64,000 nucleotides of DNA from a virus: IMG/VR virus record IMGVR_UViG_3300010157_000056, positions 1-64,000 of that record; one strand, written 5' to 3'. The notes beneath the pieces are model-generated. The model was not told the origin of the DNA, searched no databases, and was given only the letters and a program-made list of their open reading frames with translations. Below are positions 1-64,000 of the stretch, one piece after another; position 1 is the stretch's first letter, and the number at the start of each line of letters is the position of its first letter. The position numbers and the translations under genes are program-made.

Positions 1-78
1 AGATTCCGCTTTTTGACCTAACCAGGTAAAAAACTTTCCATGAGCACGACCAATTGCATTTGCAAATTTAACTATCAT
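1..78 (-). CDS. N-terminal fragment of an unidentified small protein, cut by the window edge
   Basis: An ATG at 78 opens a frame that stays open for 26 codons to the window edge. It is preceded by an AAGGAAG ribosome binding site seven bases upstream. The visible peptide starts MIVKFANAIGRAHGKFF and is basic and amphipathic, with no stop. It lies 14 bases downstream of the CCA end of the tRNA-like element. I do not recognise the family and only the first 26 residues are available. Confidence 0.55.
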   Translation of the reverse strand, partial: MIVKFANAIGRAHGKFFTWLGQKAES

Positions 79-92
79 AACAAACTTCCTTA

Positions 93-138
93 TGGTGGAC
101 CTGGCGGGATTCGAACCCGCGTCTTGAATCCTTTTCAA
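93..138 (-). ncRNA. 3-prime half of a tRNA/tmRNA-like element (T arm, acceptor strand, CCA)
   Basis: Read on the minus strand, the element has a 5-bp hairpin TTGAA-AAGGA-TTCAA, a perfect T arm GCGGG-TTCGAAT-CCCGC, an acceptor 3-prime strand CAGGTCC, a discriminator A and an encoded CCA. The stretch GACGCGGGTTCGA followed by CCCGCC and TCCACCA is very like the 3-prime end of bacterial tmRNA (ssrA). I could not find a matching 5-prime half: there is no GGACCTG acceptor partner with a D arm and no GGATTCGACGGG in the expected interval, which is occupied by a protein gene. It could be an attachment-site copy of a host gene end, a relic, or one piece of a split tmRNA. The 3-prime half itself is clear; its function is not. 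Confidence 0.6.
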
Positions 139-165
139 TCTACTTCATACCATCATAACTCTTAC

Positions 166-504
166 TTATCGTAGGTAGCAGGTACGCTCACGATAAATTT
201 GCCCATCAGGCATTTGAATTTCCTTCCAACCATAACACACTGTTTGCTGCTGTACAACTACTGGTTCACGCTGGATGAACACTTGTTGTTGTGGCACAGG
301 CTGTGGTTGATTTTGATTGGCAATTGCAGCACCTACCATTCCTCCAATAATTAGAGGAACTAAGATATCAGCCTGTGCATGTCGTTCTACTTGAACTACA
401 CGGGGAGCATATCGATATTCTCGATAAACATCTGCCCACGTAGAACTTACAGACATAGCCAATGCTAATGCTATAATATTTTTACTTGATTTGTTTACGT
501 ACAT
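166..504 (-). CDS. secreted small protein with glycine-zipper-like segment
   Basis: A 112-residue protein read from the ATG at 504. The frame extends upstream to a TTG at 516, but the ATG gives a cleaner start. The N-terminus is a signal-peptide-like segment: basic NKSSK, then a hydrophobic IIALALAMSV run and a small-residue site near STWA-D. The middle contains a hydrophobic small-residue stretch, LVPLIIGGMVGAAIAN, typical of glycine-zipper outer-membrane or periplasmic proteins. A Gln/Pro-rich linker follows, then a two-cysteine tail (CYGWKEI...RTCYLR) that may form a disulfide. It follows the 48-residue gene by 13 bases and shares its promoter. The function is unknown; an envelope location is inferred. 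Confidence 0.65.
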   Translation of the reverse strand: MYVNKSSKNIIALALAMSVSSTWADVYREYRYAPRVVQVERHAQADILVPLIIGGMVGAAIANQNQPQPVPQQQVFIQREPVVVQQQTVCYGWKEIQMPDGQIYRERTCYLR

Positions 505-517
505 AGTATTTTTCAAT

Positions 518-664
518 TTAATCTGCTTCCATATAATGGAGTACTTGTCCTACACCATATTGGCATTCGGCTAGCATTTTAGCTTGCAATGAATTTTCAG
601 CATACATATAAATGTTAGCTGTTTGATAAGCACTGATACGAACCCATAATTTGTATTTACGCAT
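518..664 (-). CDS. conserved-looking 48-residue phage protein
   Basis: The ATG at 664 is preceded by an AGGAG ribosome binding site seven bases upstream and the frame closes with TAA at 518. The peptide begins MRKYKLWVRISAYQTA and contains an ENSLQAKMLAECQYG stretch. That pattern, a short beta strand followed by a helix with QA..L....YG, recurs in small phage proteins that I cannot name functionally. It is the first gene after a perfect sigma70 consensus promoter with an operator-like dyad, so early and possibly repressible expression is likely. There is no membrane segment and no recognisable catalytic motif. Confidence 0.7.
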   Translation of the reverse strand: MRKYKLWVRISAYQTANIYMYAENSLQAKMLAECQYGVGQVLHYMEAD

Positions 665-693
665 AGTAGACTCCTGTATGTTGTTAAGTAATA

Positions 694-722
694 ATTATAA
701 CACGGTTTTACCGTATTGTCAA
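694..722 (-). promoter_or_regulatory. perfect-consensus sigma70 promoter with dyad in the spacer
   Basis: On the minus strand TTGACA (722-717) is separated by exactly 17 bases from TATAAT (699-694). The spacer contains the inverted repeat ACGGT-AAA-ACCGT, so a dimeric repressor could sit between the two boxes. The predicted start is near 687, giving a leader of about 23 bases before the 48-residue gene. Confidence 0.85.
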
Positions 723-751
723 CTATAATTTTACCAAAAAGTGGAGGAATC

Positions 752-787
752 TGCAAGTATTGGCCCCTCCAACCTCCCGGACTTGCA
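752..787. repeat. inverted repeat in the intergenic region
   Basis: TGCAAGT at 752-758 is the exact complement of ACTTGCA at 781-787, enclosing a C-rich loop (G-rich on the minus strand, with two GGAGG-like runs). It lies between the end of the CHAP gene and the consensus promoter. There is no T run after the stem, so it is not a standard terminator. It could be a structured 3-prime end or a protein-binding site. Confidence 0.4.
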
Positions 788-830
788 CCTTACTAAATGT
801 TACACATTATGCCCTTGCAGACTATAATAC

Positions 831-1673
831 TTATGCTTTAGTTATACGCCAGCAACTAACCCAATTTGCATTACTAGCAGCAGTACCGCCTGGATACGAG
901 ATAGTTAAATCTCCGTCGTCTGGATTGTTCTTACCACCACTAGGTGTTTGATTTCCACCTACAAAACTGTACTTGCCGTTGGCCGCAGTATATACAAAGT
1001 TCACATGCCTATAACTCCAGAATGCAATATCACCCGGTTGTGCTTCTGCCTTTGGTACTTGTACCGCGGTCCACTTTTCTGGACTAGTAGTAATCGCAGC
1101 AGCACTAGCAGTCTGTACATACTTATATCCACAACTCTTAAGAGTGTAGTTAACAAAGCCCATGCACCAAGCAGTTTGATCAGTAGTCCAAGGATTACTT
1201 GCAGGATATCCAAGATTGGTCCAAATGCCGGTAATCTTAGAATTACTTGCTGCACCGCCTTGTCCAGTTTCTCTCCATGTACCAGTTGCTGCTTCTGCTA
1301 ATCTTGCTTGTAAGAATGGTATAATATCTGATGCAGTTGGATCAGTGGCCACAGCCCCGTCTGGTACACTTGATGATTCAGGAGTACCTGCATAGTTACC
1401 TTTAACTCCGTCAGCAACAGCTTCTGGTTTATAATAATCATTAGGTTGGCCAGTTTGGGCTGTAACATAGTCGTCAACTAACGCCACAGCAGCCGCTTGA
1501 TCACCTTCTGGAATACTAACTGATACTGATACAGACACTGTGCCAAATGGTGCAGTAGATCCTGCTGGATTCCAAAGTGCAACCAAAACATTGTTTATGT
1601 AAACATTTGGTGAATTATAGACATCGGCAACGTGAGTTACACCGTGAACTACTGCGCCTGGTACATATGGCAT
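831..1673 (-). CDS. PAAR-like spike tip fused to a CHAP-type cysteine peptidase/amidase
   Basis: A 280-residue protein. Residues 1-40 contain GVTHVADVYNSPNVYINN, like the SPN-x-x-(V/I)N core of PAAR-repeat spike tips. Residues 130-280 match the CHAP/NlpC-P60-like family with a TAWCMGFVN block: catalytic Cys170, His223 in YRHVNFV and Asn241 in GGNQ. CHAP domains cleave peptidoglycan amide bonds. A PAAR-like tip plus CHAP suggests a baseplate or tail-spike enzyme that opens the cell wall during DNA injection; an endolysin is the alternative. There is no signal peptide. A low-complexity VSVSVSVS stretch and an acidic linker join the two parts. It lies at the end of the nrd-containing transcription unit. 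Confidence 0.75.
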   Translation of the reverse strand: MPYVPGAVVHGVTHVADVYNSPNVYINNVLVALWNPAGSTAPFGTVSVSVSVSIPEGDQAAAVALVDDYVTAQTGQPNDYYKPEAVADGVKGNYAGTPESSSVPDGAVATDPTASDIIPFLQARLAEAATGTWRETGQGGAASNSKITGIWTNLGYPASNPWTTDQTAWCMGFVNYTLKSCGYKYVQTASAAAITTSPEKWTAVQVPKAEAQPGDIAFWSYRHVNFVYTAANGKYSFVGGNQTPSGGKNNPDDGDLTISYPGGTAASNANWVSCWRITKA

Positions 1674-1694
1674 ATCAATATCCTAAACTAATAT

Positions 1695-1982
1695 TTACCG
1701 TAGGGCAATATCAGTGGTGCTATCTCTATATTGGTCAGCAGCATCGTGCTTACTAGTCATCATGGCAAAAATGTGTGACTTGTTAATAGTTACTTCTTTA
1801 CCATTACCTAGAAACATCCAAGGCATCAATCCAACACCTTGTCCATTTAGTGTAACGCATAGTGGTTTGATAATTTTAACAGTCTCTGCAGTCTCACTAT
1901 CAAACCGCGCAATCAATTCTTCACCGTTGATCAATTTCAAACTGATAACGTCTGCGCTGGTAAATCCTCTTTCAATCAACAT
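1695..1982 (-). CDS. Sm-like/LSm-type small protein
   Basis: A 95-residue protein with the opening pattern VISLKLINGEELIARFDSE, resembling the Sm1 motif (beta strands 1-3 with the conserved N-G-E turn) of LSm/Hfq folds. It continues with a KIIKPLCVTLNGQGVG strand pair. Proteins of this pattern occur in marine T4-like phages, where their role is not established. RNA or ssDNA binding is inferred from the fold resemblance only. A CAAAGGAAT ribosome binding site precedes the start, which lies just after the upstream stop. Confidence 0.6.
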   Translation of the reverse strand: MLIERGFTSADVISLKLINGEELIARFDSETAETVKIIKPLCVTLNGQGVGLMPWMFLGNGKEVTINKSHIFAMMTSKHDAADQYRDSTTDIALR

Positions 1983-1983
1983 A

Positions 1984-2412
1984 TTATTCCTTTGGTTCTG
2001 TTGGTAATTCGCATAGGGCCTCTAATAATTTATAGTGGTCATATGCTTTCTTTAATGCTTCAAAGTGTTCTAACTTTTCAGGGTCTGGAACCAGTATGGA
2101 CAGACGCTTTGAAATAGCTTCCATAAATTCTGAGATATTCCGGCCGTTTATCATAACCTTGCCTTCAAACACTGCATCACCTTTTACTTGTATTGAAGGT
2201 TGGCTAGTACTAGTACCAATGCTACCCCAATTGGCACCGGTGTTAGTAGTATAGTAGGTTCCATTACTACCATTTGCTCCAACTGCCCCGACTCCTGTAT
2301 TGTAACTGGGATATGGCCCAATCATACTTGAGGTTAATGTGTCTATTGCAAGTTTGCCATAATCTAGTGTGTTGATAGTTACATCATCTATGTTATAAGT
2401 AACGTCTTTCAT
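1984..2412 (-). CDS. conserved phage protein with beta-rich N-terminus and helical C-terminus
   Basis: A 142-residue protein. The first half is Gly/Ser/Thr/Asn-rich and looks like a short fibre or linker. Residues 75-95 (QVKGDAVFEGKVMINGRNI) have a beta-solenoid-like flavour. The C-terminal third (EFMEAISKRLSIL to ALCELPTEPKE) is a charged amphipathic helix with PDPEKLEHFEALKKAYDHYK. I associate this combination with proteins of T4-like marine phages whose function is unassigned; a minor structural role is likely. Its ATG overlaps the glutaredoxin stop, so the two are translationally coupled. Confidence 0.6.
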   Translation of the reverse strand: MKDVTYNIDDVTINTLDYGKLAIDTLTSSMIGPYPSYNTGVGAVGANGSNGTYYTTNTGANWGSIGTSTSQPSIQVKGDAVFEGKVMINGRNISEFMEAISKRLSILVPDPEKLEHFEALKKAYDHYKLLEALCELPTEPKE

Positions 2413-2630
2413 TTTAAAAATTCCTTTAATTCAGAAAACCCACCAATTGCTTTTCCATCAATAATGATTTGTGGCACTGATCTAGCTGTGGGAATTTCTT
2501 CTAGCAATTCTTCTTTAGAATATCCATCGCCAATTTTCTTTTCTTCAAATGCAATCTCTCTCTGACCCAACAATGATTTTGCCTGATCACAGAATGTGCA
2601 ATTATACTTGCTCCATACTACTACTTTCAT
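2409..2630 (-). CDS. grx: glutaredoxin
   Basis: A 73-residue thioredoxin-fold protein beginning MKVVVWSKYNCTFCDQAK, with the redox motif C-T-F-C near the N-terminus, the cis-Pro block ARSVPQIIIDG and the GGFSEL glutathione-site motif. It reduces the C-terminal cysteines of ribonucleotide reductase with glutathione, and its place next to nrdAB supports that. I chose the ATG at 2630 over an upstream in-frame ATG at 2675 because it has a GAGGG ribosome binding site and directly follows the stop of the coiled-coil gene (TAAAATG). Confidence 0.9.
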   Translation of the reverse strand: MKVVVWSKYNCTFCDQAKSLLGQREIAFEEKKIGDGYSKEELLEEIPTARSVPQIIIDGKAIGGFSELKEFLK

Positions 2631-2631
2631 T

Positions 2632-2796
2632 TTACCCTCTTCTATTAACTGCTGCCGCAATCTGTGAGGTCTCACCTCGTCTGCGACTATTTTCTCTTTC
2701 TAAAAATTGAACACGCTGATTCAATTCTTGATTCTGTTTAATCAATTGCGCAACTTGTTGTTCAAGTTTTGTAATTTTATCAGCGTCGGTAGACAT
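2632..2796 (-). CDS. 54-residue coiled-coil protein between nrdB and glutaredoxin
   Basis: The start ATG shares one base with the nrdB stop codon (TAATG) and the frame ends at TAA 2632, one base before the glutaredoxin start. The peptide MSTDADKITKLEQQVAQLIK continues through QELNQRVQFLE with leucine/valine heptads, then a basic NSRRRGE segment. It is predicted to be one amphipathic helix, probably an oligomerising coiled coil. Tight coupling to nrdB and grx suggests an accessory to the reductase or simply economical packing. No family is recognised. Confidence 0.75.
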   Translation of the reverse strand: MSTDADKITKLEQQVAQLIKQNQELNQRVQFLERENSRRRGETSQIAAAVNRRG

Positions 2797-3896
2797 TATA
2801 GATCTGGCAACTCGTCGTGTGTGACGCTATCGCTCATAACGCCTACAACATAATTTGTACTTTCAGTTTCCTGCAAAGCACTTTGTTTCTTGCCGATGTT
2901 AACGTGTTTGTTAAACCAAGGAATAGGACTTGCTCTTGGATGCTCTTCTTCGTACTTGATACCGATATCTTTCAAACGATTGAATGCAGTAAAGTCAACG
3001 AAGTCTTTTAGAATGTTTGCATTAAGTCCAATGACTGGACCTTTCTTAAACAGGTAATCTGCCCAGGCTTTTTCCTCATTGATAACTTCCATATACATAG
3101 CGTATACTTCGTCTGCACATTCTGCATCAAGAGCAATAAAGTCTGGATCATCCTTGGTTACATTGTTAATCAACCAAGCGGTCCATTCTGTGTGGAGGAG
3201 TTCGTCTTGGAGGATAAGGCTGATAATGTTTCCGTTGCCGATGTAGATTTTGTTTTCGACCATTGCGAGCGAAGTGGCAAATGAGACCATGAATCGCAAT
3301 GCCTCGAGTGCATAACTTGCATGTAATGCCATCCAAATTGCTCGCTTGTGAGTATGGAGATCAATTTCCTCACCCAGTTCTTTACGGCAGTTAAGTAAGT
3401 GTAGATGTTCATAATGACGTCCAATGTTCGCAGCCATTTCAACAATTTCTTTGGTATCGTGAATCTTGTTGAATTCGTCTTTAGGCACGCTGTAGATATT
3501 TCTGATAATGTGACTATATGATTTGCTGTGTAAATTTGTTTCAAACATCGACCATATCATTAACAATGCTTCTAGTTCAGGCAGACTGCACACCGGTCCA
3601 AAAATTTGGAATGGTGCTCTGCCTTGAATACTGTCTAGTGCTGTTTGTCTAAGTAGATTGCTAGTAAAGATATGTTTAACTGCATCGCTGGATTCTTTGT
3701 GATCCATTTTGTCTTTGGTAAGACTAATTTCTTCCGGAACCCAAAAGAACCCACGGGCTAATTCTTCGTACTTCTGTAGTTTGTTATATTTCACTTCTTC
3801 AAACCGTTGTACTGTAACTGGCCCAGCAGGATCCAGAAACATCATACGCTTAAGATAGTTTGTTGGTTTTGTTAAATTGTATTGTTCTATTGACAT
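2796..3896 (-). CDS. nrdB: class I ribonucleotide reductase, beta (radical) subunit
   Basis: A 366-residue ferritin-like subunit that houses the diiron-tyrosyl radical and passes the radical to NrdA. Likely ligands: Asp88 (ALDSIQGR), Glu119 and His123 (FETNLHSKSY), Glu198 (ALEALRF), Glu232 and His235 (QDELLH); the radical Tyr is probably Tyr127 (SKSYSHIIRN). The Glu119-His123 spacing is ExxxH rather than the usual ExxH. The C-terminal tail, ending with acidic and hydrophobic residues, matches the NrdA-binding tail of the family. It lies six bases downstream of nrdA and overlaps the coiled-coil gene by one base. Confidence 0.95.
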   Translation of the reverse strand: MSIEQYNLTKPTNYLKRMMFLDPAGPVTVQRFEEVKYNKLQKYEELARGFFWVPEEISLTKDKMDHKESSDAVKHIFTSNLLRQTALDSIQGRAPFQIFGPVCSLPELEALLMIWSMFETNLHSKSYSHIIRNIYSVPKDEFNKIHDTKEIVEMAANIGRHYEHLHLLNCRKELGEEIDLHTHKRAIWMALHASYALEALRFMVSFATSLAMVENKIYIGNGNIISLILQDELLHTEWTAWLINNVTKDDPDFIALDAECADEVYAMYMEVINEEKAWADYLFKKGPVIGLNANILKDFVDFTAFNRLKDIGIKYEEEHPRASPIPWFNKHVNIGKKQSALQETESTNYVVGVMSDSVTHDELPDL

Positions 3897-3902
3897 AATA
3901 TT

Positions 3903-6230
3903 TTAGAGTTTGCAGGCTAAACAATCTTCATCATCTTCTTCATATATTGTAACAGGTTGTGCTGCTACTAATCTATCACTTTGAGTGTTTAATACACTCT
4001 TACTACCCACTTTGTCTATGAGACTGTAATAAATTGATTTCAAACCCCACTTATATGCTAACATTAAATTCTTAGCAATTAGTGTCCCGGGTACTTTTCC
4101 ATCTTTAAAATGCTTGGGACTATAGAATGTATTGGTACTAATACTTTGATCAACATACACTGCAAGTACAGCGGCTGTCTTTAAGTATTCAACACAATCC
4201 TTTTGATCCCACATCATTTGATAACGATTCTTAAAGCGTTTGTACTCTGGTACTACCTGCACAAACGATCCTGCTTTAGATTCCTTAACGCTAATAAGTT
4301 CCATAGGCATCTCAATACCGTTGGTGCTGTTAAGAACAACACTAGAACTTTCAACTGGAGCAATCGCCATCAATGTAGCATTACGAATACCGTACTTGAT
4401 CATACGTGCTCGCAATGGTTCCCAGTCTAGGCTAGGTGTAAAGTCAGTTAGTTCATTGCTGCCTGCTGCTCTGCGTTCCCAAGGAAACACACCCTTACCG
4501 TAATACGTGTACTGGCTACGCCCGCATGGCCCACGCTCTTGGGCAAGCTCGACACTTGTTTCAGTTAGGTAAAATGCTTGATGTTCCATCCAACGCTTGA
4601 CTTCTGCAAGTGCTTCTGGAGTGCCATATTTGTATGAGCGTCGTGCATGCCAGTAGGCCAAGTTAGTAATGCCCACACCTAGTGGTTCAAATTCATCATT
4701 AGCAAGTTTGCTCTGTATGCTTAGGAAATCCTGATAGCCTAGTAAATTACTCAAACTACGAACCAACACACGACAAGCCTTGCGCATCTCTTGTGGGTTA
4801 CGGAAAGCACCCCAGTTTATTGACCCAAGAGTGCAAAGAGCGATGCGTCCCTCTGGATCTTCAATTCTCTGGAAAGGTTTTGTGGGTAGAAGTATCTCTT
4901 GGCATAGGTTTGATTGATAAATGGGATCAAGTGTAGTATCAAACGGACCTTGATTGATGACGTTATCGATATTGACAAGATATATGCGCCCCGTATCAGT
5001 ACGCTCTTTAAGAATGCCATTTTTGAATATCTCATCTGCTGATACGATTTTCTTTTTAATTGTCGGATGCTTCTCATAATTTAAATATAGTTGTTCAAAT
5101 TCTTCACTGTTGCGATAGTAAGCTTCGTACAGGTCCGGAACATCGTGTGGATCAAACAGGCTCATTGTTTCGCCACGCTTGTAACGATTCCAAAACATCT
5201 TATTGACTACTACACTGTAATCCATTTGACGCACACGCACTTCGTCAGTTCCTTGATTGTTTTTAAGTACAATCAAATCCTCAAATTGGTAATGCCAAAT
5301 AGGGAATGTGACTGTGCAACTTGCATTACGAATTCCACCCTGACTACAGCTACGAAGGTCTGCAAACCACTTTTTCAGAAAAGGTATCATTCCAGTATGC
5401 TTGATCTCACCATTGCGAATTGGGGCACCTAACGGTCTGATTCTGCCAATTTCCAGTCCAATTCCGGCTCGTTTTGAAGCATATTTGGCCATCATTTCGC
5501 CGCTAGCAAAGATACTGTCTAAAGTGTCATCTGAGCTTATCAATACACAAGAGCTAAACTGCTTAGTGGTTGTTCCAAGTCCAGCCAGAACTGGTGTAGC
5601 CAATGTAAAATGTCCTGCACTTGCACATTCATAATATTCCTTAACCCATTTTAATCTTGTTTCTTTTGGTTCTTTGTGGAATGCTGTAGCAGCGGCGACA
5701 GCATATCGAACTTGAGGTGTTTCAAAAATTTCTCCGTTAGCACGATTCTGTACTAGATATTTTTCACATAGTTGTGCAATTGCTGCATAGGTATATTCTT
5801 CGTCCTTACTGTGTTCAATAAACAAATCAATAATATTCCATTCATCTTCGGTGTACCAGTCTAGCAATTCATTAGTATACATTCCAGCTTTGATATTTTT
5901 CTTAACAATACTATAAAGAGAAGGAGGCTCATATTGTCCATATACTTCTTTACGCAACATACTAACACGTTGACGACCTGCTACATATTGATAGTTTACA
6001 TTATTAATTTCTGGGTTCTCAGATTCATCAATAAGATCTACCATGGCCTTTAATAATAGCTCGTCGATAGTTTTAGTAGTCATTCCATCATGTAGTTCAA
6101 TCTGGGCTTTTATTTCAATCATGCTAGGACTTACATTATCAATTCCTTTACATGAATAAGCTACCTGACGTTGTATCTTTTCAATATCCATGGTTACCCG
6201 ATTTCCACTACGCTTAACTACTGTGATCAT
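3903..6230 (-). CDS. nrdA: class I ribonucleotide reductase, alpha (catalytic) subunit
   Basis: A 775-residue enzyme reducing ribonucleoside diphosphates to deoxyribonucleoside diphosphates for phage DNA synthesis. Residues 1-90 form an ATP-cone allosteric domain (ITVVKRSGNRVTMDIEKI). The barrel carries the first redox cysteine in FSSCVLI, the N-x-C-x-E catalytic motif in SNLCQEILLPT, the partner cysteine in IALCTLGSIN and the radical-transfer tyrosine pair in KSIYYSLID. The C-terminus ends C-L-A-C-K-L, the shuttle cysteine pair re-reduced by glutaredoxin. It heads the nrdA-nrdB-coiled-coil-grx operon. The length is normal and no intein or intron is visible. Confidence 0.97.
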   Translation of the reverse strand: MITVVKRSGNRVTMDIEKIQRQVAYSCKGIDNVSPSMIEIKAQIELHDGMTTKTIDELLLKAMVDLIDESENPEINNVNYQYVAGRQRVSMLRKEVYGQYEPPSLYSIVKKNIKAGMYTNELLDWYTEDEWNIIDLFIEHSKDEEYTYAAIAQLCEKYLVQNRANGEIFETPQVRYAVAAATAFHKEPKETRLKWVKEYYECASAGHFTLATPVLAGLGTTTKQFSSCVLISSDDTLDSIFASGEMMAKYASKRAGIGLEIGRIRPLGAPIRNGEIKHTGMIPFLKKWFADLRSCSQGGIRNASCTVTFPIWHYQFEDLIVLKNNQGTDEVRVRQMDYSVVVNKMFWNRYKRGETMSLFDPHDVPDLYEAYYRNSEEFEQLYLNYEKHPTIKKKIVSADEIFKNGILKERTDTGRIYLVNIDNVINQGPFDTTLDPIYQSNLCQEILLPTKPFQRIEDPEGRIALCTLGSINWGAFRNPQEMRKACRVLVRSLSNLLGYQDFLSIQSKLANDEFEPLGVGITNLAYWHARRSYKYGTPEALAEVKRWMEHQAFYLTETSVELAQERGPCGRSQYTYYGKGVFPWERRAAGSNELTDFTPSLDWEPLRARMIKYGIRNATLMAIAPVESSSVVLNSTNGIEMPMELISVKESKAGSFVQVVPEYKRFKNRYQMMWDQKDCVEYLKTAAVLAVYVDQSISTNTFYSPKHFKDGKVPGTLIAKNLMLAYKWGLKSIYYSLIDKVGSKSVLNTQSDRLVAAQPVTIYEEDDEDCLACKL

Positions 6231-6261
6231 TATTTTTACCTTTTTATGTCTTAGGTGATAT

Positions 6262-6696
6262 TTACCTAGGACCCTTAATCTCTATTATATTTTCAACTTT
6301 AAATTCGTCAATTAAATTACTAATGGGAATAGGTCCATCGTCGCTGTAATTTAGCACCCAAGAATTATTGATACATATTATATTGTACTCTTTAGTTTTA
6401 TTAAAGTCAACTAATGTTCTAAGTTCTATCTTACTATCTTGATATTTTTTTGTCAATTTCAAAGTCCAACAAATCATTAGGGCTTTAGTAAAATCGTCGT
6501 ATTTGTTGGTTTCGATAATCTGCCACGGGCTTGGCCAGCTTTTTTGATGGTAAGGATCTATATTCCTATTATGTGGAATGAACGGAGCAGCTTGCCAAAA
6601 ATCCCATACTAATTGTAATGGGTCTGTATTTTGATCTACTGCTCTCCTGTGCTCAATCCATTCTGTTAGTCTCTCTTCTACAGATAGGTTAAACAT
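6262..6696 (-). CDS. conserved phage protein of unknown function
   Basis: A 144-residue soluble protein rich in Trp and Pro: SVEERLTEWIEHRR, then a WDFWQAAPFIPHNRNIDPYH block and SWPSPWQIIETNKYDDFTKA. This arrangement reminds me of an unassigned protein that accompanies structural genes in marine T4-like phages. There is no signal peptide, membrane segment or catalytic motif. It lies between the tailspike gene (four-base gap) and nrdA (31-base gap) and is probably cotranscribed with the tailspike from its late promoter. Confidence 0.6.
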   Translation of the reverse strand: MFNLSVEERLTEWIEHRRAVDQNTDPLQLVWDFWQAAPFIPHNRNIDPYHQKSWPSPWQIIETNKYDDFTKALMICWTLKLTKKYQDSKIELRTLVDFNKTKEYNIICINNSWVLNYSDDGPIPISNLIDEFKVENIIEIKGPR

Positions 6697-6700
6697 AATT

Positions 6701-8383
6701 TTACAGCATCAGTGAAGTTTGGAAAGTAAATGTTATATCGGTTAGTCCGGTATATTTTAATTGCAACTCATAATACCCTTGTGCTGAATTAGTAACTACT
6801 AACCATTCAGTGTCTCCTTCTCCTGCACCGTAGGAGTATTCATCAGTTACATTTGTATTAGTGGGTTCAGCACCCGGTTGAAGATGTAGTTTAAATGTTC
6901 CCATCCTATCAACAGTATATGCACCTGGATTCAGCTGATCTTCTTCAAACATATGATATTTAATTACTAACTGTTGTGCTTCAGTTGTTATAATAGGAAG
7001 TTTTAAAATAGTTGTATATACTCCGTTTACAAGAGTTTTTCTATTAACACTTACGCTATCTAATGCAGCAACACCATTTACTAAAGGGTTATATGTACCT
7101 ACTGTAGTATTTTGAGTTTGCCAATCTTGTCTATCAAAGTAATCGTTAACAGTTATATTGCCATCAGATAGATATGTTATGATAGGATAAGCGGAATTCT
7201 CTTCATCTATACCGTTATTACCAACATTATAAAATTGGTTATTCATACTAATGTGATATGTACCAACATCAGACTCGCCAACATAAATTGCTTCTCTCTC
7301 AATATTTTCAAATCTGTTATTTAATATACGACCATATCTAGGGCCATATGTAGCAGTTACATCTTTGGTATCATTGAATGAAATGCCACGTACTGAATTA
7401 TAGAATTTAGAATTTTGTACAATAGGATTTACAATATCGTAGTTTGATTTAACTCCGCTGTATAATCCTTCAAATGTACAATTGTCAATTAATACATTTT
7501 CAGATGATACTTGTAATGCACCGTTGCCGCGTATATCAATACCTGAATAATCTATATTAACACCATCTGCTGGTAAATGATGTCCGATGAATTTAACACG
7601 TTTAATTAATGCATTTTCAGAGCAATCAATACTGATCAAACTATAACCATTTTCTACATTAGTTTCTACGCTATCGTATTGAATAGTCATTCCTTCTAAG
7701 TGTAGATAGTTAGGTTGTGTAATACCTGAACTAATTCCAGCTTCAAAAGTTGTTCGTCCTTCAGTTGCTTGGTCTGATCCTACTGTTTGAAATGCATGAG
7801 CGGCATCAGATATAAGATTAATAATAGTTTTACCAATACCTTCACCTACGATAGTAGTGTAGGCAGGAACAAAAATTGCAGTATCAATATTATATATGCC
7901 TGCTGGGAGATATAAAATCTTAGCAGAATATTCTCCGTATTTGCTATTAGTTTTTAAAGGATCTAAAAATAGATTATCAATAGCTTTTTGTATCTTAGTA
8001 GTTTCGTTTCCTACGCCAACAACTCCAAAGTCTGCAATACTAACAAAATCATCAGATTTTTTACGTAGTAATCGTTGATATGGTTGTCCGCCAACTGTTA
8101 ACGCAGTAATACCATCTGTTATGCCATCATCAGTTTCACTGCGATATGTATAACTGACAGAATCAGAGGGTTCTGGTAGATTGCTGAAAAAGTTTACTAG
8201 ATCGTTTTCTGTTAGAATTCTAACATTATCGTCTCTAGATCCACCGTCTTCTCTACGTAGACCGATGTACAAATTTTCAGTATCTGCTGCCCAACCAAAT
8301 TCGCCGCCCGCTAATACAGGCACACCTGTTTGGTTTTCTTGTCCTCTTCGGACTTGTATCCGTGAAATTGAAACGACTGCCAT
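6701..8383 (-). CDS. beta-helix tailspike/tail-fibre protein with Mtd-like N-terminus
   Basis: A 560-residue protein. Residues 1-70 (SRIQVRRGQ, then LAGGEFGWAADTENLYIG) match the small beta-sandwich found at the N-terminus of major-tropism-determinant and many phage fibre proteins, which attaches the fibre to the virion. Residues 110-400 read as a right-handed parallel beta-helix of the pectate-lyase/tailspike class: DFGVVGVGNETTKIQKAID, LYLPAGIYNI, then repeated strand turns with stacked Asn and Gly. The C-terminal part is a beta-sandwich, probably for trimerisation or glycan binding. It likely binds or depolymerises a surface polysaccharide. A late-type promoter box lies 21 bases upstream of the start. 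Confidence 0.8.
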   Translation of the reverse strand: MAVVSISRIQVRRGQENQTGVPVLAGGEFGWAADTENLYIGLRREDGGSRDDNVRILTENDLVNFFSNLPEPSDSVSYTYRSETDDGITDGITALTVGGQPYQRLLRKKSDDFVSIADFGVVGVGNETTKIQKAIDNLFLDPLKTNSKYGEYSAKILYLPAGIYNIDTAIFVPAYTTIVGEGIGKTIINLISDAAHAFQTVGSDQATEGRTTFEAGISSGITQPNYLHLEGMTIQYDSVETNVENGYSLISIDCSENALIKRVKFIGHHLPADGVNIDYSGIDIRGNGALQVSSENVLIDNCTFEGLYSGVKSNYDIVNPIVQNSKFYNSVRGISFNDTKDVTATYGPRYGRILNNRFENIEREAIYVGESDVGTYHISMNNQFYNVGNNGIDEENSAYPIITYLSDGNITVNDYFDRQDWQTQNTTVGTYNPLVNGVAALDSVSVNRKTLVNGVYTTILKLPIITTEAQQLVIKYHMFEEDQLNPGAYTVDRMGTFKLHLQPGAEPTNTNVTDEYSYGAGEGDTEWLVVTNSAQGYYELQLKYTGLTDITFTFQTSLML

Positions 8384-8404
8384 GTAAATATCCCCTCTAT
8401 GAGA

Positions 8405-8412
8405 TATTTATC
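8405..8412 (-). promoter_or_regulatory. T4-type late promoter box
   Basis: GATAAATA on the minus strand, 21 bases upstream of the tailspike ATG, fits the NATAAATA late-promoter pattern of T4-like phages. Confidence 0.55.
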
Positions 8413-8420
8413 TTACTGTG

Positions 8421-9122
8421 CTACTTAACTAGGGCGTAGTATTCTTCAACTTTGTTGAACCACATGTCTTGATATTTGTTAAAATTTTCTGGAAGTAGGT
8501 CAAATTGCTGATATTGGAAGTCCCTACTACACATAAAAATAACACCACGTTTAATATCTGTACCATAAACTTCGTTATGTGCAGTTGCATAGGCAACTAG
8601 CTGTAGATAATAGTCCTCTACCCATTCAGCTTTCTTGGGTTTGTTTGTTTGTTTATGATCACAAATTGCAGGCTGACCGTCGTATACACCTACCAAGTCG
8701 GTAGTACCAGAAAATAGCCCAGGACAATATAGACTTTGTTCCATAGCCCATACTTCATTCATTTTACTTAGACCGTTTTCAATAATAACATCAGCCATTT
8801 TATTAGCCTGTACGTGTACTGGATTATTACCAGGTTGACGTTGTTCACCGATTAAGAAACGTTCTAAATTGGCATGCATTGCTGTACCAACTCCGGCTGC
8901 TTCTGTAGTAATTTGTTGTGCTTTATCTTCTCCGATACGTTTACGCCATTCAATTAAGTGGGTCATATCCTTAGTAGCGCCTAAAATAGTTGTTACACTA
9001 GGAAGGCGTTCACCATCGGGTGTTTGATAAACACGTTTACGGGTTATCGGGTCGTTTACCTGTTGGCAATTTTTGTATTGGAATCGTTCAATGAACGGAG
9101 GAGGGGAATAGAGTGTTGTCAT
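8421..9122 (-). CDS. PD-(D/E)XK exonuclease, RecB/Cas4-like
   Basis: A 233-residue nuclease. The motifs appear in order: LPSVTTIL near residue 40, GTAMH at 79-83, an acidic residue Glu128 (AMEQSLY), Asp142 in GTTDLVG, Asp155-His-Lys157 in CDHKQ, and the helix Y-Y-L-Q-L-V-A-Y with Gln174. This is the catalytic core of RecB-family nucleases. No cysteines are arranged for a Cas4 iron-sulfur cluster. A role in DNA recombination, repair or host-DNA degradation is likely. The start is unusual: the ATG lies nine bases after a TATAAT box, with no ribosome binding site, so the mRNA may be leaderless. Confidence 0.85.
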   Translation of the reverse strand: MTTLYSPPPFIERFQYKNCQQVNDPITRKRVYQTPDGERLPSVTTILGATKDMTHLIEWRKRIGEDKAQQITTEAAGVGTAMHANLERFLIGEQRQPGNNPVHVQANKMADVIIENGLSKMNEVWAMEQSLYCPGLFSGTTDLVGVYDGQPAICDHKQTNKPKKAEWVEDYYLQLVAYATAHNEVYGTDIKRGVIFMCSRDFQYQQFDLLPENFNKYQDMWFNKVEEYYALVK

Positions 9123-9131
9123 ATAGTGTTA

Positions 9132-9160
9132 ATTATAACACCATATACTCTATAGGTCAA
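9132..9160 (-). promoter_or_regulatory. sigma70 promoter for the exonuclease gene, leaderless configuration
   Basis: TTGACC (9160-9155) and TATAAT (9137-9132) are separated by 17 bases. The -10 box sits within the dyad GTGTTA-TAAT-TAACAC, a possible operator. The predicted start near 9125 is about three bases from the exonuclease ATG at 9122. Confidence 0.75.
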
Positions 9161-9504
9161 AGATCTGGTTTTAATTTCTTAGCATTTCTAGATGCCATAG
9201 CATCTAGACCTGAACTTCCACTAGCGGGTTGTTGTGCTTTATCTTGGTTTGGGTTTTGTGCATTAGTCTTTAGTAATACAGTACCATCATCTAATACATC
9301 AGCAATAACATCGCCTGCTGGATCAACAGCGTTTTTTAATGCTATTAATCCGTCGGGTGTGCTTATGCCCAAATCAAATTGATTCAAGATGTTCATTACT
9401 GCTGGAAACGGCAAAGTAGATGGATTACCCATTTTATTTGCCTGTCCCTGCAATACAGCTAGAACATCTCTAGCTGATCCTAAATCTACTTCAAATAATC
9501 TCAT
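9157..9504 (-). CDS. unidentified 115-residue phage protein
   Basis: The protein starts MRLFEVDLGSARDVLAVLQG, with an amphipathic helix, followed by a compact alpha/beta region ending near residue 75 and a polar Gln/Asn/Ser-rich tail finishing in KKLKPDL. There is no membrane segment or catalytic motif. It overlaps the stop codon of the 520-residue EF-hand gene (TAATG), so the two are coupled and may act together. I recall similar proteins in marine T4-like phages, without an assigned function. Confidence 0.55.
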   Translation of the reverse strand: MRLFEVDLGSARDVLAVLQGQANKMGNPSTLPFPAVMNILNQFDLGISTPDGLIALKNAVDPAGDVIADVLDDGTVLLKTNAQNPNQDKAQQPASGSSGLDAMASRNAKKLKPDL

Positions 9505-11066
9505 TATTTAGACAATGAGTTCATGATGTTATGTGATTCAGCTAATTTGCTTGCAAACTTGCTTTCACGCATTTCACGACCGGTAGTGCCCATTCCTGCT
9601 GCTGCATCGCTAGCACCAAATTCGTCACTACCCATATCTGGATTCATGTCATCGGGTGCGCTAAGGTCCATACCTGGGTCCATATCCGGAGTGCCCGGTC
9701 CAATCTCTGGCTCCATTCCCATTGGTTCTTCTGGAACTGCTTCACCTGCTAATGTTGCAACCGCACTGCTTACTGCTTCGCGTTGCTGTGTTAACATTTC
9801 TAAGGTAGCACTCAATGCTGGACCAACTGCTTGCTTAAATGCTTCTGCTTCAGCCGCACCAAAGTCGCCTTTGATAGCATCAGCTAGTTCAATCATTGTC
9901 TTAGTCTGATATTGACCAACACGTTGCATCCACGATGTAAAGTCATTGACCATATCGCCTGCACTAGTAATTGCCTTAGCTTTACCTTCTTCGTCTTCGC
10001 TTAACAAATAGCCTAGGCTTTCGTTAACAAAGCGAACATTATGTTTAACTCTTGCTGTAGATTCTTTCATCTTTTCAGTTGAACGACGAGCCTTGTCACT
10101 TAGGTTAGTAACCTTGCCACGTGGATCTTTCTTCGCTCCTGCTTTTTTCCATTCGCCTTCGTCTTTCCAGCTAGTTACCTTGCCTTCTTTATCTTTGACT
10201 TCAGTGCGTTCTTCTTTAACTTTCTTAGCACGTAAAGCAGCAAAGTCACTCTTTTCTAATTTGCCGTTATGGTTAGCATCAAGTTTACCTTGCTTGCCTT
10301 TTAGTGCTTCTTTAACTTCATCACCGGTGCCATCATCTCTGTCAGCACCGTGATTGCTGCTGTGACGAGTTACCGTACCTTTGTGTGGAGGAAGTTTGAT
10401 ATCATTATCTTTAGCTGCTTTCTTCTCTGCAGAAGTTTTAGAAGCTTTAGATACTTTTGCAGGTTCGTCTTGTGTCTTACCATCCCACTTGTTACCGTAG
10501 CCTTTAGAGCCTGCTTTGTGAACTGTTCCGCCAGCAGTCTTAGTAGCTGTTCCGCCACTAGATGTTTTCTTTGATTGACCAACTTTTAGATCTGTTGCTG
10601 CGGCTGGTTTTTTATGAGCAGTAAAAGCATTATCTGTTGAAGCCTCGGAAACTTTTTTGTCTTTGACAAAAGGATTTTTCTTTTTGTCGGCAACTGCCTT
10701 CTTCATTGGCTCTTTCTTATTGCCGTCTTTATCCATGTCTAGGAAGTCGGGTTTAGATTTCTTAGCTTCGCTAAGTTCTGTCATTTTGTCACGTAGTTGT
10801 TTGATATTTTCGCCTAGCATTTCTTTAATCCTTGTATTAAGCAAGTCCAACATGGCCTTGTCTTTTTGATATGTTTCGTTGGTAAGTAAGTCATTAATAC
10901 CTGCTGTACCTTCCTGTTGGAAAACACGGGTGCGCAATTTGTTACGCATGTCTTCTAGTTGCTCTCTAGAATAGTTCTCTAATTTAACTCGAACGCCAAA
11001 CATTTTGTTCATGTTTTCGTTAAGTTTAGCACTTGTTAATTGAGTTGTAAAGTCACTTGTTTTCAT
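9504..11066 (-). CDS. lysine/alanine-rich protein with EF-hand-like motifs, candidate prohead core protein
   Basis: A 520-residue highly charged protein. The N-terminus MKTSDFTTQL resembles the T4 capsid-targeting peptide and is followed by a predicted coiled coil (residues 20-100). Two loops look like EF-hands: FLDMDKDGNKKEP near residue 110 and LDANHNGKLEKSDF near residue 260, with D-x-(D/N)-x-(D/N)-G spacing. Residues 110-340 are Lys/Ala/Glu/Gly-rich and probably disordered, like prohead core proteins. The C-terminal third is helical, then Met/Pro/Asp/Glu-rich. It has its own TATAAATA late box. A core/scaffold or internal head role is inferred; a calcium-responsive structural protein is the alternative. 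Confidence 0.6.
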   Translation of the reverse strand: MKTSDFTTQLTSAKLNENMNKMFGVRVKLENYSREQLEDMRNKLRTRVFQQEGTAGINDLLTNETYQKDKAMLDLLNTRIKEMLGENIKQLRDKMTELSEAKKSKPDFLDMDKDGNKKEPMKKAVADKKKNPFVKDKKVSEASTDNAFTAHKKPAAATDLKVGQSKKTSSGGTATKTAGGTVHKAGSKGYGNKWDGKTQDEPAKVSKASKTSAEKKAAKDNDIKLPPHKGTVTRHSSNHGADRDDGTGDEVKEALKGKQGKLDANHNGKLEKSDFAALRAKKVKEERTEVKDKEGKVTSWKDEGEWKKAGAKKDPRGKVTNLSDKARRSTEKMKESTARVKHNVRFVNESLGYLLSEDEEGKAKAITSAGDMVNDFTSWMQRVGQYQTKTMIELADAIKGDFGAAEAEAFKQAVGPALSATLEMLTQQREAVSSAVATLAGEAVPEEPMGMEPEIGPGTPDMDPGMDLSAPDDMNPDMGSDEFGASDAAAGMGTTGREMRESKFASKLAESHNIMNSLSK

Positions 11067-11093
11067 AGTTAATTCCAGAAAGATTGATAGTAT

Positions 11094-11101
11094 TATTTAT
11101 A
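11094..11101 (-). promoter_or_regulatory. T4-type late promoter box
   Basis: A perfect TATAAATA octamer on the minus strand, 27 bases upstream of the EF-hand gene start. It overlaps the last codons of the upstream gene. Confidence 0.65.
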
Positions 11102-11567
11102 CAATTCTTATCAGTTTCTCAAAACCTCTGATAATAGTTAGCCTGTATTGTTCTTTCTTATGTCTTGCTATTTTTGATTTAGTAAACATAATATCGGCTC
11201 TATCTATTAAATTAGTTTTTAAACTTTTTTCAGCAAATTTAACATGTAGTTCTTCGTCAAACAGTGAATGTCCGTATCCTCTATCAGCAGCTAATAACTT
11301 GTCATCAATCAGTTTGCCCAATGCTAATTGGTTAGCGATCACCGCTGCTGTTTGTGGTAAGTTTATTTGATCTATTAATATTTCTTTTTCAAAATCTACA
11401 ATACAGTAGAATCCGTCTTTCTTTTTTCTAATAGCAAAGTGTCCTACGTTTATAGATCCATCCTTGCTTTTAGTGGGTACTACTACGCCCTTCTGACGCA
11501 ATTTTTCTTTAACATCTTTGCTCAGTTGTTCTATACTTGAGAAGACATCGTTAGTTAATAGTTTCAT
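11097..11567 (-). CDS. unidentified 156-residue phage protein
   Basis: A soluble, basic, mixed alpha/beta protein. The N-terminal helix (VFSSIEQLSKDVKEKLRQKG) is followed by a beta-rich part, HFAIRKKKDGFYCIVDFEKE, and a helical C-terminus rich in Lys and Ile. No catalytic motif is visible. It overlaps the upstream 69-residue gene by 17 bases, indicating translational coupling within the 12.4-11.1 kb operon. Function unknown. Confidence 0.55.
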   Translation of the reverse strand: MKLLTNDVFSSIEQLSKDVKEKLRQKGVVVPTKSKDGSINVGHFAIRKKKDGFYCIVDFEKEILIDQINLPQTAAVIANQLALGKLIDDKLLAADRGYGHSLFDEELHVKFAEKSLKTNLIDRADIMFTKSKIARHKKEQYRLTIIRGFEKLIRIV

Positions 11568-11760
11568 CTAGTTGCTTTATTAAAGTCCTGTTATCTTTAC
11601 TTATCGCGTAAAGACCCTTGCGTACAAGGTTTTGAGCGAGCCACTGATCGTGCTCGTCTAAACTAGTAATAGAGACACTGTCTTTATGTCTGTGTATAAA
11701 TGCTTGTTCGGCATTAGTAACAACAATACTCATACCTGATAACAACTGACCTATTTTCAT
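11551..11760 (-). CDS. unidentified 69-residue protein
   Basis: A small protein starting MKIGQLLSGMSIVVTNAEQAF. The C-terminal half (DEHDQWLAQNLVRKGLYAISKDN) reads like a short winged-helix or helix-turn-helix fragment, which is only a pattern impression. The start overlaps the preceding stop (ATGA). The N-terminus resembles the M-K-I-x-x-L-L peptides of neighbouring genes but lacks the L-x-E cleavage pattern. Confidence 0.5.
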   Translation of the reverse strand: MKIGQLLSGMSIVVTNAEQAFIHRHKDSVSITSLDEHDQWLAQNLVRKGLYAISKDNRTLIKQLDETIN

Positions 11761-12101
11761 ACTGTTGGTAGCTGCATTTGCTGCTGCATTTGTTGTTGTT
11801 TTTGTTTTAGTCCTACAATTTGTGCTGCAATCTTATCAAGATCAGTCATTGTATCTTTCATACCTTGCTGCATAGCAGGCTGTTGCGTAGAAGGTTGTCC
11901 AGCCGCTTGATTACCTAAGGTAGGAGCAGGTGCTGCACCTGGTACTGCTGGAGGTTGTCCTGGCACAGCAGGAGGAGGTGTTTGTCCAGGTACTGCTGGT
12001 GGTTGTCCAGGTGGAACAGGCGCCGGTGGTTGTCCAGGTGTAACTAGTGGCTGTGTACTCGACCCCACCGGAACCGCTTCTAATAGTTCTTGGATTCTCA
12101 T
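11757..12101 (-). CDS. proline/glutamine-rich protein with capsid-targeting-like N-terminus
   Basis: A 114-residue low-complexity protein. MRIQELLEA at the N-terminus matches the M-[RK]-[IT]-x-E-[LF]-[LI]-x-E type of T4 internal-protein leader. Residues 15-75 are repeats of PGQPPAVPG/PPAPVPPGQ. The C-terminus is a helical MQQ/KQQQMQQQM run. Both the start and the stop overlap neighbouring genes (TAATG, ATGA). The function is unknown; the leader hints at packaging into the prohead. The poly-Pro and poly-Gln codons make the DNA locally repetitive and prone to length change. Confidence 0.6.
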   Translation of the reverse strand: MRIQELLEAVPVGSSTQPLVTPGQPPAPVPPGQPPAVPGQTPPPAVPGQPPAVPGAAPAPTLGNQAAGQPSTQQPAMQQGMKDTMTDLDKIAAQIVGLKQKQQQMQQQMQLPTV

Positions 12102-12427
12102 TATTTTAATAGACTTAATAATTGTTCAGCATGTGGGCCTACCCATCCTAATACTGCAATACCACCCGCAATTAGATAAATCCATTTTTCTTTAAATTTT
12201 TCTAAATTGCTAATCTTATTGGCCATTTCCACATGAGCTTGTGTGCTAATATCTTTCATGTCTTTTAAAATTGCAATAGTATGAGCTGCTCGTTGATCAA
12301 TAGAGTCGCTCACTGCCTTCAAGTCTACTTTAAGATCGTCAATCTTTTCTTCAATGTTATCTACTTTAGTTTCTAATACACTAACTCGTTCTGGAACGGT
12401 TGCTAGTGCTAAATTTTTACTGGCCAT
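12101..12427 (-). CDS. coiled-coil protein with C-terminal membrane anchor (XhlA-like), candidate lysis accessory
   Basis: A 108-residue protein. Residues 10-50 form a heptad-patterned coiled coil (VSVLETKVDNIEEKIDDLK), and a second helix spans 50-80. Residues 84-100 (WIYLIAGGIAVLGWVG) form one transmembrane helix followed by a short tail. This layout matches haemolysin XhlA-like proteins found beside phage holins, or a membrane-tethered spacer protein. An AGGAG ribosome binding site lies upstream. No endolysin or holin partner sits next to it, so a lysis role is only suggested. Confidence 0.6.
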   Translation of the reverse strand: MASKNLALATVPERVSVLETKVDNIEEKIDDLKVDLKAVSDSIDQRAAHTIAILKDMKDISTQAHVEMANKISNLEKFKEKWIYLIAGGIAVLGWVGPHAEQLLSLLK

Positions 12428-12474
12428 CTTAGGTCTCTCCTGTTAAGTGTACGAATTTCCAACTTTAATGTTGC

Positions 12475-12900
12475 CTAAATTGTGCCTTTGATTGCCTTGA
12501 TGATTGTATTCTTGGAAGAGCTATCTATTAGTTCGAAAATAGCCTTCTCGATATTTATCGTCTCTGTTAATTTTTCAACAACTGGAACTCCTTGCATGTC
12601 TTCATATAAACATCCTATCTCATGTTGTTCGTTAACATATACTCCTGATCTCTCTGGATTGAATCTAAAAGTCCATACTGCATGTTTGCCTTTGAACTTG
12701 GAACCAAATCCTAAATCTTTTATATCAATAATTTGAAGCTCTGGTGAAAAATCATATGAAATATTTGATCTTAATTCAGCACATTGTTTTAATGTAACAA
12801 AGTTCCTATATTGATCGTGTGCTAATGCGCTGCCTTGATTGGGCCTTGCGACGTTGGTGTTTGTTATATCTACGAGAGTTTTTATTTCAATAATTTGCAT
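12475..12900 (-). CDS. unidentified 141-residue phage protein
   Basis: Read from the ATG at 12900 (MQIIEIKTLVDITNTNV). An upstream in-frame start at 12948 would run through the terminator hairpin and the late promoter box, so it is rejected. The protein is a mixed alpha/beta domain: PNQGSALAHDQYRNFVTLKQC, then a strand-rich middle (HAVWTFRFNPERSGVYV) and a C-terminal helix. It is transcribed from its own CATAAATA box directly downstream of a terminator. I recall comparable proteins in marine T4-like phages without an assigned function. Confidence 0.6.
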   Translation of the reverse strand: MQIIEIKTLVDITNTNVARPNQGSALAHDQYRNFVTLKQCAELRSNISYDFSPELQIIDIKDLGFGSKFKGKHAVWTFRFNPERSGVYVNEQHEIGCLYEDMQGVPVVEKLTETINIEKAIFELIDSSSKNTIIKAIKGTI

Positions 12901-12917
12901 AATGTACCTATATAATA

Positions 12918-12925
12918 TATTTATG
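12918..12925 (-). promoter_or_regulatory. T4-type late promoter box
   Basis: CATAAATA on the minus strand, placed between the terminator and the start at 12900, restarts transcription for the 141-residue gene. Confidence 0.55.
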
Positions 12926-12929
12926 TCAT

Positions 12930-12955
12930 AAAAAAAAGGTCCTCGCAAGAACCTT
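12930..12955 (-). terminator. intrinsic terminator
   Basis: On the minus strand an 8-bp stem AAGGTTCT/AGGACCTT with a TGCG tetraloop (one G-U pair) runs into eight T residues. It ends the transcript of the 138-residue virion-type gene. Confidence 0.9.
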
Positions 12956-12973
12956 CTTTACATCTAATATTAA

Positions 12974-13390
12974 TTAAAGAGCTACACCACGCACATTTGC
13001 TGCTACTGTAGTATTAGCATTGTCGTAACCTTGTAATGCTCCGCTTACTGTAGCCGCTGCAACAATAGCTTGTTGGCAAGCAAGTGCAAAAGTTTCATTA
13101 TCATCATCGCCGTCGTAGTCAGCAGTATCAAATGCTCCACCCAATGCTGCCATAGCAAGGGTCAATGTTGTATCACCACCAGAATATCTTGGAGTACCAA
13201 TAATTTCAATGCTGGCTATTTTAGCAATAGCGTCAAGTGCCTGTACCACTGGACTTTGCACGCCGCTTACTCTTCCAAGTTTTGCTGTTAGATCTGCACT
13301 CGGAAATGTGATTGTTATAAACTGTAATGTAACACCATTCTTGTATGCTGGTGCAATTAGCGTTTCATGTGTTTTGGTAGCTCCTGCCAT
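12974..13390 (-). CDS. small Ala/Thr/Gly-rich protein, candidate virion (decoration or tail) protein
   Basis: A 138-residue protein with the composition of an abundant virion subunit: Ala, Thr, Gly and Asp rich, no cysteine pairs, predicted beta strands around HETLIAPAYKNGVTLQFITI, an acidic loop DYDGDDDNETF and a helical FALACQQAIVAAATV. It has a strong AAGGAG ribosome binding site and sits alone between two intrinsic terminators, an arrangement seen for highly expressed capsid or tail-tube genes. Its neighbour at 13477-13896 has the same leader and a similar C-terminal organisation, so the two may be distant paralogues. The exact role is unknown. Confidence 0.6.
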   Translation of the reverse strand: MAGATKTHETLIAPAYKNGVTLQFITITFPSADLTAKLGRVSGVQSPVVQALDAIAKIASIEIIGTPRYSGGDTTLTLAMAALGGAFDTADYDGDDDNETFALACQQAIVAAATVSGALQGYDNANTTVAANVRGVAL

Positions 13391-13430
13391 GTTGAAATCT
13401 CCTTAATGTTTATATTTAGCAATTTTAGTC

Positions 13431-13459
13431 AAAAGAAAAGGGAGTTAAAAACTCCCTTT
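13431..13459 (-). terminator. intrinsic terminator
   Basis: A 10-bp perfect stem AAAGGGAGTT/AACTCCCTTT with a three-base loop is followed on the minus strand by TTCTTTT. It closes the 139-residue gene. Confidence 0.9.
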
Positions 13460-13476
13460 CTATACTTAATTAAGTA

Positions 13477-13896
13477 TTAAGCGAATGTGAATGTACCAAC
13501 GCCGTTTAGAGCAGTACTTGTAGCAACTGCGTAGTCAGTGTATGCACCACCTAAAGCTAGGGCCAATGCGTCTCTTAACGCTTTGAAACCAGTTGTAGCA
13601 CCAGCGCTTCCGCCTGTACCGTCACCTTGATTAGCTGTTGGTAGATCAACAATTGCTGTGAAAACGTCATTACCTGAATCGCGCTCGCCTAGCCATACGA
13701 TGCTAGCAACTGTTTGTAGTACTCTACGTGCAATTGTGTATCCGCCGTCAGTGATAGCACCAGTTGTGCCGTTTACTGTGTCTGCTGTGAAAACGTTAGC
13801 TGCACCGCCAGAAGCTGTAATTCTAACTACTAATGGTGAATAACCATAAAATGCGCCGCCGCTTGTTTGTCCGTGAACTCTGTTTAATGTTGCCAT
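13477..13896 (-). CDS. small virion-type protein, possible paralogue of the downstream 138-residue protein
   Basis: A 139-residue Ala/Gly/Thr-rich protein beginning MATLNRVHGQTSGGAFYGYS. It has strands around PLVVRITASGG, an inner VLQTVASIVWLGERDSG segment, and a helix (FKALRDALALALGG) followed by a final strand ending in FTFA. It has an AAGGAG ribosome binding site, a hairpin in its leader, its own late box and its own terminator, which points to independent strong expression. I associate the pattern with unassigned structural proteins of marine T4-like phages; decoration protein and tail component are both possible. Confidence 0.6.
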   Translation of the reverse strand: MATLNRVHGQTSGGAFYGYSPLVVRITASGGAANVFTADTVNGTTGAITDGGYTIARRVLQTVASIVWLGERDSGNDVFTAIVDLPTANQGDGTGGSAGATTGFKALRDALALALGGAYTDYAVATSTALNGVGTFTFA

Positions 13897-13922
13897 TTTG
13901 AAATCTCCTTGATCTTTGTTTT

Positions 13923-13941
13923 AAGTTTCCCCATGAAACTT
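13923..13941 (-). promoter_or_regulatory. 5-prime leader hairpin
   Basis: AAGTTTC-ATGGG-GAAACTT forms a 7-bp stem inside the leader of the 139-residue gene, between the late box and the ribosome binding site. It may stabilise the messenger. Confidence 0.5.
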
Positions 13942-13951
13942 ATTATGTTTT

Positions 13952-13959
13952 TATTTATC
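13952..13959 (-). promoter_or_regulatory. T4-type late promoter box
   Basis: GATAAATA on the minus strand, 55 bases upstream of the 139-residue gene start. Confidence 0.55.
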
Positions 13960-13990
13960 CCAATTAATAAAAAATTGCCCAAATGGCATA

Positions 13991-14290
13991 TTAATCGTCG
14001 TTTTTAACATCGCCATCGATAACTTTTAAATGACGTGCTGTTTCTTTATTGTCTCTAAATTTGCGTATACTGCGTACAAACTTGCTAGAATCGCCGCCCT
14101 TAATACTATTAATTAGTCTACGCTCTAATTCATATGCATCTTCTGTAGAAAAATTTTCCTTGATAAGCGTTAATAAGTTAATGGCGCTGTCAATGACATG
14201 TGTTGCCCTTGCCTCAATTATGGCTTCGCTATTCTTTTTTTCTGATATAGAATTAAGTTCTTCTAATAGACTACGAGTGGCTCTTTTCAA
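13991..14290 (-). CDS. unidentified 99-residue helical protein with TTG start
   Basis: The frame begins with TTG at 14290, preceded by GAGGAAA at good spacing. No in-frame ATG is available nearby. The protein is almost entirely helical and charged: MKRATRSLLEELNSISEKKN, then INLLTLIKENFSTEDAYELERRLINSI and a basic stretch SSKFVRSIRKFRDNKETARH. A small DNA-binding or regulatory protein is possible, but there is no clear helix-turn-helix. A sigma70-type promoter and a late box are stacked upstream, suggesting expression throughout infection. Confidence 0.55.
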   Translation of the reverse strand: MKRATRSLLEELNSISEKKNSEAIIEARATHVIDSAINLLTLIKENFSTEDAYELERRLINSIKGGDSSKFVRSIRKFRDNKETARHLKVIDGDVKNDD

Positions 14291-14311
14291 GATAGTTTCC
14301 TCATTACTTGG

Positions 14312-14319
14312 TATTTATA
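14312..14319 (-). promoter_or_regulatory. T4-type late promoter box
   Basis: A perfect TATAAATA on the minus strand, 21 bases upstream of the TTG start at 14290. Confidence 0.65.
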
Positions 14320-14327
14320 TTACTTTT

Positions 14328-14356
14328 AGTATAGCATAACATTTGGGAGAATACAA
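14328..14356 (-). promoter_or_regulatory. sigma70-type promoter
   Basis: TTGTAT (14356-14351) and TATACT (14333-14328) are 17 bases apart on the minus strand, immediately upstream of the late box. The same pair of hexamers and spacing recurs on the plus strand at 15821-15849. Confidence 0.6.
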
Positions 14357-14388
14357 CATTGTAAATTTTGCTGCGACCGCACATAATG

Positions 14389-14396
14389 TATAAATA
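14389..14396 (+). promoter_or_regulatory. T4-type late promoter box, plus strand
   Basis: A perfect TATAAATA on the plus strand, 56 bases upstream of the 57-residue gene. It is back to back with the divergent minus-strand promoters. Confidence 0.6.
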
Positions 14397-14452
14397 CTTT
14401 ACTCAGTAGAAACCATGAGAGATTACTGAGAATTAACACACAGGAGAAAAAT

Positions 14453-14626
14453 ATGTTAAACGCACTTGCTGAATACTTCCACAAGATGTTTCAGAGATTT
14501 GAAAAGCCACAAACTTACGGATCGGCACTAGAAGAATATATCGTTAGAAATTCACCACAAAATTCTTGTGACGTGGATCGCCTAACTCGTCAATTTGACC
14601 TACGTCAATCAGGCAGAGGATGGTAA
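14453..14626 (+). CDS. unidentified 57-residue protein
   Basis: The ATG at 14453 follows an excellent CAGGAG ribosome binding site and the frame ends with TAA at 14626, seven bases before the acetyltransferase start. The peptide begins MLNALAEYFHKMFQRFEKPQ and ends RQFDLRQSGRGW. The first half is an amphipathic helix; the second half, with RNSPQNSCDVDRL, is polar. It resembles DUF3563-like short bacterial proteins (amphipathic start, then R-x-x-R ending), so it may have come from a bacterial host. The function is unknown. Confidence 0.65.
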   Translation: MLNALAEYFHKMFQRFEKPQTYGSALEEYIVRNSPQNSCDVDRLTRQFDLRQSGRGW

Positions 14627-14633
14627 TTAAACT

Positions 14634-15191
14634 ATGCCACACGTTGTACGCAGAGTATTAGAAAATGAGTATCCTAAATATCGCAAGCATTTACTTGCCC
14701 TGGATGCAGACAGTCGATTGCTCCGCTTTGGCTTCGCAGTCACAGACGAAGTAATTAACCGGCTATGTGATGGCTTTGAAGAAGACCACAGTCATCATAT
14801 CTTGTTTTGCATTGAAGACTCTAATTTAGAATTTATTGCTATAGGACATATCTCTACTAAAGGAGAAAAGGAGTTGGCATTTTCAGTTCTTAAGGAATAT
14901 CAAGCTCAGGGTATGGGCAATGCATTAATTCGCCGTTGCATACAATGGTGCCGCACACACGGTATCTTAAAAGGCTGTATGGTCTGTCTTAGTCATAACA
15001 AGGCCATTAGACATCTATGTACTAAACACGGTATACACTTTCATAGTGAACACGGCGAGACCGAAGCAAACATTGATCTTGACACCCCTAGCATAGTTAC
15101 ATACGTTAGTGAAGCTGCTGACAGCAACTTAGGTACGTTAGATTATCTAGTAAAGAGGTCGGCTAAATTACCCTGGGCATTTATGTCCTGA
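14634..15191 (+). CDS. GNAT-family N-acetyltransferase
   Basis: A 185-residue protein. The acetyl-CoA pyrophosphate-binding motif A is visible as KEYQAQGMGNALIRRCIQW (residues 88-106), with Q-x-x-G-x-G in place of the common R-x-x-G-x-G. The preceding strand LAFSVLKEY and the following helix and strand, ILKGCMVCLSHNKAIRHLCTKHG, fit motifs A and B. The substrate is unknown: GNAT enzymes acetylate amino groups on proteins, small molecules or antibiotics. It is the second gene of the plus-strand accessory unit, against the strand of almost all other genes, which suggests later acquisition. Its 3-prime end overlaps the end of the GIY-YIG gene by 11 bases. Confidence 0.8.
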   Translation: MPHVVRRVLENEYPKYRKHLLALDADSRLLRFGFAVTDEVINRLCDGFEEDHSHHILFCIEDSNLEFIAIGHISTKGEKELAFSVLKEYQAQGMGNALIRRCIQWCRTHGILKGCMVCLSHNKAIRHLCTKHGIHFHSEHGETEANIDLDTPSIVTYVSEAADSNLGTLDYLVKRSAKLPWAFMS

Positions 15192-15732
15192 TCTTATTTC
15201 TAGCTTTTTCTTTAGATTCCTCACTCCATTTCCACTTACCTTTAGTTCCTTTATTAGGGTGAGTTTTTCCATACATTGGGTTATTAGTGCCAGACACGTC
15301 TGCATGATTTTGTGACATTTGTTGCTTCGTTACGTCACTATGTTTCTTTTGATAAAACGAATTGTTCTCCCCGGACATATTTTTACTTTGATTAGGGCGT
15401 TTTTGTCCAATTGTTTTTGAAACTCTCTTTGCTATATGCTCAGGAGTTTGAACCAAACCAGATACACCTTCACCGCCATCAGTTAAATTCCTAAGGATAC
15501 CAGTTCCTAAGTCTTTCCTGCCATAATGTTCTATTAGTTTTGTTTCTAATAAATGTGCTTCAGTTTCTGATAACGATCGTGCTACTACTTGTATTTTAGA
15601 TAGGTCATCGGGTAACAGGTTAGTTCCGTTAGATCTTTTATGTGATTCCCACGCTCTGTTATTCTTCCCCTTACCTATGTAATACGGTGTCAGGTCCTTG
15701 CGAAGGTATTGGTAGACGTAATAAATATTCAT
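15181..15732 (-). CDS. free-standing GIY-YIG homing endonuclease with NUMOD3 repeats
   Basis: A 183-residue protein. The N-terminal catalytic domain carries YYVYQYLRKD and PYYIGKGKNNRAWE (GIY...YIG), Arg27, a catalytic Glu near residue 68 (LIEHYGR) and NLTDGGEG. The C-terminal half holds two NUMOD3 DNA-binding motifs, GENNSFYQKKHSD and GTNNPMYGKTHPN, followed by a basic tail. This is the T4 Seg type of mobile nuclease, which cleaves related phage genomes and spreads itself. It sits between two plus-strand genes, convergent with the acetyltransferase, and probably came in with this accessory island. An AAGGA ribosome binding site supports the start. Confidence 0.9.
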   Translation of the reverse strand: MNIYYVYQYLRKDLTPYYIGKGKNNRAWESHKRSNGTNLLPDDLSKIQVVARSLSETEAHLLETKLIEHYGRKDLGTGILRNLTDGGEGVSGLVQTPEHIAKRVSKTIGQKRPNQSKNMSGENNSFYQKKHSDVTKQQMSQNHADVSGTNNPMYGKTHPNKGTKGKWKWSEESKEKARNKIRT

Positions 15733-15820
15733 GCTGATAGTTCCTTATAAACTGTTAGAGTCAGTGGATGCTGATACATCGCGACTGGCACTTTTATTTA
15801 TTATATTTTTATCACTTCAG

Positions 15821-15849
15821 TTGTATTACACAGTCAATCTGTATATACT
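15821..15849 (+). promoter_or_regulatory. sigma70-type promoter, plus strand
   Basis: TTGTAT (15821-15826) and TATACT (15844-15849) with a 17-base spacer, reading towards the 92-residue gene. The predicted start is at about 15856. Confidence 0.6.
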
Positions 15850-15856
15850 AAATATA

Positions 15857-15882
15857 TGTGCTAGCAAATAATTGTTAGCACA
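15857..15882 (+). promoter_or_regulatory. 5-prime terminal mRNA hairpin
   Basis: TGTGCTAGCAA and TTGTTAGCACA form an 11-bp stem (one G-U pair) with an ATAA loop. It begins within a base or two of the predicted transcription start, like 5-prime stabilising stems. Confidence 0.6.
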
Positions 15883-15912
15883 TACAGACACATACACATA
15901 AAGGAAAAATAT

Positions 15913-16191
15913 ATGTCAAATACAATTAACACTCCAAAATTGCCCGAATTCAAAGTTAACCAATCTAAAAATGGTTACGAAATCCGCGCAGACATTCTGG
16001 GGATGGCAAAAGAAATGGTCACTGAAGACTTTCAAGTTAAATTTGCCGGCTGGCAAATGACTGCTGCGAAAGATACTGCAACTGGTCAAATCCTAACTAC
16101 CGTAGCAATGCCAACATTTCCAGGACTTGAGAAAGTTCTAGAAACTGCTGAAAAGATGTATGGCTTTGTTAATCAAAGCCCAAAGAAATAA
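15913..16191 (+). CDS. unidentified 92-residue protein
   Basis: A soluble protein starting MSNTINTPKLPEFKVNQSKN, followed by NGYEIRADILGMAKEMV, a strand-rich core (FQVKFAGWQMTAAKDTATGQILTTV) and a C-terminal helix. It has a strong AAGGAAAA ribosome binding site, its own promoter with a leader hairpin and a terminator, so it is a stand-alone and probably well expressed gene. I do not recognise a family; the short alpha/beta layout would suit a small binding or inhibitor protein, which is speculation. Confidence 0.65.
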   Translation: MSNTINTPKLPEFKVNQSKNGYEIRADILGMAKEMVTEDFQVKFAGWQMTAAKDTATGQILTTVAMPTFPGLEKVLETAEKMYGFVNQSPKK

Positions 16192-16238
16192 TTTATAATA
16201 AAAATATAATTAGGCATAGCCAAAAATTAGAAGAAATG

Positions 16239-16262
16239 AAAAAGCACCCTAGGGTGCTTTTT
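16239..16262. terminator. bidirectional intrinsic terminator
   Basis: The perfect palindrome AAAAAGCACCC-TA-GGGTGCTTTTT serves the plus-strand 92-residue gene and the minus-strand hydrolase gene, which converge here. Confidence 0.9.
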
Positions 16263-16841
16263 CTATTTGTGCCAGTTAATTCTTTCTTCTATTAACCCTA
16301 CCACCTGTTCACTAAGAACTACTTCGTAATGATTGTAGTTAATTTCTATTAGTTCCATACCTGTATGGTGATGTCGTTGACTTGCAACAGTTACTACCCC
16401 ATCATTTTTTCCATGTATCCACGGAGCATTTCCTTTAGTGGTCACTATGTTGCACCAAGGATGATGTATTTCAATGTTATCTGCTTGACGCATCGGCCAA
16501 CTATTAGGCCCAATGTCTCTTAGCAATTTACTAAATGGCAAAAAGTACTTAACAAAGTCAGCGTGTTCTGCACCACCATACGGTGTGCTTAGAGTGACTG
16601 CACCTAATACTTTTGAAGGCATTAAGTTAGATAGGTGTAGTGAATATATACCACCTAAACTATGAGCAATAAAGAATAGTTTATCTTCATTGTCCAACTG
16701 TTGTTTTATATTATTAAGATTATTTTCAAATCCATCTGCACTATCGTAATTGATGCTTATATGATCACAATCAATGTGCTCTCTAATGTAATTAAAACTT
16801 TCACTCGTGGCGCTGGCACCATGTATATACACTAATTTCAT
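16263..16841 (-). CDS. alpha/beta-hydrolase, lipase/esterase-like
   Basis: A 192-residue compact hydrolase. The oxyanion-side strand MKLVYIHGASATSESF is followed by the nucleophile elbow AHSLGG (Ser61), the acid Asp147 in GKNDGVV and the catalytic His171 in NYNHYEVVLS, a complete Ser-Asp-His triad. The PGAP1/triacylglycerol-lipase-like block STPYGGAEHAD is also present. There is no signal peptide, so action in the cytoplasm, or after injection with the DNA, is likely. The substrate is unknown. It is the last gene of the acetyltransferase-peptidase-hydrolase operon, two bases after the peptidase gene. Confidence 0.8.
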   Translation of the reverse strand: MKLVYIHGASATSESFNYIREHIDCDHISINYDSADGFENNLNNIKQQLDNEDKLFFIAHSLGGIYSLHLSNLMPSKVLGAVTLSTPYGGAEHADFVKYFLPFSKLLRDIGPNSWPMRQADNIEIHHPWCNIVTTKGNAPWIHGKNDGVVTVASQRHHHTGMELIEINYNHYEVVLSEQVVGLIEERINWHK

Positions 16842-16843
16842 TA

Positions 16844-17248
16844 TTAAATTGGATGACTGCGCAAGAACTGCGGATATTGTTTATTGAAGTTACGCATGAT
16901 AACGCCTGCAATTTCGTGCGCTTGGTTTTCTTCTGGACTACCTGTAGCACCACTCTCGTCGTTTAACTCATCTCTAATATCCTGTCTATAGTGTACTAGT
17001 TCGTGAGCCACAGTTCTAAGTATATCCACAGGGTGGCGATTTGTAATAGCAACATGCAGAGTTTTTTCATTATTCACATACATACCAAAACTTGGTTGAC
17101 CATCTGTTTGTATTTCAGGTTCAAAACTCATCTTAGGCAAACTATCAATTTCTAATATTTCTATAGCCAGAGGCAGGAATTTTTTAAACATATCAACAAA
17201 TGTTTCTCGAGATTCTTTGCCTTCAATTAATAACTCTGTAATTTTCAT
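16844..17248 (-). CDS. zinc metallopeptidase (HExxH) with capsid-targeting-like N-terminus
   Basis: A 134-residue protein with an HELVH motif at residues 82-86 inside a helix (ILRTVAHELVHYRQD) and a following acidic segment, SPEENQAHEIAG, whose Glu or His could be the third zinc ligand. The layout is that of SprT-like or ImmA-like minimal peptidases. The start at 17248 is chosen because it has GGAG at proper spacing and overlaps the previous stop as ATGA. MKITELLIE-G at the N-terminus has the L-x-E-G pattern cleaved by T4 prohead proteases. A role inside the injected cell is inferred. Confidence 0.75.
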   Translation of the reverse strand: MKITELLIEGKESRETFVDMFKKFLPLAIEILEIDSLPKMSFEPEIQTDGQPSFGMYVNNEKTLHVAITNRHPVDILRTVAHELVHYRQDIRDELNDESGATGSPEENQAHEIAGVIMRNFNKQYPQFLRSHPI

Positions 17249-18114
17249 GCGCCACTCCATGTTGCATATAAGCCAGAATTGTAATCTGTGTCGCCGTATA
17301 TGTTACTCATTTTAGTTTTAACATGGGCTTCTAATTCTTGTCCAGTTGTAGTAGGTTTTACATCAAAGGCAAAAAACTCTACGTTATCTCGACCTCGACC
17401 TCGACCAATATAATCGCCGCCTAGTTGTCCCATGATTGTATCAATGTTTTTATCAGCTGTTCGGGCTTCTTTATTTGGATCAATATCAACAGGGCCGTTA
17501 TCCGCCGGTGCTGCCCTAGGAGTTATTTCGTAATGCTCTAACCCAACATACCCTTTCATTTCAACACCAGGTATACTAGCAAGGCTAACCCAATTTCTAC
17601 GTCCACCAGGAGTTTGCGTATCACCAGCAACTAATGGCAGTTTCATTATAGTTAATACAATACCATACAATGCCTTAGCAATGCCTTGACCACGATAGTC
17701 TTCATCAACGGTGATTGTATCTACACCTACTGCATTAGACATTGGAAACCATTTAGCCGGTGCTATTGAAAGTTTGCCAATCAATTGTCCCGGAGTGTTT
17801 CCTGCTCGTTCTACGGACCACTTCCAATAGTCTAGTCTACCCTTAAACTTCCAATCTGGTTCTTTGGGTTTTCTAACAGGTTCTACAGTTGAATTAATAT
17901 AATCTTGACCTTTTGGATCCCAAATTTTTATTTCAGTACCGTACTGCCCGGGCCCAATTGTGTATACAAATCCGCTGCCACCGGGCAATGGTTGTGCAGG
18001 TTCGGCTTTAATGTTCCTGGGGTGATATAATGAACTTTTTCCTCCACGATATTCGCCAGCTGGAAGTTTTTCAATACCCTCTTGAGTTTCAGCTAATAGT
18101 TCTTTTATACGCAT
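17245..18114 (-). CDS. GNAT-like acetyltransferase with capsid-targeting-like N-terminus
   Basis: A 289-residue protein. Residues 135-155 give the acetyl-CoA motif VDEDYRGQGIAKALYGIVL (R-G-Q-G-I-A). Preceding strands from about residue 45 (LIGKLSIAPAKWF) and a long C-terminal extension after residue 190 are unlike simple GNATs. The first nine residues MRIKELLAE end in L-A-E, the T4 prohead-protease pattern, matching the leaders of two other proteins here. The C-terminal region (GRGRGRDNVEFFAFDVKP) is basic then acidic. The substrate is unknown. It heads the operon with the peptidase and hydrolase; upstream lies a structured intergenic segment. Confidence 0.65.
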   Translation of the reverse strand: MRIKELLAETQEGIEKLPAGEYRGGKSSLYHPRNIKAEPAQPLPGGSGFVYTIGPGQYGTEIKIWDPKGQDYINSTVEPVRKPKEPDWKFKGRLDYWKWSVERAGNTPGQLIGKLSIAPAKWFPMSNAVGVDTITVDEDYRGQGIAKALYGIVLTIMKLPLVAGDTQTPGGRRNWVSLASIPGVEMKGYVGLEHYEITPRAAPADNGPVDIDPNKEARTADKNIDTIMGQLGGDYIGRGRGRDNVEFFAFDVKPTTTGQELEAHVKTKMSNIYGDTDYNSGLYATWSGA

Positions 18115-18118
18115 CGTG

Positions 18119-18221
18119 TATTTAGTGCCGGTGACTTTATCCGGCGCACACTAACGAGGTGCAGTTCAATTGCTCGGACGCCTAAGTGAGCAAGCTCACT
18201 TTGCCGCTACGTCTCGCGGTC
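18119..18221 (-). other. structured intergenic segment with consecutive hairpins
   Basis: On the minus strand this stretch contains CCGC-GAGACGTA-GCGG (18219-18204) and then the perfect palindrome AAGTGAGC-TT-GCTCACTT (18201-18184). A direct repeat CCTAAGTG (plus strand) occurs at 18181 and 18221, exactly 40 bases apart. It also has a higher G+C share than its surroundings. There is no T run, so termination is not indicated. A small structured RNA, an operator region or a processed leader are possible. Confidence 0.4.
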
Positions 18222-18353
18222 CTAAGTGGATTCTTCTTCTGGGTACGGAATACCCATTTGTTCTAGTCCAAATCTACTTAACCCTTCATACAGGGCTGTA
18301 AGGATTGCGAGGACGGTCGGTCCCATCATCTTCTGGATAGACTGGATATTCAT
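18222..18353 (-). CDS. possible 43-residue protein
   Basis: The ATG at 18353 opens a 43-codon frame closed by TAG. The peptide MNIQSIQKMMGPTVLAILTA continues LYEGLSRFGLEQMGIPYPEEE and looks like a real helical protein with a hydrophobic middle and acidic tail. It starts five bases after the nuclease stop, so it could be translated by coupling. There is no convincing ribosome binding site, which lowers confidence. Function unknown. Confidence 0.4.
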   Translation of the reverse strand: MNIQSIQKMMGPTVLAILTALYEGLSRFGLEQMGIPYPEEEST

Positions 18354-18358
18354 TGGGG

Positions 18359-18691
18359 TTAGTCTGCTGCATTTGCACCACACTTTGCACGTTTTGCTTT
18401 AGTTAAATCACCGTAGTTCACAGGCCATTCTGCACCAGGTGCTAGTTCCTGCGCCTTAGTAGGGAAAGCAAATTTAACTCCAGCAACTTGTTCTATCTGT
18501 GCAATAGGTAAACGGAACTTAGTCAAGTCGTTTCCTAGATTAACATACGGCTTAGTGTGTGGAAATGCCCAACCAGCCATTGCTCCTGTATTGTTATTAA
18601 TAACAATCTTGTAGTAACCATGCGGAACAATAATACCTTTACCAATAGTTTCATCTCCGGCGCCGTATACTGCACCTACATAGATTGTAAA
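18359..18691 (-). pseudogene. C-terminal remnant of the DNA/RNA non-specific endonuclease, separated by an in-frame stop
   Basis: Directly after the TAA at 18694-18692 the same frame continues uninterrupted for 110 codons: FTIYVGAVYGAGDETIGKG, then VPHGYYKIVINNNTG and AGWAFPHTKPYVNLG. These are the strands and substrate-side helix expected for the second half of a NUC1-type nuclease. Changing the single TAA to CAA would restore a 273-residue protein of normal family length. An internal ATG at 18580 could restart translation of 73 residues, but it has no good ribosome binding site. Confidence 0.75.
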
Positions 18692-19180
18692 TTATTGATT
18701 CAACTGAACAGACCATCCGCGTACACTAGTTTCAAGTAGTTTCCAAATACCACGATTTAATGATCCGTGTTGTGGATACATATTGGTCATTAGAAACGAT
18801 TCGTATTCAACCTGCTGTGTCCAGGATAGATCACCATCCGGTGCTGCGTGTCCTTTGTCGTAGCCAGTACCTGCGTAGTCGTCTGGTCTTGCACCTGTAC
18901 TACCTAATGACTGATCTGCTACGAATGCATTAGTGCGTGGAAAACAACCAAGTGCATTTTGTGGTAGTAATGTGTATGCAACATATACAGGGATCTTAAC
19001 AGGAGCATCATATGCAACTAGATATGCTTCGCGGCAGATTGGTTGTGCTGTTCGCTGTGTTTGTGCAAAGCCATATGGGCTATGTACCTTACATGCGTCA
19101 ACCGGAAGTGGGAGGCGTTGTTCCCACGCTTGTGCTAGACCTACAAAGGTAAGTAGCACAAGAGCAAATAGTTTTTTCAT
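18692..19180 (-). CDS. secreted DNA/RNA non-specific endonuclease (NUC1 family), truncated
   Basis: The first 162 residues of a beta-beta-alpha-metal nuclease. A clear signal peptide, MKKLFALVLLTFVGLAQA, precedes the mature start WEQRLP. The catalytic block is YDKGHAAPDGDLSW, with D-K-G-H (108-111) in place of the usual D-R-G-H and His111 as general base. The metal-binding Asn is Asn142 in SLNRGIWKLLE. These residues lie before the stop, but the C-terminal half of the fold is cut off. A TATAAATA late box lies 24 bases upstream. A periplasmic nuclease could destroy competing DNA or extracellular nucleic acids. The in-frame stop may be a mutation, readthrough site or sequencing error. Confidence 0.8.
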   Translation of the reverse strand: MKKLFALVLLTFVGLAQAWEQRLPLPVDACKVHSPYGFAQTQRTAQPICREAYLVAYDAPVKIPVYVAYTLLPQNALGCFPRTNAFVADQSLGSTGARPDDYAGTGYDKGHAAPDGDLSWTQQVEYESFLMTNMYPQHGSLNRGIWKLLETSVRGWSVQLNQ

Positions 19181-19204
19181 AGTAGTCCTTAAATTAACTA
19201 CTGT

Positions 19205-19212
19205 TATTTATA
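19205..19212 (-). promoter_or_regulatory. T4-type late promoter box
   Basis: A perfect TATAAATA on the minus strand, 24 bases upstream of the nuclease start. It overlaps the last codons of the FkbM gene. Confidence 0.65.
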
Positions 19213-19906
19213 TCATCTGATGCATCTTTGATTTATGTACTGCAACATAGTTAGGGCCAATAAACGTTTCATCAGTTAGGATATAATCCTTAAATTTAAC
19301 TCCCTCAGTAGTAAGCAATCCAATATGAAACCCTAAAGGTGTTAGCATTTTATAAGCATCAATTAACAACCATCTGCTTAATACATTTGCAAATCCATAT
19401 TCAAATTGAATAACACCTACCTTATTACTTGCTAATGTTTCAGTAAATCCTTCTAGCACTAGACCTTCTGCTCCCTCAACATCTACTTTTAAAAAATCAA
19501 TGTAGTTTATATTTCTACTTGCTACATACTGATCGCCTGTAACAATAAAGCACTCTCGAGTTTCAACCGGTCCTATATTGAGACCTTCAAAATACGAACT
19601 AACTGCATCAAACTCAACACTATATTGCATCTTCATCATGCCTTGTCTGTTTGATAATCCAAATCCATTAGGAATTATTTTATTATCAATGTCGACATTT
19701 GCTAGAAACTTTCTGTATACTTCTGGTATAATTTCAAATGTATGTATTTCTGCGTTAGGATTATGTTCTCTGGCCATTAAACACCATTCACCCATATTAC
19801 TACCAGCATCAATTATAGTAGATAGTTTATTTGATAGATGACGCAATAGCCCTTCTTCACCGTGGCGGGCAAATTCAGCCCTAGCGTGTTCTTTATTGTA
19901 TGCCAT
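19208..19906 (-). CDS. FkbM-family methyltransferase
   Basis: A 232-residue S-adenosylmethionine-dependent methyltransferase. Motif I is IIDAGSNMGEW (residues 31-41), the acidic end of strand 2 is HTFEIIPE, and the family signature FLKVDVEGAEGLVLEG follows at about 138-153, then VIQFEYG. FkbM enzymes usually O-methylate sugars or polyketides. Its start overlaps the stop of the giant glycosyltransferase (TAATG), whose own C-terminus is another FkbM domain, so both probably act on the same glycan. Sequence similarity between the two copies is low beyond the motifs, so the second is not a fresh duplicate. Confidence 0.85.
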   Translation of the reverse strand: MAYNKEHARAEFARHGEEGLLRHLSNKLSTIIDAGSNMGEWCLMAREHNPNAEIHTFEIIPEVYRKFLANVDIDNKIIPNGFGLSNRQGMMKMQYSVEFDAVSSYFEGLNIGPVETRECFIVTGDQYVASRNINYIDFLKVDVEGAEGLVLEGFTETLASNKVGVIQFEYGFANVLSRWLLIDAYKMLTPLGFHIGLLTTEGVKFKDYILTDETFIGPNYVAVHKSKMHQMI

Positions 19907-22900
19907 TATCTTTGTACAAAATAATAGTCACCATCAGGTCCGTTATCGCAGAATAATCCTAAACAATTAAACCCTATCTGATCCATATATGCTATAACAG
20001 TATCTCGAAGTGGTGCACCTTTGTTATATTCAATTACTTGCAATTCAAGGATAACATGTTTAGCAGTTTTTAATATTTCTTCTGCACCTTTAAGAACATC
20101 TAATTCTGCACCCTGCACATCCATTTTAATTAGATCGGGTTTAGGAAATGCTTTTAGTCTAGCCACAGTATCCAATGTTACAGTATTCAATGATCGTTTA
20201 TGTGATTCGTTAAAATACTCCAAGGCATCAATTTTAATTTCTGGATTTTCTACATAATAACTATTTCCACCGGGCCAATAATTATTCTGATAGAAATCTA
20301 CAGACTTACCAGTAACATCACTGAGAACACCAATGTGATATTTTATACCTCGTTCTTTGTATATAGATTCAACTTCTGCCATTGCATCAAACGCTACATA
20401 TTCAGCATCGGGCCATAGTTTACTTGCCTCGGTGGTCCAACTAAGAACACATGCACCTATATCATATACAACCTTAGGTTCAACACCCGATGCTTTTAAC
20501 TTAGCCAAATAATCTAGATGAATTGTAGGTATCAGTGGTTGTGTGCTTAGATTTTTTAAATGGGTTGCAACATCAACAGTTTCCATAGTTTCAATTGCTT
20601 GTATGCCAGCATCAACTTCAAATGTAAAACTACCAATATGTTTGCAAAGTATCGATGGGTCTGCCCATATTTTAAATCCTTTGTTCTTTGCCTTAGCGCA
20701 GAAATCAACATCTTCAGAAACGGTGTTGTTATGATCAATGGCGCTGTGATATTTAAACTGAGGATATCCTATTTCTCTCATTACTTCAGATTTAACTAAT
20801 ACACATCCAAAACCACAACCCGCAACTTCCACAATAGATCTACCTTTCAATTTTGCATAAGGCATTTGAGTAACACCGCCGTTAGGAGTAGGTTCGTAAA
20901 TCTCAAGTGTATGTTGCCCTGGCTTTCTTTGTATATAAAGACCTGATACTATATCCTTGTCGTGTTCCAATAACTTTTTCAGTGTATTTGTAGGGAAAGC
21001 AATATCGCTATCTACACTAAACAAATAATCAAATCCTTTAACAACCCAATCAGCAATTAAATTACGAACCTGATCTACATTATATCCAAAGAACGCTTGA
21101 AAAGTTGTTTCATATCCGTCCGGAACTTCAAGATCGTATATTGATTTAAAAGTATCTGCTTCAATATTTTTTGCTGTAGGAATAGCAATTAATATTCGTT
21201 TCTTAGCAACTGGTTGGGTGATTGTTTTTTCAGGCATTATAGTTAAGTTACTTTTTATTTTGTCGTATATTATACGTTCTCTTTCTAAAAATCCGCTAGT
21301 AATAGACAAATCTGATGTAGTGGATGCAAATGGTGTAAAGTGATCCATATTGGTAATGAGGTAATTCTTTCTACCTTTGCTAAGTTGTACATCAAATATA
21401 AAATTATCACCAAAGTAAATCTCGAGACCCTCGGGGATATCTACCCATGCACTCTTATGCATAAACATAAGGCAACCAAATCCATATGTATGTTGATTGG
21501 TCCAGGGTACTATGTTAATAGTTTTATCAGTTACTGGTATTTGATGGAAAAATGATTCACCTGGACATAATCCAAATACTCCATTATCTTTAGTTATTAA
21601 ATCTTGCAATTGTTCAAACACAGCAGTATCAAATGTTACATCATCGTTAGCAATACAAATTTTATTATTACGTGCTGTGCTAACTCCTAAATTCCAAGCA
21701 GGATTAACATATATATTCTGTTTAAAATTTATCAATTTAATTTTATCATGTGCTAGTATACTAGCAGGCGGTGTTTTCATAACATCGTTGTTGATAATAA
21801 TAATTTCATCTACTAATGGATACTCACATAGTACTTTTAAAAAATTAACAAATTGATCTGTTACTTTCCACATAGTAGGAACTACCACAGAAAATTTTTC
21901 AGGATTACCTTTAACAATCTGTCTAGCATTACGAGTTTGTTCTTGAGCATTAACTTTGTAATCATTTAACGGGCTAGCATCGTTATAGTTATAAACAATA
22001 TCTTGCAAACATTTTACCTTGGATGGATCTGCTGCTTCTATTAATGCATAGAATACACTACCATCACCACCGGCTTTGTACCATTGCCCCTGTGCATCTT
22101 TAAATGCTGAGTCATCTATGTTGTTAAGCAGTGACTTCTTAAATGTGCGTAAATGTGTATATGGTAGGATCCAATTGAAATGATGATTCCTGTATGATTT
22201 ACGTTTTTTTACATCTTCAGGATAAGGTTGACTAATTAAAGGAATGTTGTCAACCATACTCCAACATGACCCATATGTAAACTCAGTGGATCCATTATAG
22301 ATATTATTATAATATGCAAGTATATTATTGTCGTTAATCAAACTATCATCGCCATCTAGTAACATAACAATAGTATCATCAGCAATCATTGCTCTAATGT
22401 TTTGTATTTGGTTCTTAACTGCACCTACATTTTCTGAGTTAGAAATAACTAGAAATTTATTTCTAACATCCATTGGTAAATCTGCCAGTGTTGCATTAAT
22501 AACTTCAAACGTGTTATCAGTACTAGCATCATCTATTAAAATATGTAGATAGTTGTTGTAGTCCTGTGATGCTACGCTGTTAATACATCTCGCAATATAA
22601 TTAGCACAGTTATAGAATGGGCTAATGATAGCAATGTTTTGTTCATTGCCTGTTTTATAGTTTTCCAACTCTACGCTGTTATGGAACTTACGATTCCATA
22701 CTTTATGCACTCTACGATTGATATCTGAAACTTTACGATATTCTGCTCTGCTTAGATATTTGCCCAAGCGTTTAGTCATCAACTGTTTCCATTGCAATGC
22801 TACAGTATCCCAACCTGCAAGGTCTTTGACAATATTGCAATAGTATTGTTTTTGTTGATGTAAATATTTGTTGTGATATGCTTGTACAGTCATAGCAACA

Positions 22901-23964
22901 AATTTATCTACCTGTTCTGCATTATTAATATCAGGGAACAATCCGTTGGATTCAATAGCATAGTCAATAGTATAGCAAGCACCTGGCAATGCAATTTCTT
23001 CCAATGCACCAAACTTACAAGTAATAATAGGAGTATTGTACAGCAACGACTCTAATGCAGATATACCAAAAGTTTCAGGAAATGCTGATGGATATAACAT
23101 ATAACTAGCATCGGTTAAAATGTCAGCAACTTCTTTTTGTGCAATAACTCCAGTATACTCAATACCAAGAGCAGCATTGCGTGGATCAGTACTCATCTCA
23201 CGCCAGTTCTTTTCCTGCTCATCCATCGCGGACTTGGTACTGAACACATAGTAACCACCAATAATTTTTAATTTTGCTTGAGGTAGTTGTTGTTTAACTC
23301 TGGGCCAAATTAATTTAACTAATGGAATCATACCTTTAGTCACACTTGCATTGTAGACAAACAAGTTAGGATCCTTAGCTTTGATATCAACCTCGGTTTT
23401 GTAATTACGAGCTCCATTGCGTGTAATGAACATCTTATTTTTCAAGACTTCGAAGTTACGTCTACGTCCGTGATTGCAATTAGTAACATAGGTCAAGTGG
23501 AAATCACTGAGTGTAAAGATGTCAGTGATTCTATTGGCCACTGCTAGTTCTTCAATTAAATTATCACCTAAGCAGAATGTATCGTGCATCCATAGCACAC
23601 GCATAGTTGCTTTACTTAAGATCCTATTATAGAGATCCATATTTTGGAATGGCATTGCTCTGTGGTCACCTAGTTTAGGATAGTCACTAGGTGCAGTGAA
23701 TGGTATTACCGTTCTACTGCTAATAACAATATCAAAGTAGTGATTGTTGTTTAGCTCGTTTAGTGGGAGATATCTAACATTGTTGTATATACCAGGGCTG
23801 GTGTGATCAACATTACAATCATTAAAGACTGTAACATCAAATCCAATAGCAGCAAGTTCCTGCGCCATTAGTATAACAGCACTTTCGCTGCCGCCCAAAC
23901 CTTGTTTAGTTAGTGTACTACCATCGTATGGTATACCGATAATATCTATAATAGCAAGTTTCAT
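19906..23964 (-). CDS. five-domain glycan-modifying enzyme: GT4-like, three GT-A domains and FkbM methyltransferase
   Basis: A 1352-residue fusion. Residues 1-400: GT-B glycosyltransferase of GT4 type (GLGGSESAVILMAQEL; PETFGISALESLLYNTP near the donor site). About 440-685: GT2 fold (IAIISPFYNCANYIARCINS; IDDASTDNTF; MLLDGDDSL). About 690-915: second GT-A unit (FSVVVPTMW; IIIINNDV; CIANDDVTF). About 920-1135: third GT-A unit (RILIAIPTAK; YLFSVDSDIAFP with a D-x-D; SEDVDFCAKAK). About 1160-1352: FkbM methyltransferase (VVYDIGACVLSW; LIKMDVQGAELDVLKG). It should assemble and cap a short glycan in the cytoplasm. It has a near-perfect sigma70 promoter with no ribosome binding site. Confidence 0.85.
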   Translation of the reverse strand: MKLAIIDIIGIPYDGSTLTKQGLGGSESAVILMAQELAAIGFDVTVFNDCNVDHTSPGIYNNVRYLPLNELNNNHYFDIVISSRTVIPFTAPSDYPKLGDHRAMPFQNMDLYNRILSKATMRVLWMHDTFCLGDNLIEELAVANRITDIFTLSDFHLTYVTNCNHGRRRNFEVLKNKMFITRNGARNYKTEVDIKAKDPNLFVYNASVTKGMIPLVKLIWPRVKQQLPQAKLKIIGGYYVFSTKSAMDEQEKNWREMSTDPRNAALGIEYTGVIAQKEVADILTDASYMLYPSAFPETFGISALESLLYNTPIITCKFGALEEIALPGACYTIDYAIESNGLFPDINNAEQVDKFVAMTVQAYHNKYLHQQKQYYCNIVKDLAGWDTVALQWKQLMTKRLGKYLSRAEYRKVSDINRRVHKVWNRKFHNSVELENYKTGNEQNIAIISPFYNCANYIARCINSVASQDYNNYLHILIDDASTDNTFEVINATLADLPMDVRNKFLVISNSENVGAVKNQIQNIRAMIADDTIVMLLDGDDSLINDNNILAYYNNIYNGSTEFTYGSCWSMVDNIPLISQPYPEDVKKRKSYRNHHFNWILPYTHLRTFKKSLLNNIDDSAFKDAQGQWYKAGGDGSVFYALIEAADPSKVKCLQDIVYNYNDASPLNDYKVNAQEQTRNARQIVKGNPEKFSVVVPTMWKVTDQFVNFLKVLCEYPLVDEIIIINNDVMKTPPASILAHDKIKLINFKQNIYVNPAWNLGVSTARNNKICIANDDVTFDTAVFEQLQDLITKDNGVFGLCPGESFFHQIPVTDKTINIVPWTNQHTYGFGCLMFMHKSAWVDIPEGLEIYFGDNFIFDVQLSKGRKNYLITNMDHFTPFASTTSDLSITSGFLERERIIYDKIKSNLTIMPEKTITQPVAKKRILIAIPTAKNIEADTFKSIYDLEVPDGYETTFQAFFGYNVDQVRNLIADWVVKGFDYLFSVDSDIAFPTNTLKKLLEHDKDIVSGLYIQRKPGQHTLEIYEPTPNGGVTQMPYAKLKGRSIVEVAGCGFGCVLVKSEVMREIGYPQFKYHSAIDHNNTVSEDVDFCAKAKNKGFKIWADPSILCKHIGSFTFEVDAGIQAIETMETVDVATHLKNLSTQPLIPTIHLDYLAKLKASGVEPKVVYDIGACVLSWTTEASKLWPDAEYVAFDAMAEVESIYKERGIKYHIGVLSDVTGKSVDFYQNNYWPGGNSYYVENPEIKIDALEYFNESHKRSLNTVTLDTVARLKAFPKPDLIKMDVQGAELDVLKGAEEILKTAKHVILELQVIEYNKGAPLRDTVIAYMDQIGFNCLGLFCDNGPDGDYYFVQR

Positions 23965-23973
23965 ATGCTATTA

Positions 23974-24001
23974 ATTATATACTCTTTGATCAGTGTGTCA
24001 A
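23974..24001 (-). promoter_or_regulatory. near-perfect sigma70 promoter, leaderless configuration
   Basis: TTGACA (24001-23996), a 16-base spacer and TATAAT (23979-23974). The ATG follows the -10 box by nine bases, exactly as at the exonuclease gene. TATAATTAA is shared by both. Confidence 0.8.
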
Positions 24002-24011
24002 CAATCTTGGT

Positions 24012-27000
24012 TTAACGAAGTAGTAATGTTTGTGTAGGTGGAGTAAATGCTGCTGTATAACGTGCTACACCTTTGGTAATTCTAAAATCATCAATGTAGC
24101 CAGCAAAATATTCTGCTGAATAAGTTGGATAATCTCTTCCTAATACAGCGTAATTTGATGCTATAAAATAAGTAGCAGTTCCTTGTCCATCTAACACGCC
24201 ATTAAGGTATAACTTAACATTATTTGTTGCAGAGTCGCTGCGCACTAATGCAATGTGATACCAAGTATTTACTACTAAGGTAGTAGCGCAAGTTATCATA
24301 CCTGTTTTGGTACCAGCACCCGTCCCGCCACTATTTGATCCGCCTAACCAAAATTGCAATTTTGAACCTGATCCAATTCTAACTAAATTACTATCTGGAT
24401 CCGTCGACCCTATACCAAATATTCCATTTGACACTACAGTGGTTGGATAAATCCAGCATTCCATAGTAAAGTCTCCTGATCCTAAGTTATATGCGCTAGA
24501 TGATGGCATTAACAAATAATCAGTGCTACCATTAAAATACATACTGCGAGGATTATAATTAGTAGCGGTTGATGATAATTTTGCCGATCCTACAGCAACA
24601 ACATCGTTATTCATTGTTGCATCATATATACCGGCATCATTAAATTTCAATAATAAACTTGTACTAGTAGTTGTATTTATTGTACCTACAGGAGCAGCAG
24701 GTGGAGTGAATGCTGCGGTATATAGTGCGGTTCCTCTTACTATTCTCATGTTAGACATATATCCAGTATAGTATGTCCCGTCTCCTCCAATCCTTGCTCC
24801 TATTCCTGTATAATTATTGGTATCTGTAGCAGTTACCACTAATGAACCATTTATATATCCAAATGTTTGATTAGCCGATGTACTAACTCTTGACACAGCA
24901 AGATGGAACCACTGATTTAATGGAATATTTGCTAAAGTACAGAAGAAGAATGAAGGATTTCCATAAATTCCCCAACATAACCCACTTGCTTGCGTAATAA
25001 CATTGAATGAACCTGCGCCACTGGTTGCATATAATATAATTTGATTATTTGCATTGGATGGCATATATAGCCATGCTTCCCATGTAAATGCACTTGTACC
25101 AAAATTAACAATAGATCCACTGGTATTGCTCAAATAACTACTGCCATTAAAATAAGCACTGCCGCCAATCAATGTTGTATTATATGCTCCGAGATTGTTG
25201 AATGGTGAGAAACGTTGTACACTTGGTGTACCACCTACGGTAAAAGTAGAAGTTGTACCACTTTTATCCATAAATCTATTGCTAGCAGCAGTTAACAATA
25301 CTGTATTAGTTACCATAGGTAACGGTGCAGTAGCAGGGGTAAAGTTATTGGTATATACCGCTGTTCCTATTAGTCTAATATTACTCATGTAACCATTCCA
25401 TAAATACCCGCCGGCCGGATTAGCACCTATAGTAACTCCTCCCGTATTACCAACAGTTCCTGAAATTGTATTAGTTCCTACAGAAATACCGTTAACATAA
25501 CCAGTTACAGTTGTACCAACTCTAACCCAAGCAACATGAGTCCATGCATTTAATGGAACAGAAGTAGAAGTGCCCCAGGTAAAATTTGCACCGCCATACT
25601 GATTGGACCAAAGTTGCCCACCACTACCAGTTAATGTAAAATAGTATCTACCTGTTGTTTCACTACCTATAGTAAAAAATGCCGAAGTACTCCCGTATGC
25701 TGATACATATACCCAAGACTCAAAAGTAAAGTTTCCAGTGAATGCAAAAGCAGAATTACTAGGTATAGACAAATAACTACTACCATTAAAGTAATTACTC
25801 CAATTTTGTCCAAACGGTGAGAATGATCCCTGTGTTGGAGTACCAACAGTAGATGTAATAGTTAATGTATTAACACTCGAATCTATGAATGATGTATTTG
25901 TTAAATTATATGCTTGTAACTCAATAGATCCTGAAGTTGTCCAAGAATAGTATACATACCCACTAGTAGTAACGATTGTAGGAGAACCTGTTGTGCTAGC
26001 AACACTATAATTAGAAGGATGTCTAATAATAACCGTACCTGATCCTCCTGGCATTTGAAGTGCACCACCACCACCAGTTGCAGTCATAGCAGACCTAGGA
26101 ACTCCAGCGCCACCGCCCCATAGGCCGTTACTTGAAAATCCACCACCACCACCGAGTGCATACTGACCAGAATTATTACCAGCAGATCCATTTTTAGCAC
26201 CTGCACCACCGCTGGCAAAGTATCCACTTTCACCATATGCTGAAAAGTTTGCAACATATAAACCAGCGCCTGGATTTGCGTTTCCAAGTGCAGCACCACC
26301 TGCACCACCACCACCACCACCACCCGGTTGAGTTGAAGTTTGTCCAGCGTAGCCGGCATTGCCAAATCCACCACTTGGACTTAGTGGTTGCACACCAAGT
26401 CCTCCGGCGCCACCTGTAGTAGTCCCACCACCACCACCACCGGACCCTCCATACCCGCCTGCTGTATCTTTTGTTCCACCATAGCCGCCGCCCAATGCAA
26501 TCACTGAAGTTATTGTAGTTGATGTTATAGAAGAATTATTTCCAGATGTTCCGTTTGAATTAAGGGCACCACCCAATCCTCCTGCACCTATCTGTATGGT
26601 ATATATGGCATTATTAGTTAAGATAGTTGAAGTGGTTACCAACCCACCTGCACCGCCGCCACCTGTATAATCATTATTTGTATTAGCACCTGTGCCGCCC
26701 CCTCCACCACCACCTACTACCAAGTAATCTACAGATATAGATACTGGTTGTAAAGTGTTTCCAGTTAATAACAACGAATTAGATTTAAAATATGGATCGG
26801 ATTGTTTTGTAAGTGGAGCAGTATATGCAGGATTTGGATAACTGATAATAACAATACCGGACCCACCGGCGCCGCTTTGTCCACTACCAAAATTTCCACC
26901 ACCTCCCCCACCCCCACCAGTATTGCTAGTACCATCTACTGATACTGATGTGGTATTAACTGCACCTTTTCCACCACCTCCAACTCCACCAGCACCCCAC

Positions 27001-28964
27001 CCACCGGCAAAATAAGCGGCGCCACCGCCACCACCTGCATAGTAAGTAGAGACTCCTGACAAAGTTGATGTTGACCCAGCACCACCAGCACCCCCCTGAT
27101 TTGATGCACCAGATGTTCCGTTTGCACTAGCACCGCCGCCACCACCAGCAGAACTAGCACCTGTACCAGTCCAGTAAGGCGCACCACCTGCAAATCCCTG
27201 CCCCGTTGTACCAACACCGGCAATTTGAGTTCCATCACCACCACCACCTGATCCACCTGCATTGCCTGGTCCAGTATTAAATGCGGCTCCACCACCACCA
27301 CCATATGCATATTGTCCAAATGGTGGAACAACAGTAGATGTAGTAGTTGGGCTACCAGTAGGTGTAATAGTAAGATTATTAACTGAGTTATCTATAAATG
27401 TATCATTTTGTAAGGTTAATAAACTTGCTGACCATACGGTTACGGTACTAATAACCGTTGGCGATCCAGTAACTGTTAAAATTTGTGGAGAGATACTATT
27501 ATCAACTATGGTGTTAGATTGTGCTGTTAATAAAATAACATAACTTGCTGTAGAAATAGCAGAAATATTAGTACCAGATGATTGTGTAGTAGATAAGTTA
27601 GTAGTAGGAGGAGAAAAGTTACCTGTATAAACTGCAACTCCTTTAGTAATACGCACATTAGAGATAGCACCGGGAAAGTTAGCAATAGAATTATCAGCAT
27701 ACAATCTACCAACACTAATTGTAGGAGTAGCAGGCCAGGTTGGAGTTACTGTATTTGTTACAACTGATATCCCATTAAGATAAAGTGTGTTTGTAGTTCC
27801 TGAACGGACCAGCGCAATATGTTGCCATTGATTAAGAGTAAGAACATTATTAGCCGATGCATAAAAAGTATTACCGGCAATAAAAAATTCTACTGCGTTG
27901 GTTGTTGTTATCCCAATTGCACAGCCGTTTGCACCCGAGGAAGCAGTATTAGTTATAGTAATTATGCCTGTGTGTGATGGTACAGATGTTGGATTTATCC
28001 AACATTCAATAGTAAAATCTGCTGTTAATTGATTTGATGCAAGTGCAGGTCCTGTCAAATATTGTGTAGTTCCACTAAAAGAAATACCATACAAAGAAGG
28101 TGCGGCTGCTGTTAATATGCGTGTTGGTGGGGTAAATGCACTAGTATATAATGCAGTACCTTTTATTACACGAAGATTGCTGATATATCCAAATAGATAT
28201 GTACCACCTTGATTACCAATATAATTTGTACCAGATACAAAACTTGTACTACTTACTTGTGTGTTAACCAATGCTCCATTAATGAAACATTTTAATGAAG
28301 TTCCGTTTCTTGTAATAGCAATGTGCTGCCATTGGTTTTTTGTTATTGTTCCACCATTAGTTTGTGTGCCATTATCGTATATGTAAAGTGAACCATTATA
28401 TACAAAAAACTGAAAAGTAGTTGTCAACCACAGTACTGTGCCTTGTGTTGTAGCGGTTGGATATACCCAGCATTCAACTGTAAAATCACCAGTTCCAAAT
28501 GCTAATACTGTATTATTTGCTACAGTTAGGTATTGAGCACTACCGTTAAAAAAACCAGAATATGTTGTTTCGTTGGGTGCAAGTATTGCTGAAATATTTC
28601 CATTATTACCTACACCAGTTGCAGCAGCACCAATTGCTGCACCGCCTGCTCCAACTGTTATTGCATACGCAGTACCAGGAGTGACTGCAAAACCACTCGA
28701 AGTTAAAAAACCGCCAGCACCACCACCACCACCTAGCCCCGAAGATGAGTTATCTCTTCCGCCAGAGGCACCACCACCTACTACTAGGTAGGATACTGTT
28801 AGTGGTGTGCTGGTGCTGCCGTTTCTTGTTAGTGGTTGAAATACACCAGATGATGTAAAAGTATGTATGGTACTTGAACCAATGTTAGTTATTACTCCGC
28901 CAGCAGCAGCAATAGGAGAGGCCATTGCCTTCTGTCGTTTAATTATACCAAGATCATATACCAT
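24012..28964 (-). CDS. giant tail-fibre adhesin with five LamG-like lectin domains and glycine-rich sheets
   Basis: A 1650-residue protein starting MVYDLGIIKRQ, an N-terminus shared with the neighbouring giant adhesin and probably the attachment tag. Modules: a glycine-rich unit (SYLVVGGGASGG...GGGGGAGGF) near 50-120; LamG-like sandwiches with the pattern FNGS..YL...FT.E.WVYPT and ending GYISNLRVIKGTALYTSAFTPP near 135-290, 295-455, 1040-1190, 1220-1400 and 1450-1650; further polyglycine units around 560-985. LamG folds bind glycans; glycine-rich motifs resemble the receptor tips of T-even-type adhesins such as gp38. It likely recognises the host surface. Its gene precedes the glycosyltransferase gene. 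Confidence 0.8.
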   Translation of the reverse strand: MVYDLGIIKRQKAMASPIAAAGGVITNIGSSTIHTFTSSGVFQPLTRNGSTSTPLTVSYLVVGGGASGGRDNSSSGLGGGGGAGGFLTSSGFAVTPGTAYAITVGAGGAAIGAAATGVGNNGNISAILAPNETTYSGFFNGSAQYLTVANNTVLAFGTGDFTVECWVYPTATTQGTVLWLTTTFQFFVYNGSLYIYDNGTQTNGGTITKNQWQHIAITRNGTSLKCFINGALVNTQVSSTSFVSGTNYIGNQGGTYLFGYISNLRVIKGTALYTSAFTPPTRILTAAAPSLYGISFSGTTQYLTGPALASNQLTADFTIECWINPTSVPSHTGIITITNTASSGANGCAIGITTTNAVEFFIAGNTFYASANNVLTLNQWQHIALVRSGTTNTLYLNGISVVTNTVTPTWPATPTISVGRLYADNSIANFPGAISNVRITKGVAVYTGNFSPPTTNLSTTQSSGTNISAISTASYVILLTAQSNTIVDNSISPQILTVTGSPTVISTVTVWSASLLTLQNDTFIDNSVNNLTITPTGSPTTTSTVVPPFGQYAYGGGGGAAFNTGPGNAGGSGGGGDGTQIAGVGTTGQGFAGGAPYWTGTGASSAGGGGGASANGTSGASNQGGAGGAGSTSTLSGVSTYYAGGGGGAAYFAGGWGAGGVGGGGKGAVNTTSVSVDGTSNTGGGGGGGGNFGSGQSGAGGSGIVIISYPNPAYTAPLTKQSDPYFKSNSLLLTGNTLQPVSISVDYLVVGGGGGGGTGANTNNDYTGGGGAGGLVTTSTILTNNAIYTIQIGAGGLGGALNSNGTSGNNSSITSTTITSVIALGGGYGGTKDTAGGYGGSGGGGGGTTTGGAGGLGVQPLSPSGGFGNAGYAGQTSTQPGGGGGGGAGGAALGNANPGAGLYVANFSAYGESGYFASGGAGAKNGSAGNNSGQYALGGGGGFSSNGLWGGGAGVPRSAMTATGGGGALQMPGGSGTVIIRHPSNYSVASTTGSPTIVTTSGYVYYSWTTSGSIELQAYNLTNTSFIDSSVNTLTITSTVGTPTQGSFSPFGQNWSNYFNGSSYLSIPSNSAFAFTGNFTFESWVYVSAYGSTSAFFTIGSETTGRYYFTLTGSGGQLWSNQYGGANFTWGTSTSVPLNAWTHVAWVRVGTTVTGYVNGISVGTNTISGTVGNTGGVTIGANPAGGYLWNGYMSNIRLIGTAVYTNNFTPATAPLPMVTNTVLLTAASNRFMDKSGTTSTFTVGGTPSVQRFSPFNNLGAYNTTLIGGSAYFNGSSYLSNTSGSIVNFGTSAFTWEAWLYMPSNANNQIILYATSGAGSFNVITQASGLCWGIYGNPSFFFCTLANIPLNQWFHLAVSRVSTSANQTFGYINGSLVVTATDTNNYTGIGARIGGDGTYYTGYMSNMRIVRGTALYTAAFTPPAAPVGTINTTTSTSLLLKFNDAGIYDATMNNDVVAVGSAKLSSTATNYNPRSMYFNGSTDYLLMPSSSAYNLGSGDFTMECWIYPTTVVSNGIFGIGSTDPDSNLVRIGSGSKLQFWLGGSNSGGTGAGTKTGMITCATTLVVNTWYHIALVRSDSATNNVKLYLNGVLDGQGTATYFIASNYAVLGRDYPTYSAEYFAGYIDDFRITKGVARYTAAFTPPTQTLLLR

Positions 28965-28974
28965 TGTTGTTTAT

Positions 28975-31900
28975 TTATTTAAGTAGTGGAACCGCGGTTG
29001 GCGGTAGGAAGTTTGCGGTATATCGTGCAAATTTAGTAATACGGAAATCGTCAATGTAACCAGGAAAATAGTTTGATCCAGCATTCCTACCACCTAAAGT
29101 ATATACAACTGTAGGAGTTGCATAATTAGTTGTATCGGCAACACTATTTACTTGCATTCCATTAACAAACGCTTTAGTAACACCTGATGCTCTACAAACT
29201 GCAACATGCGTCCAAGTATTAATAGGTATACTAGCGTGTGCTAAAATAGTTTGATCTGTTCCGGCATAGGGTCTCCAACTTAATGCTCCACTGGTAGTAG
29301 CTTTATAAATTGCAAAAGCATTAGTAGTTTGCGCTTCCCATATTTCCATTTCAGTAGTTACAACAGAAGTTTGATAAAACCAAAATTCAACGGTAAAATC
29401 ACCAGTACCAAACCCAAATAATGGATTAATTGGTATAGACAAATAATCACTAGTACCATTAAACTTCATACTGCGACTATTAAATTTAGTGACAGCAGTT
29501 GATAGAGCAGATGTTCCTGCAGTGATAACATCGTTATTCATTGTTGCATCATATATAGCAGGATTAGTAAAGTTTAATAGTACACTTGTACTAGTGGTTG
29601 CATCTAATGGAAATAATGGTGCAGCAGGTGGTGTGAATACCAAAGTTCCTGAAGTAGTTATTGCAGTTTGATATTGACTAGGAATAGATCCGTTGATCAA
29701 TCGAAGATTACTTATATATCCTAAATAAAAATTACTAGCACTACCTGGTAGACCATTAATGCCGATACCATGTACAGAGGATGCATTATAAAGTGTTCCT
29801 GCTTGCGTAAAACTAGCAATTGCTGTAGAACCATTTATAAACAGTCTAACAACATTAGATGCATCTCTTGTGATTACGAGATGATTCCACATATTTTTTA
29901 CATAAGCGCCTGTAGTAATGCTAGCCCAGGATGTGCCATTTGTGCTGAGAAGCAATTGAAAAACATTTGCTGTGCCGCTGGCATCACAATCAACTCGTAT
30001 AGAACCATAAGATGCCGCAACTGAATTAAATGCAAATATAGTTCGCTGGGTGCCGCCTACATTTGTATTATTAAACCAACATTCTACTGAGAATTGACCA
30101 GTTAGCGATATTGCACCAGACATACTCAAATAATCAGTAGTACCATTAAAATAAGCACTGCCGTTATTGACCACTGTGTTATAAGCATAGGTCTGTGTTG
30201 GGAATGGAGTGAAGCGTTGTACACTCGGTGTACCTGCTGCGGTAAAAGTAGCGGTGCTATTCTTATCCATAAATCTATTATTTGCGCAGGTTAGTAAACT
30301 AGTATTAGTTACTATAGGTAATGGCGCAGTAGCAGGTGTAAAGTTACTTGTATAAAGTGCAGTACCCTTCAATACTCTTAGATTAGAAATATAACCATTG
30401 AAATAATAATTAGCACCCTCACTACCTATATTAGTACTACCTATTCCTAAATCATACGCTGTTGCAAGAGTTTGTGTAACTCCAATTTGTGTACCATTTA
30501 CAAACAGTCTCATACTAGTGCCACTTCGTGTTAATGCAACATGATACCAAGTGTTCAGACTCATACCATGTGCATAACTATAGTCCCATGCTAGTGCTGC
30601 TCTTACCCATCCTAAATTTGCACCTGTACTAGTAAATCCAAACCCCAATCCACCGGTACCAGATCCTGATATAATATAATAATCTGTTCCTAATAGTGTA
30701 CGATATATCCATGCCTCAATTGTGAAATCACCTGTACTAAAATTTAATGCAGCATTAGTAGGAATAGTTAAGTTACTACTACCATTAAAGTAGTTACTCC
30801 AATTTGTACCAAAAGGATTAAATGTTCCTTGTGTTGGAGTACCGGTAGGAGTAATAGTTAATGCATTAACACTTGAATCTATAAATGATGTATTTGTGGT
30901 TGCAACGGCAGGTGGATTGGTACTAATTTGAATTGATCCACTACTAGTGAATGCATATATTGTATATGCGCCAGCAGTGGCAATACTAGGACTGCCAGTA
31001 GTTGTAACTGTTTGAGCTACTGATGTTAGATGTCGAAGTACAACAGCACCTGATCCACCAGCGCCACCGGTTCCGGTTTGCCCGGCATTTTCCCAGTCAT
31101 TGCTAGCACCGCCGCCCCCGCCGCCTGTTCGTGCCTGTGCTGAACCGCCAACTGCGCCGCCGCCTGATCCAGTGCCGGTACCTCCTCCTCCAATACCAGC
31201 AGTACCGGGAACAGTTCTAGAGCCACCGCCACCGCCACCACCAAAGTATATAGCATTAGTAGCGGTAACATATTGACCAACAGTTGCAGATATTGCTGTG
31301 CCAGTAGTAACAAATATAGTACTAGATGATCCAGCACCACCATTACCACCACCACCTGATGTAGTTGCTGTTCCAGCTGCACCCCAGCCACCACCACCAC
31401 CACCACCATATCCGCCGGGTTGATTAGCGCCACCTGCACCACCTGCATTACCCTGTCCTGCTACACCTGATCCACCTGCTGGAGTTGTTGCGTTAGAACC
31501 ACCGCCACCACCACCACCAGATCCACCATTTTTACCAAATCCCCAAGCTGCATTACTTGCTGCGTCAGCACCACCACCACCTCCACCATAACTTCGTAAG
31601 GCAGAGAATACTGAATCATTGCCAGAGGTTCCTTGTGCATTATTAACTGCACCTGCACCACCAGCACCAACAACCACTGCATAGTTAAATCCCGGTAATA
31701 CATTAAAGCCAGATGTTGTTAATACACCACCGGCACCGCCACCCGCAGCATCATTGGCACCACCACCACCGCCACCTGCTACTATCAAGTAATCTAATAG
31801 AATGGTTTCTGTCCGTGCTGCACCAAACAATACAGTACCAGTACCTGATGTTACAGCATATATATTATAACCAGTTGCAGTTGTTGCAGAAGCAGTAATA

Positions 31901-34818
31901 CCCGAAGAAAAATAAGCAGCATGAGTATTGGGTACTCTTAATAGAACCACACCTGATCCACCTCGACCACCAGTACCCGGTCCAGGTGAATCACCTTGAC
32001 CACCACCACCACCACCACCAGTATTTGCTGTTCCAGCAACACCACCTGTACCACCAGTTGGTGAACCAGCACCTCCTCCACCGGTACCTCCTAACCCATA
32101 CCCATTACTTCCTAAATTACCACCGCCGCCGCCACCTGCAAAGTAAATTGCATTAGTAGCGGTAACATATTGACCTATACCTAATGCTATTGCTGTTGTG
32201 GTAGAAATTAATGTAGTAAATGTTCCAGTACCACCATTACCTGCTTGATTGGTTACGGTATCAGCAGATACAGCTGCACCAGCACCGCCACCACCTTGAC
32301 CACCGTTGTTGTTTCCAACCGTTGTAGCACCGGCGTTACCTTGTCCACTAGTAGCACTACCACCAGTACCACCAAGTTGTCCACCGCCGCCACCTGACCC
32401 ACCAGAATTACCACTACTGCTTGTACCACCGGCACCGCCACCGCCACCTATTGCAGTTAGAGTTGAGAATATTGAGTTACTACCATTAGAACCATTTGTA
32501 TCTCTTGCACCACCGTTGCCTCCTGTGCCAACTGTAACTGTATAAAGTGTTGCTAGTAAAAATGTTTGACTTGATGCTGTGAGTAAACCACCGGCACCAC
32601 CACCGCCTGATCCACCATTAGTAGAACCGGCTCCACCGCCACCGCCACCACCAGCAACTACTAAGTAATCAATGGTAGGAGCATTACTTACCGTTTGCGG
32701 ATTGCTTAACAGTAAAGATGTTTTGTTAAAATATGGATCACTGTTATTATATAATATATCATTGTTTATTCCAGAGGGATAACGAACAATTACAATGCCG
32801 CTGGCACCTGCACCACCAACGCCAGTACCACCACCTGATCCACCACCACCACCACCACCACTACCTGTAAAGATAGTAGCATCTGATGGAGTATCTGTTG
32901 CATAAGCGCCATCACCACCACCACCAATACCACCGCGCCCAATTGCAGTTCCGCCACCACCACCGCCACCGCCTGCAATATAAAATGTACCGGTAGAATA
33001 AACACCAGCACCTGCATATTGTAAGAATGTGCTGTATGCATTAGTTCCAGTACCGCCAGCACCTGCAACACCTGCTGAAGCATTATTACCAGCGCCGCCA
33101 GATCCACCACCACCACCACCGCTACTAGCATTATTGTTAGTATAGGCACCGCCGTTTGTACCGCCACCAAACCCAACGCCATATCCATAAGTAGCAAACT
33201 GGGTACTTGTTCCTCCAATGACGCTGCCAGACCCTTGGCCAGCACCACCACCCGAAGCACCGCTGTTTGGAGTACCACTATTACCCCAGGACCCGCCTCC
33301 ACCGCCACCTAACATAGTGTTAGCGAATGCAACGGTATTACCACCGTTGGTTCCATTTTGTCCAACAACTGTGGTCCCGCCTGCGCCAATAGTAATAGTA
33401 TTGCTGGAACCTGATACAATGGTGTCTGATTGATATAGTAAACCGCCAGCACCACCACCACCACCACGAGCATTTGTGCTTACACCTGCACCGCCAGCGC
33501 CACCACCACCTACTATTAAGTATTCAACAGCTATACCTGTCCCGGCTGTTACTAACCCCGAACCGGCTGTTATTCTATATATATTATAGCCAGATACTGC
33601 TGACGAAACGGTATAGGTAGTGCTAGTAGTAAAACTAACAGCATACTGATTAGGTATTTTAATAATAACAACACCAGATCCACCTATGCCACCAGCAACA
33701 TTCTCAGAACCACCGCCACCACCGCCACCAGTATTAGGAGTACCGGGTTGACCAAGAGTTGCGCCAAATCTACCAGCACCGCCGCCACCAGCACCACCAG
33801 TTGATTGTACAGTACCACTGCCGTGAGTTGATCCACCCCCACCGCCACCGTAGTATGTAGGAGTACCAGTAATGCTTGATTGTGTTCCAGTTCCACCTAA
33901 TCCACCGTTTGCAAAATTAGTACCGGTTGGTCGTTGTCCAACCCCGCCTGCACCACCACCACCCCCGCCTGAATAGTCTCCGCCACCAACGCCACCACCT
34001 GCATTACCTTGACCTGGCAATCCTGCACCCGGTGTTGTTCCTTGTCCACCACCACCACCTGATGCTCCGCCCCATCCATTACTTGCACTGTATCCACCGC
34101 CACCGCCACCCCCATATGCAGTTACGCCAACTGGTCGAGTATATGTTGATCCTATTGTTGGGCTACTTGTTTGTGTAAAGCTAAAATTGTTAGATGAATT
34201 ATCAATAAATGTAGCGTTTTGTAGTGTTAATAACTGTGTATTATTAACCACAGTTAATGCACCAGTTGGAGGAATGAATGCTGCGGTGTATGCTGCTGAC
34301 CCTTTTAAAATTCTCAGATTAGAAACATATCCTGCCATTGTTGATCCGCCGTCAACTTCAGTTCCGACAGTTAAACTAGTAAATGCCCAGGTGGTTGTTT
34401 CGGCGGCTGATTTCATTAATGAACCATTGACATATATATAATATGTGCCACTGTATCTAAGGAATACAAAATGATACCAAAAATTACTTGCAATGTTAAA
34501 AGTGAATCCAGCCTCGGCACCATTTATATATACCCGCCAGCCAGAAGTTGTTCTACCAAGGATAATTCTAGTACCACCGTTAAGATCCAAAAATGATTGA
34601 GTTACCCCAGCAGTTGCTGGCCACATTACAGATGCTTCAATTGTAAAATCGTTGGCAGTTGCGCCGAATGAAAAAGCGGTAGAAGTTGTTACTACTATTC
34701 TACCGCTACTAAAAAACGATCCATAATATGATAAAGTTGCAGGTACAGATAAACTAGAACTATCACCGTTCCAACTATAAGTGCTTACACCTCCAGTTGC
34801 GGCGCCACCTTGCCCCAC
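28975..34818 (-). CDS. main part of a giant LamG/glycine-rich adhesin, in another frame from its N-terminus
   Basis: The frame ending at 28975 gives 1947 residues from its first Met at 34818, but it is open and clearly coding upstream to about 35412, where it joins the 35984 frame by a one-base slip. The joined gene (28975-35984) would encode about 2336 residues. Visible here: a LamG-like domain (FTIEASVMWPA...NLRILKGSAAYTAAF), four long glycine-rich units each opening with a strand like EYLIVGGGGAGG or DYLVVAGGGGGGG, then three C-terminal LamG-like domains ending FTPPAAPL, NFTNPAIYDATMNND and YIDDFRITKFARYTANF. It is very similar in design to the 1650-residue adhesin downstream. A receptor-binding role is inferred. 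Confidence 0.75.
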   Translation of the reverse strand: MGQGGAATGGVSTYSWNGDSSSLSVPATLSYYGSFFSSGRIVVTTSTAFSFGATANDFTIEASVMWPATAGVTQSFLDLNGGTRIILGRTTSGWRVYINGAEAGFTFNIASNFWYHFVFLRYSGTYYIYVNGSLMKSAAETTTWAFTSLTVGTEVDGGSTMAGYVSNLRILKGSAAYTAAFIPPTGALTVVNNTQLLTLQNATFIDNSSNNFSFTQTSSPTIGSTYTRPVGVTAYGGGGGGGYSASNGWGGASGGGGGQGTTPGAGLPGQGNAGGGVGGGDYSGGGGGGAGGVGQRPTGTNFANGGLGGTGTQSSITGTPTYYGGGGGGSTHGSGTVQSTGGAGGGGAGRFGATLGQPGTPNTGGGGGGGSENVAGGIGGSGVVIIKIPNQYAVSFTTSTTYTVSSAVSGYNIYRITAGSGLVTAGTGIAVEYLIVGGGGAGGAGVSTNARGGGGGAGGLLYQSDTIVSGSSNTITIGAGGTTVVGQNGTNGGNTVAFANTMLGGGGGGSWGNSGTPNSGASGGGAGQGSGSVIGGTSTQFATYGYGVGFGGGTNGGAYTNNNASSGGGGGGSGGAGNNASAGVAGAGGTGTNAYSTFLQYAGAGVYSTGTFYIAGGGGGGGGTAIGRGGIGGGGDGAYATDTPSDATIFTGSGGGGGGGSGGGTGVGGAGASGIVIVRYPSGINNDILYNNSDPYFNKTSLLLSNPQTVSNAPTIDYLVVAGGGGGGGAGSTNGGSGGGGAGGLLTASSQTFLLATLYTVTVGTGGNGGARDTNGSNGSNSIFSTLTAIGGGGGAGGTSSSGNSGGSGGGGGQLGGTGGSATSGQGNAGATTVGNNNGGQGGGGAGAAVSADTVTNQAGNGGTGTFTTLISTTTAIALGIGQYVTATNAIYFAGGGGGGNLGSNGYGLGGTGGGGAGSPTGGTGGVAGTANTGGGGGGGQGDSPGPGTGGRGGSGVVLLRVPNTHAAYFSSGITASATTATGYNIYAVTSGTGTVLFGAARTETILLDYLIVAGGGGGGANDAAGGGAGGVLTTSGFNVLPGFNYAVVVGAGGAGAVNNAQGTSGNDSVFSALRSYGGGGGGADAASNAAWGFGKNGGSGGGGGGGSNATTPAGGSGVAGQGNAGGAGGANQPGGYGGGGGGGWGAAGTATTSGGGGNGGAGSSSTIFVTTGTAISATVGQYVTATNAIYFGGGGGGGSRTVPGTAGIGGGGTGTGSGGGAVGGSAQARTGGGGGGASNDWENAGQTGTGGAGGSGAVVLRHLTSVAQTVTTTGSPSIATAGAYTIYAFTSSGSIQISTNPPAVATTNTSFIDSSVNALTITPTGTPTQGTFNPFGTNWSNYFNGSSNLTIPTNAALNFSTGDFTIEAWIYRTLLGTDYYIISGSGTGGLGFGFTSTGANLGWVRAALAWDYSYAHGMSLNTWYHVALTRSGTSMRLFVNGTQIGVTQTLATAYDLGIGSTNIGSEGANYYFNGYISNLRVLKGTALYTSNFTPATAPLPIVTNTSLLTCANNRFMDKNSTATFTAAGTPSVQRFTPFPTQTYAYNTVVNNGSAYFNGTTDYLSMSGAISLTGQFSVECWFNNTNVGGTQRTIFAFNSVAASYGSIRVDCDASGTANVFQLLLSTNGTSWASITTGAYVKNMWNHLVITRDASNVVRLFINGSTAIASFTQAGTLYNASSVHGIGINGLPGSASNFYLGYISNLRLINGSIPSQYQTAITTSGTLVFTPPAAPLFPLDATTSTSVLLNFTNPAIYDATMNNDVITAGTSALSTAVTKFNSRSMKFNGTSDYLSIPINPLFGFGTGDFTVEFWFYQTSVVTTEMEIWEAQTTNAFAIYKATTSGALSWRPYAGTDQTILAHASIPINTWTHVAVCRASGVTKAFVNGMQVNSVADTTNYATPTVVYTLGGRNAGSNYFPGYIDDFRITKFARYTANFLPPTAVPLLK

Positions 34819-35246
34819 TGTTACATTGAATGGTACACCTGCAGATACATAGGTGCCACCTGATACAACGCCACCTGCGCCGCCACCACCAAAGTTTCCT
34901 GCATTATTTCCAGGGCCGCCTCCACCGCCACCACCTACTACTAGGTATTCAATAGGAATGCTAGTAGTACTAATAATAGTAGTTGGAGCAGCAGTACTAA
35001 AAGATACACTACCCGAACCTGTAGTTATACTATATACATTATAACCTGTTACCGCAGTTGAGGTTGATGCACTTATACCAGCAAAGCTAGCACTATGCGT
35101 ATTGGGTAATTTTAGAATAATAATTCCACTGCCACCATTGCCGCCAGTTCCTGGGCTTGCATCCGATTGTCCACCTCCACCACCTCCACCACCTTTATTT
35201 GCTGTACCAGAAACTCCTGTTGTGCTAGTTGCTGCGCCACCACCAC

Positions 35247-35984
35247 CTAATCCGCCAACACCCCAGCCTGGTACGCCATTATATGTGCCACCACCACCGC
35301 CACCTGCAAAATATGCATTTGTACCAGTGATTGATGATTGTACGCCAACACCACCATTACCGCCTGCTGTGCCGCTACCAGCACCACCAATTGCGCCGGC
35401 ACCGCCACCACCACTGACCCGAATGCTGGGCCTGCTGTTATACGAGATCCGCCGTCGTATCCTTGATACACGGTACCTTTTCCTGGGGAACCAGCGCCCG
35501 CTCCAGTTCCGGCATTTCCACCGCCACTACCGCCCGACCCTAAGTCAACTGGACTATTTTGATTAGATCCGCCTCCACCACCGCCAATTGCAAAAACAGT
35601 ACTAAAAGTAGAACTACTTCCTTTGGAACCTACTGTATTTTGACTAGTAGATCCAGCACCACCCCCACCAATTGCTAATAGATATGATGTTCCAGTAACA
35701 ATGCTAAATGTTCCAGTGGTATAACCTCCAGCGCCACCTCCAGCACCTGCGGCAGCACCCCCACCACCCCCACCTGCAACTACTAGATATTCTACAGGAA
35801 TAGCTGTTGGTGTAGCAACAGATGCAGTAGTGGCAGAAATAATAGAACTAGCAATGAATGCGCCAGATGCAGTGAATATGTGATTAACATATCCACCTGC
35901 TTTTACTATTGTGCCGCCTACTCCAAATGTGTTTGATGCAGGAATGTATCGTTGGCGCTTGATGATACCAAGGTCATATACCAT
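35247..35984 (-). CDS. N-terminal part of the giant adhesin, frameshifted
   Basis: The 245-residue frame begins MVYDLGIIKRQRYIPASNTF, the same tag as the downstream adhesin, then a glycine-rich unit EYLVVAGGGGGGAAAGAGGG. After FGS (about residue 190, position 35415) the frame loses its glycine-rich character and reads VVVAVPAQLVVLVAAQQAV to a stop. The -1 frame continues with polyglycine and leads into the 28975-34818 frame. One missing G in TCAGTGGTGG explains it. The last 55 residues are therefore probably not native. Confidence 0.8.
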   Translation of the reverse strand: MVYDLGIIKRQRYIPASNTFGVGGTIVKAGGYVNHIFTASGAFIASSIISATTASVATPTAIPVEYLVVAGGGGGGAAAGAGGGAGGYTTGTFSIVTGTSYLLAIGGGGAGSTSQNTVGSKGSSSTFSTVFAIGGGGGGSNQNSPVDLGSGGSGGGNAGTGAGAGSPGKGTVYQGYDGGSRITAGPAFGSVVVAVPAQLVVLVAAQQAVMVVLAYNHQSLVQMHILQVAVVVAHIMAYQAGVLAD

Positions 35985-35998
35985 TATTGATTATACCG

Positions 35999-36379
35999 TT
36001 AAACTACAGGAGTATCGTTAGTTGGTATTACATGTTCTACCCAGGATACTGTTTCTTCATCCCAGGTGTAATATTTGCCTTCTACAGGATCAGGCATAGC
36101 TACTGGTGCTGCCCAAATGCAAGTATCTTCATCTAATAACCAACTTGGGAATGGTTGTGGTGCATAAAACGCATCGCGAATACTATCATATGTATAACCA
36201 ATACCTGCGTAGTTTTTACGCAGCGGTGCACCACCTGAGCGATGTTGCCCACCATATGTATTATAGCTTGTTTGTACCCAAGATGCTGGGTCACCAAATA
36301 ATCCAGTGTTAACTACATCTTGTTCGATAACAATTACCTGTGTTACTACACCGTTTTCTACTTTTGCGAAATGACTCAT
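35999..36379 (-). CDS. conserved tail-fibre-associated protein
   Basis: A 126-residue protein starting MSHFAKVENGVVTQVIVIEQ, followed by SWVQTSYNTYGGQHRSGG, APLRKNYAGIGYTYDSIRDAF and YAPQPFPSWLLDEDTCIW. This is a pattern I know from short proteins of marine T4-like phages encoded beside fibre genes, thought to be virion components. It is rich in aromatic residues and beta strands. It has its own TATAAATA box 34 bases upstream and lies 14 bases before the giant adhesin gene. The precise role is unknown. Confidence 0.65.
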   Translation of the reverse strand: MSHFAKVENGVVTQVIVIEQDVVNTGLFGDPASWVQTSYNTYGGQHRSGGAPLRKNYAGIGYTYDSIRDAFYAPQPFPSWLLDEDTCIWAAPVAMPDPVEGKYYTWDEETVSWVEHVIPTNDTPVV

Positions 36380-36413
36380 TTTAAAATCCTCTTTTGTTTA
36401 ATGCGTTATAATG

Positions 36414-36421
36414 TATTTATA
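36414..36421 (-). promoter_or_regulatory. T4-type late promoter box
   Basis: A perfect TATAAATA on the minus strand, 34 bases upstream of the 126-residue fibre-associated gene. It could also drive the giant adhesins downstream. Confidence 0.65.
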
Positions 36422-36462
36422 ACTTAATAATTTATCTAAAATCTAATCGGTGAGATATTATT

Positions 36463-37437
36463 TTAGAATGTTACTGATCCAGAACTATTGAATATGAATA
36501 TGTTATATCGGGCAGATGCGGATACTAACGTATATACAGTTCCTGTGGAAGATACCGGTAACCGGTATGCGGTTGGATATCTCAATACAACAATGCCTGA
36601 TCCGCCTGCTCCGGAATTTGGATAAGCTGGTACTGCGGTATTATTTGGCATTGATTGTTGACCACCTGAGCCGCCGCCCCCGCCAGTATTTGTACCACCA
36701 GCATACCCATCATAATTGTTAACTATATTAACATGGGGAGATGCGGCGCCGCCGCCTCCTAACCCGCCGCCTCCTGTACTAATAGAGTTGCCATTTCCAC
36801 CCCCACCACCTCCACCAGCATAATAAGTTAAAATTCCAGTTATACTAGATTGTGATCCATTACCACCTCTCCCACCACCATATGCATTTATTGCCGAAGG
36901 TCCGTTAACACCAGCACCGCCGCCAACTGCACCAGCACCTCCACCAGCACCTCCAGGATCTCGTATGTTAGATGTAGATCCTGGACTTCCGTCATTTCCC
37001 TGGCCTGCCGTGCCTGTTCCAAAGCTAGTGGTACGATTGGTTCCGCCCATCCCACCGCCACCAGATCCGCCAGTTTTTCCCTTTAACGGAGTAGTATCGC
37101 CGCCAGCACCGCCGCCTCCCCCGAGTGAAATAACAAAGTAACCATTTGTACCGGTTATGTAAGAATTTGTTCCATTATTTCCTGCGGTATCAATCCCAGT
37201 AGACGTACCGCCACCACCAACAGAAACAGTAACAGTGACTCCTGAAGTAACTGTAAATCCAGTTGCAGTTCTATATCCGCCAGCACCACCGCCACCGTAA
37301 CTTCCACCAGATCCACCACCTGCAACTACAAGATATTCAATTGATGAGGTGGTTGCTGCTGTTACTGCTACGGTGCTTTTTATCACAGTTCCCATTTCGC
37401 TGAACTTTTGCTGACTAAAAGTTTTAAATGTTGTCAT
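36463..37437 (-). CDS. glycine-rich adhesin, short form
   Basis: A 324-residue protein. A polar N-terminal tag (MTTFKTFSQQKFSEMGTV) precedes one continuous glycine-rich domain: EYLVVAGGGSGG, GGGGAGGYRT, VTVSVGGGGTS, YFVISLGGGGGAGG, YAGGGGGGG and GIVVLRYPTAYRL. It closes with a strand YNIFIFNSSGSVTF. Other members of the family close in the same way. The composition suits a polyglycine-II sandwich like the tips of T2-type gp38. No LamG domain is present. It is probably a small adhesin or an interchangeable fibre tip. Confidence 0.75.
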   Translation of the reverse strand: MTTFKTFSQQKFSEMGTVIKSTVAVTAATTSSIEYLVVAGGGSGGSYGGGGAGGYRTATGFTVTSGVTVTVSVGGGGTSTGIDTAGNNGTNSYITGTNGYFVISLGGGGGAGGDTTPLKGKTGGSGGGGMGGTNRTTSFGTGTAGQGNDGSPGSTSNIRDPGGAGGGAGAVGGGAGVNGPSAINAYGGGRGGNGSQSSITGILTYYAGGGGGGGNGNSISTGGGGLGGGGAASPHVNIVNNYDGYAGGTNTGGGGGSGGQQSMPNNTAVPAYPNSGAGGSGIVVLRYPTAYRLPVSSTGTVYTLVSASARYNIFIFNSSGSVTF

Positions 37438-37446
37438 ACTATATTG

Positions 37447-38466
37447 TTAAAATGTAATTGTTCCAGTGACGGTGAATACATATACAACAGTACTATTAAT
37501 TGTATATATGAATGGACTTCCTGTAGTAGATACAGCCAATGCATTACTAGAAGAATGTCTAAGTATAACTATTCCAGAGCCCCCATTTGGTGTTACTGTG
37601 TATGTTTGTTGTGAAGCAGAACCATATGCGCCGCCGCCACCACCACCACCTGTATTTGCTACTCCTGGTTGTTCAATTGAACCATCAGTAGTATAACCTA
37701 GACCAATTGAGCCTCTTCCACCGCCACCTAATCCGCCTACCCCACCTGCTCCGGTGCCAACATTGGCGCTGTGGCCACCACCACCACCACCTGCATAATA
37801 AGTAGGAATTCCAGTTATGCTAGATTGTAATCCAACACCACCGTTTCCTCCCAATGCACCTGTTATTGACGATTGGCCTGTTGATTCTGAACCATTCCCA
37901 CCACTAGCACCAGCCCCCCCACCACCGCCGGCACCAAAAAAAGTTGCGCCAGCTCTATCGCCGCCACTATTTCCTTGAGAAGGACTAGTGCTAGGAGTAT
38001 TGCCTGCACCAAACGATCCTGCGGTTCTAGAATGGGCACCACCACCGGATCCTCCTGTCTTAGCTGCAATACTGGAGCTTGCTCCATTAACTCCACCGCC
38101 ACCGCCACCGCCGGTACTTACTATTGAAGTAATACTAGTACCTGTAATAGAAGAATCTGTTCCATTATTGCCCACAACACCTGTTAATAATCCTCCCCAT
38201 GCACCACCAGCACCTACTGTTATATTAATAATAGATCCAGGAGTAATAGCAAGACCGGTACCGGTTCTGTATCCACCTGCACCACCGCCACCGCCACCGC
38301 CGGTATTACCGGTAGTACCGGTACCACCACTTCCGCCACCGCCGACTACTAGATATTCTATAGTAGAAGGTGCCACTAGAGAAATACCTGGATTTGCTAT
38401 ATTACGTTTTGAATTGCGAGAAATAAATGAACTAATTTTATTATAACTAAAAATATTCAAACTCAT
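37447..38466 (-). CDS. glycine-rich adhesin, short form
   Basis: A 339-residue paralogue of the 324-residue protein. Its own N-terminal tag (MSLNIFSYNKISSFISRNSK) is followed by EYLVVGGGGSGGTG, GGGGGGGAGGYRTGT, INITVGAGGAWGG, repeated SSITG turns, GIVILRHSSSN and a final strand TVVYVFTVTGTITF. It overlaps the stop of the 107-residue module gene and has a GGAGATAA ribosome binding site. The paralogues differ in loop content but keep the frame strands, as expected for receptor-binding diversification. Confidence 0.75.
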   Translation of the reverse strand: MSLNIFSYNKISSFISRNSKRNIANPGISLVAPSTIEYLVVGGGGSGGTGTTGNTGGGGGGGAGGYRTGTGLAITPGSIINITVGAGGAWGGLLTGVVGNNGTDSSITGTSITSIVSTGGGGGGGVNGASSSIAAKTGGSGGGAHSRTAGSFGAGNTPSTSPSQGNSGGDRAGATFFGAGGGGGAGASGGNGSESTGQSSITGALGGNGGVGLQSSITGIPTYYAGGGGGGHSANVGTGAGGVGGLGGGGRGSIGLGYTTDGSIEQPGVANTGGGGGGGAYGSASQQTYTVTPNGGSGIVILRHSSSNALAVSTTGSPFIYTINSTVVYVFTVTGTITF

Positions 38467-38789
38467 TAAATTATCTCCGTGCCAAATAAGTTAAAACTAG
38501 TAGTACTAGTACTACTATAAACTATAACATTTTCAGCAGTTCCCATAGTAATACCCAATGTTAATGCCACACTATCATATGCGGCTATAGAACTATTGTA
38601 TGCAACATAATGTAATGTACTCAATGTATTAGCGGTAGGTTTAACTGCAACTCTATAAGTAGTAGCGGCATTAGCTTGATTACAAACTACAAGAGTAGAT
38701 ACTACTACTGTACTACTTGATGTATATAATGTAGTAGTAGTAGTTGCTGCAGGATTTGCTTGTCCTAAAACTTTGTATGTAACTGACAT
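38466..38789 (-). CDS. stand-alone fibre N-terminal module
   Basis: A 107-residue protein (MSVTYKVLGQANPAATTTTT...FNLFGTEII) that is equivalent to the first 110 residues of the 597- and 397-residue fibres: VLGQANPAA, TLYT, a VVSTL.VCNQA strand, HY..YN..I, LTLGITM and FNLFG. It is a beta-sandwich in character. I recall the same module as a virion protein of marine T4-like phages. Alone it may be a structural subunit that displays or spaces fibres, or the remains of a larger fibre whose variable part was lost. A GAGAA ribosome binding site precedes it. Confidence 0.75.
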   Translation of the reverse strand: MSVTYKVLGQANPAATTTTTLYTSSSTVVVSTLVVCNQANAATTYRVAVKPTANTLSTLHYVAYNSSIAAYDSVALTLGITMGTAENVIVYSSTSTTSFNLFGTEII

Positions 38790-38801
38790 ATTAAATTCTC
38801 A

Positions 38802-40595
38802 TTATATAGTAAGTGTTCCGCTTGAGTTGAATGTATATATATTATATCCACCTGTTGATGTATATGTTGCATTTGTATTTGCAGTAGCAGGATAATAGTT
38901 AGCAGAAGAAAATCTAATAATAACAGTACCAGACCCACCAGCGGCACCTGATCCGCTAACTGATCCGGACTGATTACCACCTGCACCACCACCACCTCCA
39001 GTATTGGTAGAGCCAGCAGTTCCATTGTATGAGCTGTTTGAATATCCACCATTACCGCCGCCACCAGCACCACCTCGACCGTAAGTGTTTCCAGCGTTGG
39101 CGCTTTCAAATCCACCTCCTCCTCCTCCTGCAAAGTAAGTAGATGTAGTAGTAATAATTGATTGATATCCAACACCCCCTGTACCTGCACTAAGAGCAGT
39201 TGCGCCACCGGCATAACCAGCACTACCAGCACCGCCGCCACCGCCACCCAATCGGCCACCATTGCCTGCACCACCGGCATTGCCAAATCCACCACTAGAA
39301 TTTGTAGATTGTGTACCACCGCCACCTGCGCCGCCACTACTATCAGATCCAGCACCGCCGCCACCGGATGCACCTGCGATACCGGCTCCACCTTGCCAAG
39401 TCCCACCGCCACCCCCACCTAACCCTGTGTTGAATGGTGAAAGAGTATTTGTCATGGCTGCACTACTAACTGCGGTAAGAACAATGCCATTACCTGAATT
39501 ATCTATAAATGTAGAGTTTTGTAAAGTTAATAAACTGGTATTGGTAATAGCAGTTAATGCCGCTCTAGATGGAGTGAATCCACTAGTATAAAGTGCTGTT
39601 CCTTTCAATACTCGTAGGTTGGACATATATACATTCATGAAAGGGCCCGATGCCCCATTTCCTGATCCAATTTGACCAGTACCTTGTACAAAACTGTATG
39701 CATTAGTTGCAACGGTATTAGCAACACCATTTATATATATTGTCATATTACCAGAACTACGAACGGCTGCAATATGAGTCCATGCACCAGTTGATATTGC
39801 AGCCGTATTTGATAATACTGTAGAATTGTTAGTTATTGCAATAGTTGACCCGGTTCTAAAGTTAAGATGAAAATCTCCCGCAGTAAAAATTTCTGGCGAA
39901 CCAGAAGGTGCTACATTTACATAAAGCCAGCATTCTACTGTAAAGTCTCCAGTTCCGAATGCTAATGCGGCATTACTAGGAACGGTTAGATATTGACTAG
40001 TACCATTTAATGATAGCGAATATTCAGTAGGTCCAACGATTGATGAATTAACGCCAGTGCCTCCCGCTCCACCAGTTCCGGCGGTACCACCTGCACCTAC
40101 AGTTACAGTGATTACTGATCCAGGGGTAACAGTATAGGCTGATGATACTACAACTCCACCGGCACCACCACCTCCACCTAATAAAAAACCGCCGCCACCG
40201 CCACCGCCGACTACCAAATATTGAACTGAAGTTGCAGTAGTCTGATCAGCCACAGGAACTGTTTCAGTAATATGTGTGCCAAATACATTAAAACTAGTAG
40301 AACTATTACTAGAACTCACTGATATTACATCAGTTTGCGCTAAAGTTAGTCCCATTGTTACACCAATAGTGTCTGATGCAGGAATAGCAGCATTATAATT
40401 AATGTAATGTTTAGGATCAATAGTTGCACCAAATGGGCGCACGGCAATACTATAAGTTGCTGTACTTGCGGCTTGATTACATACAGTTATAGTGGATATT
40501 ATTGCATTCGTACTAGCAGGTACTGTGTATAATGTGGTTAATGTGGAGGCAGCAGGGTTTGCTTGACCTAACACTTTGTAGTAATAGTATGACAT
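38802..40595 (-). CDS. modular fibre: N-terminal sandwich, glycine-rich and LamG-like domains
   Basis: A 597-residue protein. Residues 1-112 are the KVLGQANPAA module. Residues 125-190 form a glycine-rich unit (QYLVVGGGGGGGFLLG). Residues 200-365 make a LamG-like lectin sandwich (SLNGTSQYLTVPSN; DFTVECWLYV; YMSNLRVLKGTALYTSGF). Residues 395-597 are a second glycine-rich region closing with YNIYTFNSSGTLTI. The lectin domain is inserted within the glycine-rich region, the same nesting seen in the giant adhesins, so lectin cassettes appear to be swapped in and out. Confidence 0.8.
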   Translation of the reverse strand: MSYYYYKVLGQANPAASTLTTLYTVPASTNAIISTITVCNQAASTATYSIAVRPFGATIDPKHYINYNAAIPASDTIGVTMGLTLAQTDVISVSSSNSSTSFNVFGTHITETVPVADQTTATSVQYLVVGGGGGGGFLLGGGGGAGGVVVSSAYTVTPGSVITVTVGAGGTAGTGGAGGTGVNSSIVGPTEYSLSLNGTSQYLTVPSNAALAFGTGDFTVECWLYVNVAPSGSPEIFTAGDFHLNFRTGSTIAITNNSTVLSNTAAISTGAWTHIAAVRSSGNMTIYINGVANTVATNAYSFVQGTGQIGSGNGASGPFMNVYMSNLRVLKGTALYTSGFTPSRAALTAITNTSLLTLQNSTFIDNSGNGIVLTAVSSAAMTNTLSPFNTGLGGGGGGTWQGGAGIAGASGGGGAGSDSSGGAGGGGTQSTNSSGGFGNAGGAGNGGRLGGGGGGAGSAGYAGGATALSAGTGGVGYQSIITTTSTYFAGGGGGGFESANAGNTYGRGGAGGGGNGGYSNSSYNGTAGSTNTGGGGGAGGNQSGSVSGSGAAGGSGTVIIRFSSANYYPATANTNATYTSTGGYNIYTFNSSGTLTI

Positions 40596-40604
40596 ATTTT
40601 AAAA

Positions 40605-41798
40605 TTAGAAAGTGATTGATCCAGAACCGGTAAATTTGTATACCTTATATCCGCCTGATACCGCATATGTAGGACTACCTGTAGTAATAGTTGCTGCTGT
40701 ATTACCTATATCAGGATATCGAATAATTACAATACCCGAACCTCCTTGCCCACCAGCAGCATAATAGCCACCACCACCTCCGCCACCGCCGGTATTAGTA
40801 GTTCCATTTGGTGAAGCGTTTGAGTTGCCGCCACCCCCCAATCCACCTACAGCCTGTTGACTTCCAAGTCCACCACATCGTGCGCCAGCGCCACCACCTG
40901 CAATATAATATGTACCTGTGGTAAGAACACCGGCACTTGCTGATGCTAATAGGTCTGAGTATATTGATGCTCCATTGCCGCCGGCACCTGGTTGTCCAGC
41001 ACCATTGGATGAAAATCCAGTTGTACCGGCGCCACCGCCACCGCCGCCACCACCATTAAGTGACCCATATCCGCCATTATTACCTTGACCAACAATACCT
41101 GCTCCAGGTATAGTTTCAGTAGTACCACCTGCATCACTACCACCACCACCTGATCCCCCAAAAACAAATCCAGGACTAGTGCCACCGGAACGGCTAAAGC
41201 CACCACCACCACCACGTGCAAAAATATTTAATGCGCCGCCGACTATTGAACTAATAGTACCGGTACTACCCGGGGTTCCATCTCCATTAGTAGTCCCGCC
41301 TGAACCAACAGTGATAGTGTATACAGTACTTGATGTTATTGCAGTAGCACCATTATATAGTACGCCGCCTGCACCGCCACCTCCTGAGCCATTACCGCCT
41401 CCGCCACCACCTGCGGCTACTATTAGATATTCAATAGTGCTTGGAACGGTTACAGTTGTAGTTATTTCAGAACCAAATAGGTTGAAACTTGTCAAAGTAT
41501 TACTAGCAGAGACATATACTACATCAGTAGTAGCCAATGTTATGCCTATAGTTAATGCAATAGTTTCCTGTGCAGCAATACTAGCATTATATGCAATATA
41601 ATGTTTAGGAACTATTGTGGCGCCACCTGGACTAACTGCAATACTATATGTTCCTACACTGGCTGTTTGATTACATATTGATAATGTTGATACTACCGCA
41701 CTTGCATTAGCAGGTACTGTATATAAAGTAGCAGTCGTTGTAGCAGTTGACAGTGCAACTCTGCCTAAAACCCTGTATGATGTTGATAAAACTCCCAC
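40605..41798 (-). CDS. modular fibre: N-terminal sandwich plus glycine-rich domain, GTG start
   Basis: A 397-residue protein starting with GTG immediately after the stop of the 3193-residue fibre. Residues 1-118 are the YRVLGRVALSTATTTATLYT module, paralogous to those of the next two genes. The rest is glycine-rich: EYLIVAAGGGGGGNG, VLYNGATAI, YTITVGSGG, SIVGGALNIFARGGGGGF, GIVIIRYPDIG and a closing YKVYKFTGSGSITF. There is no LamG domain. It is the simplest full-length member of the family, a probable fibre or fibre tip. Confidence 0.8.
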   Translation of the reverse strand: MGVLSTSYRVLGRVALSTATTTATLYTVPANASAVVSTLSICNQTASVGTYSIAVSPGGATIVPKHYIAYNASIAAQETIALTIGITLATTDVVYVSASNTLTSFNLFGSEITTTVTVPSTIEYLIVAAGGGGGGNGSGGGGAGGVLYNGATAITSSTVYTITVGSGGTTNGDGTPGSTGTISSIVGGALNIFARGGGGGFSRSGGTSPGFVFGGSGGGGSDAGGTTETIPGAGIVGQGNNGGYGSLNGGGGGGGGAGTTGFSSNGAGQPGAGGNGASIYSDLLASASAGVLTTGTYYIAGGGAGARCGGLGSQQAVGGLGGGGNSNASPNGTTNTGGGGGGGGYYAAGGQGGSGIVIIRYPDIGNTAATITTGSPTYAVSGGYKVYKFTGSGSITF

Positions 41799-44700
41799 TT
41801 ATGCACCCATTAATAAAAATGTATTTAATGTATCTACATAGTTAGTACCATTAGTTCCGATAACACCGTTAGCGCCTGCACTGCCAGTATAACCTACAAC
41901 ACTTGCACTGGGTCCAGCAAATGTCCATTCATTTGAGCCCACCTTAAGTAGTGTACCCATGCTATATTGATTATTCAATAATGGAAGATCAGTGGTATGT
42001 AATGTAACACCCACACCTGCTGATATTACCACAGGCCCTAGTCCGTTCTGACTTATATCAACACGCTGGCCAACGGCAAAGTTAACTGAACTTTCCGGTG
42101 GTATAGTAACAGTAGTACCCACAGCATTGTTTATATTAACCAAGTAACCAGAATCAGCTAATACTAGTGTATAAGCAGTACCGGTTTGTGTATTAAACAC
42201 CTGAACTGAAGTAAATCCACCAGCACTACCAGCATATCCACTTGCGGTGCTTGCAGAACCAGTATATCCACTTGCGGTGCTTGCAGAACCTGTGTAACCT
42301 ATTGTACCAGTGCTACCAATTGAACCAGTGTAACCTGCACCAACTGAACCAGTATACCCAATAACGCCAGTACTTGGACCGGCAAATGTCCATTCATTGG
42401 AACCTACTTTGATCAATGTACCAATACTGTATTGATTATTCAATAATGGAAGATCAGTGGTATGTAATGTAACACCCACACCTGCTGATATTACCACTGG
42501 TCCAGCACCATTTTGTGCTATATCAACACGCTGTCCAATACTGAAGTTAACTGAGCTTTCTGGCGGTACTGTAACAGTAGCACCAACAGCATTATTCATA
42601 TTAACTAAAGTACCAGCATCAGTTAATACCAATGTATAGCTAGTACCAGTTTGTGTGTTAAAAGTTTGTACTGAATTAAAGCTGCCGACTCCGCCACCTC
42701 CGGTAAACAATACACCATTTTGATATAAACTACCGCCAAAGTTAATGTTACCACCAATACCAACGCCACCTACAACTTGTAAAGCGCCAGTTGTAGTTGA
42801 TGTTGAAATTGCAGTTGAAGTAATAGTGACTGTACTTACAAATGTAGTAGTATTTGCTACAGATCCACCGGTAAAAGTTGCGCTACCTGTAGCAGTACTA
42901 ACTTGATATCCGTTTAATATAAAGTTTGTGGCAGTAACAGTTCCGCCGGCAACTATACCAAGTCCAACTCCTAATCCACCAGATATAATAACAGCGCCGG
43001 TCGTAGTACTAGTTGATGTAGCAGTACCAGTAACAACTAAATTAGTCATTGTGCTACCAGCATCAATTCTTAATGTACCTGCAAAGAAGTTAGTTGCAGT
43101 TATAACACCACCAACAAACAAACTGCCACCAATGCCAACACCACCGACAACTTGTAATGCACCTGAATTAGTTGAACTTGCATTTGTTGTGTTTGTAACA
43201 GTAGTAATACCTGTAATCACTCCACCTGTAAATGATGATCCTGTTGATGCAGATCCAGTATAACCGGCGCCCGTACTACCAGTATATCCTGTGCCACCCT
43301 GTGGTGTAACAAACAGCCATTCATTTGATCCAGTTTTGATCAATGTACCCACACTATATTGTGTACTTAGTACTGGATAATCAGTTGAGTTTAATGTAAC
43401 TCCACTTGCCCCTACTACTGCAACAATACCTGTACTAGCCTGTTCTATATCTAATCTATGTCCTATAGCAAAATTAACTGAACTTTCTAATGGAATAGTA
43501 ACTGTAACATTTGAAGCATTAGTTAATTTTATCAACTGCCCAGCATCAGTTAATGCCAATGTATAAGTGGTACCAGTTTGTGTGTTAGATGTTTGTACAG
43601 AACTAAAGTTACCAACACTTCCAACATATCCTAAACTACCGGTATAGCCGCTTGCAGTACTTGCTGATCCAGTGTAGCCACTAGCGGTACTTGCTGATCC
43701 AGTGTAACCTAAACTGCCCGTATAGCCAACGCCTGTACTTCCTGTGTAACCTAATCCGCCCTGTGGTGTAACAAACAGCCATTCATTTGATCCAGTTTTG
43801 ATCAATGTACCCACACTATATTGTGTACTTAGTACCGGATAATCAGTTGAGTTTAATGTAACTCCACTTGCCCCTACTATTGCGACATTGCCTGCACTTG
43901 CTTGTTCTATATCTACACGCTGCCCAATGGCAAAGTTAACAGAACTTTCTAATGGAATAGTAACTGTAACGCCTGAAACATTAGTTAATTTAACCAAATC
44001 ACCTGCGTCTGCCAATACCAATGTATAAGTTGTACCACTTTGTGTATTAAATACCTGAACGGCGCTAAAGGTACCAGACACACCTGCACTACCAGTATAT
44101 CCTAAACTACCAGTATATCCTATAGTACCAGTGCTACCAGTATACCCAGAAGCAGTACTTGCTGAACCAGTATAACCCAAACTACCAGTATAACCTATAC
44201 TGCCAGTATATCCAATGGTACCAGTATTGCCTATACTACCAGTATATCCAATAGTACCAATGCTGCCAGTATATCCTATAGTACCAGTATTGCCTATACT
44301 ACCAGTATATCCAGTTGTTCCGGTACTACCAATGCTACCAGTATACCCCACTGATCCAGTATATCCTGTTACGGTACTTGCTGATCCGGTATATCCTGCC
44401 CCACCACCTGTTCCTTGGCTTCCAGTATATCCACTTGCAGTACTTGCTGATCCAGTATAACCAATACTACCAGTATAACCAATACTGCCGGTATAGCCTG
44501 TTACGGTACTTGCAGAGCCAGTGTATCCTACACCAATACTACCAGTATATCCACTTGCAGTACTTGCCGAACCAGTATATCCTCTTGACCCAGTATAACC
44601 AAGTCCACCAGATGGACCTGTAATATTGCCAACATCATTCCATGCACTACCACTCCATACCCATAAGTGCCCAGTATCTGTTGTTATATATCCATCACCT

Positions 44701-47700
44701 GCTGTACCAATATACGAAGTTGGATATCCTGGTAACGCTGCTGAAGTTGAAGTCGACCCTTTAATAGTAACACTGGTTCCGTCAGTACCTTTACTTCCAG
44801 TATAGCCAATACTACCAGTATAACCAGTTGCAGTACTTGCTGATCCAGTATAACCTATACCAATACTACCAGTATACCCAGAGACTGTGCTTGCCGAACC
44901 AGTATATCCTATTGAGCCAGTATAACCAATACTACCAGTATAACCAGTAGCGGTACTTGCTGAACCAGTGTAGCCTATTGAGCCAGTATAACCTATTGAT
45001 CCAGTATAACCTAAACTACCAGTATATCCATACCCCACATTGATACCACCAATGCTAATTGATGTTGCAGTAAATGCTCCGCCAACATATAAATTGCCAC
45101 CAATCCCAACGCCACCTGTTACTACCAATGCGCCAGTAGTTGTTGAGGTTGCAGTAATGACAGTGCTAAATTTAGTCTGACCTACGCTGTCAATACGCAT
45201 ACGCTCAACTGGCGTGGTAGAAGCATCCGGTGTGGTACCAAAGGTTAAGCGACCAGGCGTACTGTTAAGTGCAGGCGTTCCTTCTACTGAGCCAATGATC
45301 GAAGCAGCTTGTTGAAAAGCTGCACCGTCATCAAATTGGAAACGAATACTGGATTGGGATCCATTTGTTGCAGTCGAGTACGTTCCTACAGTACCTGAGC
45401 GAGATTTGTACAAATTCAGACCACCGCCAGTGGCAAGTGTTCCCCAACTGTAAACCCCCATAGCAGGTGAACTGTTAATGGCGGCGCTGCTATGTACTTC
45501 GAGGACATTAACTTGTGTGACCCGTGCAGTGTGACCAATAATCACGGTACCATTACTAGCAATTACAAATGGTGATGCATCAGGATTAGCCTCATCCTCA
45601 ACTACCAGCGCATTACCTGCGCCAAGCTGGGTGATACGTAAGGCTGTGCTGGTGCTGTTTACGTTAACAACACTGGCATCTCCAACATTTAAACTACCGC
45701 CAATACCAACCCCGCCAGTTACAATTAATGCACCAGTTGTGGTACTAATAGAACTTGTGGTATTAGTAATACTAATTGCATTATTGGTTGTAGCACCTCT
45801 ACCAGTAACCGTTTGTAATGTACTGGTATTCCAAATTGTAATAGCACCAGTACTGGTACTTACTGCTGTATCAGTACCAGCAATAATACTGGTTTGATTA
45901 GCAAATTGATTAATGGTAGCAGTGGATAATATTGCTTGCCCGCTTTGATATAATGCACCACCAACATATAAATTGCCACCAATCCCAACACCGCCAGTAA
46001 CAGTTAATGCTCCGGTAATAGTTGAACCACTTGCAGTTGCATTAGTGATTGATATTGCATTGGTAGTTGTAGCGCCTCTACTAGTAACTGTTTGTAAAGT
46101 GCTAGTATTCCAAATTATAATATTACCAGTGCTGGTACTTACTGCTGTGTCTGTACCAGCAATAATACTTGTTTGATTTGCATATTGATTAATGGTAGCA
46201 GTTGTAATAACTTGCTGACCGCTTTGATATAATGCACCACCAATGTATAAATCGCCACCTACACCAATACCACCTGCAACTGTTAATGCGCCGGTAATAG
46301 TTGAGCCACTTGCAGTTGCATTAGTAATACTAATTGCATTAGTAGTAGTATTACCTCTATCAGTGACGGTTTGTAATGTACTGGTATTCCAAATAGTAAT
46401 GTTGCCAGTACTGGTACTAATTGCAGTATCAGTACCGGCAGTTATTGTTGTTTGATTTGCAAAGTTGTTAATTGTAGCAGTTGTAATAACTTGCTGACCA
46501 TTTTGATATAATGCACCACCAATGTATAAATTACCACCAATACCAACACCACCTGCGACTTGTAATGCACCGGTTGAGGTACTAATAGAAACTGTAGTAT
46601 TAGTTAATACAATACTGCCAGTTTTAAAGGTACCATACGCACTGCCTGCAAATGTACTTGTGCCATCTTCTGTTCCGCTAGAATACCATTCTAAATATTT
46701 GGTATCATTGGCTAATACTAATCCGGCATTTTTGTCTGCACCATCGTAATAGTGGAATCTTAATCCGATATCCTTACCGTCATTTACAGCCCATACATTT
46801 CCGGGAGTATTTGGATAATGCAATTCAATAATGTTATCTGTATAAACTGTGTTAGTAGATAATACAAAAGTAGTAGTACCAGCAAATGTTACATTATTTT
46901 GAAATATTGCTTCTCCAGTTACTAATAAAGATTTACCAATACCCAATCCACCTTCTATATAAACAGCATTGCTTGCCACAGTTGATGTACTAGCTAATGT
47001 ATTAGAAAATATAAATGTACTTGTTGTACTTGTAGTTAATCCTTGAGCACCAGTTGCTCCAGTAGCGCCGGTGGCACCGCGTGGACCTTGACCGCCTTGT
47101 ATAGATTTTTCAAGGGCAACATAATCAATCCATGTTCTATGTGCTGTATTACCGAATGACACATGATATATACGAGCAGTAACAGTACCGCTGGAAATAT
47201 AAGGTGCAGGATCGACAGTACCAAGAATGAATTCAAACCAACCAGTTGACCCAGAATAGGTAGTAAACGTATCCCACTGGTTCTGTACATAGTTGTATAA
47301 ATCAATCTCTTGTGTATGGCCTGAATTTTGTGTGTAATTAATGTTTAATACAATACGATTGAAATCAGTGATACCACTAAATCCAATGTAGACAATAAAC
47401 GCAGGTTGTGTTGCTGCATCGTGAATACTGTAGTATCCAAAATTAGTACCAGTGTTGTAATCGTTAAAAGTCCAAACATCACTTACTGCGCCAAAGTCGT
47501 AAGTACCGTAGATGGTGCTAGTTCCAGCAACTGCTACAGATCCGGGATTGTTAGTAATGTAAGTAGCAGTGTGCGTTACTGTTTCTAAATCGCCAGCAAC
47601 AAGGATCTTAGAGTTGTTTATGTAACTGGTAGATGCTGCATATATAGAGCCACCAACGCCCAATCCACCACGTACTACTAATGCACCTGTAGTAGTTGAG

Positions 47701-50700
47701 ATTGATTCAGTGGTTGCAGTATTAAAGATAGCAGTGATATAATTTGAATTTGTACCTGCTACTATGATCTTAACACTAGTATCCAGAGCCATAGTACCTA
47801 TTACCAAGTGACCCGATGTAGGAAGATTACTATTTCCTACTAACAAATAGCCATCATTAGGACCAAGTGCATTACCAAAACTTAATGTAGCAGATCCGTC
47901 CCATCCGCTGCTGGTAATACCCATATCAATGAATGCGCCCGTTTCAGTGACATTGTCTGCGCTTGCAACAATATCGGTACTAGCAATGGCGCCTGCATTA
48001 ATATTTTGTACATTAATTTCCATGTAATCATTAAGATCACCGGTAAATTGTGCCATGGTCTGTGAAAATGGCGTTGCTCCTATAATACCAGCATATAATG
48101 CGCCTGATCCCGAAGTATCACCATAGAAGGTGCCACTGTTAGCTACTAAGGTTGTTAATGTTACGTTGGTTCCGGTGATAGTACCAAAAACAATTAAATC
48201 ACCGTGCAAGTATCCATCACCATTGATATTAAATCCACTGTTACCGCCAATTCCGCCTGCCACATATAATGCATTAGATGCAAATGAACTTGTGCTAGTG
48301 AGAGTATTATCAATTCTAATTTGATTAGTAGTAGTATGACCTCTACCAGTAACCGTTTGTAACGTACTAGTATTCCAAATAGTAATATTGCCAGTACTTG
48401 TACTAATTGCAGTATCAGTACCAGCAGTTATAACTGTTTGGTTTGCATAATCATTAATAGTAGAAGTTGTAATAACTTGTTGGCCATTTTGATATAATGC
48501 ACCGCCAACATATATATCTCCACCAATACCAACACCACCTGCAACTATTAATGCTCCAGTAATAGTTGAGTCACTGGCGGTTGCATTAGTAATTGATATA
48601 GCATTGGTAGTTGTAGCACCTCTATCAGTAACAGTTTGTAATGTACTAGTATTCCAAATAGTAATATTACCGGTACTTGTACTAATTGCAGTATCAGTAC
48701 CAGCTGTGATTACAGTTTGATTGGCAAATGTATTAATAGTTGAAGTAGTAATAACTTGCTGACCATTACTATAAAGAAATGCAGCAGCATAGATACTTCC
48801 GCCTGCCCATAAATCTCCGCCTACACCAGCCCCTCCAGTAACAACTAATGCACCAGTATTAGTTGATGTAGAAGTACTACTATTAACAATATAAATTACA
48901 CCGGTGCCTAAACTAGATGCTGTAGTAGCATTAACTGCTGTAGTTACAACTGTACCAGTATCAAATGCTAATGCATATGATGCTGTAGTAGCGTTAACTG
49001 CTGTGGTTACAACAGTATTGGTATTGAATGCTAATGCATATCCACTTGTAGTTGCATAAAGCGCACTTGCTACTAATAATGTCTGTGTACTATTATAAGT
49101 TAATACCTGACTACTTGAACTATAAATTAACCCATTAACATACAAATTTTCACCAACCCCAACACCACCGGTAATAGTTAATGCACCGGTAGTTGATGAG
49201 GTACTAGAAGCTGTACTAGTAATTGATATAGCATTAGTAGTAGTATGACCACGATCGGTTACAGTTTGAAATGTACTAGTATTCCAAATTGTTACATTGC
49301 CAGTACTTGTACTAATTGCAGTATCAGTACCAGCTGTGATTACAGTTTGATTGGCAAATGTATTAATAGTTGAAGTAGTAATAACTTGTTGGCCATTACT
49401 GTAGATGAAATCGCCGGCATAAATTTTTCCACCAACCCACATATCCTGACCAATACCAACACCGCCTGGCGTAACAATTGCACCAGTAGTAGTTGATGTG
49501 GAGTTTGTACTTGTATTAACAACTAGTCGTTGGTTAATAATAGAAATACCAGATTCACTAGAAAAACCACTTGATGTAGTTAATATTTCTGCATTATTAA
49601 GATACGCAGTATTTGCTACATATAAATTATTACCAACATATAAATCTAATCCAATGCCGGCGCCGCCAACAACTGTAAACGCACCGGTAGCTATTGAATT
49701 TGAATTTACATTTGATTGAACTTCTATCTTACCAGGCGCAGTTAATTTACCATCTGTGCCAAATACCCAATGCTGGGTTCCAGCCCCAATACCCACGTTA
49801 CCTGTACTATAAATATTATCATATCGTTGAGGCAGGGTTCCGCTTACATAACTTACAGCACTATTTACTGCTGTTGAGTACACTGGGCCTGCAGATACAA
49901 ACGTTTCTACATTAAAAACAATGTCATTAGCAGGACTTGTTCCACCGGGGAAAGTTGTTCCAGGAATAGTCAAATTAACACTAGTTGGACCATATCCACC
50001 GGCACCTGCGGCCACACTCATATTGGTAATGGTATTATCCGGTTGTACAGTAAATGTTAAACTTGTTTGTCCATAGGTTACAGGAATAGATGTAAACGTA
50101 GTTGCTACATAATTCCAAATTACTGGATTAAATGTCAATAAGTTACCGACATTTAAATTCTTACCAATACCGACACCACCTTCAATTTGTAATGCGCCAC
50201 TATCAGTTGAGGTAGAATTTGTAGTATTAGAAATTCTAATAATATCAGGACCCAAACTAGTAGCAGTGGTTGCATTAACCGCAGTAGTTACAACTGTACC
50301 AGTATCAAATGCCAATGCATATCCACTTGTGGTTGCAAATGATGCAGTAGTTGCATTAATTGCAGTAGTTACAACTGTACCAGTATCAAATGCCAATGCA
50401 TATCCACTTGTGGTTGCAAATGATGCAGTAGTTGCATTAATTGCATTAATTGCAGTAGTTACAACTGTACCAGTATCAAATGCCAATGCATATCCACTTG
50501 TGGTTGCATAAAGAGCACTTGCTACTAATAGTGTCTGTGTACTATTATAGGTTAATACTTGACTACCTGAACTATAAATTAATCCGCCTACATATACATC
50601 TCTACCAAACCCTGCGCCACCGGCAATAATTAATGCACCAGAGTCAGTGCTAGTAGATTGAGTCGTATTATAGGTACTAATTACATCATCTGTAACAATA

Positions 50701-51380
50701 AATGTAGTCGTTACTGTGGTAAGTTGTATAGTTAATTTCTGAGCAACGATATCGCCACCAACATACAAATTACCACCAATGCCAACACCACCAACAACTT
50801 GTAACGCACCTGAATTAGTGGATGTTGAATCAACAGTACTTTGAATGTTTAAAGTACCCTGATTATTTGAAACTGTTCCAATAGTTAATGAGTTGGAAGT
50901 AATTGAGCCGCCAACAACTAAATCTAATCCAATGCCAACACCACCAACAACTTGTAATGCACCACTTACAGTACTTGTACTGTTAGTTGAAGTAGACACT
51001 ATTAATTTTGATATGTTTAAGGAATCAGCACCAGTACTAGAAATAGTAACACCACCGATATCCAATGTAGCACTACTAACAAATAGAGTTTTAAATCTTA
51101 GATCAGCACGGCCTAAATTAAATGTATTAGTAATACTTGGTAACAAATCACCAGTAACTGTTCCACTGCTAATAACAGTACCAGCTAAAGTAATATCAGT
51201 TAATGTGTTTGACCAAAATCGTTGGCCGCTGGTGTTAGCTATTAATACCGCATTGTTTGATAACGGTATACCAAGGTCTGGTTCTGCTTGGCTTACATCA
51301 AGATATTCATAGCGTGACCCGTCAAGGGCTGTGCCAGTTTTTTTCTTTATCTTGCCACTAAACAGTCTACTCTTACTCAT
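41799..51380 (-). CDS. giant collagen-like tail fibre (3193 residues) with tandem beta-repeats
   Basis: The N-terminus MSKSRLFSGKIKKKTGTALD is followed by dozens of short units of the form STSTxxGALxVxGGVGIGGNLYVGG, like beta-solenoid fibre shafts. Near residues 1330-1420 are GPRGATGATGATGAQG (true collagen triplets) and a DGKDIGLRFHYYDG domain found in other phage fibres. The C-terminal third is G-Y-T-G-S-x collagen-like sequence broken by globular units: one GDGYITTDTGHLWVW module and four copies of a ~100-residue domain (TYTLVL.DAG.LV; VDI.Q; SNEWTF or SNEWLF). A VERMRIDS motif is also present. It is likely the main long or proximal fibre. Confidence 0.8.
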   Translation of the reverse strand: MSKSRLFSGKIKKKTGTALDGSRYEYLDVSQAEPDLGIPLSNNAVLIANTSGQRFWSNTLTDITLAGTVISSGTVTGDLLPSITNTFNLGRADLRFKTLFVSSATLDIGGVTISSTGADSLNISKLIVSTSTNSTSTVSGALQVVGGVGIGLDLVVGGSITSNSLTIGTVSNNQGTLNIQSTVDSTSTNSGALQVVGGVGIGGNLYVGGDIVAQKLTIQLTTVTTTFIVTDDVISTYNTTQSTSTDSGALIIAGGAGFGRDVYVGGLIYSSGSQVLTYNSTQTLLVASALYATTSGYALAFDTGTVVTTAINAINATTASFATTSGYALAFDTGTVVTTAINATTASFATTSGYALAFDTGTVVTTAVNATTATSLGPDIIRISNTTNSTSTDSGALQIEGGVGIGKNLNVGNLLTFNPVIWNYVATTFTSIPVTYGQTSLTFTVQPDNTITNMSVAAGAGGYGPTSVNLTIPGTTFPGGTSPANDIVFNVETFVSAGPVYSTAVNSAVSYVSGTLPQRYDNIYSTGNVGIGAGTQHWVFGTDGKLTAPGKIEVQSNVNSNSIATGAFTVVGGAGIGLDLYVGNNLYVANTAYLNNAEILTTSSGFSSESGISIINQRLVVNTSTNSTSTTTGAIVTPGGVGIGQDMWVGGKIYAGDFIYSNGQQVITTSTINTFANQTVITAGTDTAISTSTGNVTIWNTSTFQTVTDRGHTTTNAISITSTASSTSSTTGALTITGGVGVGENLYVNGLIYSSSSQVLTYNSTQTLLVASALYATTSGYALAFNTNTVVTTAVNATTASYALAFDTGTVVTTAVNATTASSLGTGVIYIVNSSTSTSTNTGALVVTGGAGVGGDLWAGGSIYAAAFLYSNGQQVITTSTINTFANQTVITAGTDTAISTSTGNITIWNTSTLQTVTDRGATTTNAISITNATASDSTITGALIVAGGVGIGGDIYVGGALYQNGQQVITTSTINDYANQTVITAGTDTAISTSTGNITIWNTSTLQTVTGRGHTTTNQIRIDNTLTSTSSFASNALYVAGGIGGNSGFNINGDGYLHGDLIVFGTITGTNVTLTTLVANSGTFYGDTSGSGALYAGIIGATPFSQTMAQFTGDLNDYMEINVQNINAGAIASTDIVASADNVTETGAFIDMGITSSGWDGSATLSFGNALGPNDGYLLVGNSNLPTSGHLVIGTMALDTSVKIIVAGTNSNYITAIFNTATTESISTTTGALVVRGGLGVGGSIYAASTSYINNSKILVAGDLETVTHTATYITNNPGSVAVAGTSTIYGTYDFGAVSDVWTFNDYNTGTNFGYYSIHDAATQPAFIVYIGFSGITDFNRIVLNINYTQNSGHTQEIDLYNYVQNQWDTFTTYSGSTGWFEFILGTVDPAPYISSGTVTARIYHVSFGNTAHRTWIDYVALEKSIQGGQGPRGATGATGATGAQGLTTSTTSTFIFSNTLASTSTVASNAVYIEGGLGIGKSLLVTGEAIFQNNVTFAGTTTFVLSTNTVYTDNIIELHYPNTPGNVWAVNDGKDIGLRFHYYDGADKNAGLVLANDTKYLEWYSSGTEDGTSTFAGSAYGTFKTGSIVLTNTTVSISTSTGALQVAGGVGIGGNLYIGGALYQNGQQVITTATINNFANQTTITAGTDTAISTSTGNITIWNTSTLQTVTDRGNTTTNAISITNATASGSTITGALTVAGGIGVGGDLYIGGALYQSGQQVITTATINQYANQTSIIAGTDTAVSTSTGNIIIWNTSTLQTVTSRGATTTNAISITNATASGSTITGALTVTGGVGIGGNLYVGGALYQSGQAILSTATINQFANQTSIIAGTDTAVSTSTGAITIWNTSTLQTVTGRGATTNNAISITNTTSSISTTTGALIVTGGVGIGGSLNVGDASVVNVNSTSTALRITQLGAGNALVVEDEANPDASPFVIASNGTVIIGHTARVTQVNVLEVHSSAAINSSPAMGVYSWGTLATGGGLNLYKSRSGTVGTYSTATNGSQSSIRFQFDDGAAFQQAASIIGSVEGTPALNSTPGRLTFGTTPDASTTPVERMRIDSVGQTKFSTVITATSTTTGALVVTGGVGIGGNLYVGGAFTATSISIGGINVGYGYTGSLGYTGSIGYTGSIGYTGSASTATGYTGSIGYTGSIGYTGSASTVSGYTGSIGIGYTGSASTATGYTGSIGYTGSKGTDGTSVTIKGSTSTSAALPGYPTSYIGTAGDGYITTDTGHLWVWSGSAWNDVGNITGPSGGLGYTGSRGYTGSASTASGYTGSIGVGYTGSASTVTGYTGSIGYTGSIGYTGSASTASGYTGSQGTGGGAGYTGSASTVTGYTGSVGYTGSIGSTGTTGYTGSIGNTGTIGYTGSIGTIGYTGSIGNTGTIGYTGSIGYTGSLGYTGSASTASGYTGSTGTIGYTGSLGYTGSAGVSGTFSAVQVFNTQSGTTYTLVLADAGDLVKLTNVSGVTVTIPLESSVNFAIGQRVDIEQASAGNVAIVGASGVTLNSTDYPVLSTQYSVGTLIKTGSNEWLFVTPQGGLGYTGSTGVGYTGSLGYTGSASTASGYTGSASTASGYTGSLGYVGSVGNFSSVQTSNTQTGTTYTLALTDAGQLIKLTNASNVTVTIPLESSVNFAIGHRLDIEQASTGIVAVVGASGVTLNSTDYPVLSTQYSVGTLIKTGSNEWLFVTPQGGTGYTGSTGAGYTGSASTGSSFTGGVITGITTVTNTTNASSTNSGALQVVGGVGIGGSLFVGGVITATNFFAGTLRIDAGSTMTNLVVTGTATSTSTTTGAVIISGGLGVGLGIVAGGTVTATNFILNGYQVSTATGSATFTGGSVANTTTFVSTVTITSTAISTSTTTGALQVVGGVGIGGNINFGGSLYQNGVLFTGGGGVGSFNSVQTFNTQTGTSYTLVLTDAGTLVNMNNAVGATVTVPPESSVNFSIGQRVDIAQNGAGPVVISAGVGVTLHTTDLPLLNNQYSIGTLIKVGSNEWTFAGPSTGVIGYTGSVGAGYTGSIGSTGTIGYTGSASTASGYTGSASTASGYAGSAGGFTSVQVFNTQTGTAYTLVLADSGYLVNINNAVGTTVTIPPESSVNFAVGQRVDISQNGLGPVVISAGVGVTLHTTDLPLLNNQYSMGTLLKVGSNEWTFAGPSASVVGYTGSAGANGVIGTNGTNYVDTLNTFLLMGA
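43289..43890. repeat. near-identical duplicated segments in the fibre gene
   Basis: The block starting CCCTGTGGTGTAACAAACAG at about 43299 recurs at about 43759 and stays almost identical for roughly 120 bases, then diverges gradually. The period is about 460 bases. It encodes two copies of the same ~100-residue domain plus GYTGS linker. A related but more diverged pair lies at 41910-42200 and 42380-42680. Confidence 0.7.
50266..50511. repeat. 81-bp tandem repeat inside the giant fibre gene
   Basis: Three consecutive copies of an 81-bp unit encode TTSGYALAFDTGTVVTTA plus INATTASFA. Two junctions are identical at base level; the copy nearest 50440 carries an extra 9 bases (one duplicated INA). 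A diverged pair of the same unit occurs near 48940-49060. The near-perfect identity indicates recent slippage or recombination. Confidence 0.8.
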
Positions 51381-51711
51381 TGCTGGTTTCCAATATACTT
51401 AACACTAGGTTAACACTGTTATTTGCGCCAGCACTTGCAGTAACAGAGGCACCTGCTTCAATTACTAATTTACCGGTAGTAACTTCGCAAGCATCATTAA
51501 CTGGAATCTCAAAATCTTTCAACATAACAAAAGTTGTATCGTTTTTAACCAATGTGAATTTTACAGTAACTGGTGCGTTACTGATATTAGTGGCCTGTGC
51601 ACCTAATACAATAGTTGTTATAGCATCGGGGGTGAGATAGATTAACTGTGTACCAGTAGTTAATTCAAATGCTTTGGTTTTAAACGAATTTAAGGGTAAT
51701 GTTGATGCCAT
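51373..51711 (-). CDS. small beta-rich structural protein
   Basis: A 112-residue protein starting MASTLPLNSFKTKAFELTTG, with alternating strands LIYLTPDAITTIVLGAQATN, VTVKFTLVKNDTTFV and KLVIEAGASVTASAGANN, ending LVLSILETSNE. It reads as a small immunoglobulin-like or jelly-roll sandwich of the kind found as baseplate or fibre accessory proteins in T4-like marine phages. It overlaps the giant fibre start by eight bases, so the two are translationally coupled, which supports joint assembly. The exact role is unknown. Confidence 0.65.
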   Translation of the reverse strand: MASTLPLNSFKTKAFELTTGTQLIYLTPDAITTIVLGAQATNISNAPVTVKFTLVKNDTTFVMLKDFEIPVNDACEVTTGKLVIEAGASVTASAGANNSVNLVLSILETSNE

Positions 51712-51712
51712 T

Positions 51713-54700
51713 TTACGATCCTATTGCCAGTATGTATGGCGTCATAACTGCGAACAAACTACGATTGAATGTTCTTCCGGAAATTGTTCCTACGCTGTTA
51801 TTTATTACCAAGTCATTACCAATTCGGAAATCGCCTTTCTGGTCTGTTCCAGTAAAGTATACTTTACCGTTATTAACAGCCACTGCTTGATTGGCACTAA
51901 TCGGCTCTCCACCTAAATATGGCAATGCAGAATTGATATTAGTGCCTGCACCAATCCATTCAAATGAATGTGCGGAACTTGTTATTTGACTATATTTGTG
52001 GAAAGTTACAGGAGTATTATCATTAATAGTTGAAGTAATTGATTGTTCTAATGTAACAGTACTTGAATATGCATTCTCTACTATGTTAGCAACTATATTC
52101 ATTAAACTTTGTGCAGTAGCAGATTCAGTTGCAGAAGCCGCGGTAATACTTGTATTTTGTGCTACTGCACTTTGTAATGGAGTTATAGGATTATCAACTA
52201 TACAATCATCTATGATAGTTTTAATAAACGAATATGCAGCAATAGTGGCTAACTTTTCAGTATTTGATATTTGATATACAGCACCATCATAATATGCATT
52301 AGCAGCATAAGCAGTTTGACTATTGCCACCGTACAACACATCGTAAGTAACTGCATCTATAATATAGCCAACATCTCGTTTACAGGTTGCGGTACTATAT
52401 ACAACTCCTACATAACTGGTATTAATATACGCCACAGTTTCAGCAGTAATAAAATTTCTGTTGTCTCTTAATAAGTTAAACGCATTAAGTATTGTAGTAG
52501 ATGTATTTGCTACAAGCCCGATTGGTACACGAGCAGGAGCTACACTTGGACCATTATTAATAATATTAGTTATTGTAGATATCTTACTGTTAATCAATCC
52601 AATTTCTACACTGGTTGCAGTACTAGCACTTATGGTTTGACTTATTGAAGTTTGATATGTACCTGTGATTAATTTACCTGTTACAATGTCTGCTGATATA
52701 GATTTAATAAATTCGTAAGCAGCAGTAGTTTGTGGAATTTCAGTAGCAATTGAAGTGGAGGTACTACTAAAACCATAATAGTATACTCCACTCATTATGC
52801 TTTGTTTATTACCAAAATGTAACAGATCAAATGCCACACTGTCAATCATATAGCCTATATCTCTACGGCAGATAGTTTGATCATAACTATATCCAGGATA
52901 TGTACTATTAATCCACGCAATGGTATTATCTTGTATAACTGATTTATTAGCTAACAGAGCATTATATGCTGCAACAGTATCACTATTAGAACTTGCTGGA
53001 AAATTAGAAACAATTAAATCAGTAATACCGTTAGTACCTGTATTTAGAACATACAAAATTAAATTAAAATTATCAGAAACAGTTGCTGCTGGCACACTAC
53101 CTCCGGCTGCATTAGCAATGCTAATTGCTAAGTCTCTTACATGAGCAATTGCAGAAGTAGTAGTAGTTATTTCATTGGCAACATCACCGACATATCCAGT
53201 TTTGTTCCAGTATTGCAATCCTGCAAATACACTTTGGCTAGTACCATCATATAACAAATCAAATGCTATTGCATCAACAATAAGACCAGCATCTCTTTGA
53301 CATTTTACTGAATCATAAGTAAATCCACTAACATAAGCAACAGTTTCTTCAGCAATGAATGATTTATTAGCCTGCAATATTAAACCGGCATTAACAGTAT
53401 TGGCGCTAGCACCGGTAGGTGGATTATATGTATAGCTAGGTGCTGCACCTAATCCATTTTGCATAATGTTTATTAATATATCAAACAAGTCGGATACTCT
53501 AGTGTATGCGGTTGTAGCAGGTGTTAGTAATGCTAATACTCTAATCTTTAAAAAATTAACAGCATTAACAGTTTCTACTAGTTGTTCAGTTACTACTGTA
53601 GAACTTGCTGCTCTATAATAACTTGTACCTGCTTTTACAGTTTGATAGTTAGTATGTAACACCATGTCATAGCAAATTCCATCAATAATATTACCAACAT
53701 CTCTGCTGCATTTAAATTGATTAAAATCAAATAAAGGGAATGTATTCCTTACATGATCAATTACTAATGTTTGTAATTTAGCCTTGTCATCTAATATATT
53801 TTGTCTAGCATTTCTTAATGCAGCATCTTCTTGAATAAGTGTGGGATAAACAATATCAGTACTACCTGTTTTAAATGCACTTGATGTACTAATTGTATAA
53901 TAGTTCCCATCACCAAAACTTATAGCATCTCCTACACTAGGTTTAGTGGTTAAATTATCAATAACAAATACTTTACCAGATTTGGCCCCATTTACCTTAC
54001 CTGTATATAATGTAGAACTAACACCATCGGCATACAATGCATAGTTACCAAAACTACTATTACTGTTAGTTATAGAGCAAAATCCACCTGATTCAGCATA
54101 GAATCCTTTATCACAACAGATAGTAAACACAGAAACTAATTGTGTATAACCGCCATTTAACATGTGGATACCAATACCACCTTGGTTATATTGAGTATAT
54201 GCATCCACGACCATACTTTTTGTACCAAGTGCTAAATTTCCGTCTACACGCATGCCAGTAGCATCTGTTGTCATACTTGTACAATTTTGTACGTATGGAC
54301 TTGTAGATATTACACCTGCAGACCCATCTGGATTAAATGATATTGCAGCTGAAGGATACTCATGACCCTTAAATGTCATGTTACTTATGTATGTTCCGTT
54401 GTTTACATAAAATATATTGTTTGTTGAAGTTGTAGGTCTTACGGTTACTGTACGAAGATTATCACCTACTAGAGAAACAAAGTCAGGAACAGTAATTGGT
54501 GTATTTTCAGTATAATCTCCGCTCTTAACAAAAACAGTAGTACCAGTTGATGCAACTGATACCGCAGATTTAATTGTGCGTTTAGAGTAAGTTAGAGAAC
54601 GGCCATCATTGCTGTCATTACCACTTTCACTAACATATAAAACATTATCTACTACTGTTGCGCCTGCTGTACCTGTACTACCCGCAGGCCCTTGTGGACC

Positions 54701-54862
54701 TTGTATACCGCCGTAGTCTAATTGAATCCATGTAGATGTACCATTACCAATTTTAAACAAGTTAGTATCTGTTTCAATACCCATTTCTGCAAGAGCCAGA
54801 GTAGGATTAACTCCGGTCCATTCTCCCGCGGTTCCTCTTCTAAATTGGATTTGAATTGCCAT
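51713..54862 (-). CDS. large tail-fibre/spike protein with Mtd-like N-terminus, beta-helix and four helical repeats
   Basis: A 1049-residue protein. Residues 1-55 (QIQFRRGTAGEWTGVNPTLALAEMG) match the small sandwich at the N-terminus of tropism-determinant-type fibres, then a short collagen stretch GPQGPAGSTGTAG. Residues 75-340 read as a parallel beta-helix (DGRSLTYSKRTIKSAV; TENTPITVPDFVSLVG). Residues 380-960 contain four repeats with C-x-RD-x-G-x-(I/L)-(I/V)-D-x-(I/V) followed by a YD or FD helix, each about 145-160 residues long. The C-terminal 60 residues form a small beta domain (GKVYFTGTDQKGDFRIG). It is probably a host-receptor fibre. A late box precedes it. Confidence 0.75.
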   Translation of the reverse strand: MAIQIQFRRGTAGEWTGVNPTLALAEMGIETDTNLFKIGNGTSTWIQLDYGGIQGPQGPAGSTGTAGATVVDNVLYVSESGNDSNDGRSLTYSKRTIKSAVSVASTGTTVFVKSGDYTENTPITVPDFVSLVGDNLRTVTVRPTTSTNNIFYVNNGTYISNMTFKGHEYPSAAISFNPDGSAGVISTSPYVQNCTSMTTDATGMRVDGNLALGTKSMVVDAYTQYNQGGIGIHMLNGGYTQLVSVFTICCDKGFYAESGGFCSITNSNSSFGNYALYADGVSSTLYTGKVNGAKSGKVFVIDNLTTKPSVGDAISFGDGNYYTISTSSAFKTGSTDIVYPTLIQEDAALRNARQNILDDKAKLQTLVIDHVRNTFPLFDFNQFKCSRDVGNIIDGICYDMVLHTNYQTVKAGTSYYRAASSTVVTEQLVETVNAVNFLKIRVLALLTPATTAYTRVSDLFDILINIMQNGLGAAPSYTYNPPTGASANTVNAGLILQANKSFIAEETVAYVSGFTYDSVKCQRDAGLIVDAIAFDLLYDGTSQSVFAGLQYWNKTGYVGDVANEITTTTSAIAHVRDLAISIANAAGGSVPAATVSDNFNLILYVLNTGTNGITDLIVSNFPASSNSDTVAAYNALLANKSVIQDNTIAWINSTYPGYSYDQTICRRDIGYMIDSVAFDLLHFGNKQSIMSGVYYYGFSSTSTSIATEIPQTTAAYEFIKSISADIVTGKLITGTYQTSISQTISASTATSVEIGLINSKISTITNIINNGPSVAPARVPIGLVANTSTTILNAFNLLRDNRNFITAETVAYINTSYVGVVYSTATCKRDVGYIIDAVTYDVLYGGNSQTAYAANAYYDGAVYQISNTEKLATIAAYSFIKTIIDDCIVDNPITPLQSAVAQNTSITAASATESATAQSLMNIVANIVENAYSSTVTLEQSITSTINDNTPVTFHKYSQITSSAHSFEWIGAGTNINSALPYLGGEPISANQAVAVNNGKVYFTGTDQKGDFRIGNDLVINNSVGTISGRTFNRSLFAVMTPYILAIGS

Positions 54863-54888
54863 TTTTACCTTTTATATCTGCTGTACGA

Positions 54889-54896
54889 TATTTATC
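54889..54896 (-). promoter_or_regulatory. T4-type late promoter box
   Basis: GATAAATA on the minus strand, 26 bases upstream of the 1049-residue gene. It overlaps the stop region of the Ig-repeat gene. Confidence 0.55.
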
Positions 54897-57800
54897 CTAG
54901 ACCCCACCAGCATCGATACTAGTGATTCCACCATAATTAGAGTCAGGTTGACCTCCGTCAAAGTTACCAAAATAGCCGCCGCCACCACCTGTTCCCGGGT
55001 CGCCTTTTTCACCTTTGCTACCTACATAACCTCGACTACCAGTATATCCTATTCCAATAGATCCAGTATATCCAGTACCTGTGTTGCCAACCGAACCAGT
55101 GTACCCTGCGCCAATTGAACCGGTATATCCACTTGCGGTACTTGCTGATCCGGTATAACCATTTTGACCAGCACTACCGGTATAACCAATTGAGCCCGTG
55201 TAGCCAAAACTACCTATATAGCCAATATTGCCTTTACTGCCAGTGTATCCTACGCCTATTGAACCTGTATATCCACGACTACCTGTATATCCCTTGCCCT
55301 GTGTTACTATAGCCTCTATTACTGCTAAATTAAAAGATTGTATTGCTGTTTGTGGAACACCGTCAGTTACAGTAATAGTAAAACTTGTACTTGTGAATAC
55401 TGCTGTAGGCGTTCCACTAATTAATCCGTTAACTGTATTAAATGTTAGTCCAGCTGGCAACTGACTAGGACTTATTGAATAACTATATGTGCCATAACCG
55501 CTACTACCAGTTACTGGTATTGTCTCAGATAATTCACCCAATGTTAACGCAATATAAGAAGATTGTAATACTGCCAATAATGTAGGAGGTGGATTATCAC
55601 TAATAACAATAGTAGTTGTTCCAGTATTATTTTGTCCAGCTTGGTCAGTAACAGTTACATAATGTACAGCATCACCGACTGTACTGGTAGGTGTGCCGCT
55701 AACTTCTCCAGTATTGATATCAAAATTTAATCCCGTTGATAATGGTGGATTTATACTATAGGTCAATGCACCATAACCAAGTGTGCCTACTACAGGAACA
55801 AATGGTGTAACTTGAGTATACTGTGTTAATGCTGCTGTAGGATAAGGTACTGTAATAGTAATCGGAAGTGGAATTACTTGTAAATTAAATGTCTGTGTAC
55901 TAACTTGAGATAGATCGTCTCTTACGGTAACTGTATATGTTTGTACAGACCCTAATAATGTTGGAGTACCACTGATATATCCAGTACTTGTATTAAATGT
56001 TAATCCTTGAGGAAAGATAGGAGAATTATTAAGACTATAACGTAGTGATCCATATCCACCTGTACCTAATATTGGTCTAATATTAGGAACAACACCGTTA
56101 TTAACTGTAAGTGAGATAGAACTAGTAGTTACGGTAGTAGTTAATGCAGGCGGTGCATTAACAACTAAAGTAAATGTACTACTATTGACATTGCTTATAG
56201 TATCCGTTGCAACTACTGAATACACAGTACCAGCAGTTACAATAGTAGGAGTACCACTGATATAACCGGTGCTGGTATTGATACTAAGGCCGGCCTGCAA
56301 ACTAGGTACAGTTGAATATACTAAAGTACCAACACCACCAATAGCATTAACTGGTTTAAATGCAACCGCTGCTACATTTTGTGTTAATGTATTAACTGTA
56401 ATTAATTGTTCAACGGTTAATGGTAAAAAGTCAATTAATAAACTAAATGTTTTGCTACTAGAGGTACTTGCATCTGAAACAGTAACCGCATAGTTTGTTA
56501 ATGAACTTATTACAGAAGGAGTTCCGCTAATTAAACCAGTAGATGTACTGATTGTAAGTCCACTTGGTAATAGTTTATCTATTGCCCAGGTTAATGTACC
56601 TGACCCACCTGTTGCAGTAACAGGAGTAAAAGGAGTAGCTAACTCAAGTACCTGTAGATTTTTACTGGCTACTGCTAATGTTGTAACAATTGGAACAGGT
56701 ACAACTGATAATGTAAATGTCTTGCTGCTAGTTTGCCCTAAAGAATCCGCGGCAGTTATAGTATATACACGATTATCTAATTGTGTAGGAGTTCCGGTGA
56801 TCTTACCATTTGATGCATTGAAACTTAATCCACTAGGCAATGTAGGAGTAATTGCAAAAGAAATAGTTCCGTAACCACCACTAGCACTCACAGGTGATAC
56901 ATTTGCAACATCAACATATCTAGTTAAACTAACTGTAGGAACATCCTGTACAGTAACTAATGCAGGTGGATTATTAACTGTTAATGTATAAACCTTGCTG
57001 CTAGCTTGAGTAACTCCAAAATCTTTAACTGTTATAGTAAATGGTGTGGCAGATATTGATGCGGTAGGTTTACCTGTTATTTGCCCTGTACTTGTACTAA
57101 ATGCCAATCCGGTAGGCAACGGTGAACTTATTTCATATGTGTACGGAGTATATCCACCTGTTGCAGTTACTGGAGTAACCGCTGTAATAGTAACTCCATT
57201 AACAAATGTGCTAGATGTTACTGCTAATGTTGTAACCAATGACGCAGGTATCACACTTATTGAAACTGCTGTGCTGCTTGATTGTGCTGCTTGATCAGTT
57301 ACTGTTATTGTATAACTGGTACTAGCATTATATATTGTTGGAGTACCAGTTACCTGACCATTTGTAGAATTAAAACTCAATCCACTTGGTAATGTTGGAC
57401 TTATACTATAAGTAAGTGTTCCATAACCGCCTGTTGCAGTTACAGGATAAAATGCAGAAATTGTAACATCTTTCTGCAATGAGAAAGTAGCCGCAGTAGC
57501 GGTGGTGGCTAACGCAGGCGGATTAATTACATTTAATAAGAATGTTGCTGTATTATATTGTGGTACTGTATCTGCAACAGTTATACTATAAGTAGCTGTA
57601 GAACTGGTGCTACTTGGAGTACCAATAATCTGTCCATTGGAACTTAAGAAAGTTAATCCTGTTGGTAAACTTGGACTAACATTAAATGTATATGCTCCAA
57701 CTCCTCCGGTGGCAGTTACTGGAATAAATGCTGTTGCTGCTACATTCTTTATTAATGTTTTTGTAACAATTGTGGCTGTTACAACTAATGCAGGTGGAGG

Positions 57801-60800
57801 TGGTGGTGGCGCCACATAGATACTAAACGACTTACTAGCAGTCTGTGATATTGAATCAGTAACTGTTACTGAGTATGTAGTAGTGTTACTTGTACCAGTT
57901 GGTGTTCCTAATATCTGTCCTGTAGTTGGAATGAAAGTTAATCCGCTAGGTAATCCAATATCAATAGAATACGAAAGAGTACCCTTACCACCACTACCTA
58001 CTACAGGAGTAAATGTAGTAACGGCTACATTTTTAACAAACGAATAGCTTGATGTTGATAGTGTAGCAACTACCGCTGGAGGTGGTGGTTCAGGTAATAC
58101 AGTTAAACTAAATCCCTTACTACTAGTTTGCGCCGCGGCATCAGTAGCGGTAACTGTATAAAGGGCAACAGTACTAGATGTAATTGCTATTCCACTGATC
58201 AATCCAGTGGATGTATTAATTGCCAGTCCACTTGGTAAAGCAGGAGCAATGGAATATGCAACAGCCCCATAACCACCAGTATATGTAACCGGTGTAAATG
58301 ATGCTGTATCGATATTCTGTGTAATAGTTTTAGTAGCAATTACCTGAGTAGTACTCAATAAAGGATAACTTACCGATAAACTAAATGTTTTGCTGCTAAG
58401 TTGTGATAGCGTGTCAGTAACTGTAACGGTATAAGGATTACTACTTGATATTACTGTAGGAGTACCACTTACTACTCCGGTTGAAGTATTAAATATTAAT
58501 CCACCCGGTAAGCTAGTACCAATAGCATATGACAATGTGCCATATCCGCCAGTAGCAGTTACCGGAGTAAATGCACTTGCTGCAACACCAATCGTTAATG
58601 CACTAGTTGGGACTGCTAAAACTGTAGATATTGCCGGAGGTGCTTCTACAGTTAATGTAAATGTCTTACTACTGGTCTGTGGTACTGAATCAGTAACTGT
58701 TATAGTATAGGTAGTTGCACCTTGTACAACTGTAGGAGTACCAGTAATAAAACCAGTTGAACTATTTAAATTTAATCCACTTGGTAATGTTGGACTAACA
58801 CTATATAATAATGTTCCATATCCGCCTGTACCATTAACTGGTTTAAATGTAGTAGCCAGTATATACTGAGTGATTGTTTGAGCGGCTACCAATACTGTTG
58901 TAACAATAGGTCCAGCATTGACTGTTAAACTAAATGTCTTGTTACTAGATTGTGATGCACCGTCAGTGACCGTTACTATATAATTAGTGGTTCCACTAAG
59001 AACCGATGGAGTTCCAGTTACTTGACCATTTGAAGTATTAAAACTTAATCCGCTCGGTAATGCAGGACTTATACTATAAGCAAGCGTTCCATACCCACCT
59101 GTACCTGTTACTGGAATAAATGCTGTTACTGCTGTATTCTGAGTTAAAGTTGCTGTAGCCTGTACCAATGTAGTAGTAAGTGCAGGTAATGCATTAACAG
59201 TTAATGTAAATGTTTTACTACTGCTTTGAGGTACAGTATTAGAATCTGTAACTGTAACGGTATATGTAGTTTGACTTAGTACAGAACCGGAGTTTCCACT
59301 AATCTGTCCATTGACAGTATTAAAACTCAATCCAGTTGGTAATGCAGGACTAACCGCATAAGTTAATGTGCCGGTACCTCCACTAGCTGTTACAGGAATA
59401 AACGGAGTAATACTAATATTTTGAGTTATTACTGTGCTAGGAACGGCCTGTACAGTAACTACTGCTTTTGGATTAACAGTTAGACTAAATGTCTTGCTGC
59501 TACTCTGTGGTATATTATTGCTATCGGTAACGGTTACTGTGAAATTAGTAGTTGCTAAAATAACAGTAGGTGTACCACTTATTAAACCATTATTAGTGTT
59601 AAATGTCAATCCAGTTGGTAGTGCAGGACTGACAGCATAATTTAATGTACCAATACCGCCGCTGCCTGTTACAGGAGTAAATGATGCTGCTAGATCATTT
59701 TGCAATAATACAGTAGTAGGAACTACCAGTGTAGTAGTTAAAGATACCGCATCTACATTTAAAAGAAATGTCTTACTACTAGTTTGAGCTACCGCATCAG
59801 TAACAGTAACAGTATAGGTAGTAGCAATAGTGGCAACACTTGGTGTTCCAGAAACTTGTCCAGTAGTGCTACTAAATGTTAATCCTGCTGGTAGTGCTGG
59901 GCTAATTGCAAATACCAATGAAGGAACACCACCCGTTGCAGTTACAGGTATAAATGGTGTTGCTACTGCATTTTGCGACAACGATTTTGTAGCAATTGCT
60001 TGAGTAGTACTTAATGCAGGTGGTGCGTTAACTGTTAAACTAAATGTCTTACTGCTGGTTTGTGTCTGTGAATCAGTTACGGTTACTGTATAAACAGTAA
60101 GGCCAGAAGTTACAGTTGGAGTACCAGATATTAAACCGTTTGAACTATTGAAACTCAATCCAGTTGGTAATGATGGACTAACTGCATAAGTTAGTGTGCC
60201 GGTGCCGCCACTGCCCGTAACAGGAGTAAATTCTGTTGCAACAATCTTTTGTGTTAGTGTTGTATTTGGTACAGCCTGTACTGTTATTACTTGCGCAGGA
60301 GTAACACTTAACGAAAATGTTGCATTAACTGATTGTGCAAGTGTATCAGTAATAGTTACCGTGTAATTGTTAGCAGCACTAGATACAGTAGGTGTTCCGC
60401 TAATCTGTCCAGTAACAATACTAAAACTTAATCCTGCAGGTAATGTTGGACTTATACTATAAGTAAGTGTTCCATATCCGCCTGTTGCACTTACTGGAAT
60501 AAATGCTGTTATCGCTACATTTTGTGTTAAATCTTTAGTGGTAACTGATTGAGATAATACCAATGCTGGTGGATTTACTACTGTTAAACTAAATGTGTTA
60601 CTGGCTGTTTGCCCTAGGCTATCAGTAACCGTTACAGTAAATGTAGTTGCAGAAAGTGCAACTGTTGGAGTACCGGTTATTTGTCCATTAGTAGAATTAA
60701 AACTTAACCCTGCTGGTAAACTTGGGCTTACTCCATAACTTAAAGGATTTTGTCCACCTGAACCAGTAACTGGAGTAAATGCTGCGGCCGCTACATTTTT

Positions 60801-61418
60801 TGTTAATGAAGTAGATGCTACAGACTGGGTAGCTACCAAAGTTGGAATAACTGGGCCAGTTACAGTTAAATTAAACGATGCTCCGGAAGTTTGACCACCT
60901 GCATCAGTAAATGTAACTATAAAAGTAGTACCGGCAATTGCTACAGTGGGTGTACCTGAAATTGTAACATCTACTGAATTATACAATCTTGGAACGCTAT
61001 CTGCACCTGTTACCGACTTAACGGTTAGAGTAGTACTCAATGTTAAACCTGCAGGTAATGCAGGACTAATTGTTGCTGTTAATCCAGTTACCGTAGCGCC
61101 AGTGACAGTATAAGACGATGCAACGGCTGCACCACCGTAAGCAGTTACTGGTACAAATGAAGTACTTTGGTCTTTAGTTAAAGATGTATTACTGACTAAT
61201 GTTGATGCAATTACTGGTGGACCGCCATTAATCGACGCACTAATTCCTCCTACTGCTGGTGGTGTTGTATACTTTGTCCAGGCATTCTTTTTAGTAATTG
61301 CATTGTATGTTAGCTGTACAGGTGCGCCGTTTTGGCTTACCCATATGTCATTTAATACAAATTGAGATAAGACTGTATTAGGTTGAGTAGTGGGATAGGG
61401 ATAAAAGAAAATTGCCAT
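54897..61418 (-). CDS. giant fibre with 21 Ig-like (putative Ig/He_PIG) repeats and collagen-like C-terminus
   Basis: A 2173-residue protein. A short tag (MAIFFYPYPTTQPNTVLSQF) leads to about 21 repeats of roughly 90 residues, each containing YSISPTLPAGLSFN, then G.ISGTPTV and a strand YTVTVTD followed by TFSLTV. These are putative immunoglobulin domains of the He_PIG type, common in bacterial and phage surface adhesins. The last 170 residues switch to GYTGS collagen-like repeats and end with a glycine-rich tip (YFGNFDGGQPDSNYGG). An extended rod about 21 domains long with a terminal tip would be a long side fibre. No enzymatic motif is visible. Confidence 0.85.
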   Translation of the reverse strand: MAIFFYPYPTTQPNTVLSQFVLNDIWVSQNGAPVQLTYNAITKKNAWTKYTTPPAVGGISASINGGPPVIASTLVSNTSLTKDQSTSFVPVTAYGGAAVASSYTVTGATVTGLTATISPALPAGLTLSTTLTVKSVTGADSVPRLYNSVDVTISGTPTVAIAGTTFIVTFTDAGGQTSGASFNLTVTGPVIPTLVATQSVASTSLTKNVAAAAFTPVTGSGGQNPLSYGVSPSLPAGLSFNSTNGQITGTPTVALSATTFTVTVTDSLGQTASNTFSLTVVNPPALVLSQSVTTKDLTQNVAITAFIPVSATGGYGTLTYSISPTLPAGLSFSIVTGQISGTPTVSSAANNYTVTITDTLAQSVNATFSLSVTPAQVITVQAVPNTTLTQKIVATEFTPVTGSGGTGTLTYAVSPSLPTGLSFNSSNGLISGTPTVTSGLTVYTVTVTDSQTQTSSKTFSLTVNAPPALSTTQAIATKSLSQNAVATPFIPVTATGGVPSLVFAISPALPAGLTFSSTTGQVSGTPSVATIATTYTVTVTDAVAQTSSKTFLLNVDAVSLTTTLVVPTTVLLQNDLAASFTPVTGSGGIGTLNYAVSPALPTGLTFNTNNGLISGTPTVILATTNFTVTVTDSNNIPQSSSKTFSLTVNPKAVVTVQAVPSTVITQNISITPFIPVTASGGTGTLTYAVSPALPTGLSFNTVNGQISGNSGSVLSQTTYTVTVTDSNTVPQSSSKTFTLTVNALPALTTTLVQATATLTQNTAVTAFIPVTGTGGYGTLAYSISPALPSGLSFNTSNGQVTGTPSVLSGTTNYIVTVTDGASQSSNKTFSLTVNAGPIVTTVLVAAQTITQYILATTFKPVNGTGGYGTLLYSVSPTLPSGLNLNSSTGFITGTPTVVQGATTYTITVTDSVPQTSSKTFTLTVEAPPAISTVLAVPTSALTIGVAASAFTPVTATGGYGTLSYAIGTSLPGGLIFNTSTGVVSGTPTVISSSNPYTVTVTDTLSQLSSKTFSLSVSYPLLSTTQVIATKTITQNIDTASFTPVTYTGGYGAVAYSIAPALPSGLAINTSTGLISGIAITSSTVALYTVTATDAAAQTSSKGFSLTVLPEPPPPAVVATLSTSSYSFVKNVAVTTFTPVVGSGGKGTLSYSIDIGLPSGLTFIPTTGQILGTPTGTSNTTTYSVTVTDSISQTASKSFSIYVAPPPPPPALVVTATIVTKTLIKNVAATAFIPVTATGGVGAYTFNVSPSLPTGLTFLSSNGQIIGTPSSTSSTATYSITVADTVPQYNTATFLLNVINPPALATTATAATFSLQKDVTISAFYPVTATGGYGTLTYSISPTLPSGLSFNSTNGQVTGTPTIYNASTSYTITVTDQAAQSSSTAVSISVIPASLVTTLAVTSSTFVNGVTITAVTPVTATGGYTPYTYEISSPLPTGLAFSTSTGQITGKPTASISATPFTITVKDFGVTQASSKVYTLTVNNPPALVTVQDVPTVSLTRYVDVANVSPVSASGGYGTISFAITPTLPSGLSFNASNGKITGTPTQLDNRVYTITAADSLGQTSSKTFTLSVVPVPIVTTLAVASKNLQVLELATPFTPVTATGGSGTLTWAIDKLLPSGLTISTSTGLISGTPSVISSLTNYAVTVSDASTSSSKTFSLLIDFLPLTVEQLITVNTLTQNVAAVAFKPVNAIGGVGTLVYSTVPSLQAGLSINTSTGYISGTPTIVTAGTVYSVVATDTISNVNSSTFTLVVNAPPALTTTVTTSSISLTVNNGVVPNIRPILGTGGYGSLRYSLNNSPIFPQGLTFNTSTGYISGTPTLLGSVQTYTVTVRDDLSQVSTQTFNLQVIPLPITITVPYPTAALTQYTQVTPFVPVVGTLGYGALTYSINPPLSTGLNFDINTGEVSGTPTSTVGDAVHYVTVTDQAGQNNTGTTTIVISDNPPPTLLAVLQSSYIALTLGELSETIPVTGSSGYGTYSYSISPSQLPAGLTFNTVNGLISGTPTAVFTSTSFTITVTDGVPQTAIQSFNLAVIEAIVTQGKGYTGSRGYTGSIGVGYTGSKGNIGYIGSFGYTGSIGYTGSAGQNGYTGSASTASGYTGSIGAGYTGSVGNTGTGYTGSIGIGYTGSRGYVGSKGEKGDPGTGGGGGYFGNFDGGQPDSNYGGITSIDAGGV

Positions 61419-61435
61419 AACTTAATATTTATTGA

Positions 61436-63478
61436 TTAAGCGTAGACAGTTAAATCCTGCCAGTCGTAATATCCACCGTAATCTACTAAAATCATAATAG
61501 TTCCAGCATATACGCTCCAGTAAAAATCACCGGGTAGTAATGTAGCAAAAAATATATCATAATCCGGAGCATTAATAAAGTCGTCATCAATTATCATTCT
61601 AGGAGCACGGCCGCTTTGTGTTGCCCCGTTAGCAAAAGTAATTACTCCAGTTGGTCCAATTGTTAAGTTTGCAAATATAACACTGCTGGTAGTGTTTAAA
61701 TCTTGATTAGCACCAGGTCCTCGACTACCTGCATAACCTATGCTACCGTCGTATCCAATTACACCATCGGTACCTTTACTACCTACATAGCCTACGCCAA
61801 TACTACCAGTGTATCCATTACTGCCAGAATATCCAGTGGATCCAGAATATCCTAAATCTCCTTTACTACCAGTGTATCCTAATCCACCAACACTACCAGT
61901 ATATCCATCACGTCCAACACTACCTGTGTATCCGTTGCTACCAGTATAACCTAAGTCTCCTTTGCTACCAGTGTATCCTAATCCACCAATGCTACCTGAG
62001 TAGCCGTCACGGCCAACACTACCTGTGTATCCGTTGCTACCAGTATAACCTAATCCACCAATACTACCAGTGTATCCTAATCCACCGATGCTACCAGTGT
62101 ATCCATCTTGGCCAACACTACCTGAATATCCTAAACTTCCAGTATAACCTAATCCACCAATACTACCAGTGTATCCTAATCCACCAATGCTACCACTGTA
62201 ACCTAAATCACCTTTGCTACCACTGTAACCTATACTTCCAGAGTATCCGACACTTCCAACAAACCCATCAGCTCCCTGTGGGCCTGTTATATTTCCTACA
62301 TCGGCCCAGGCAGCACCATTCCATATTGCCAAATGACCGTTATATGATAATATATAACCATCACCTAATGCGCCGGTTGGATGTGCTGCTGCCAATGCAG
62401 TCAGATCATAGTAAGTACCTAAGATAGTAACTGATGTGCCGTCAGTTCCTTTACTACCCGCATATCCCACTCCAATACTACCAGTATAACCCGAATTACC
62501 TGTACTGCCGGCATATCCAAGTGATCCAGTATATCCTAAATCACCAATACTACCAGTGAAACCAATTTCACCTATACTACCCGAGTAGCCGTCGCGGCCA
62601 ACGCTACCTGTATAGCCAGTTGATCCAGAGTATCCTAACTCGCCTTTACTACCACTGTAACCTAAACTACCAATACTACCTGTATATCCATCGCGGCCAA
62701 CACTACCTGTATAGCCAATTGACCCTGCATAGCCTATACCAAGAGAACCGGTGTAACCTAACTGACCAACAGAGCCAGTGTAACCCACTCCTATACTACC
62801 AGTATAACCTTCGCTACCAGTATAGCCCGCATCACCTTTACTACCGGCATATCCTATATCCCCAACTGATCCAGTATAGCCATTGCTACCAGTATATCCA
62901 ATTGAGCCGGTATAGCCATTGCTACCAGTATAACCGTAACTACCAGTATAACCAACACTACCCGTATAACCTATTGATCCGTTATATCCTGCACTACCTG
63001 TATATCCTGTACTGCCAGTATAACCAATACTACCTGTAAATCCTGTACCACCTGTTGGACCTTTAATCTCGCCTGCATCAACCCAGGCGCTCCCAGTCCA
63101 CACCCATAAATGTCCAAGGTCTTGTGTAATGTATCCATCACCAATATCACCAGTATATCCAGCTGGTAAACTACCTGCTGTTACAACACTACCTACAATT
63201 TTTACTGATGTACCGGGATTTCCCTTACTACCTAAATAACCACTACTACCAGTATACCCAGTTGTATATTTTTCTATTAGATCAGTATCTAATATTCCAT
63301 CCTTAAACCAATATTCTGTTAGTATATTGGATAGGACAACACCAATAACAAGACCTTGATATCGTTGGAATGCAGGAATTATAGCCAATGCAACTGCGGT
63401 ACTTGCATAGGGACCGTACCGACTATCAACTGCCTTAGCAGCTGAAATATTTAAATTGTCATTTAATAATATTGACAT
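61436..63478 (-). CDS. collagen-like tail fibre with GYTGS repeats
   Basis: A 680-residue protein. Residues 1-70 form a compact non-repetitive head (MSILLNDNLNISAAKAVDSR; AFQRYQGLVIGVVL). From residue 75 it is G-Y-T-G-S-x-G triplets and variants (GYSGS, GYAGS), a Gly-X-Y pattern without proline, broken twice by the module GDGYI...GHLWVW.GSAW.D.G.I.GP (near 105-140 and 355-410). The final 70 residues are a small globular tip (DDDFINAPDYDIFFATLLPG). The two inserts share the GTSV...GHL.(V/I)W architecture with the 3193-residue fibre, suggesting interchangeable parts. A shaft of collagen-like triple helix is inferred. Confidence 0.8.
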   Translation of the reverse strand: MSILLNDNLNISAAKAVDSRYGPYASTAVALAIIPAFQRYQGLVIGVVLSNILTEYWFKDGILDTDLIEKYTTGYTGSSGYLGSKGNPGTSVKIVGSVVTAGSLPAGYTGDIGDGYITQDLGHLWVWTGSAWVDAGEIKGPTGGTGFTGSIGYTGSTGYTGSAGYNGSIGYTGSVGYTGSYGYTGSNGYTGSIGYTGSNGYTGSVGDIGYAGSKGDAGYTGSEGYTGSIGVGYTGSVGQLGYTGSLGIGYAGSIGYTGSVGRDGYTGSIGSLGYSGSKGELGYSGSTGYTGSVGRDGYSGSIGEIGFTGSIGDLGYTGSLGYAGSTGNSGYTGSIGVGYAGSKGTDGTSVTILGTYYDLTALAAAHPTGALGDGYILSYNGHLAIWNGAAWADVGNITGPQGADGFVGSVGYSGSIGYSGSKGDLGYSGSIGGLGYTGSIGGLGYTGSLGYSGSVGQDGYTGSIGGLGYTGSIGGLGYTGSNGYTGSVGRDGYSGSIGGLGYTGSKGDLGYTGSNGYTGSVGRDGYTGSVGGLGYTGSKGDLGYSGSTGYSGSNGYTGSIGVGYVGSKGTDGVIGYDGSIGYAGSRGPGANQDLNTTSSVIFANLTIGPTGVITFANGATQSGRAPRMIIDDDFINAPDYDIFFATLLPGDFYWSVYAGTIMILVDYGGYYDWQDLTVYA

Positions 63479-63484
63479 ATTTTT

Positions 63485-64000
63485 TTAAGTATTAGTAAAC
63501 TGTATTATACCATCTGTATTAGTAGCACCACTGCTAATATATACTTTAAATGACACACCTGACCAAAAACTATCAGGTGATGAAACTGATTGTGTAACTG
63601 GAGATAGAATAAAATTACCTGCACCTATGTTACCTTGATTTAACTGTGTGTTGAACCATTTTGTTTTAGAAGTATAAGATGCTGCATGTGCCATCCATAC
63701 ATATTGTCCTGCTGCCGCAAAAGTAACTGAAACAGTTCCGCTAGCATCTAACAATACCTTGTTAGTTGATCCTGCTAATATTGCTGCTGCGATACTTGCT
63801 GTGGTCGGCAATGTATTTGACTTGCCCCAGAAGTACGGATATATACCTGTAACTGTTAAACTATTGCTACTAATAGATGATGCTGACTGAGGAGCATTTG
63901 TGTTTCTTACCTGTGCAGTACGAGTATCAGTAACATTTTTGTTGTTCTTCTTAGCACTACCTGCTGAATAAGTACCTGTACCACTCCAAACTGTATTTCC
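63485..64000 (-). CDS. C-terminal part of a fibre or structural protein running off the window
   Basis: The frame is open from the right edge for 171 residues to the stop at 63485. A TTG at 63811 is not the true start, because the preceding 63 codons are coding in the same frame: GNTVWSGTGTYSAGSAKKNN and SNSLTVTGIYPYFWGKSNT. The C-terminal domain has YPYFWGKS, VWMAHAASYTSKTKWFNTQLN and SPDSFWSGVSFKVYISS, a beta-sandwich I associate with the ends of phage tail or baseplate wedge proteins. The size of the full protein is unknown. Confidence 0.75.
   Translation of the reverse strand, partial: GNTVWSGTGTYSAGSAKKNNKNVTDTRTAQVRNTNAPQSASSISSNSLTVTGIYPYFWGKSNTLPTTASIAAAILAGSTNKVLLDASGTVSVTFAAAGQYVWMAHAASYTSKTKWFNTQLNQGNIGAGNFILSPVTQSVSSPDSFWSGVSFKVYISSGATNTDGIIQFTNT

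Follow-up and report, generated by a model that had tools for sequence, protein, structure and literature searches.

A 1352-residue fusion of glycosyltransferase units and an FkbM methyltransferase encoded beside the giant adhesins of an environmental virus

Analysis of a 64,000-nucleotide stretch of viral DNA (hereafter the window) revealed a single gene whose product, P0001, joins one GT-B (GTB) and three GT-A (A1, A2 and A3) glycosyltransferase (GT) units to an FkbM methyltransferase (MT) in the order GTB-A1-A2-A3-MT. As judged from its sequence and that of its relatives, this gene is real and functional-looking, and its product is most likely a cytoplasmic enzyme that builds a short oligosaccharide with a methyl cap. 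Which acceptor receives that oligosaccharide is the least certain part of this interpretation: the phage's own fibres are favoured, with a host surface glycan as a close second.

The window corresponds to positions 1 to 64,000 of IMG/VR record IMGVR_UViG_3300010157_000056, which comprises 73,258 bases and is probably a fragment; its relevant features are collected in Table 1. A first-pass annotation of this DNA had described one GT-B, three GT-A and an FkbM unit in a single chain, followed by a second FkbM enzyme and lying directly downstream of giant adhesins. The reading frame, the profile matches and the fold models bear out the fusion, the second enzyme is a clear member of its family (see below), and the nearer adhesin gene indeed lies just upstream on the same strand. 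The same annotation spoke of a complete glycan assembly machine; the anatomy stands, while the word complete goes beyond the evidence, no module that would start a chain on a protein or lipid having been identified. Of the two functions it had offered, glycosylation of fibres or virions and rebuilding of host surface glycans, both stay in contention.

Table 1. Features of the fusion locus (coordinates in the window; residues refer to P0001 unless stated otherwise)
Feature	Coordinates	Strand	Basis or remark
Fusion GTB-A1-A2-A3-MT (P0001), 1352 aa	19906..23964	minus	Single ORF, ATG start; Pfam, NCBIfam, PHROGs
GTB module, residues 1-430, GT4-type GT-B fold (predicted)	22675..23964	minus	PF00534 and L009 model
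GT-A1 module, residues 436-690, GT2 family	21895..22659	minus	PF00535
GT-A2 module, residues 691-918, variable cassette	21211..21894	minus	Motif and fold model
GT-A3 module, residues 919-1125, phrog_1574 kind	20590..21210	minus	PHROGs and fold model
FkbM methyltransferase (MT) module, residues 1130-1352	19909..20577	minus	PF05050, TIGR01444
Second, separate FkbM methyltransferase gene (P0002), 232 aa	19208..19906	minus	TIGR01444, PF05050
Adhesin, 1650 aa, five LamG_3 and three Gly_rich_2	24012..28964	minus	Pfam; 47 nt upstream of fusion
Adhesin, 1947 aa, four LamG_3 and four Gly_rich_2	28975..34818	minus	Pfam
Sigma70-type promoter TTGACA-N16-TATAAT (predicted)	23974..24001	minus	12/12 match; -10 ends 9 nt before fusion ATG
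T4-type late motif TATAAATA	19205..19212	minus	24 nt before next gene (18692-19180), not before fusion

The coding frame of the fusion exists on the minus strand only, the plus strand across the same interval containing many stops. An assembly artefact or a chance read-through is ruled out, since a 100% identical protein is encoded in two other IMG/VR records (L001 and L002) and the order GTB-A1-A3-MT recurs in 86 of 106 loci. The gene for P0002, whose start overlaps the stop of the fusion, occupies the same position in L001 and L002; in L005 and L006 the second FkbM gene comes after a stand-alone A2-like gene, and in L014 a different FkbM gene overlaps the end of the fusion. Rfam and tRNA scans of the window returned no matches, and the PADLOC defence models gave none for P0001 or P0002 at E 0.001.

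The first module matches PF00534 (GT1; E 7.9e-10, 39 bits against a cut-off of 26.4, residues 201-329), and its R182 and K210 (both invariant in 105/105 relatives) and its EX7E pair E297/E305 (106/106) mark it as a GT4-type GT-B enzyme. A model of the 1123-aa relative L009 (pLDDT 81, pTM 0.56) aligns with MshA (Z 28.2, 332 residues, 3.2 Å) and with other GT4 enzymes; these structure matches span residues 1-403 only, so that the fold class is predicted by model for GTB, A2 and A3, whereas the folds of A1 and MT rest on sequence families. A1 is a GT2-family GT-A unit (PF00535, E 3e-24, 86.3 bits against 23.3, residues 446-601) with an invariant DXD motif (D537 and D539, 108/108) and an invariant D634 (109/109). 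A2 has no match of its own in Pfam-A or PHROGs and in NCBIfam only a sub-threshold one to the rhamnosyltransferase family TIGR01556 (E 2.1e-5, 23.8 bits against 200.55, residues 716-793). In a model of A2 and A3 together (pLDDT 79, pTM 0.50), the A2 part aligns with polypeptide GalNAc-transferases and SpsA at Z 14-16 (GalNAc-T2 15.8, SpsA 14.6), which together with the DXD-like D774/D775 points to a GT-A fold; D774, D775 and D853 are invariant in all nine sequences. A3 matches phrog_1574, of unknown function (E 5.8e-27, residues 916-1116), and less strongly, in this same region, PHROGs of glycosyltransferases; its modelled fold has STIV A197 (2c0n) as its best solved match (Z 17.9, 166 aligned residues, 2.5 Å, 22% identity). 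D985 and D987 are invariant in 107 rows of the A3 alignment, E1084 in 105 and D1085 in 104.

Both methyltransferases exceed the curated cut-offs of the FkbM family: the MT module in PF05050 (E 2.1e-13, 51.2 bits against 22.7) and TIGR01444 (E 3.4e-17, 63.2 bits against 37.7), and P0002 in TIGR01444 (E 2.5e-20, 73.4 bits) and PF05050 (38.7 bits). A PDB search with MT alone yielded nothing convincing (FkbM 2py6 at E 0.69). D1168 and G1170 of MT are invariant (96/96), while D1282, kept in 94 of 95, is the sole exception among the candidate catalytic residues of all modules, whose roles we take to be those known from their families. Loss of donor-site residues in most units, which would have spoken against an active enzyme, is thus not what the alignments contain. 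These residue counts cover approximately 94-109 environmental relatives (nine for A2) and include near-duplicates and the two copies of the window protein. Pairwise dN/dS lies between 0.02 and 0.21 in every module, the single other value being 0 for a pair without an amino-acid change, and values are absent for pairs with saturated dS. By this sequence measure every module is under purifying selection, and loss of activity was rejected on the grounds of conserved residues and low dN/dS.

A first scan of IMG/VR found 56 loci, two of them identical in protein and the rest with best segments 52-78% identical, and a profile scan with an alignment of 25 proteins found at least 519 stretches encoding a relative, some perhaps single modules, of which 80 were kept. 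Among 109 distinct loci, 106 have both GTB and A3. The usual form is GTB-A1-A3-MT (86 loci, and one more with a second MT), a count of module order that includes frame changes in six loci (L041-L043, L046-L048); in L015 the frame is broken inside MT. A2 is present in eight of the 106, two of which are the copies of the window protein, and additionally in the truncated L007. MT is missing from 11, in some because the contig ends; in L031, L119, L121, L122, L131 and L132 no MT match (E 1e-4) follows A3 though the DNA continues. The module count left out L057-L070 and 15 duplicate contigs, while near-identical contigs (for example L001/L002, L005/L006 and L024/L026/L027/L052/L055) remain in the module, promoter, upstream-gene and residue counts.

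The slot between A1 and A3 is empty in most relatives. It holds A2 in the window, in L001-L008 and in L036; in L008, A2 is joined there by a methyltransferase-like domain (Methyltransf_24, 25.5 bits, just below the cut-off of 26.3, E 2.5e-5), and in L046 the slot of a split gene holds a GT25 unit (PF01755, E 2.6e-8). Stand-alone A2-like genes also occur, after MT in L005, L006 and L036 and beside a DegT aminotransferase gene in the phage of L043. A tree built from the shared modules places the window with L009, L010 and L012, all without A2, at a support of 93 (not starred). Two changes of the A2 label are required on this tree, and a single clade of A2 carriers is rejected (p-AU 0.0111). This was a quick tree of 28 of the 56 first-scan loci, with some long branches, and it does not discriminate among a double gain of A2, one gain with one loss, and recombinational transfer. 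The differing sets of units among relatives suggest that these viruses custom-build short glycans, with their own fibres or the surface of the host as the probable destination.

A scan of viral contigs with A2 alone found just the two known copies, a scan of genome contigs gave one weak 35-residue match in a Patescibacteria MAG, and no plasmid was matched over more than 30% coverage. The first-pass annotation had proposed a search for similar fusions in other phages; IMG/VR supplied many, while in 50,697 annotated phage records no single place covered 80% of the protein, the best coverage among the matches listed being 22% for the window protein and 33% for L009. No phage fusion of several GTs with FkbM was found among the titles and abstract openings listed from the open-licence PMC literature, and none of the relatives found had a known host.

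Many members of the family have a fibre-like gene immediately upstream of the fusion. The adhesins of the window contain 24% (1650 aa) and 22% (1947 aa) Ser+Thr, and another protein of the fibre region 31%. Sufficient upstream DNA was available for 86 relatives. In 58 of them a frame of 150 codons or more lies on the same strand no further than 120 nt upstream, and this frame is Ser/Thr-rich (at least 20%) or Gly-rich (at least 15%) in 49 cases and neither in nine; as a composition control, frames on the downstream side pass in 9 of 167 (45 loci). The other 28 relatives have no such frame within 120 nt, and in 16 of these a frame lies 135-597 nt upstream, in all instances with Ser+Thr of at least 20%; in several of the remaining loci the fusion diverges from a large frame on the opposite strand. 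Pfam analysis of ten upstream genes, mostly chosen for lacking a match to the window, identified Gly_rich_2 in four, a 2OG-Fe(II) oxygenase in one, E1_FCCH in one and nothing in four. Where directly upstream genes do match a window adhesin they are, apart from the window's two copies, 28-39% identical to it. In AG-345-L05, a distant Kyanoviridae record, a 219-aa frame has an A3-like match (27% identity) and the overlapping 631-aa frame that comes next has a GTB-like match (21%), an arrangement that is not a fusion; a 161-aa frame and a LamG protein lie downstream of these GT frames.

The sigma70-type promoter predicted before the fusion (Table 1) has counterparts in 49 of 92 5'-complete loci (at least 11/12 matches, -10 ending 5-11 nt before the start; near-duplicates included), and was not found at this threshold in 43, which comprise distant relatives and also close ones (L030, L032, L034, L083). 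In 13 distinct relatives TTGAC and TATAAT are invariant, whereas conservation averages 0.63 in the spacer, of which the last bases are also conserved, and 0.57 in the DNA above the promoter; these relatives were chosen for having a TATAAT, and the test therefore bears on the -35 and on the contrast with the spacer. Single 11/12 matches are frequent by chance (3-9 per shuffled window). At 204 other ORF starts in 17 loci, such a match lay within 60 nt in five instances, all orthologues of exonuclease gene w8421, which has the same arrangement in the window.

The T4-type late motif TATAAATA is rarer in the window than expected (six copies against 11), so its weight rests on position. All four minus-strand copies precede a gene by 21-34 nt (the genes at 9504, 13991, 18692 and 35999), the remaining two lying on the plus strand. 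Across 16 loci, 14 of 22 plus-strand copies end 12-40 nt before a plus-strand frame, although such stretches make up 6,380 of 313,400 bases, and none precedes any of the 17 frames of the fusion in these loci. In relatives the motif occurs before w9504 in 5/10 and w35999 in 4/6, and before w18692 in 1/7 and w13991 in 1/11, the latter two instances being the window's own copy in L001. From these signals we infer that the fusion and the second FkbM gene form an early, nearly leaderless unit set between late units. Because the fusion has a predicted sigma70-type promoter of its own, it is unlikely to be a mere member of the late fibre operon; a plain tail of that operon was not favoured, given this promoter and the presence of TATAAATA before several neighbours and not before the fusion.

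We propose that the fusion would be a soluble enzyme assembling a glycan in the cytoplasm. Within its single chain the GT-B and two or three GT-A units would add sugars in turn from nucleotide-sugar donors, while the FkbM unit and the separate neighbouring FkbM enzyme would O-methylate the chain as a cap. The acceptor would be the phage's own Ser/Thr-rich adhesins and fibres, which are encoded alongside and put together in the cytoplasm, and early transcription from its own promoter would ensure that the enzyme is present once late fibre protein is made. The glycan would change according to whether a cassette occupies the slot between A1 and A3. Glycosylation of the phage's own fibres in this manner is our tentative preference, held at not quite even confidence.

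A number of observations were counted towards own-fibre glycosylation: the invariant residues and low dN/dS, the Ser/Thr- or Gly-rich upstream genes and the Ser+Thr-rich adhesins, the lack of a clear membrane span, the GT genes of AG-345-L05 shortly before a LamG protein, the PF16363 genes, the fold match between A3 and STIV A197, and the chlorovirus precedent of A064R and A061L. A simple hydropathy scan found no clear membrane span in P0001; the best stretch, 19 aa at residue 29, is marginal (1.70, the next non-overlapping one scoring 1.47) and falls on a helix and a strand of the GT-B fold in the L009 model. Nucleotide-sugar genes (PF16363) exceed the cut-off in five of the 12 relatives' records searched, and none was found in G001, the closest record to the window. 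The phage of L043 carries genes reading as rmlD, rmlC, rmlA and rmlB and a GDP-mannose dehydratase, of which Pfam backs a nucleotidyltransferase and a dehydratase, the other rml names coming from reading of the translations. Counted against own-fibre glycosylation were that an early-type promoter is unnecessary for a late substrate and suits host remodelling equally, that the promoter was missed in 43 of 92 loci, and that 28 of 86 relatives are without a close upstream frame and nine of 58 such frames are not Ser/Thr- or Gly-rich. No initiating protein O-glycosyltransferase was identified.

A serious contender, which we hold somewhat less probable than not, is that the enzyme acts early, on the cytoplasmic side of the inner membrane, to extend and methylate the host LPS core or O-chain. 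The receptor would thereby be masked, which would prevent superinfection or stop progeny from being lost on debris, and the linkage of fusion and adhesins would be explained by both following one and the same receptor. The predicted early-type expression, from a promoter of its own and unlike the TATAAATA of several neighbours, keeps this function strong, the GT4, GT2 and GT25 units resemble enzymes of cell-envelope polysaccharides, some relatives have genes for making nucleotide sugars of the sort usual in cell-surface glycans, and the authors who described GTs in the tail-fibre region of pelagimyophages interpreted them in this way (PMC7029224). However, P0001 lacks a clear membrane span, a single lytic cycle may be too short for the surface to be renewed, and the fold neighbours of A3 and A2 have proteins as their actual or proposed substrates, though this last point is weak. 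The promoter itself does not decide between fibre and host, because chlorovirus GT genes are expressed early although their target is a capsid protein (PMC9614988).

Synthesis of an extracellular polysaccharide, either free or bound to a lipid, that has nothing to do with virion or receptor appears improbable. Heparosan synthase 2 and the K4 chondroitin polymerase, both polymerases with two GT-A domains, rank near the top when pairs of adjoining GT-A units are compared by Foldseek, but with an rmsd of approximately 18-22 Å over two domains, so that these matches reflect tandem GT-A domains and not one common arrangement; moreover, several different GTs and a methyl cap would better suit a defined short glycan. 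Less probable still is hypermodification of DNA, in which the GTs would decorate modified bases as in T4-like phages. Phages of the T4 type do glycosylate their DNA (PMC9614988), and G003 encodes a thymidylate synthase-type enzyme (PF00303), but that family exceeds its cut-off in one of 12 records (fragments), no DNA-glucosyltransferase family is named among the Pfam (to E 1) or PHROG (to 0.1) matches, of which three PHROGs are named only 'glycosyltransferase', and the position beside the fibres and the FkbM caps also argue against it. The GtrABC serotype-conversion cassette has membrane-spanning GT subunits; P0001 shows marginal hydropathy and a weak GtrB-like PHROG match (E 3.3e-6), and does not resemble a member of that system.

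The nearest working model, by analogy of domain content, is A064R of chlorovirus PBCV-1, which combines two GTs with an O-2 methyltransferase and is accompanied by a separate second methyltransferase, A061L (PMC9614988). Like A064R, P0001 is a viral chain with at least two GT domains and a terminal methyltransferase, next to a separate second one; unlike P0001, A064R has three domains in 638 aa and not five modules in 1352 aa, belongs to a virus of algae, and has a proven acceptor, the capsid N-glycan. Chlorovirus GT proteins are mostly predicted to be soluble (PMC9614988; PMC7826918), and the reviewers present the three-transferase-domain protein as one of few described (PMC9614988). PBCV-1 A111/114R likewise has three GT domains in one protein (860 aa), but the account in PMC7826918 describes a different GT set and, in the part concerned, no methyltransferase domain. 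STIV A197, the sole PDB profile match of the alignment labelled A1 and a viral GT-A enzyme like A3, is named by a review as a strong candidate for glycosylating the STIV coat protein (PMC4187194), though it is a stand-alone enzyme of approximately 200 aa from an archaeal virus. Among phages, glycans occur on capsid and tail-tube subunits of mycobacteriophages (Freeman et al. 2023, as cited in PMC12619734), a different phage group for which the citing passage does not mention multi-GT fusions. Pelagimyophages, T4-like aquatic phages, have GT genes among their fibre genes as the window does, but the passages concerned in PMC7029224 contain no multi-GT fusion, FkbM or methyltransferase, and their authors read the GTs as modifying the host O-chain.

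Viral proteins with several GTs and a methyltransferase were thus already known from chloroviruses, while phage fusions of the present predicted kind were not found in the literature listings or the 50,697 phage records searched. It may be, though this is somewhat less probable than not, that the fusion is a single-chain, cassette-shuffled phage counterpart of the chlorovirus glycan machinery, which would place methyl-capped, lineage-specific sugars on fibres from its own early, near-leaderless promoter within a late region and vary virion glycans by module swap. At least 519 IMG/VR stretches encode a relative, some perhaps of single modules, and none of the annotated phage records reaches 80% coverage of the protein at one place, so that a type of enzyme common among environmental viruses lacks a whole example in that collection. 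If the virion is the acceptor, fibres would bear sugars of designed make-up, variable by module, and thereby add a new level of recognition between phage and host or phage and environment; if the host is the acceptor, the family would constitute a widespread early tool for rewriting the cell surface. With either acceptor, the fusion would offer a glycan enzyme that carries out several steps and comes ready-made, and its units lend themselves to separate testing.

Downstream of the glycosyltransferase-methyltransferase fusion, the nuclease-like gene encodes 162 aa in the window, as against 273 aa in L001 (a locus with an identical fusion protein), the aligned part being 100% identical. Intact copies of this gene exist, and the shorter window form reflects either breakage of the gene or a difference in assembly. 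The exonuclease gene is preceded by a sigma70-type, near-leaderless promoter of the same type as that of the fusion, an arrangement also kept in L005, L014, L015, L053 and L055. Elsewhere in the window, a 680-aa protein carries collagen-like G-x-y repeats over approximately 390 residues, in which GYT is frequent.

Features discussed in the window and in other viral loci
Feature	Location	Strand	Match
Nuclease-like gene	window 18692-19180	-	phrog_14168
Exonuclease gene	window 8421-9122	-	phrog_298 (E 6.1e-55)
Its promoter	window 9132	-	
Collagen-like protein	window 61436-63478	-	
Broken fusion frame	L015:9977-13393		
Genes 3' of fusion	L009:15021-17825		
Short protein	L046:14585-15127		Glyco_transf_29 (sialyltransferase), partial
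Sugar-gene regions, L043 phage	L067:7949-11211; L066:8005-16405		
Sugar cluster, L005 phage	L065:3230-13541		
2OG-Fe(II) oxygenase	L034:9098-9997		PF13640
2OG-Fe(II) oxygenase	L143:11614-12300		PF13640

Among the relatives, the fusion frame of L015 is interrupted within the methyltransferase part, leaving frames of 989 and 146 codons. The short L046 protein is placed after the split fusion and a Methyltransf_24 gene. Among the products encoded 3' of the L009 fusion are a binding protein of the TctC type and a Peptidase_C26/GATase protein.

The L043 phage (265,892 bases) has rml-like genes as well as genes for a GDP-mannose dehydratase and a DegT aminotransferase; a further, stand-alone gene of this phage encodes a glycosyltransferase resembling A2, the variable GT-A unit of the fusion. 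The L005 phage cluster encodes a GDP-mannose dehydratase, a cytidylyltransferase-like/MannoseP_isomer fused protein and a C-methyltransferase-like protein. In two phages (L034 and L143) the oxygenase lies close to glycosyltransferase and fibre genes, and it could generate hydroxylated attachment sites on the fibres.
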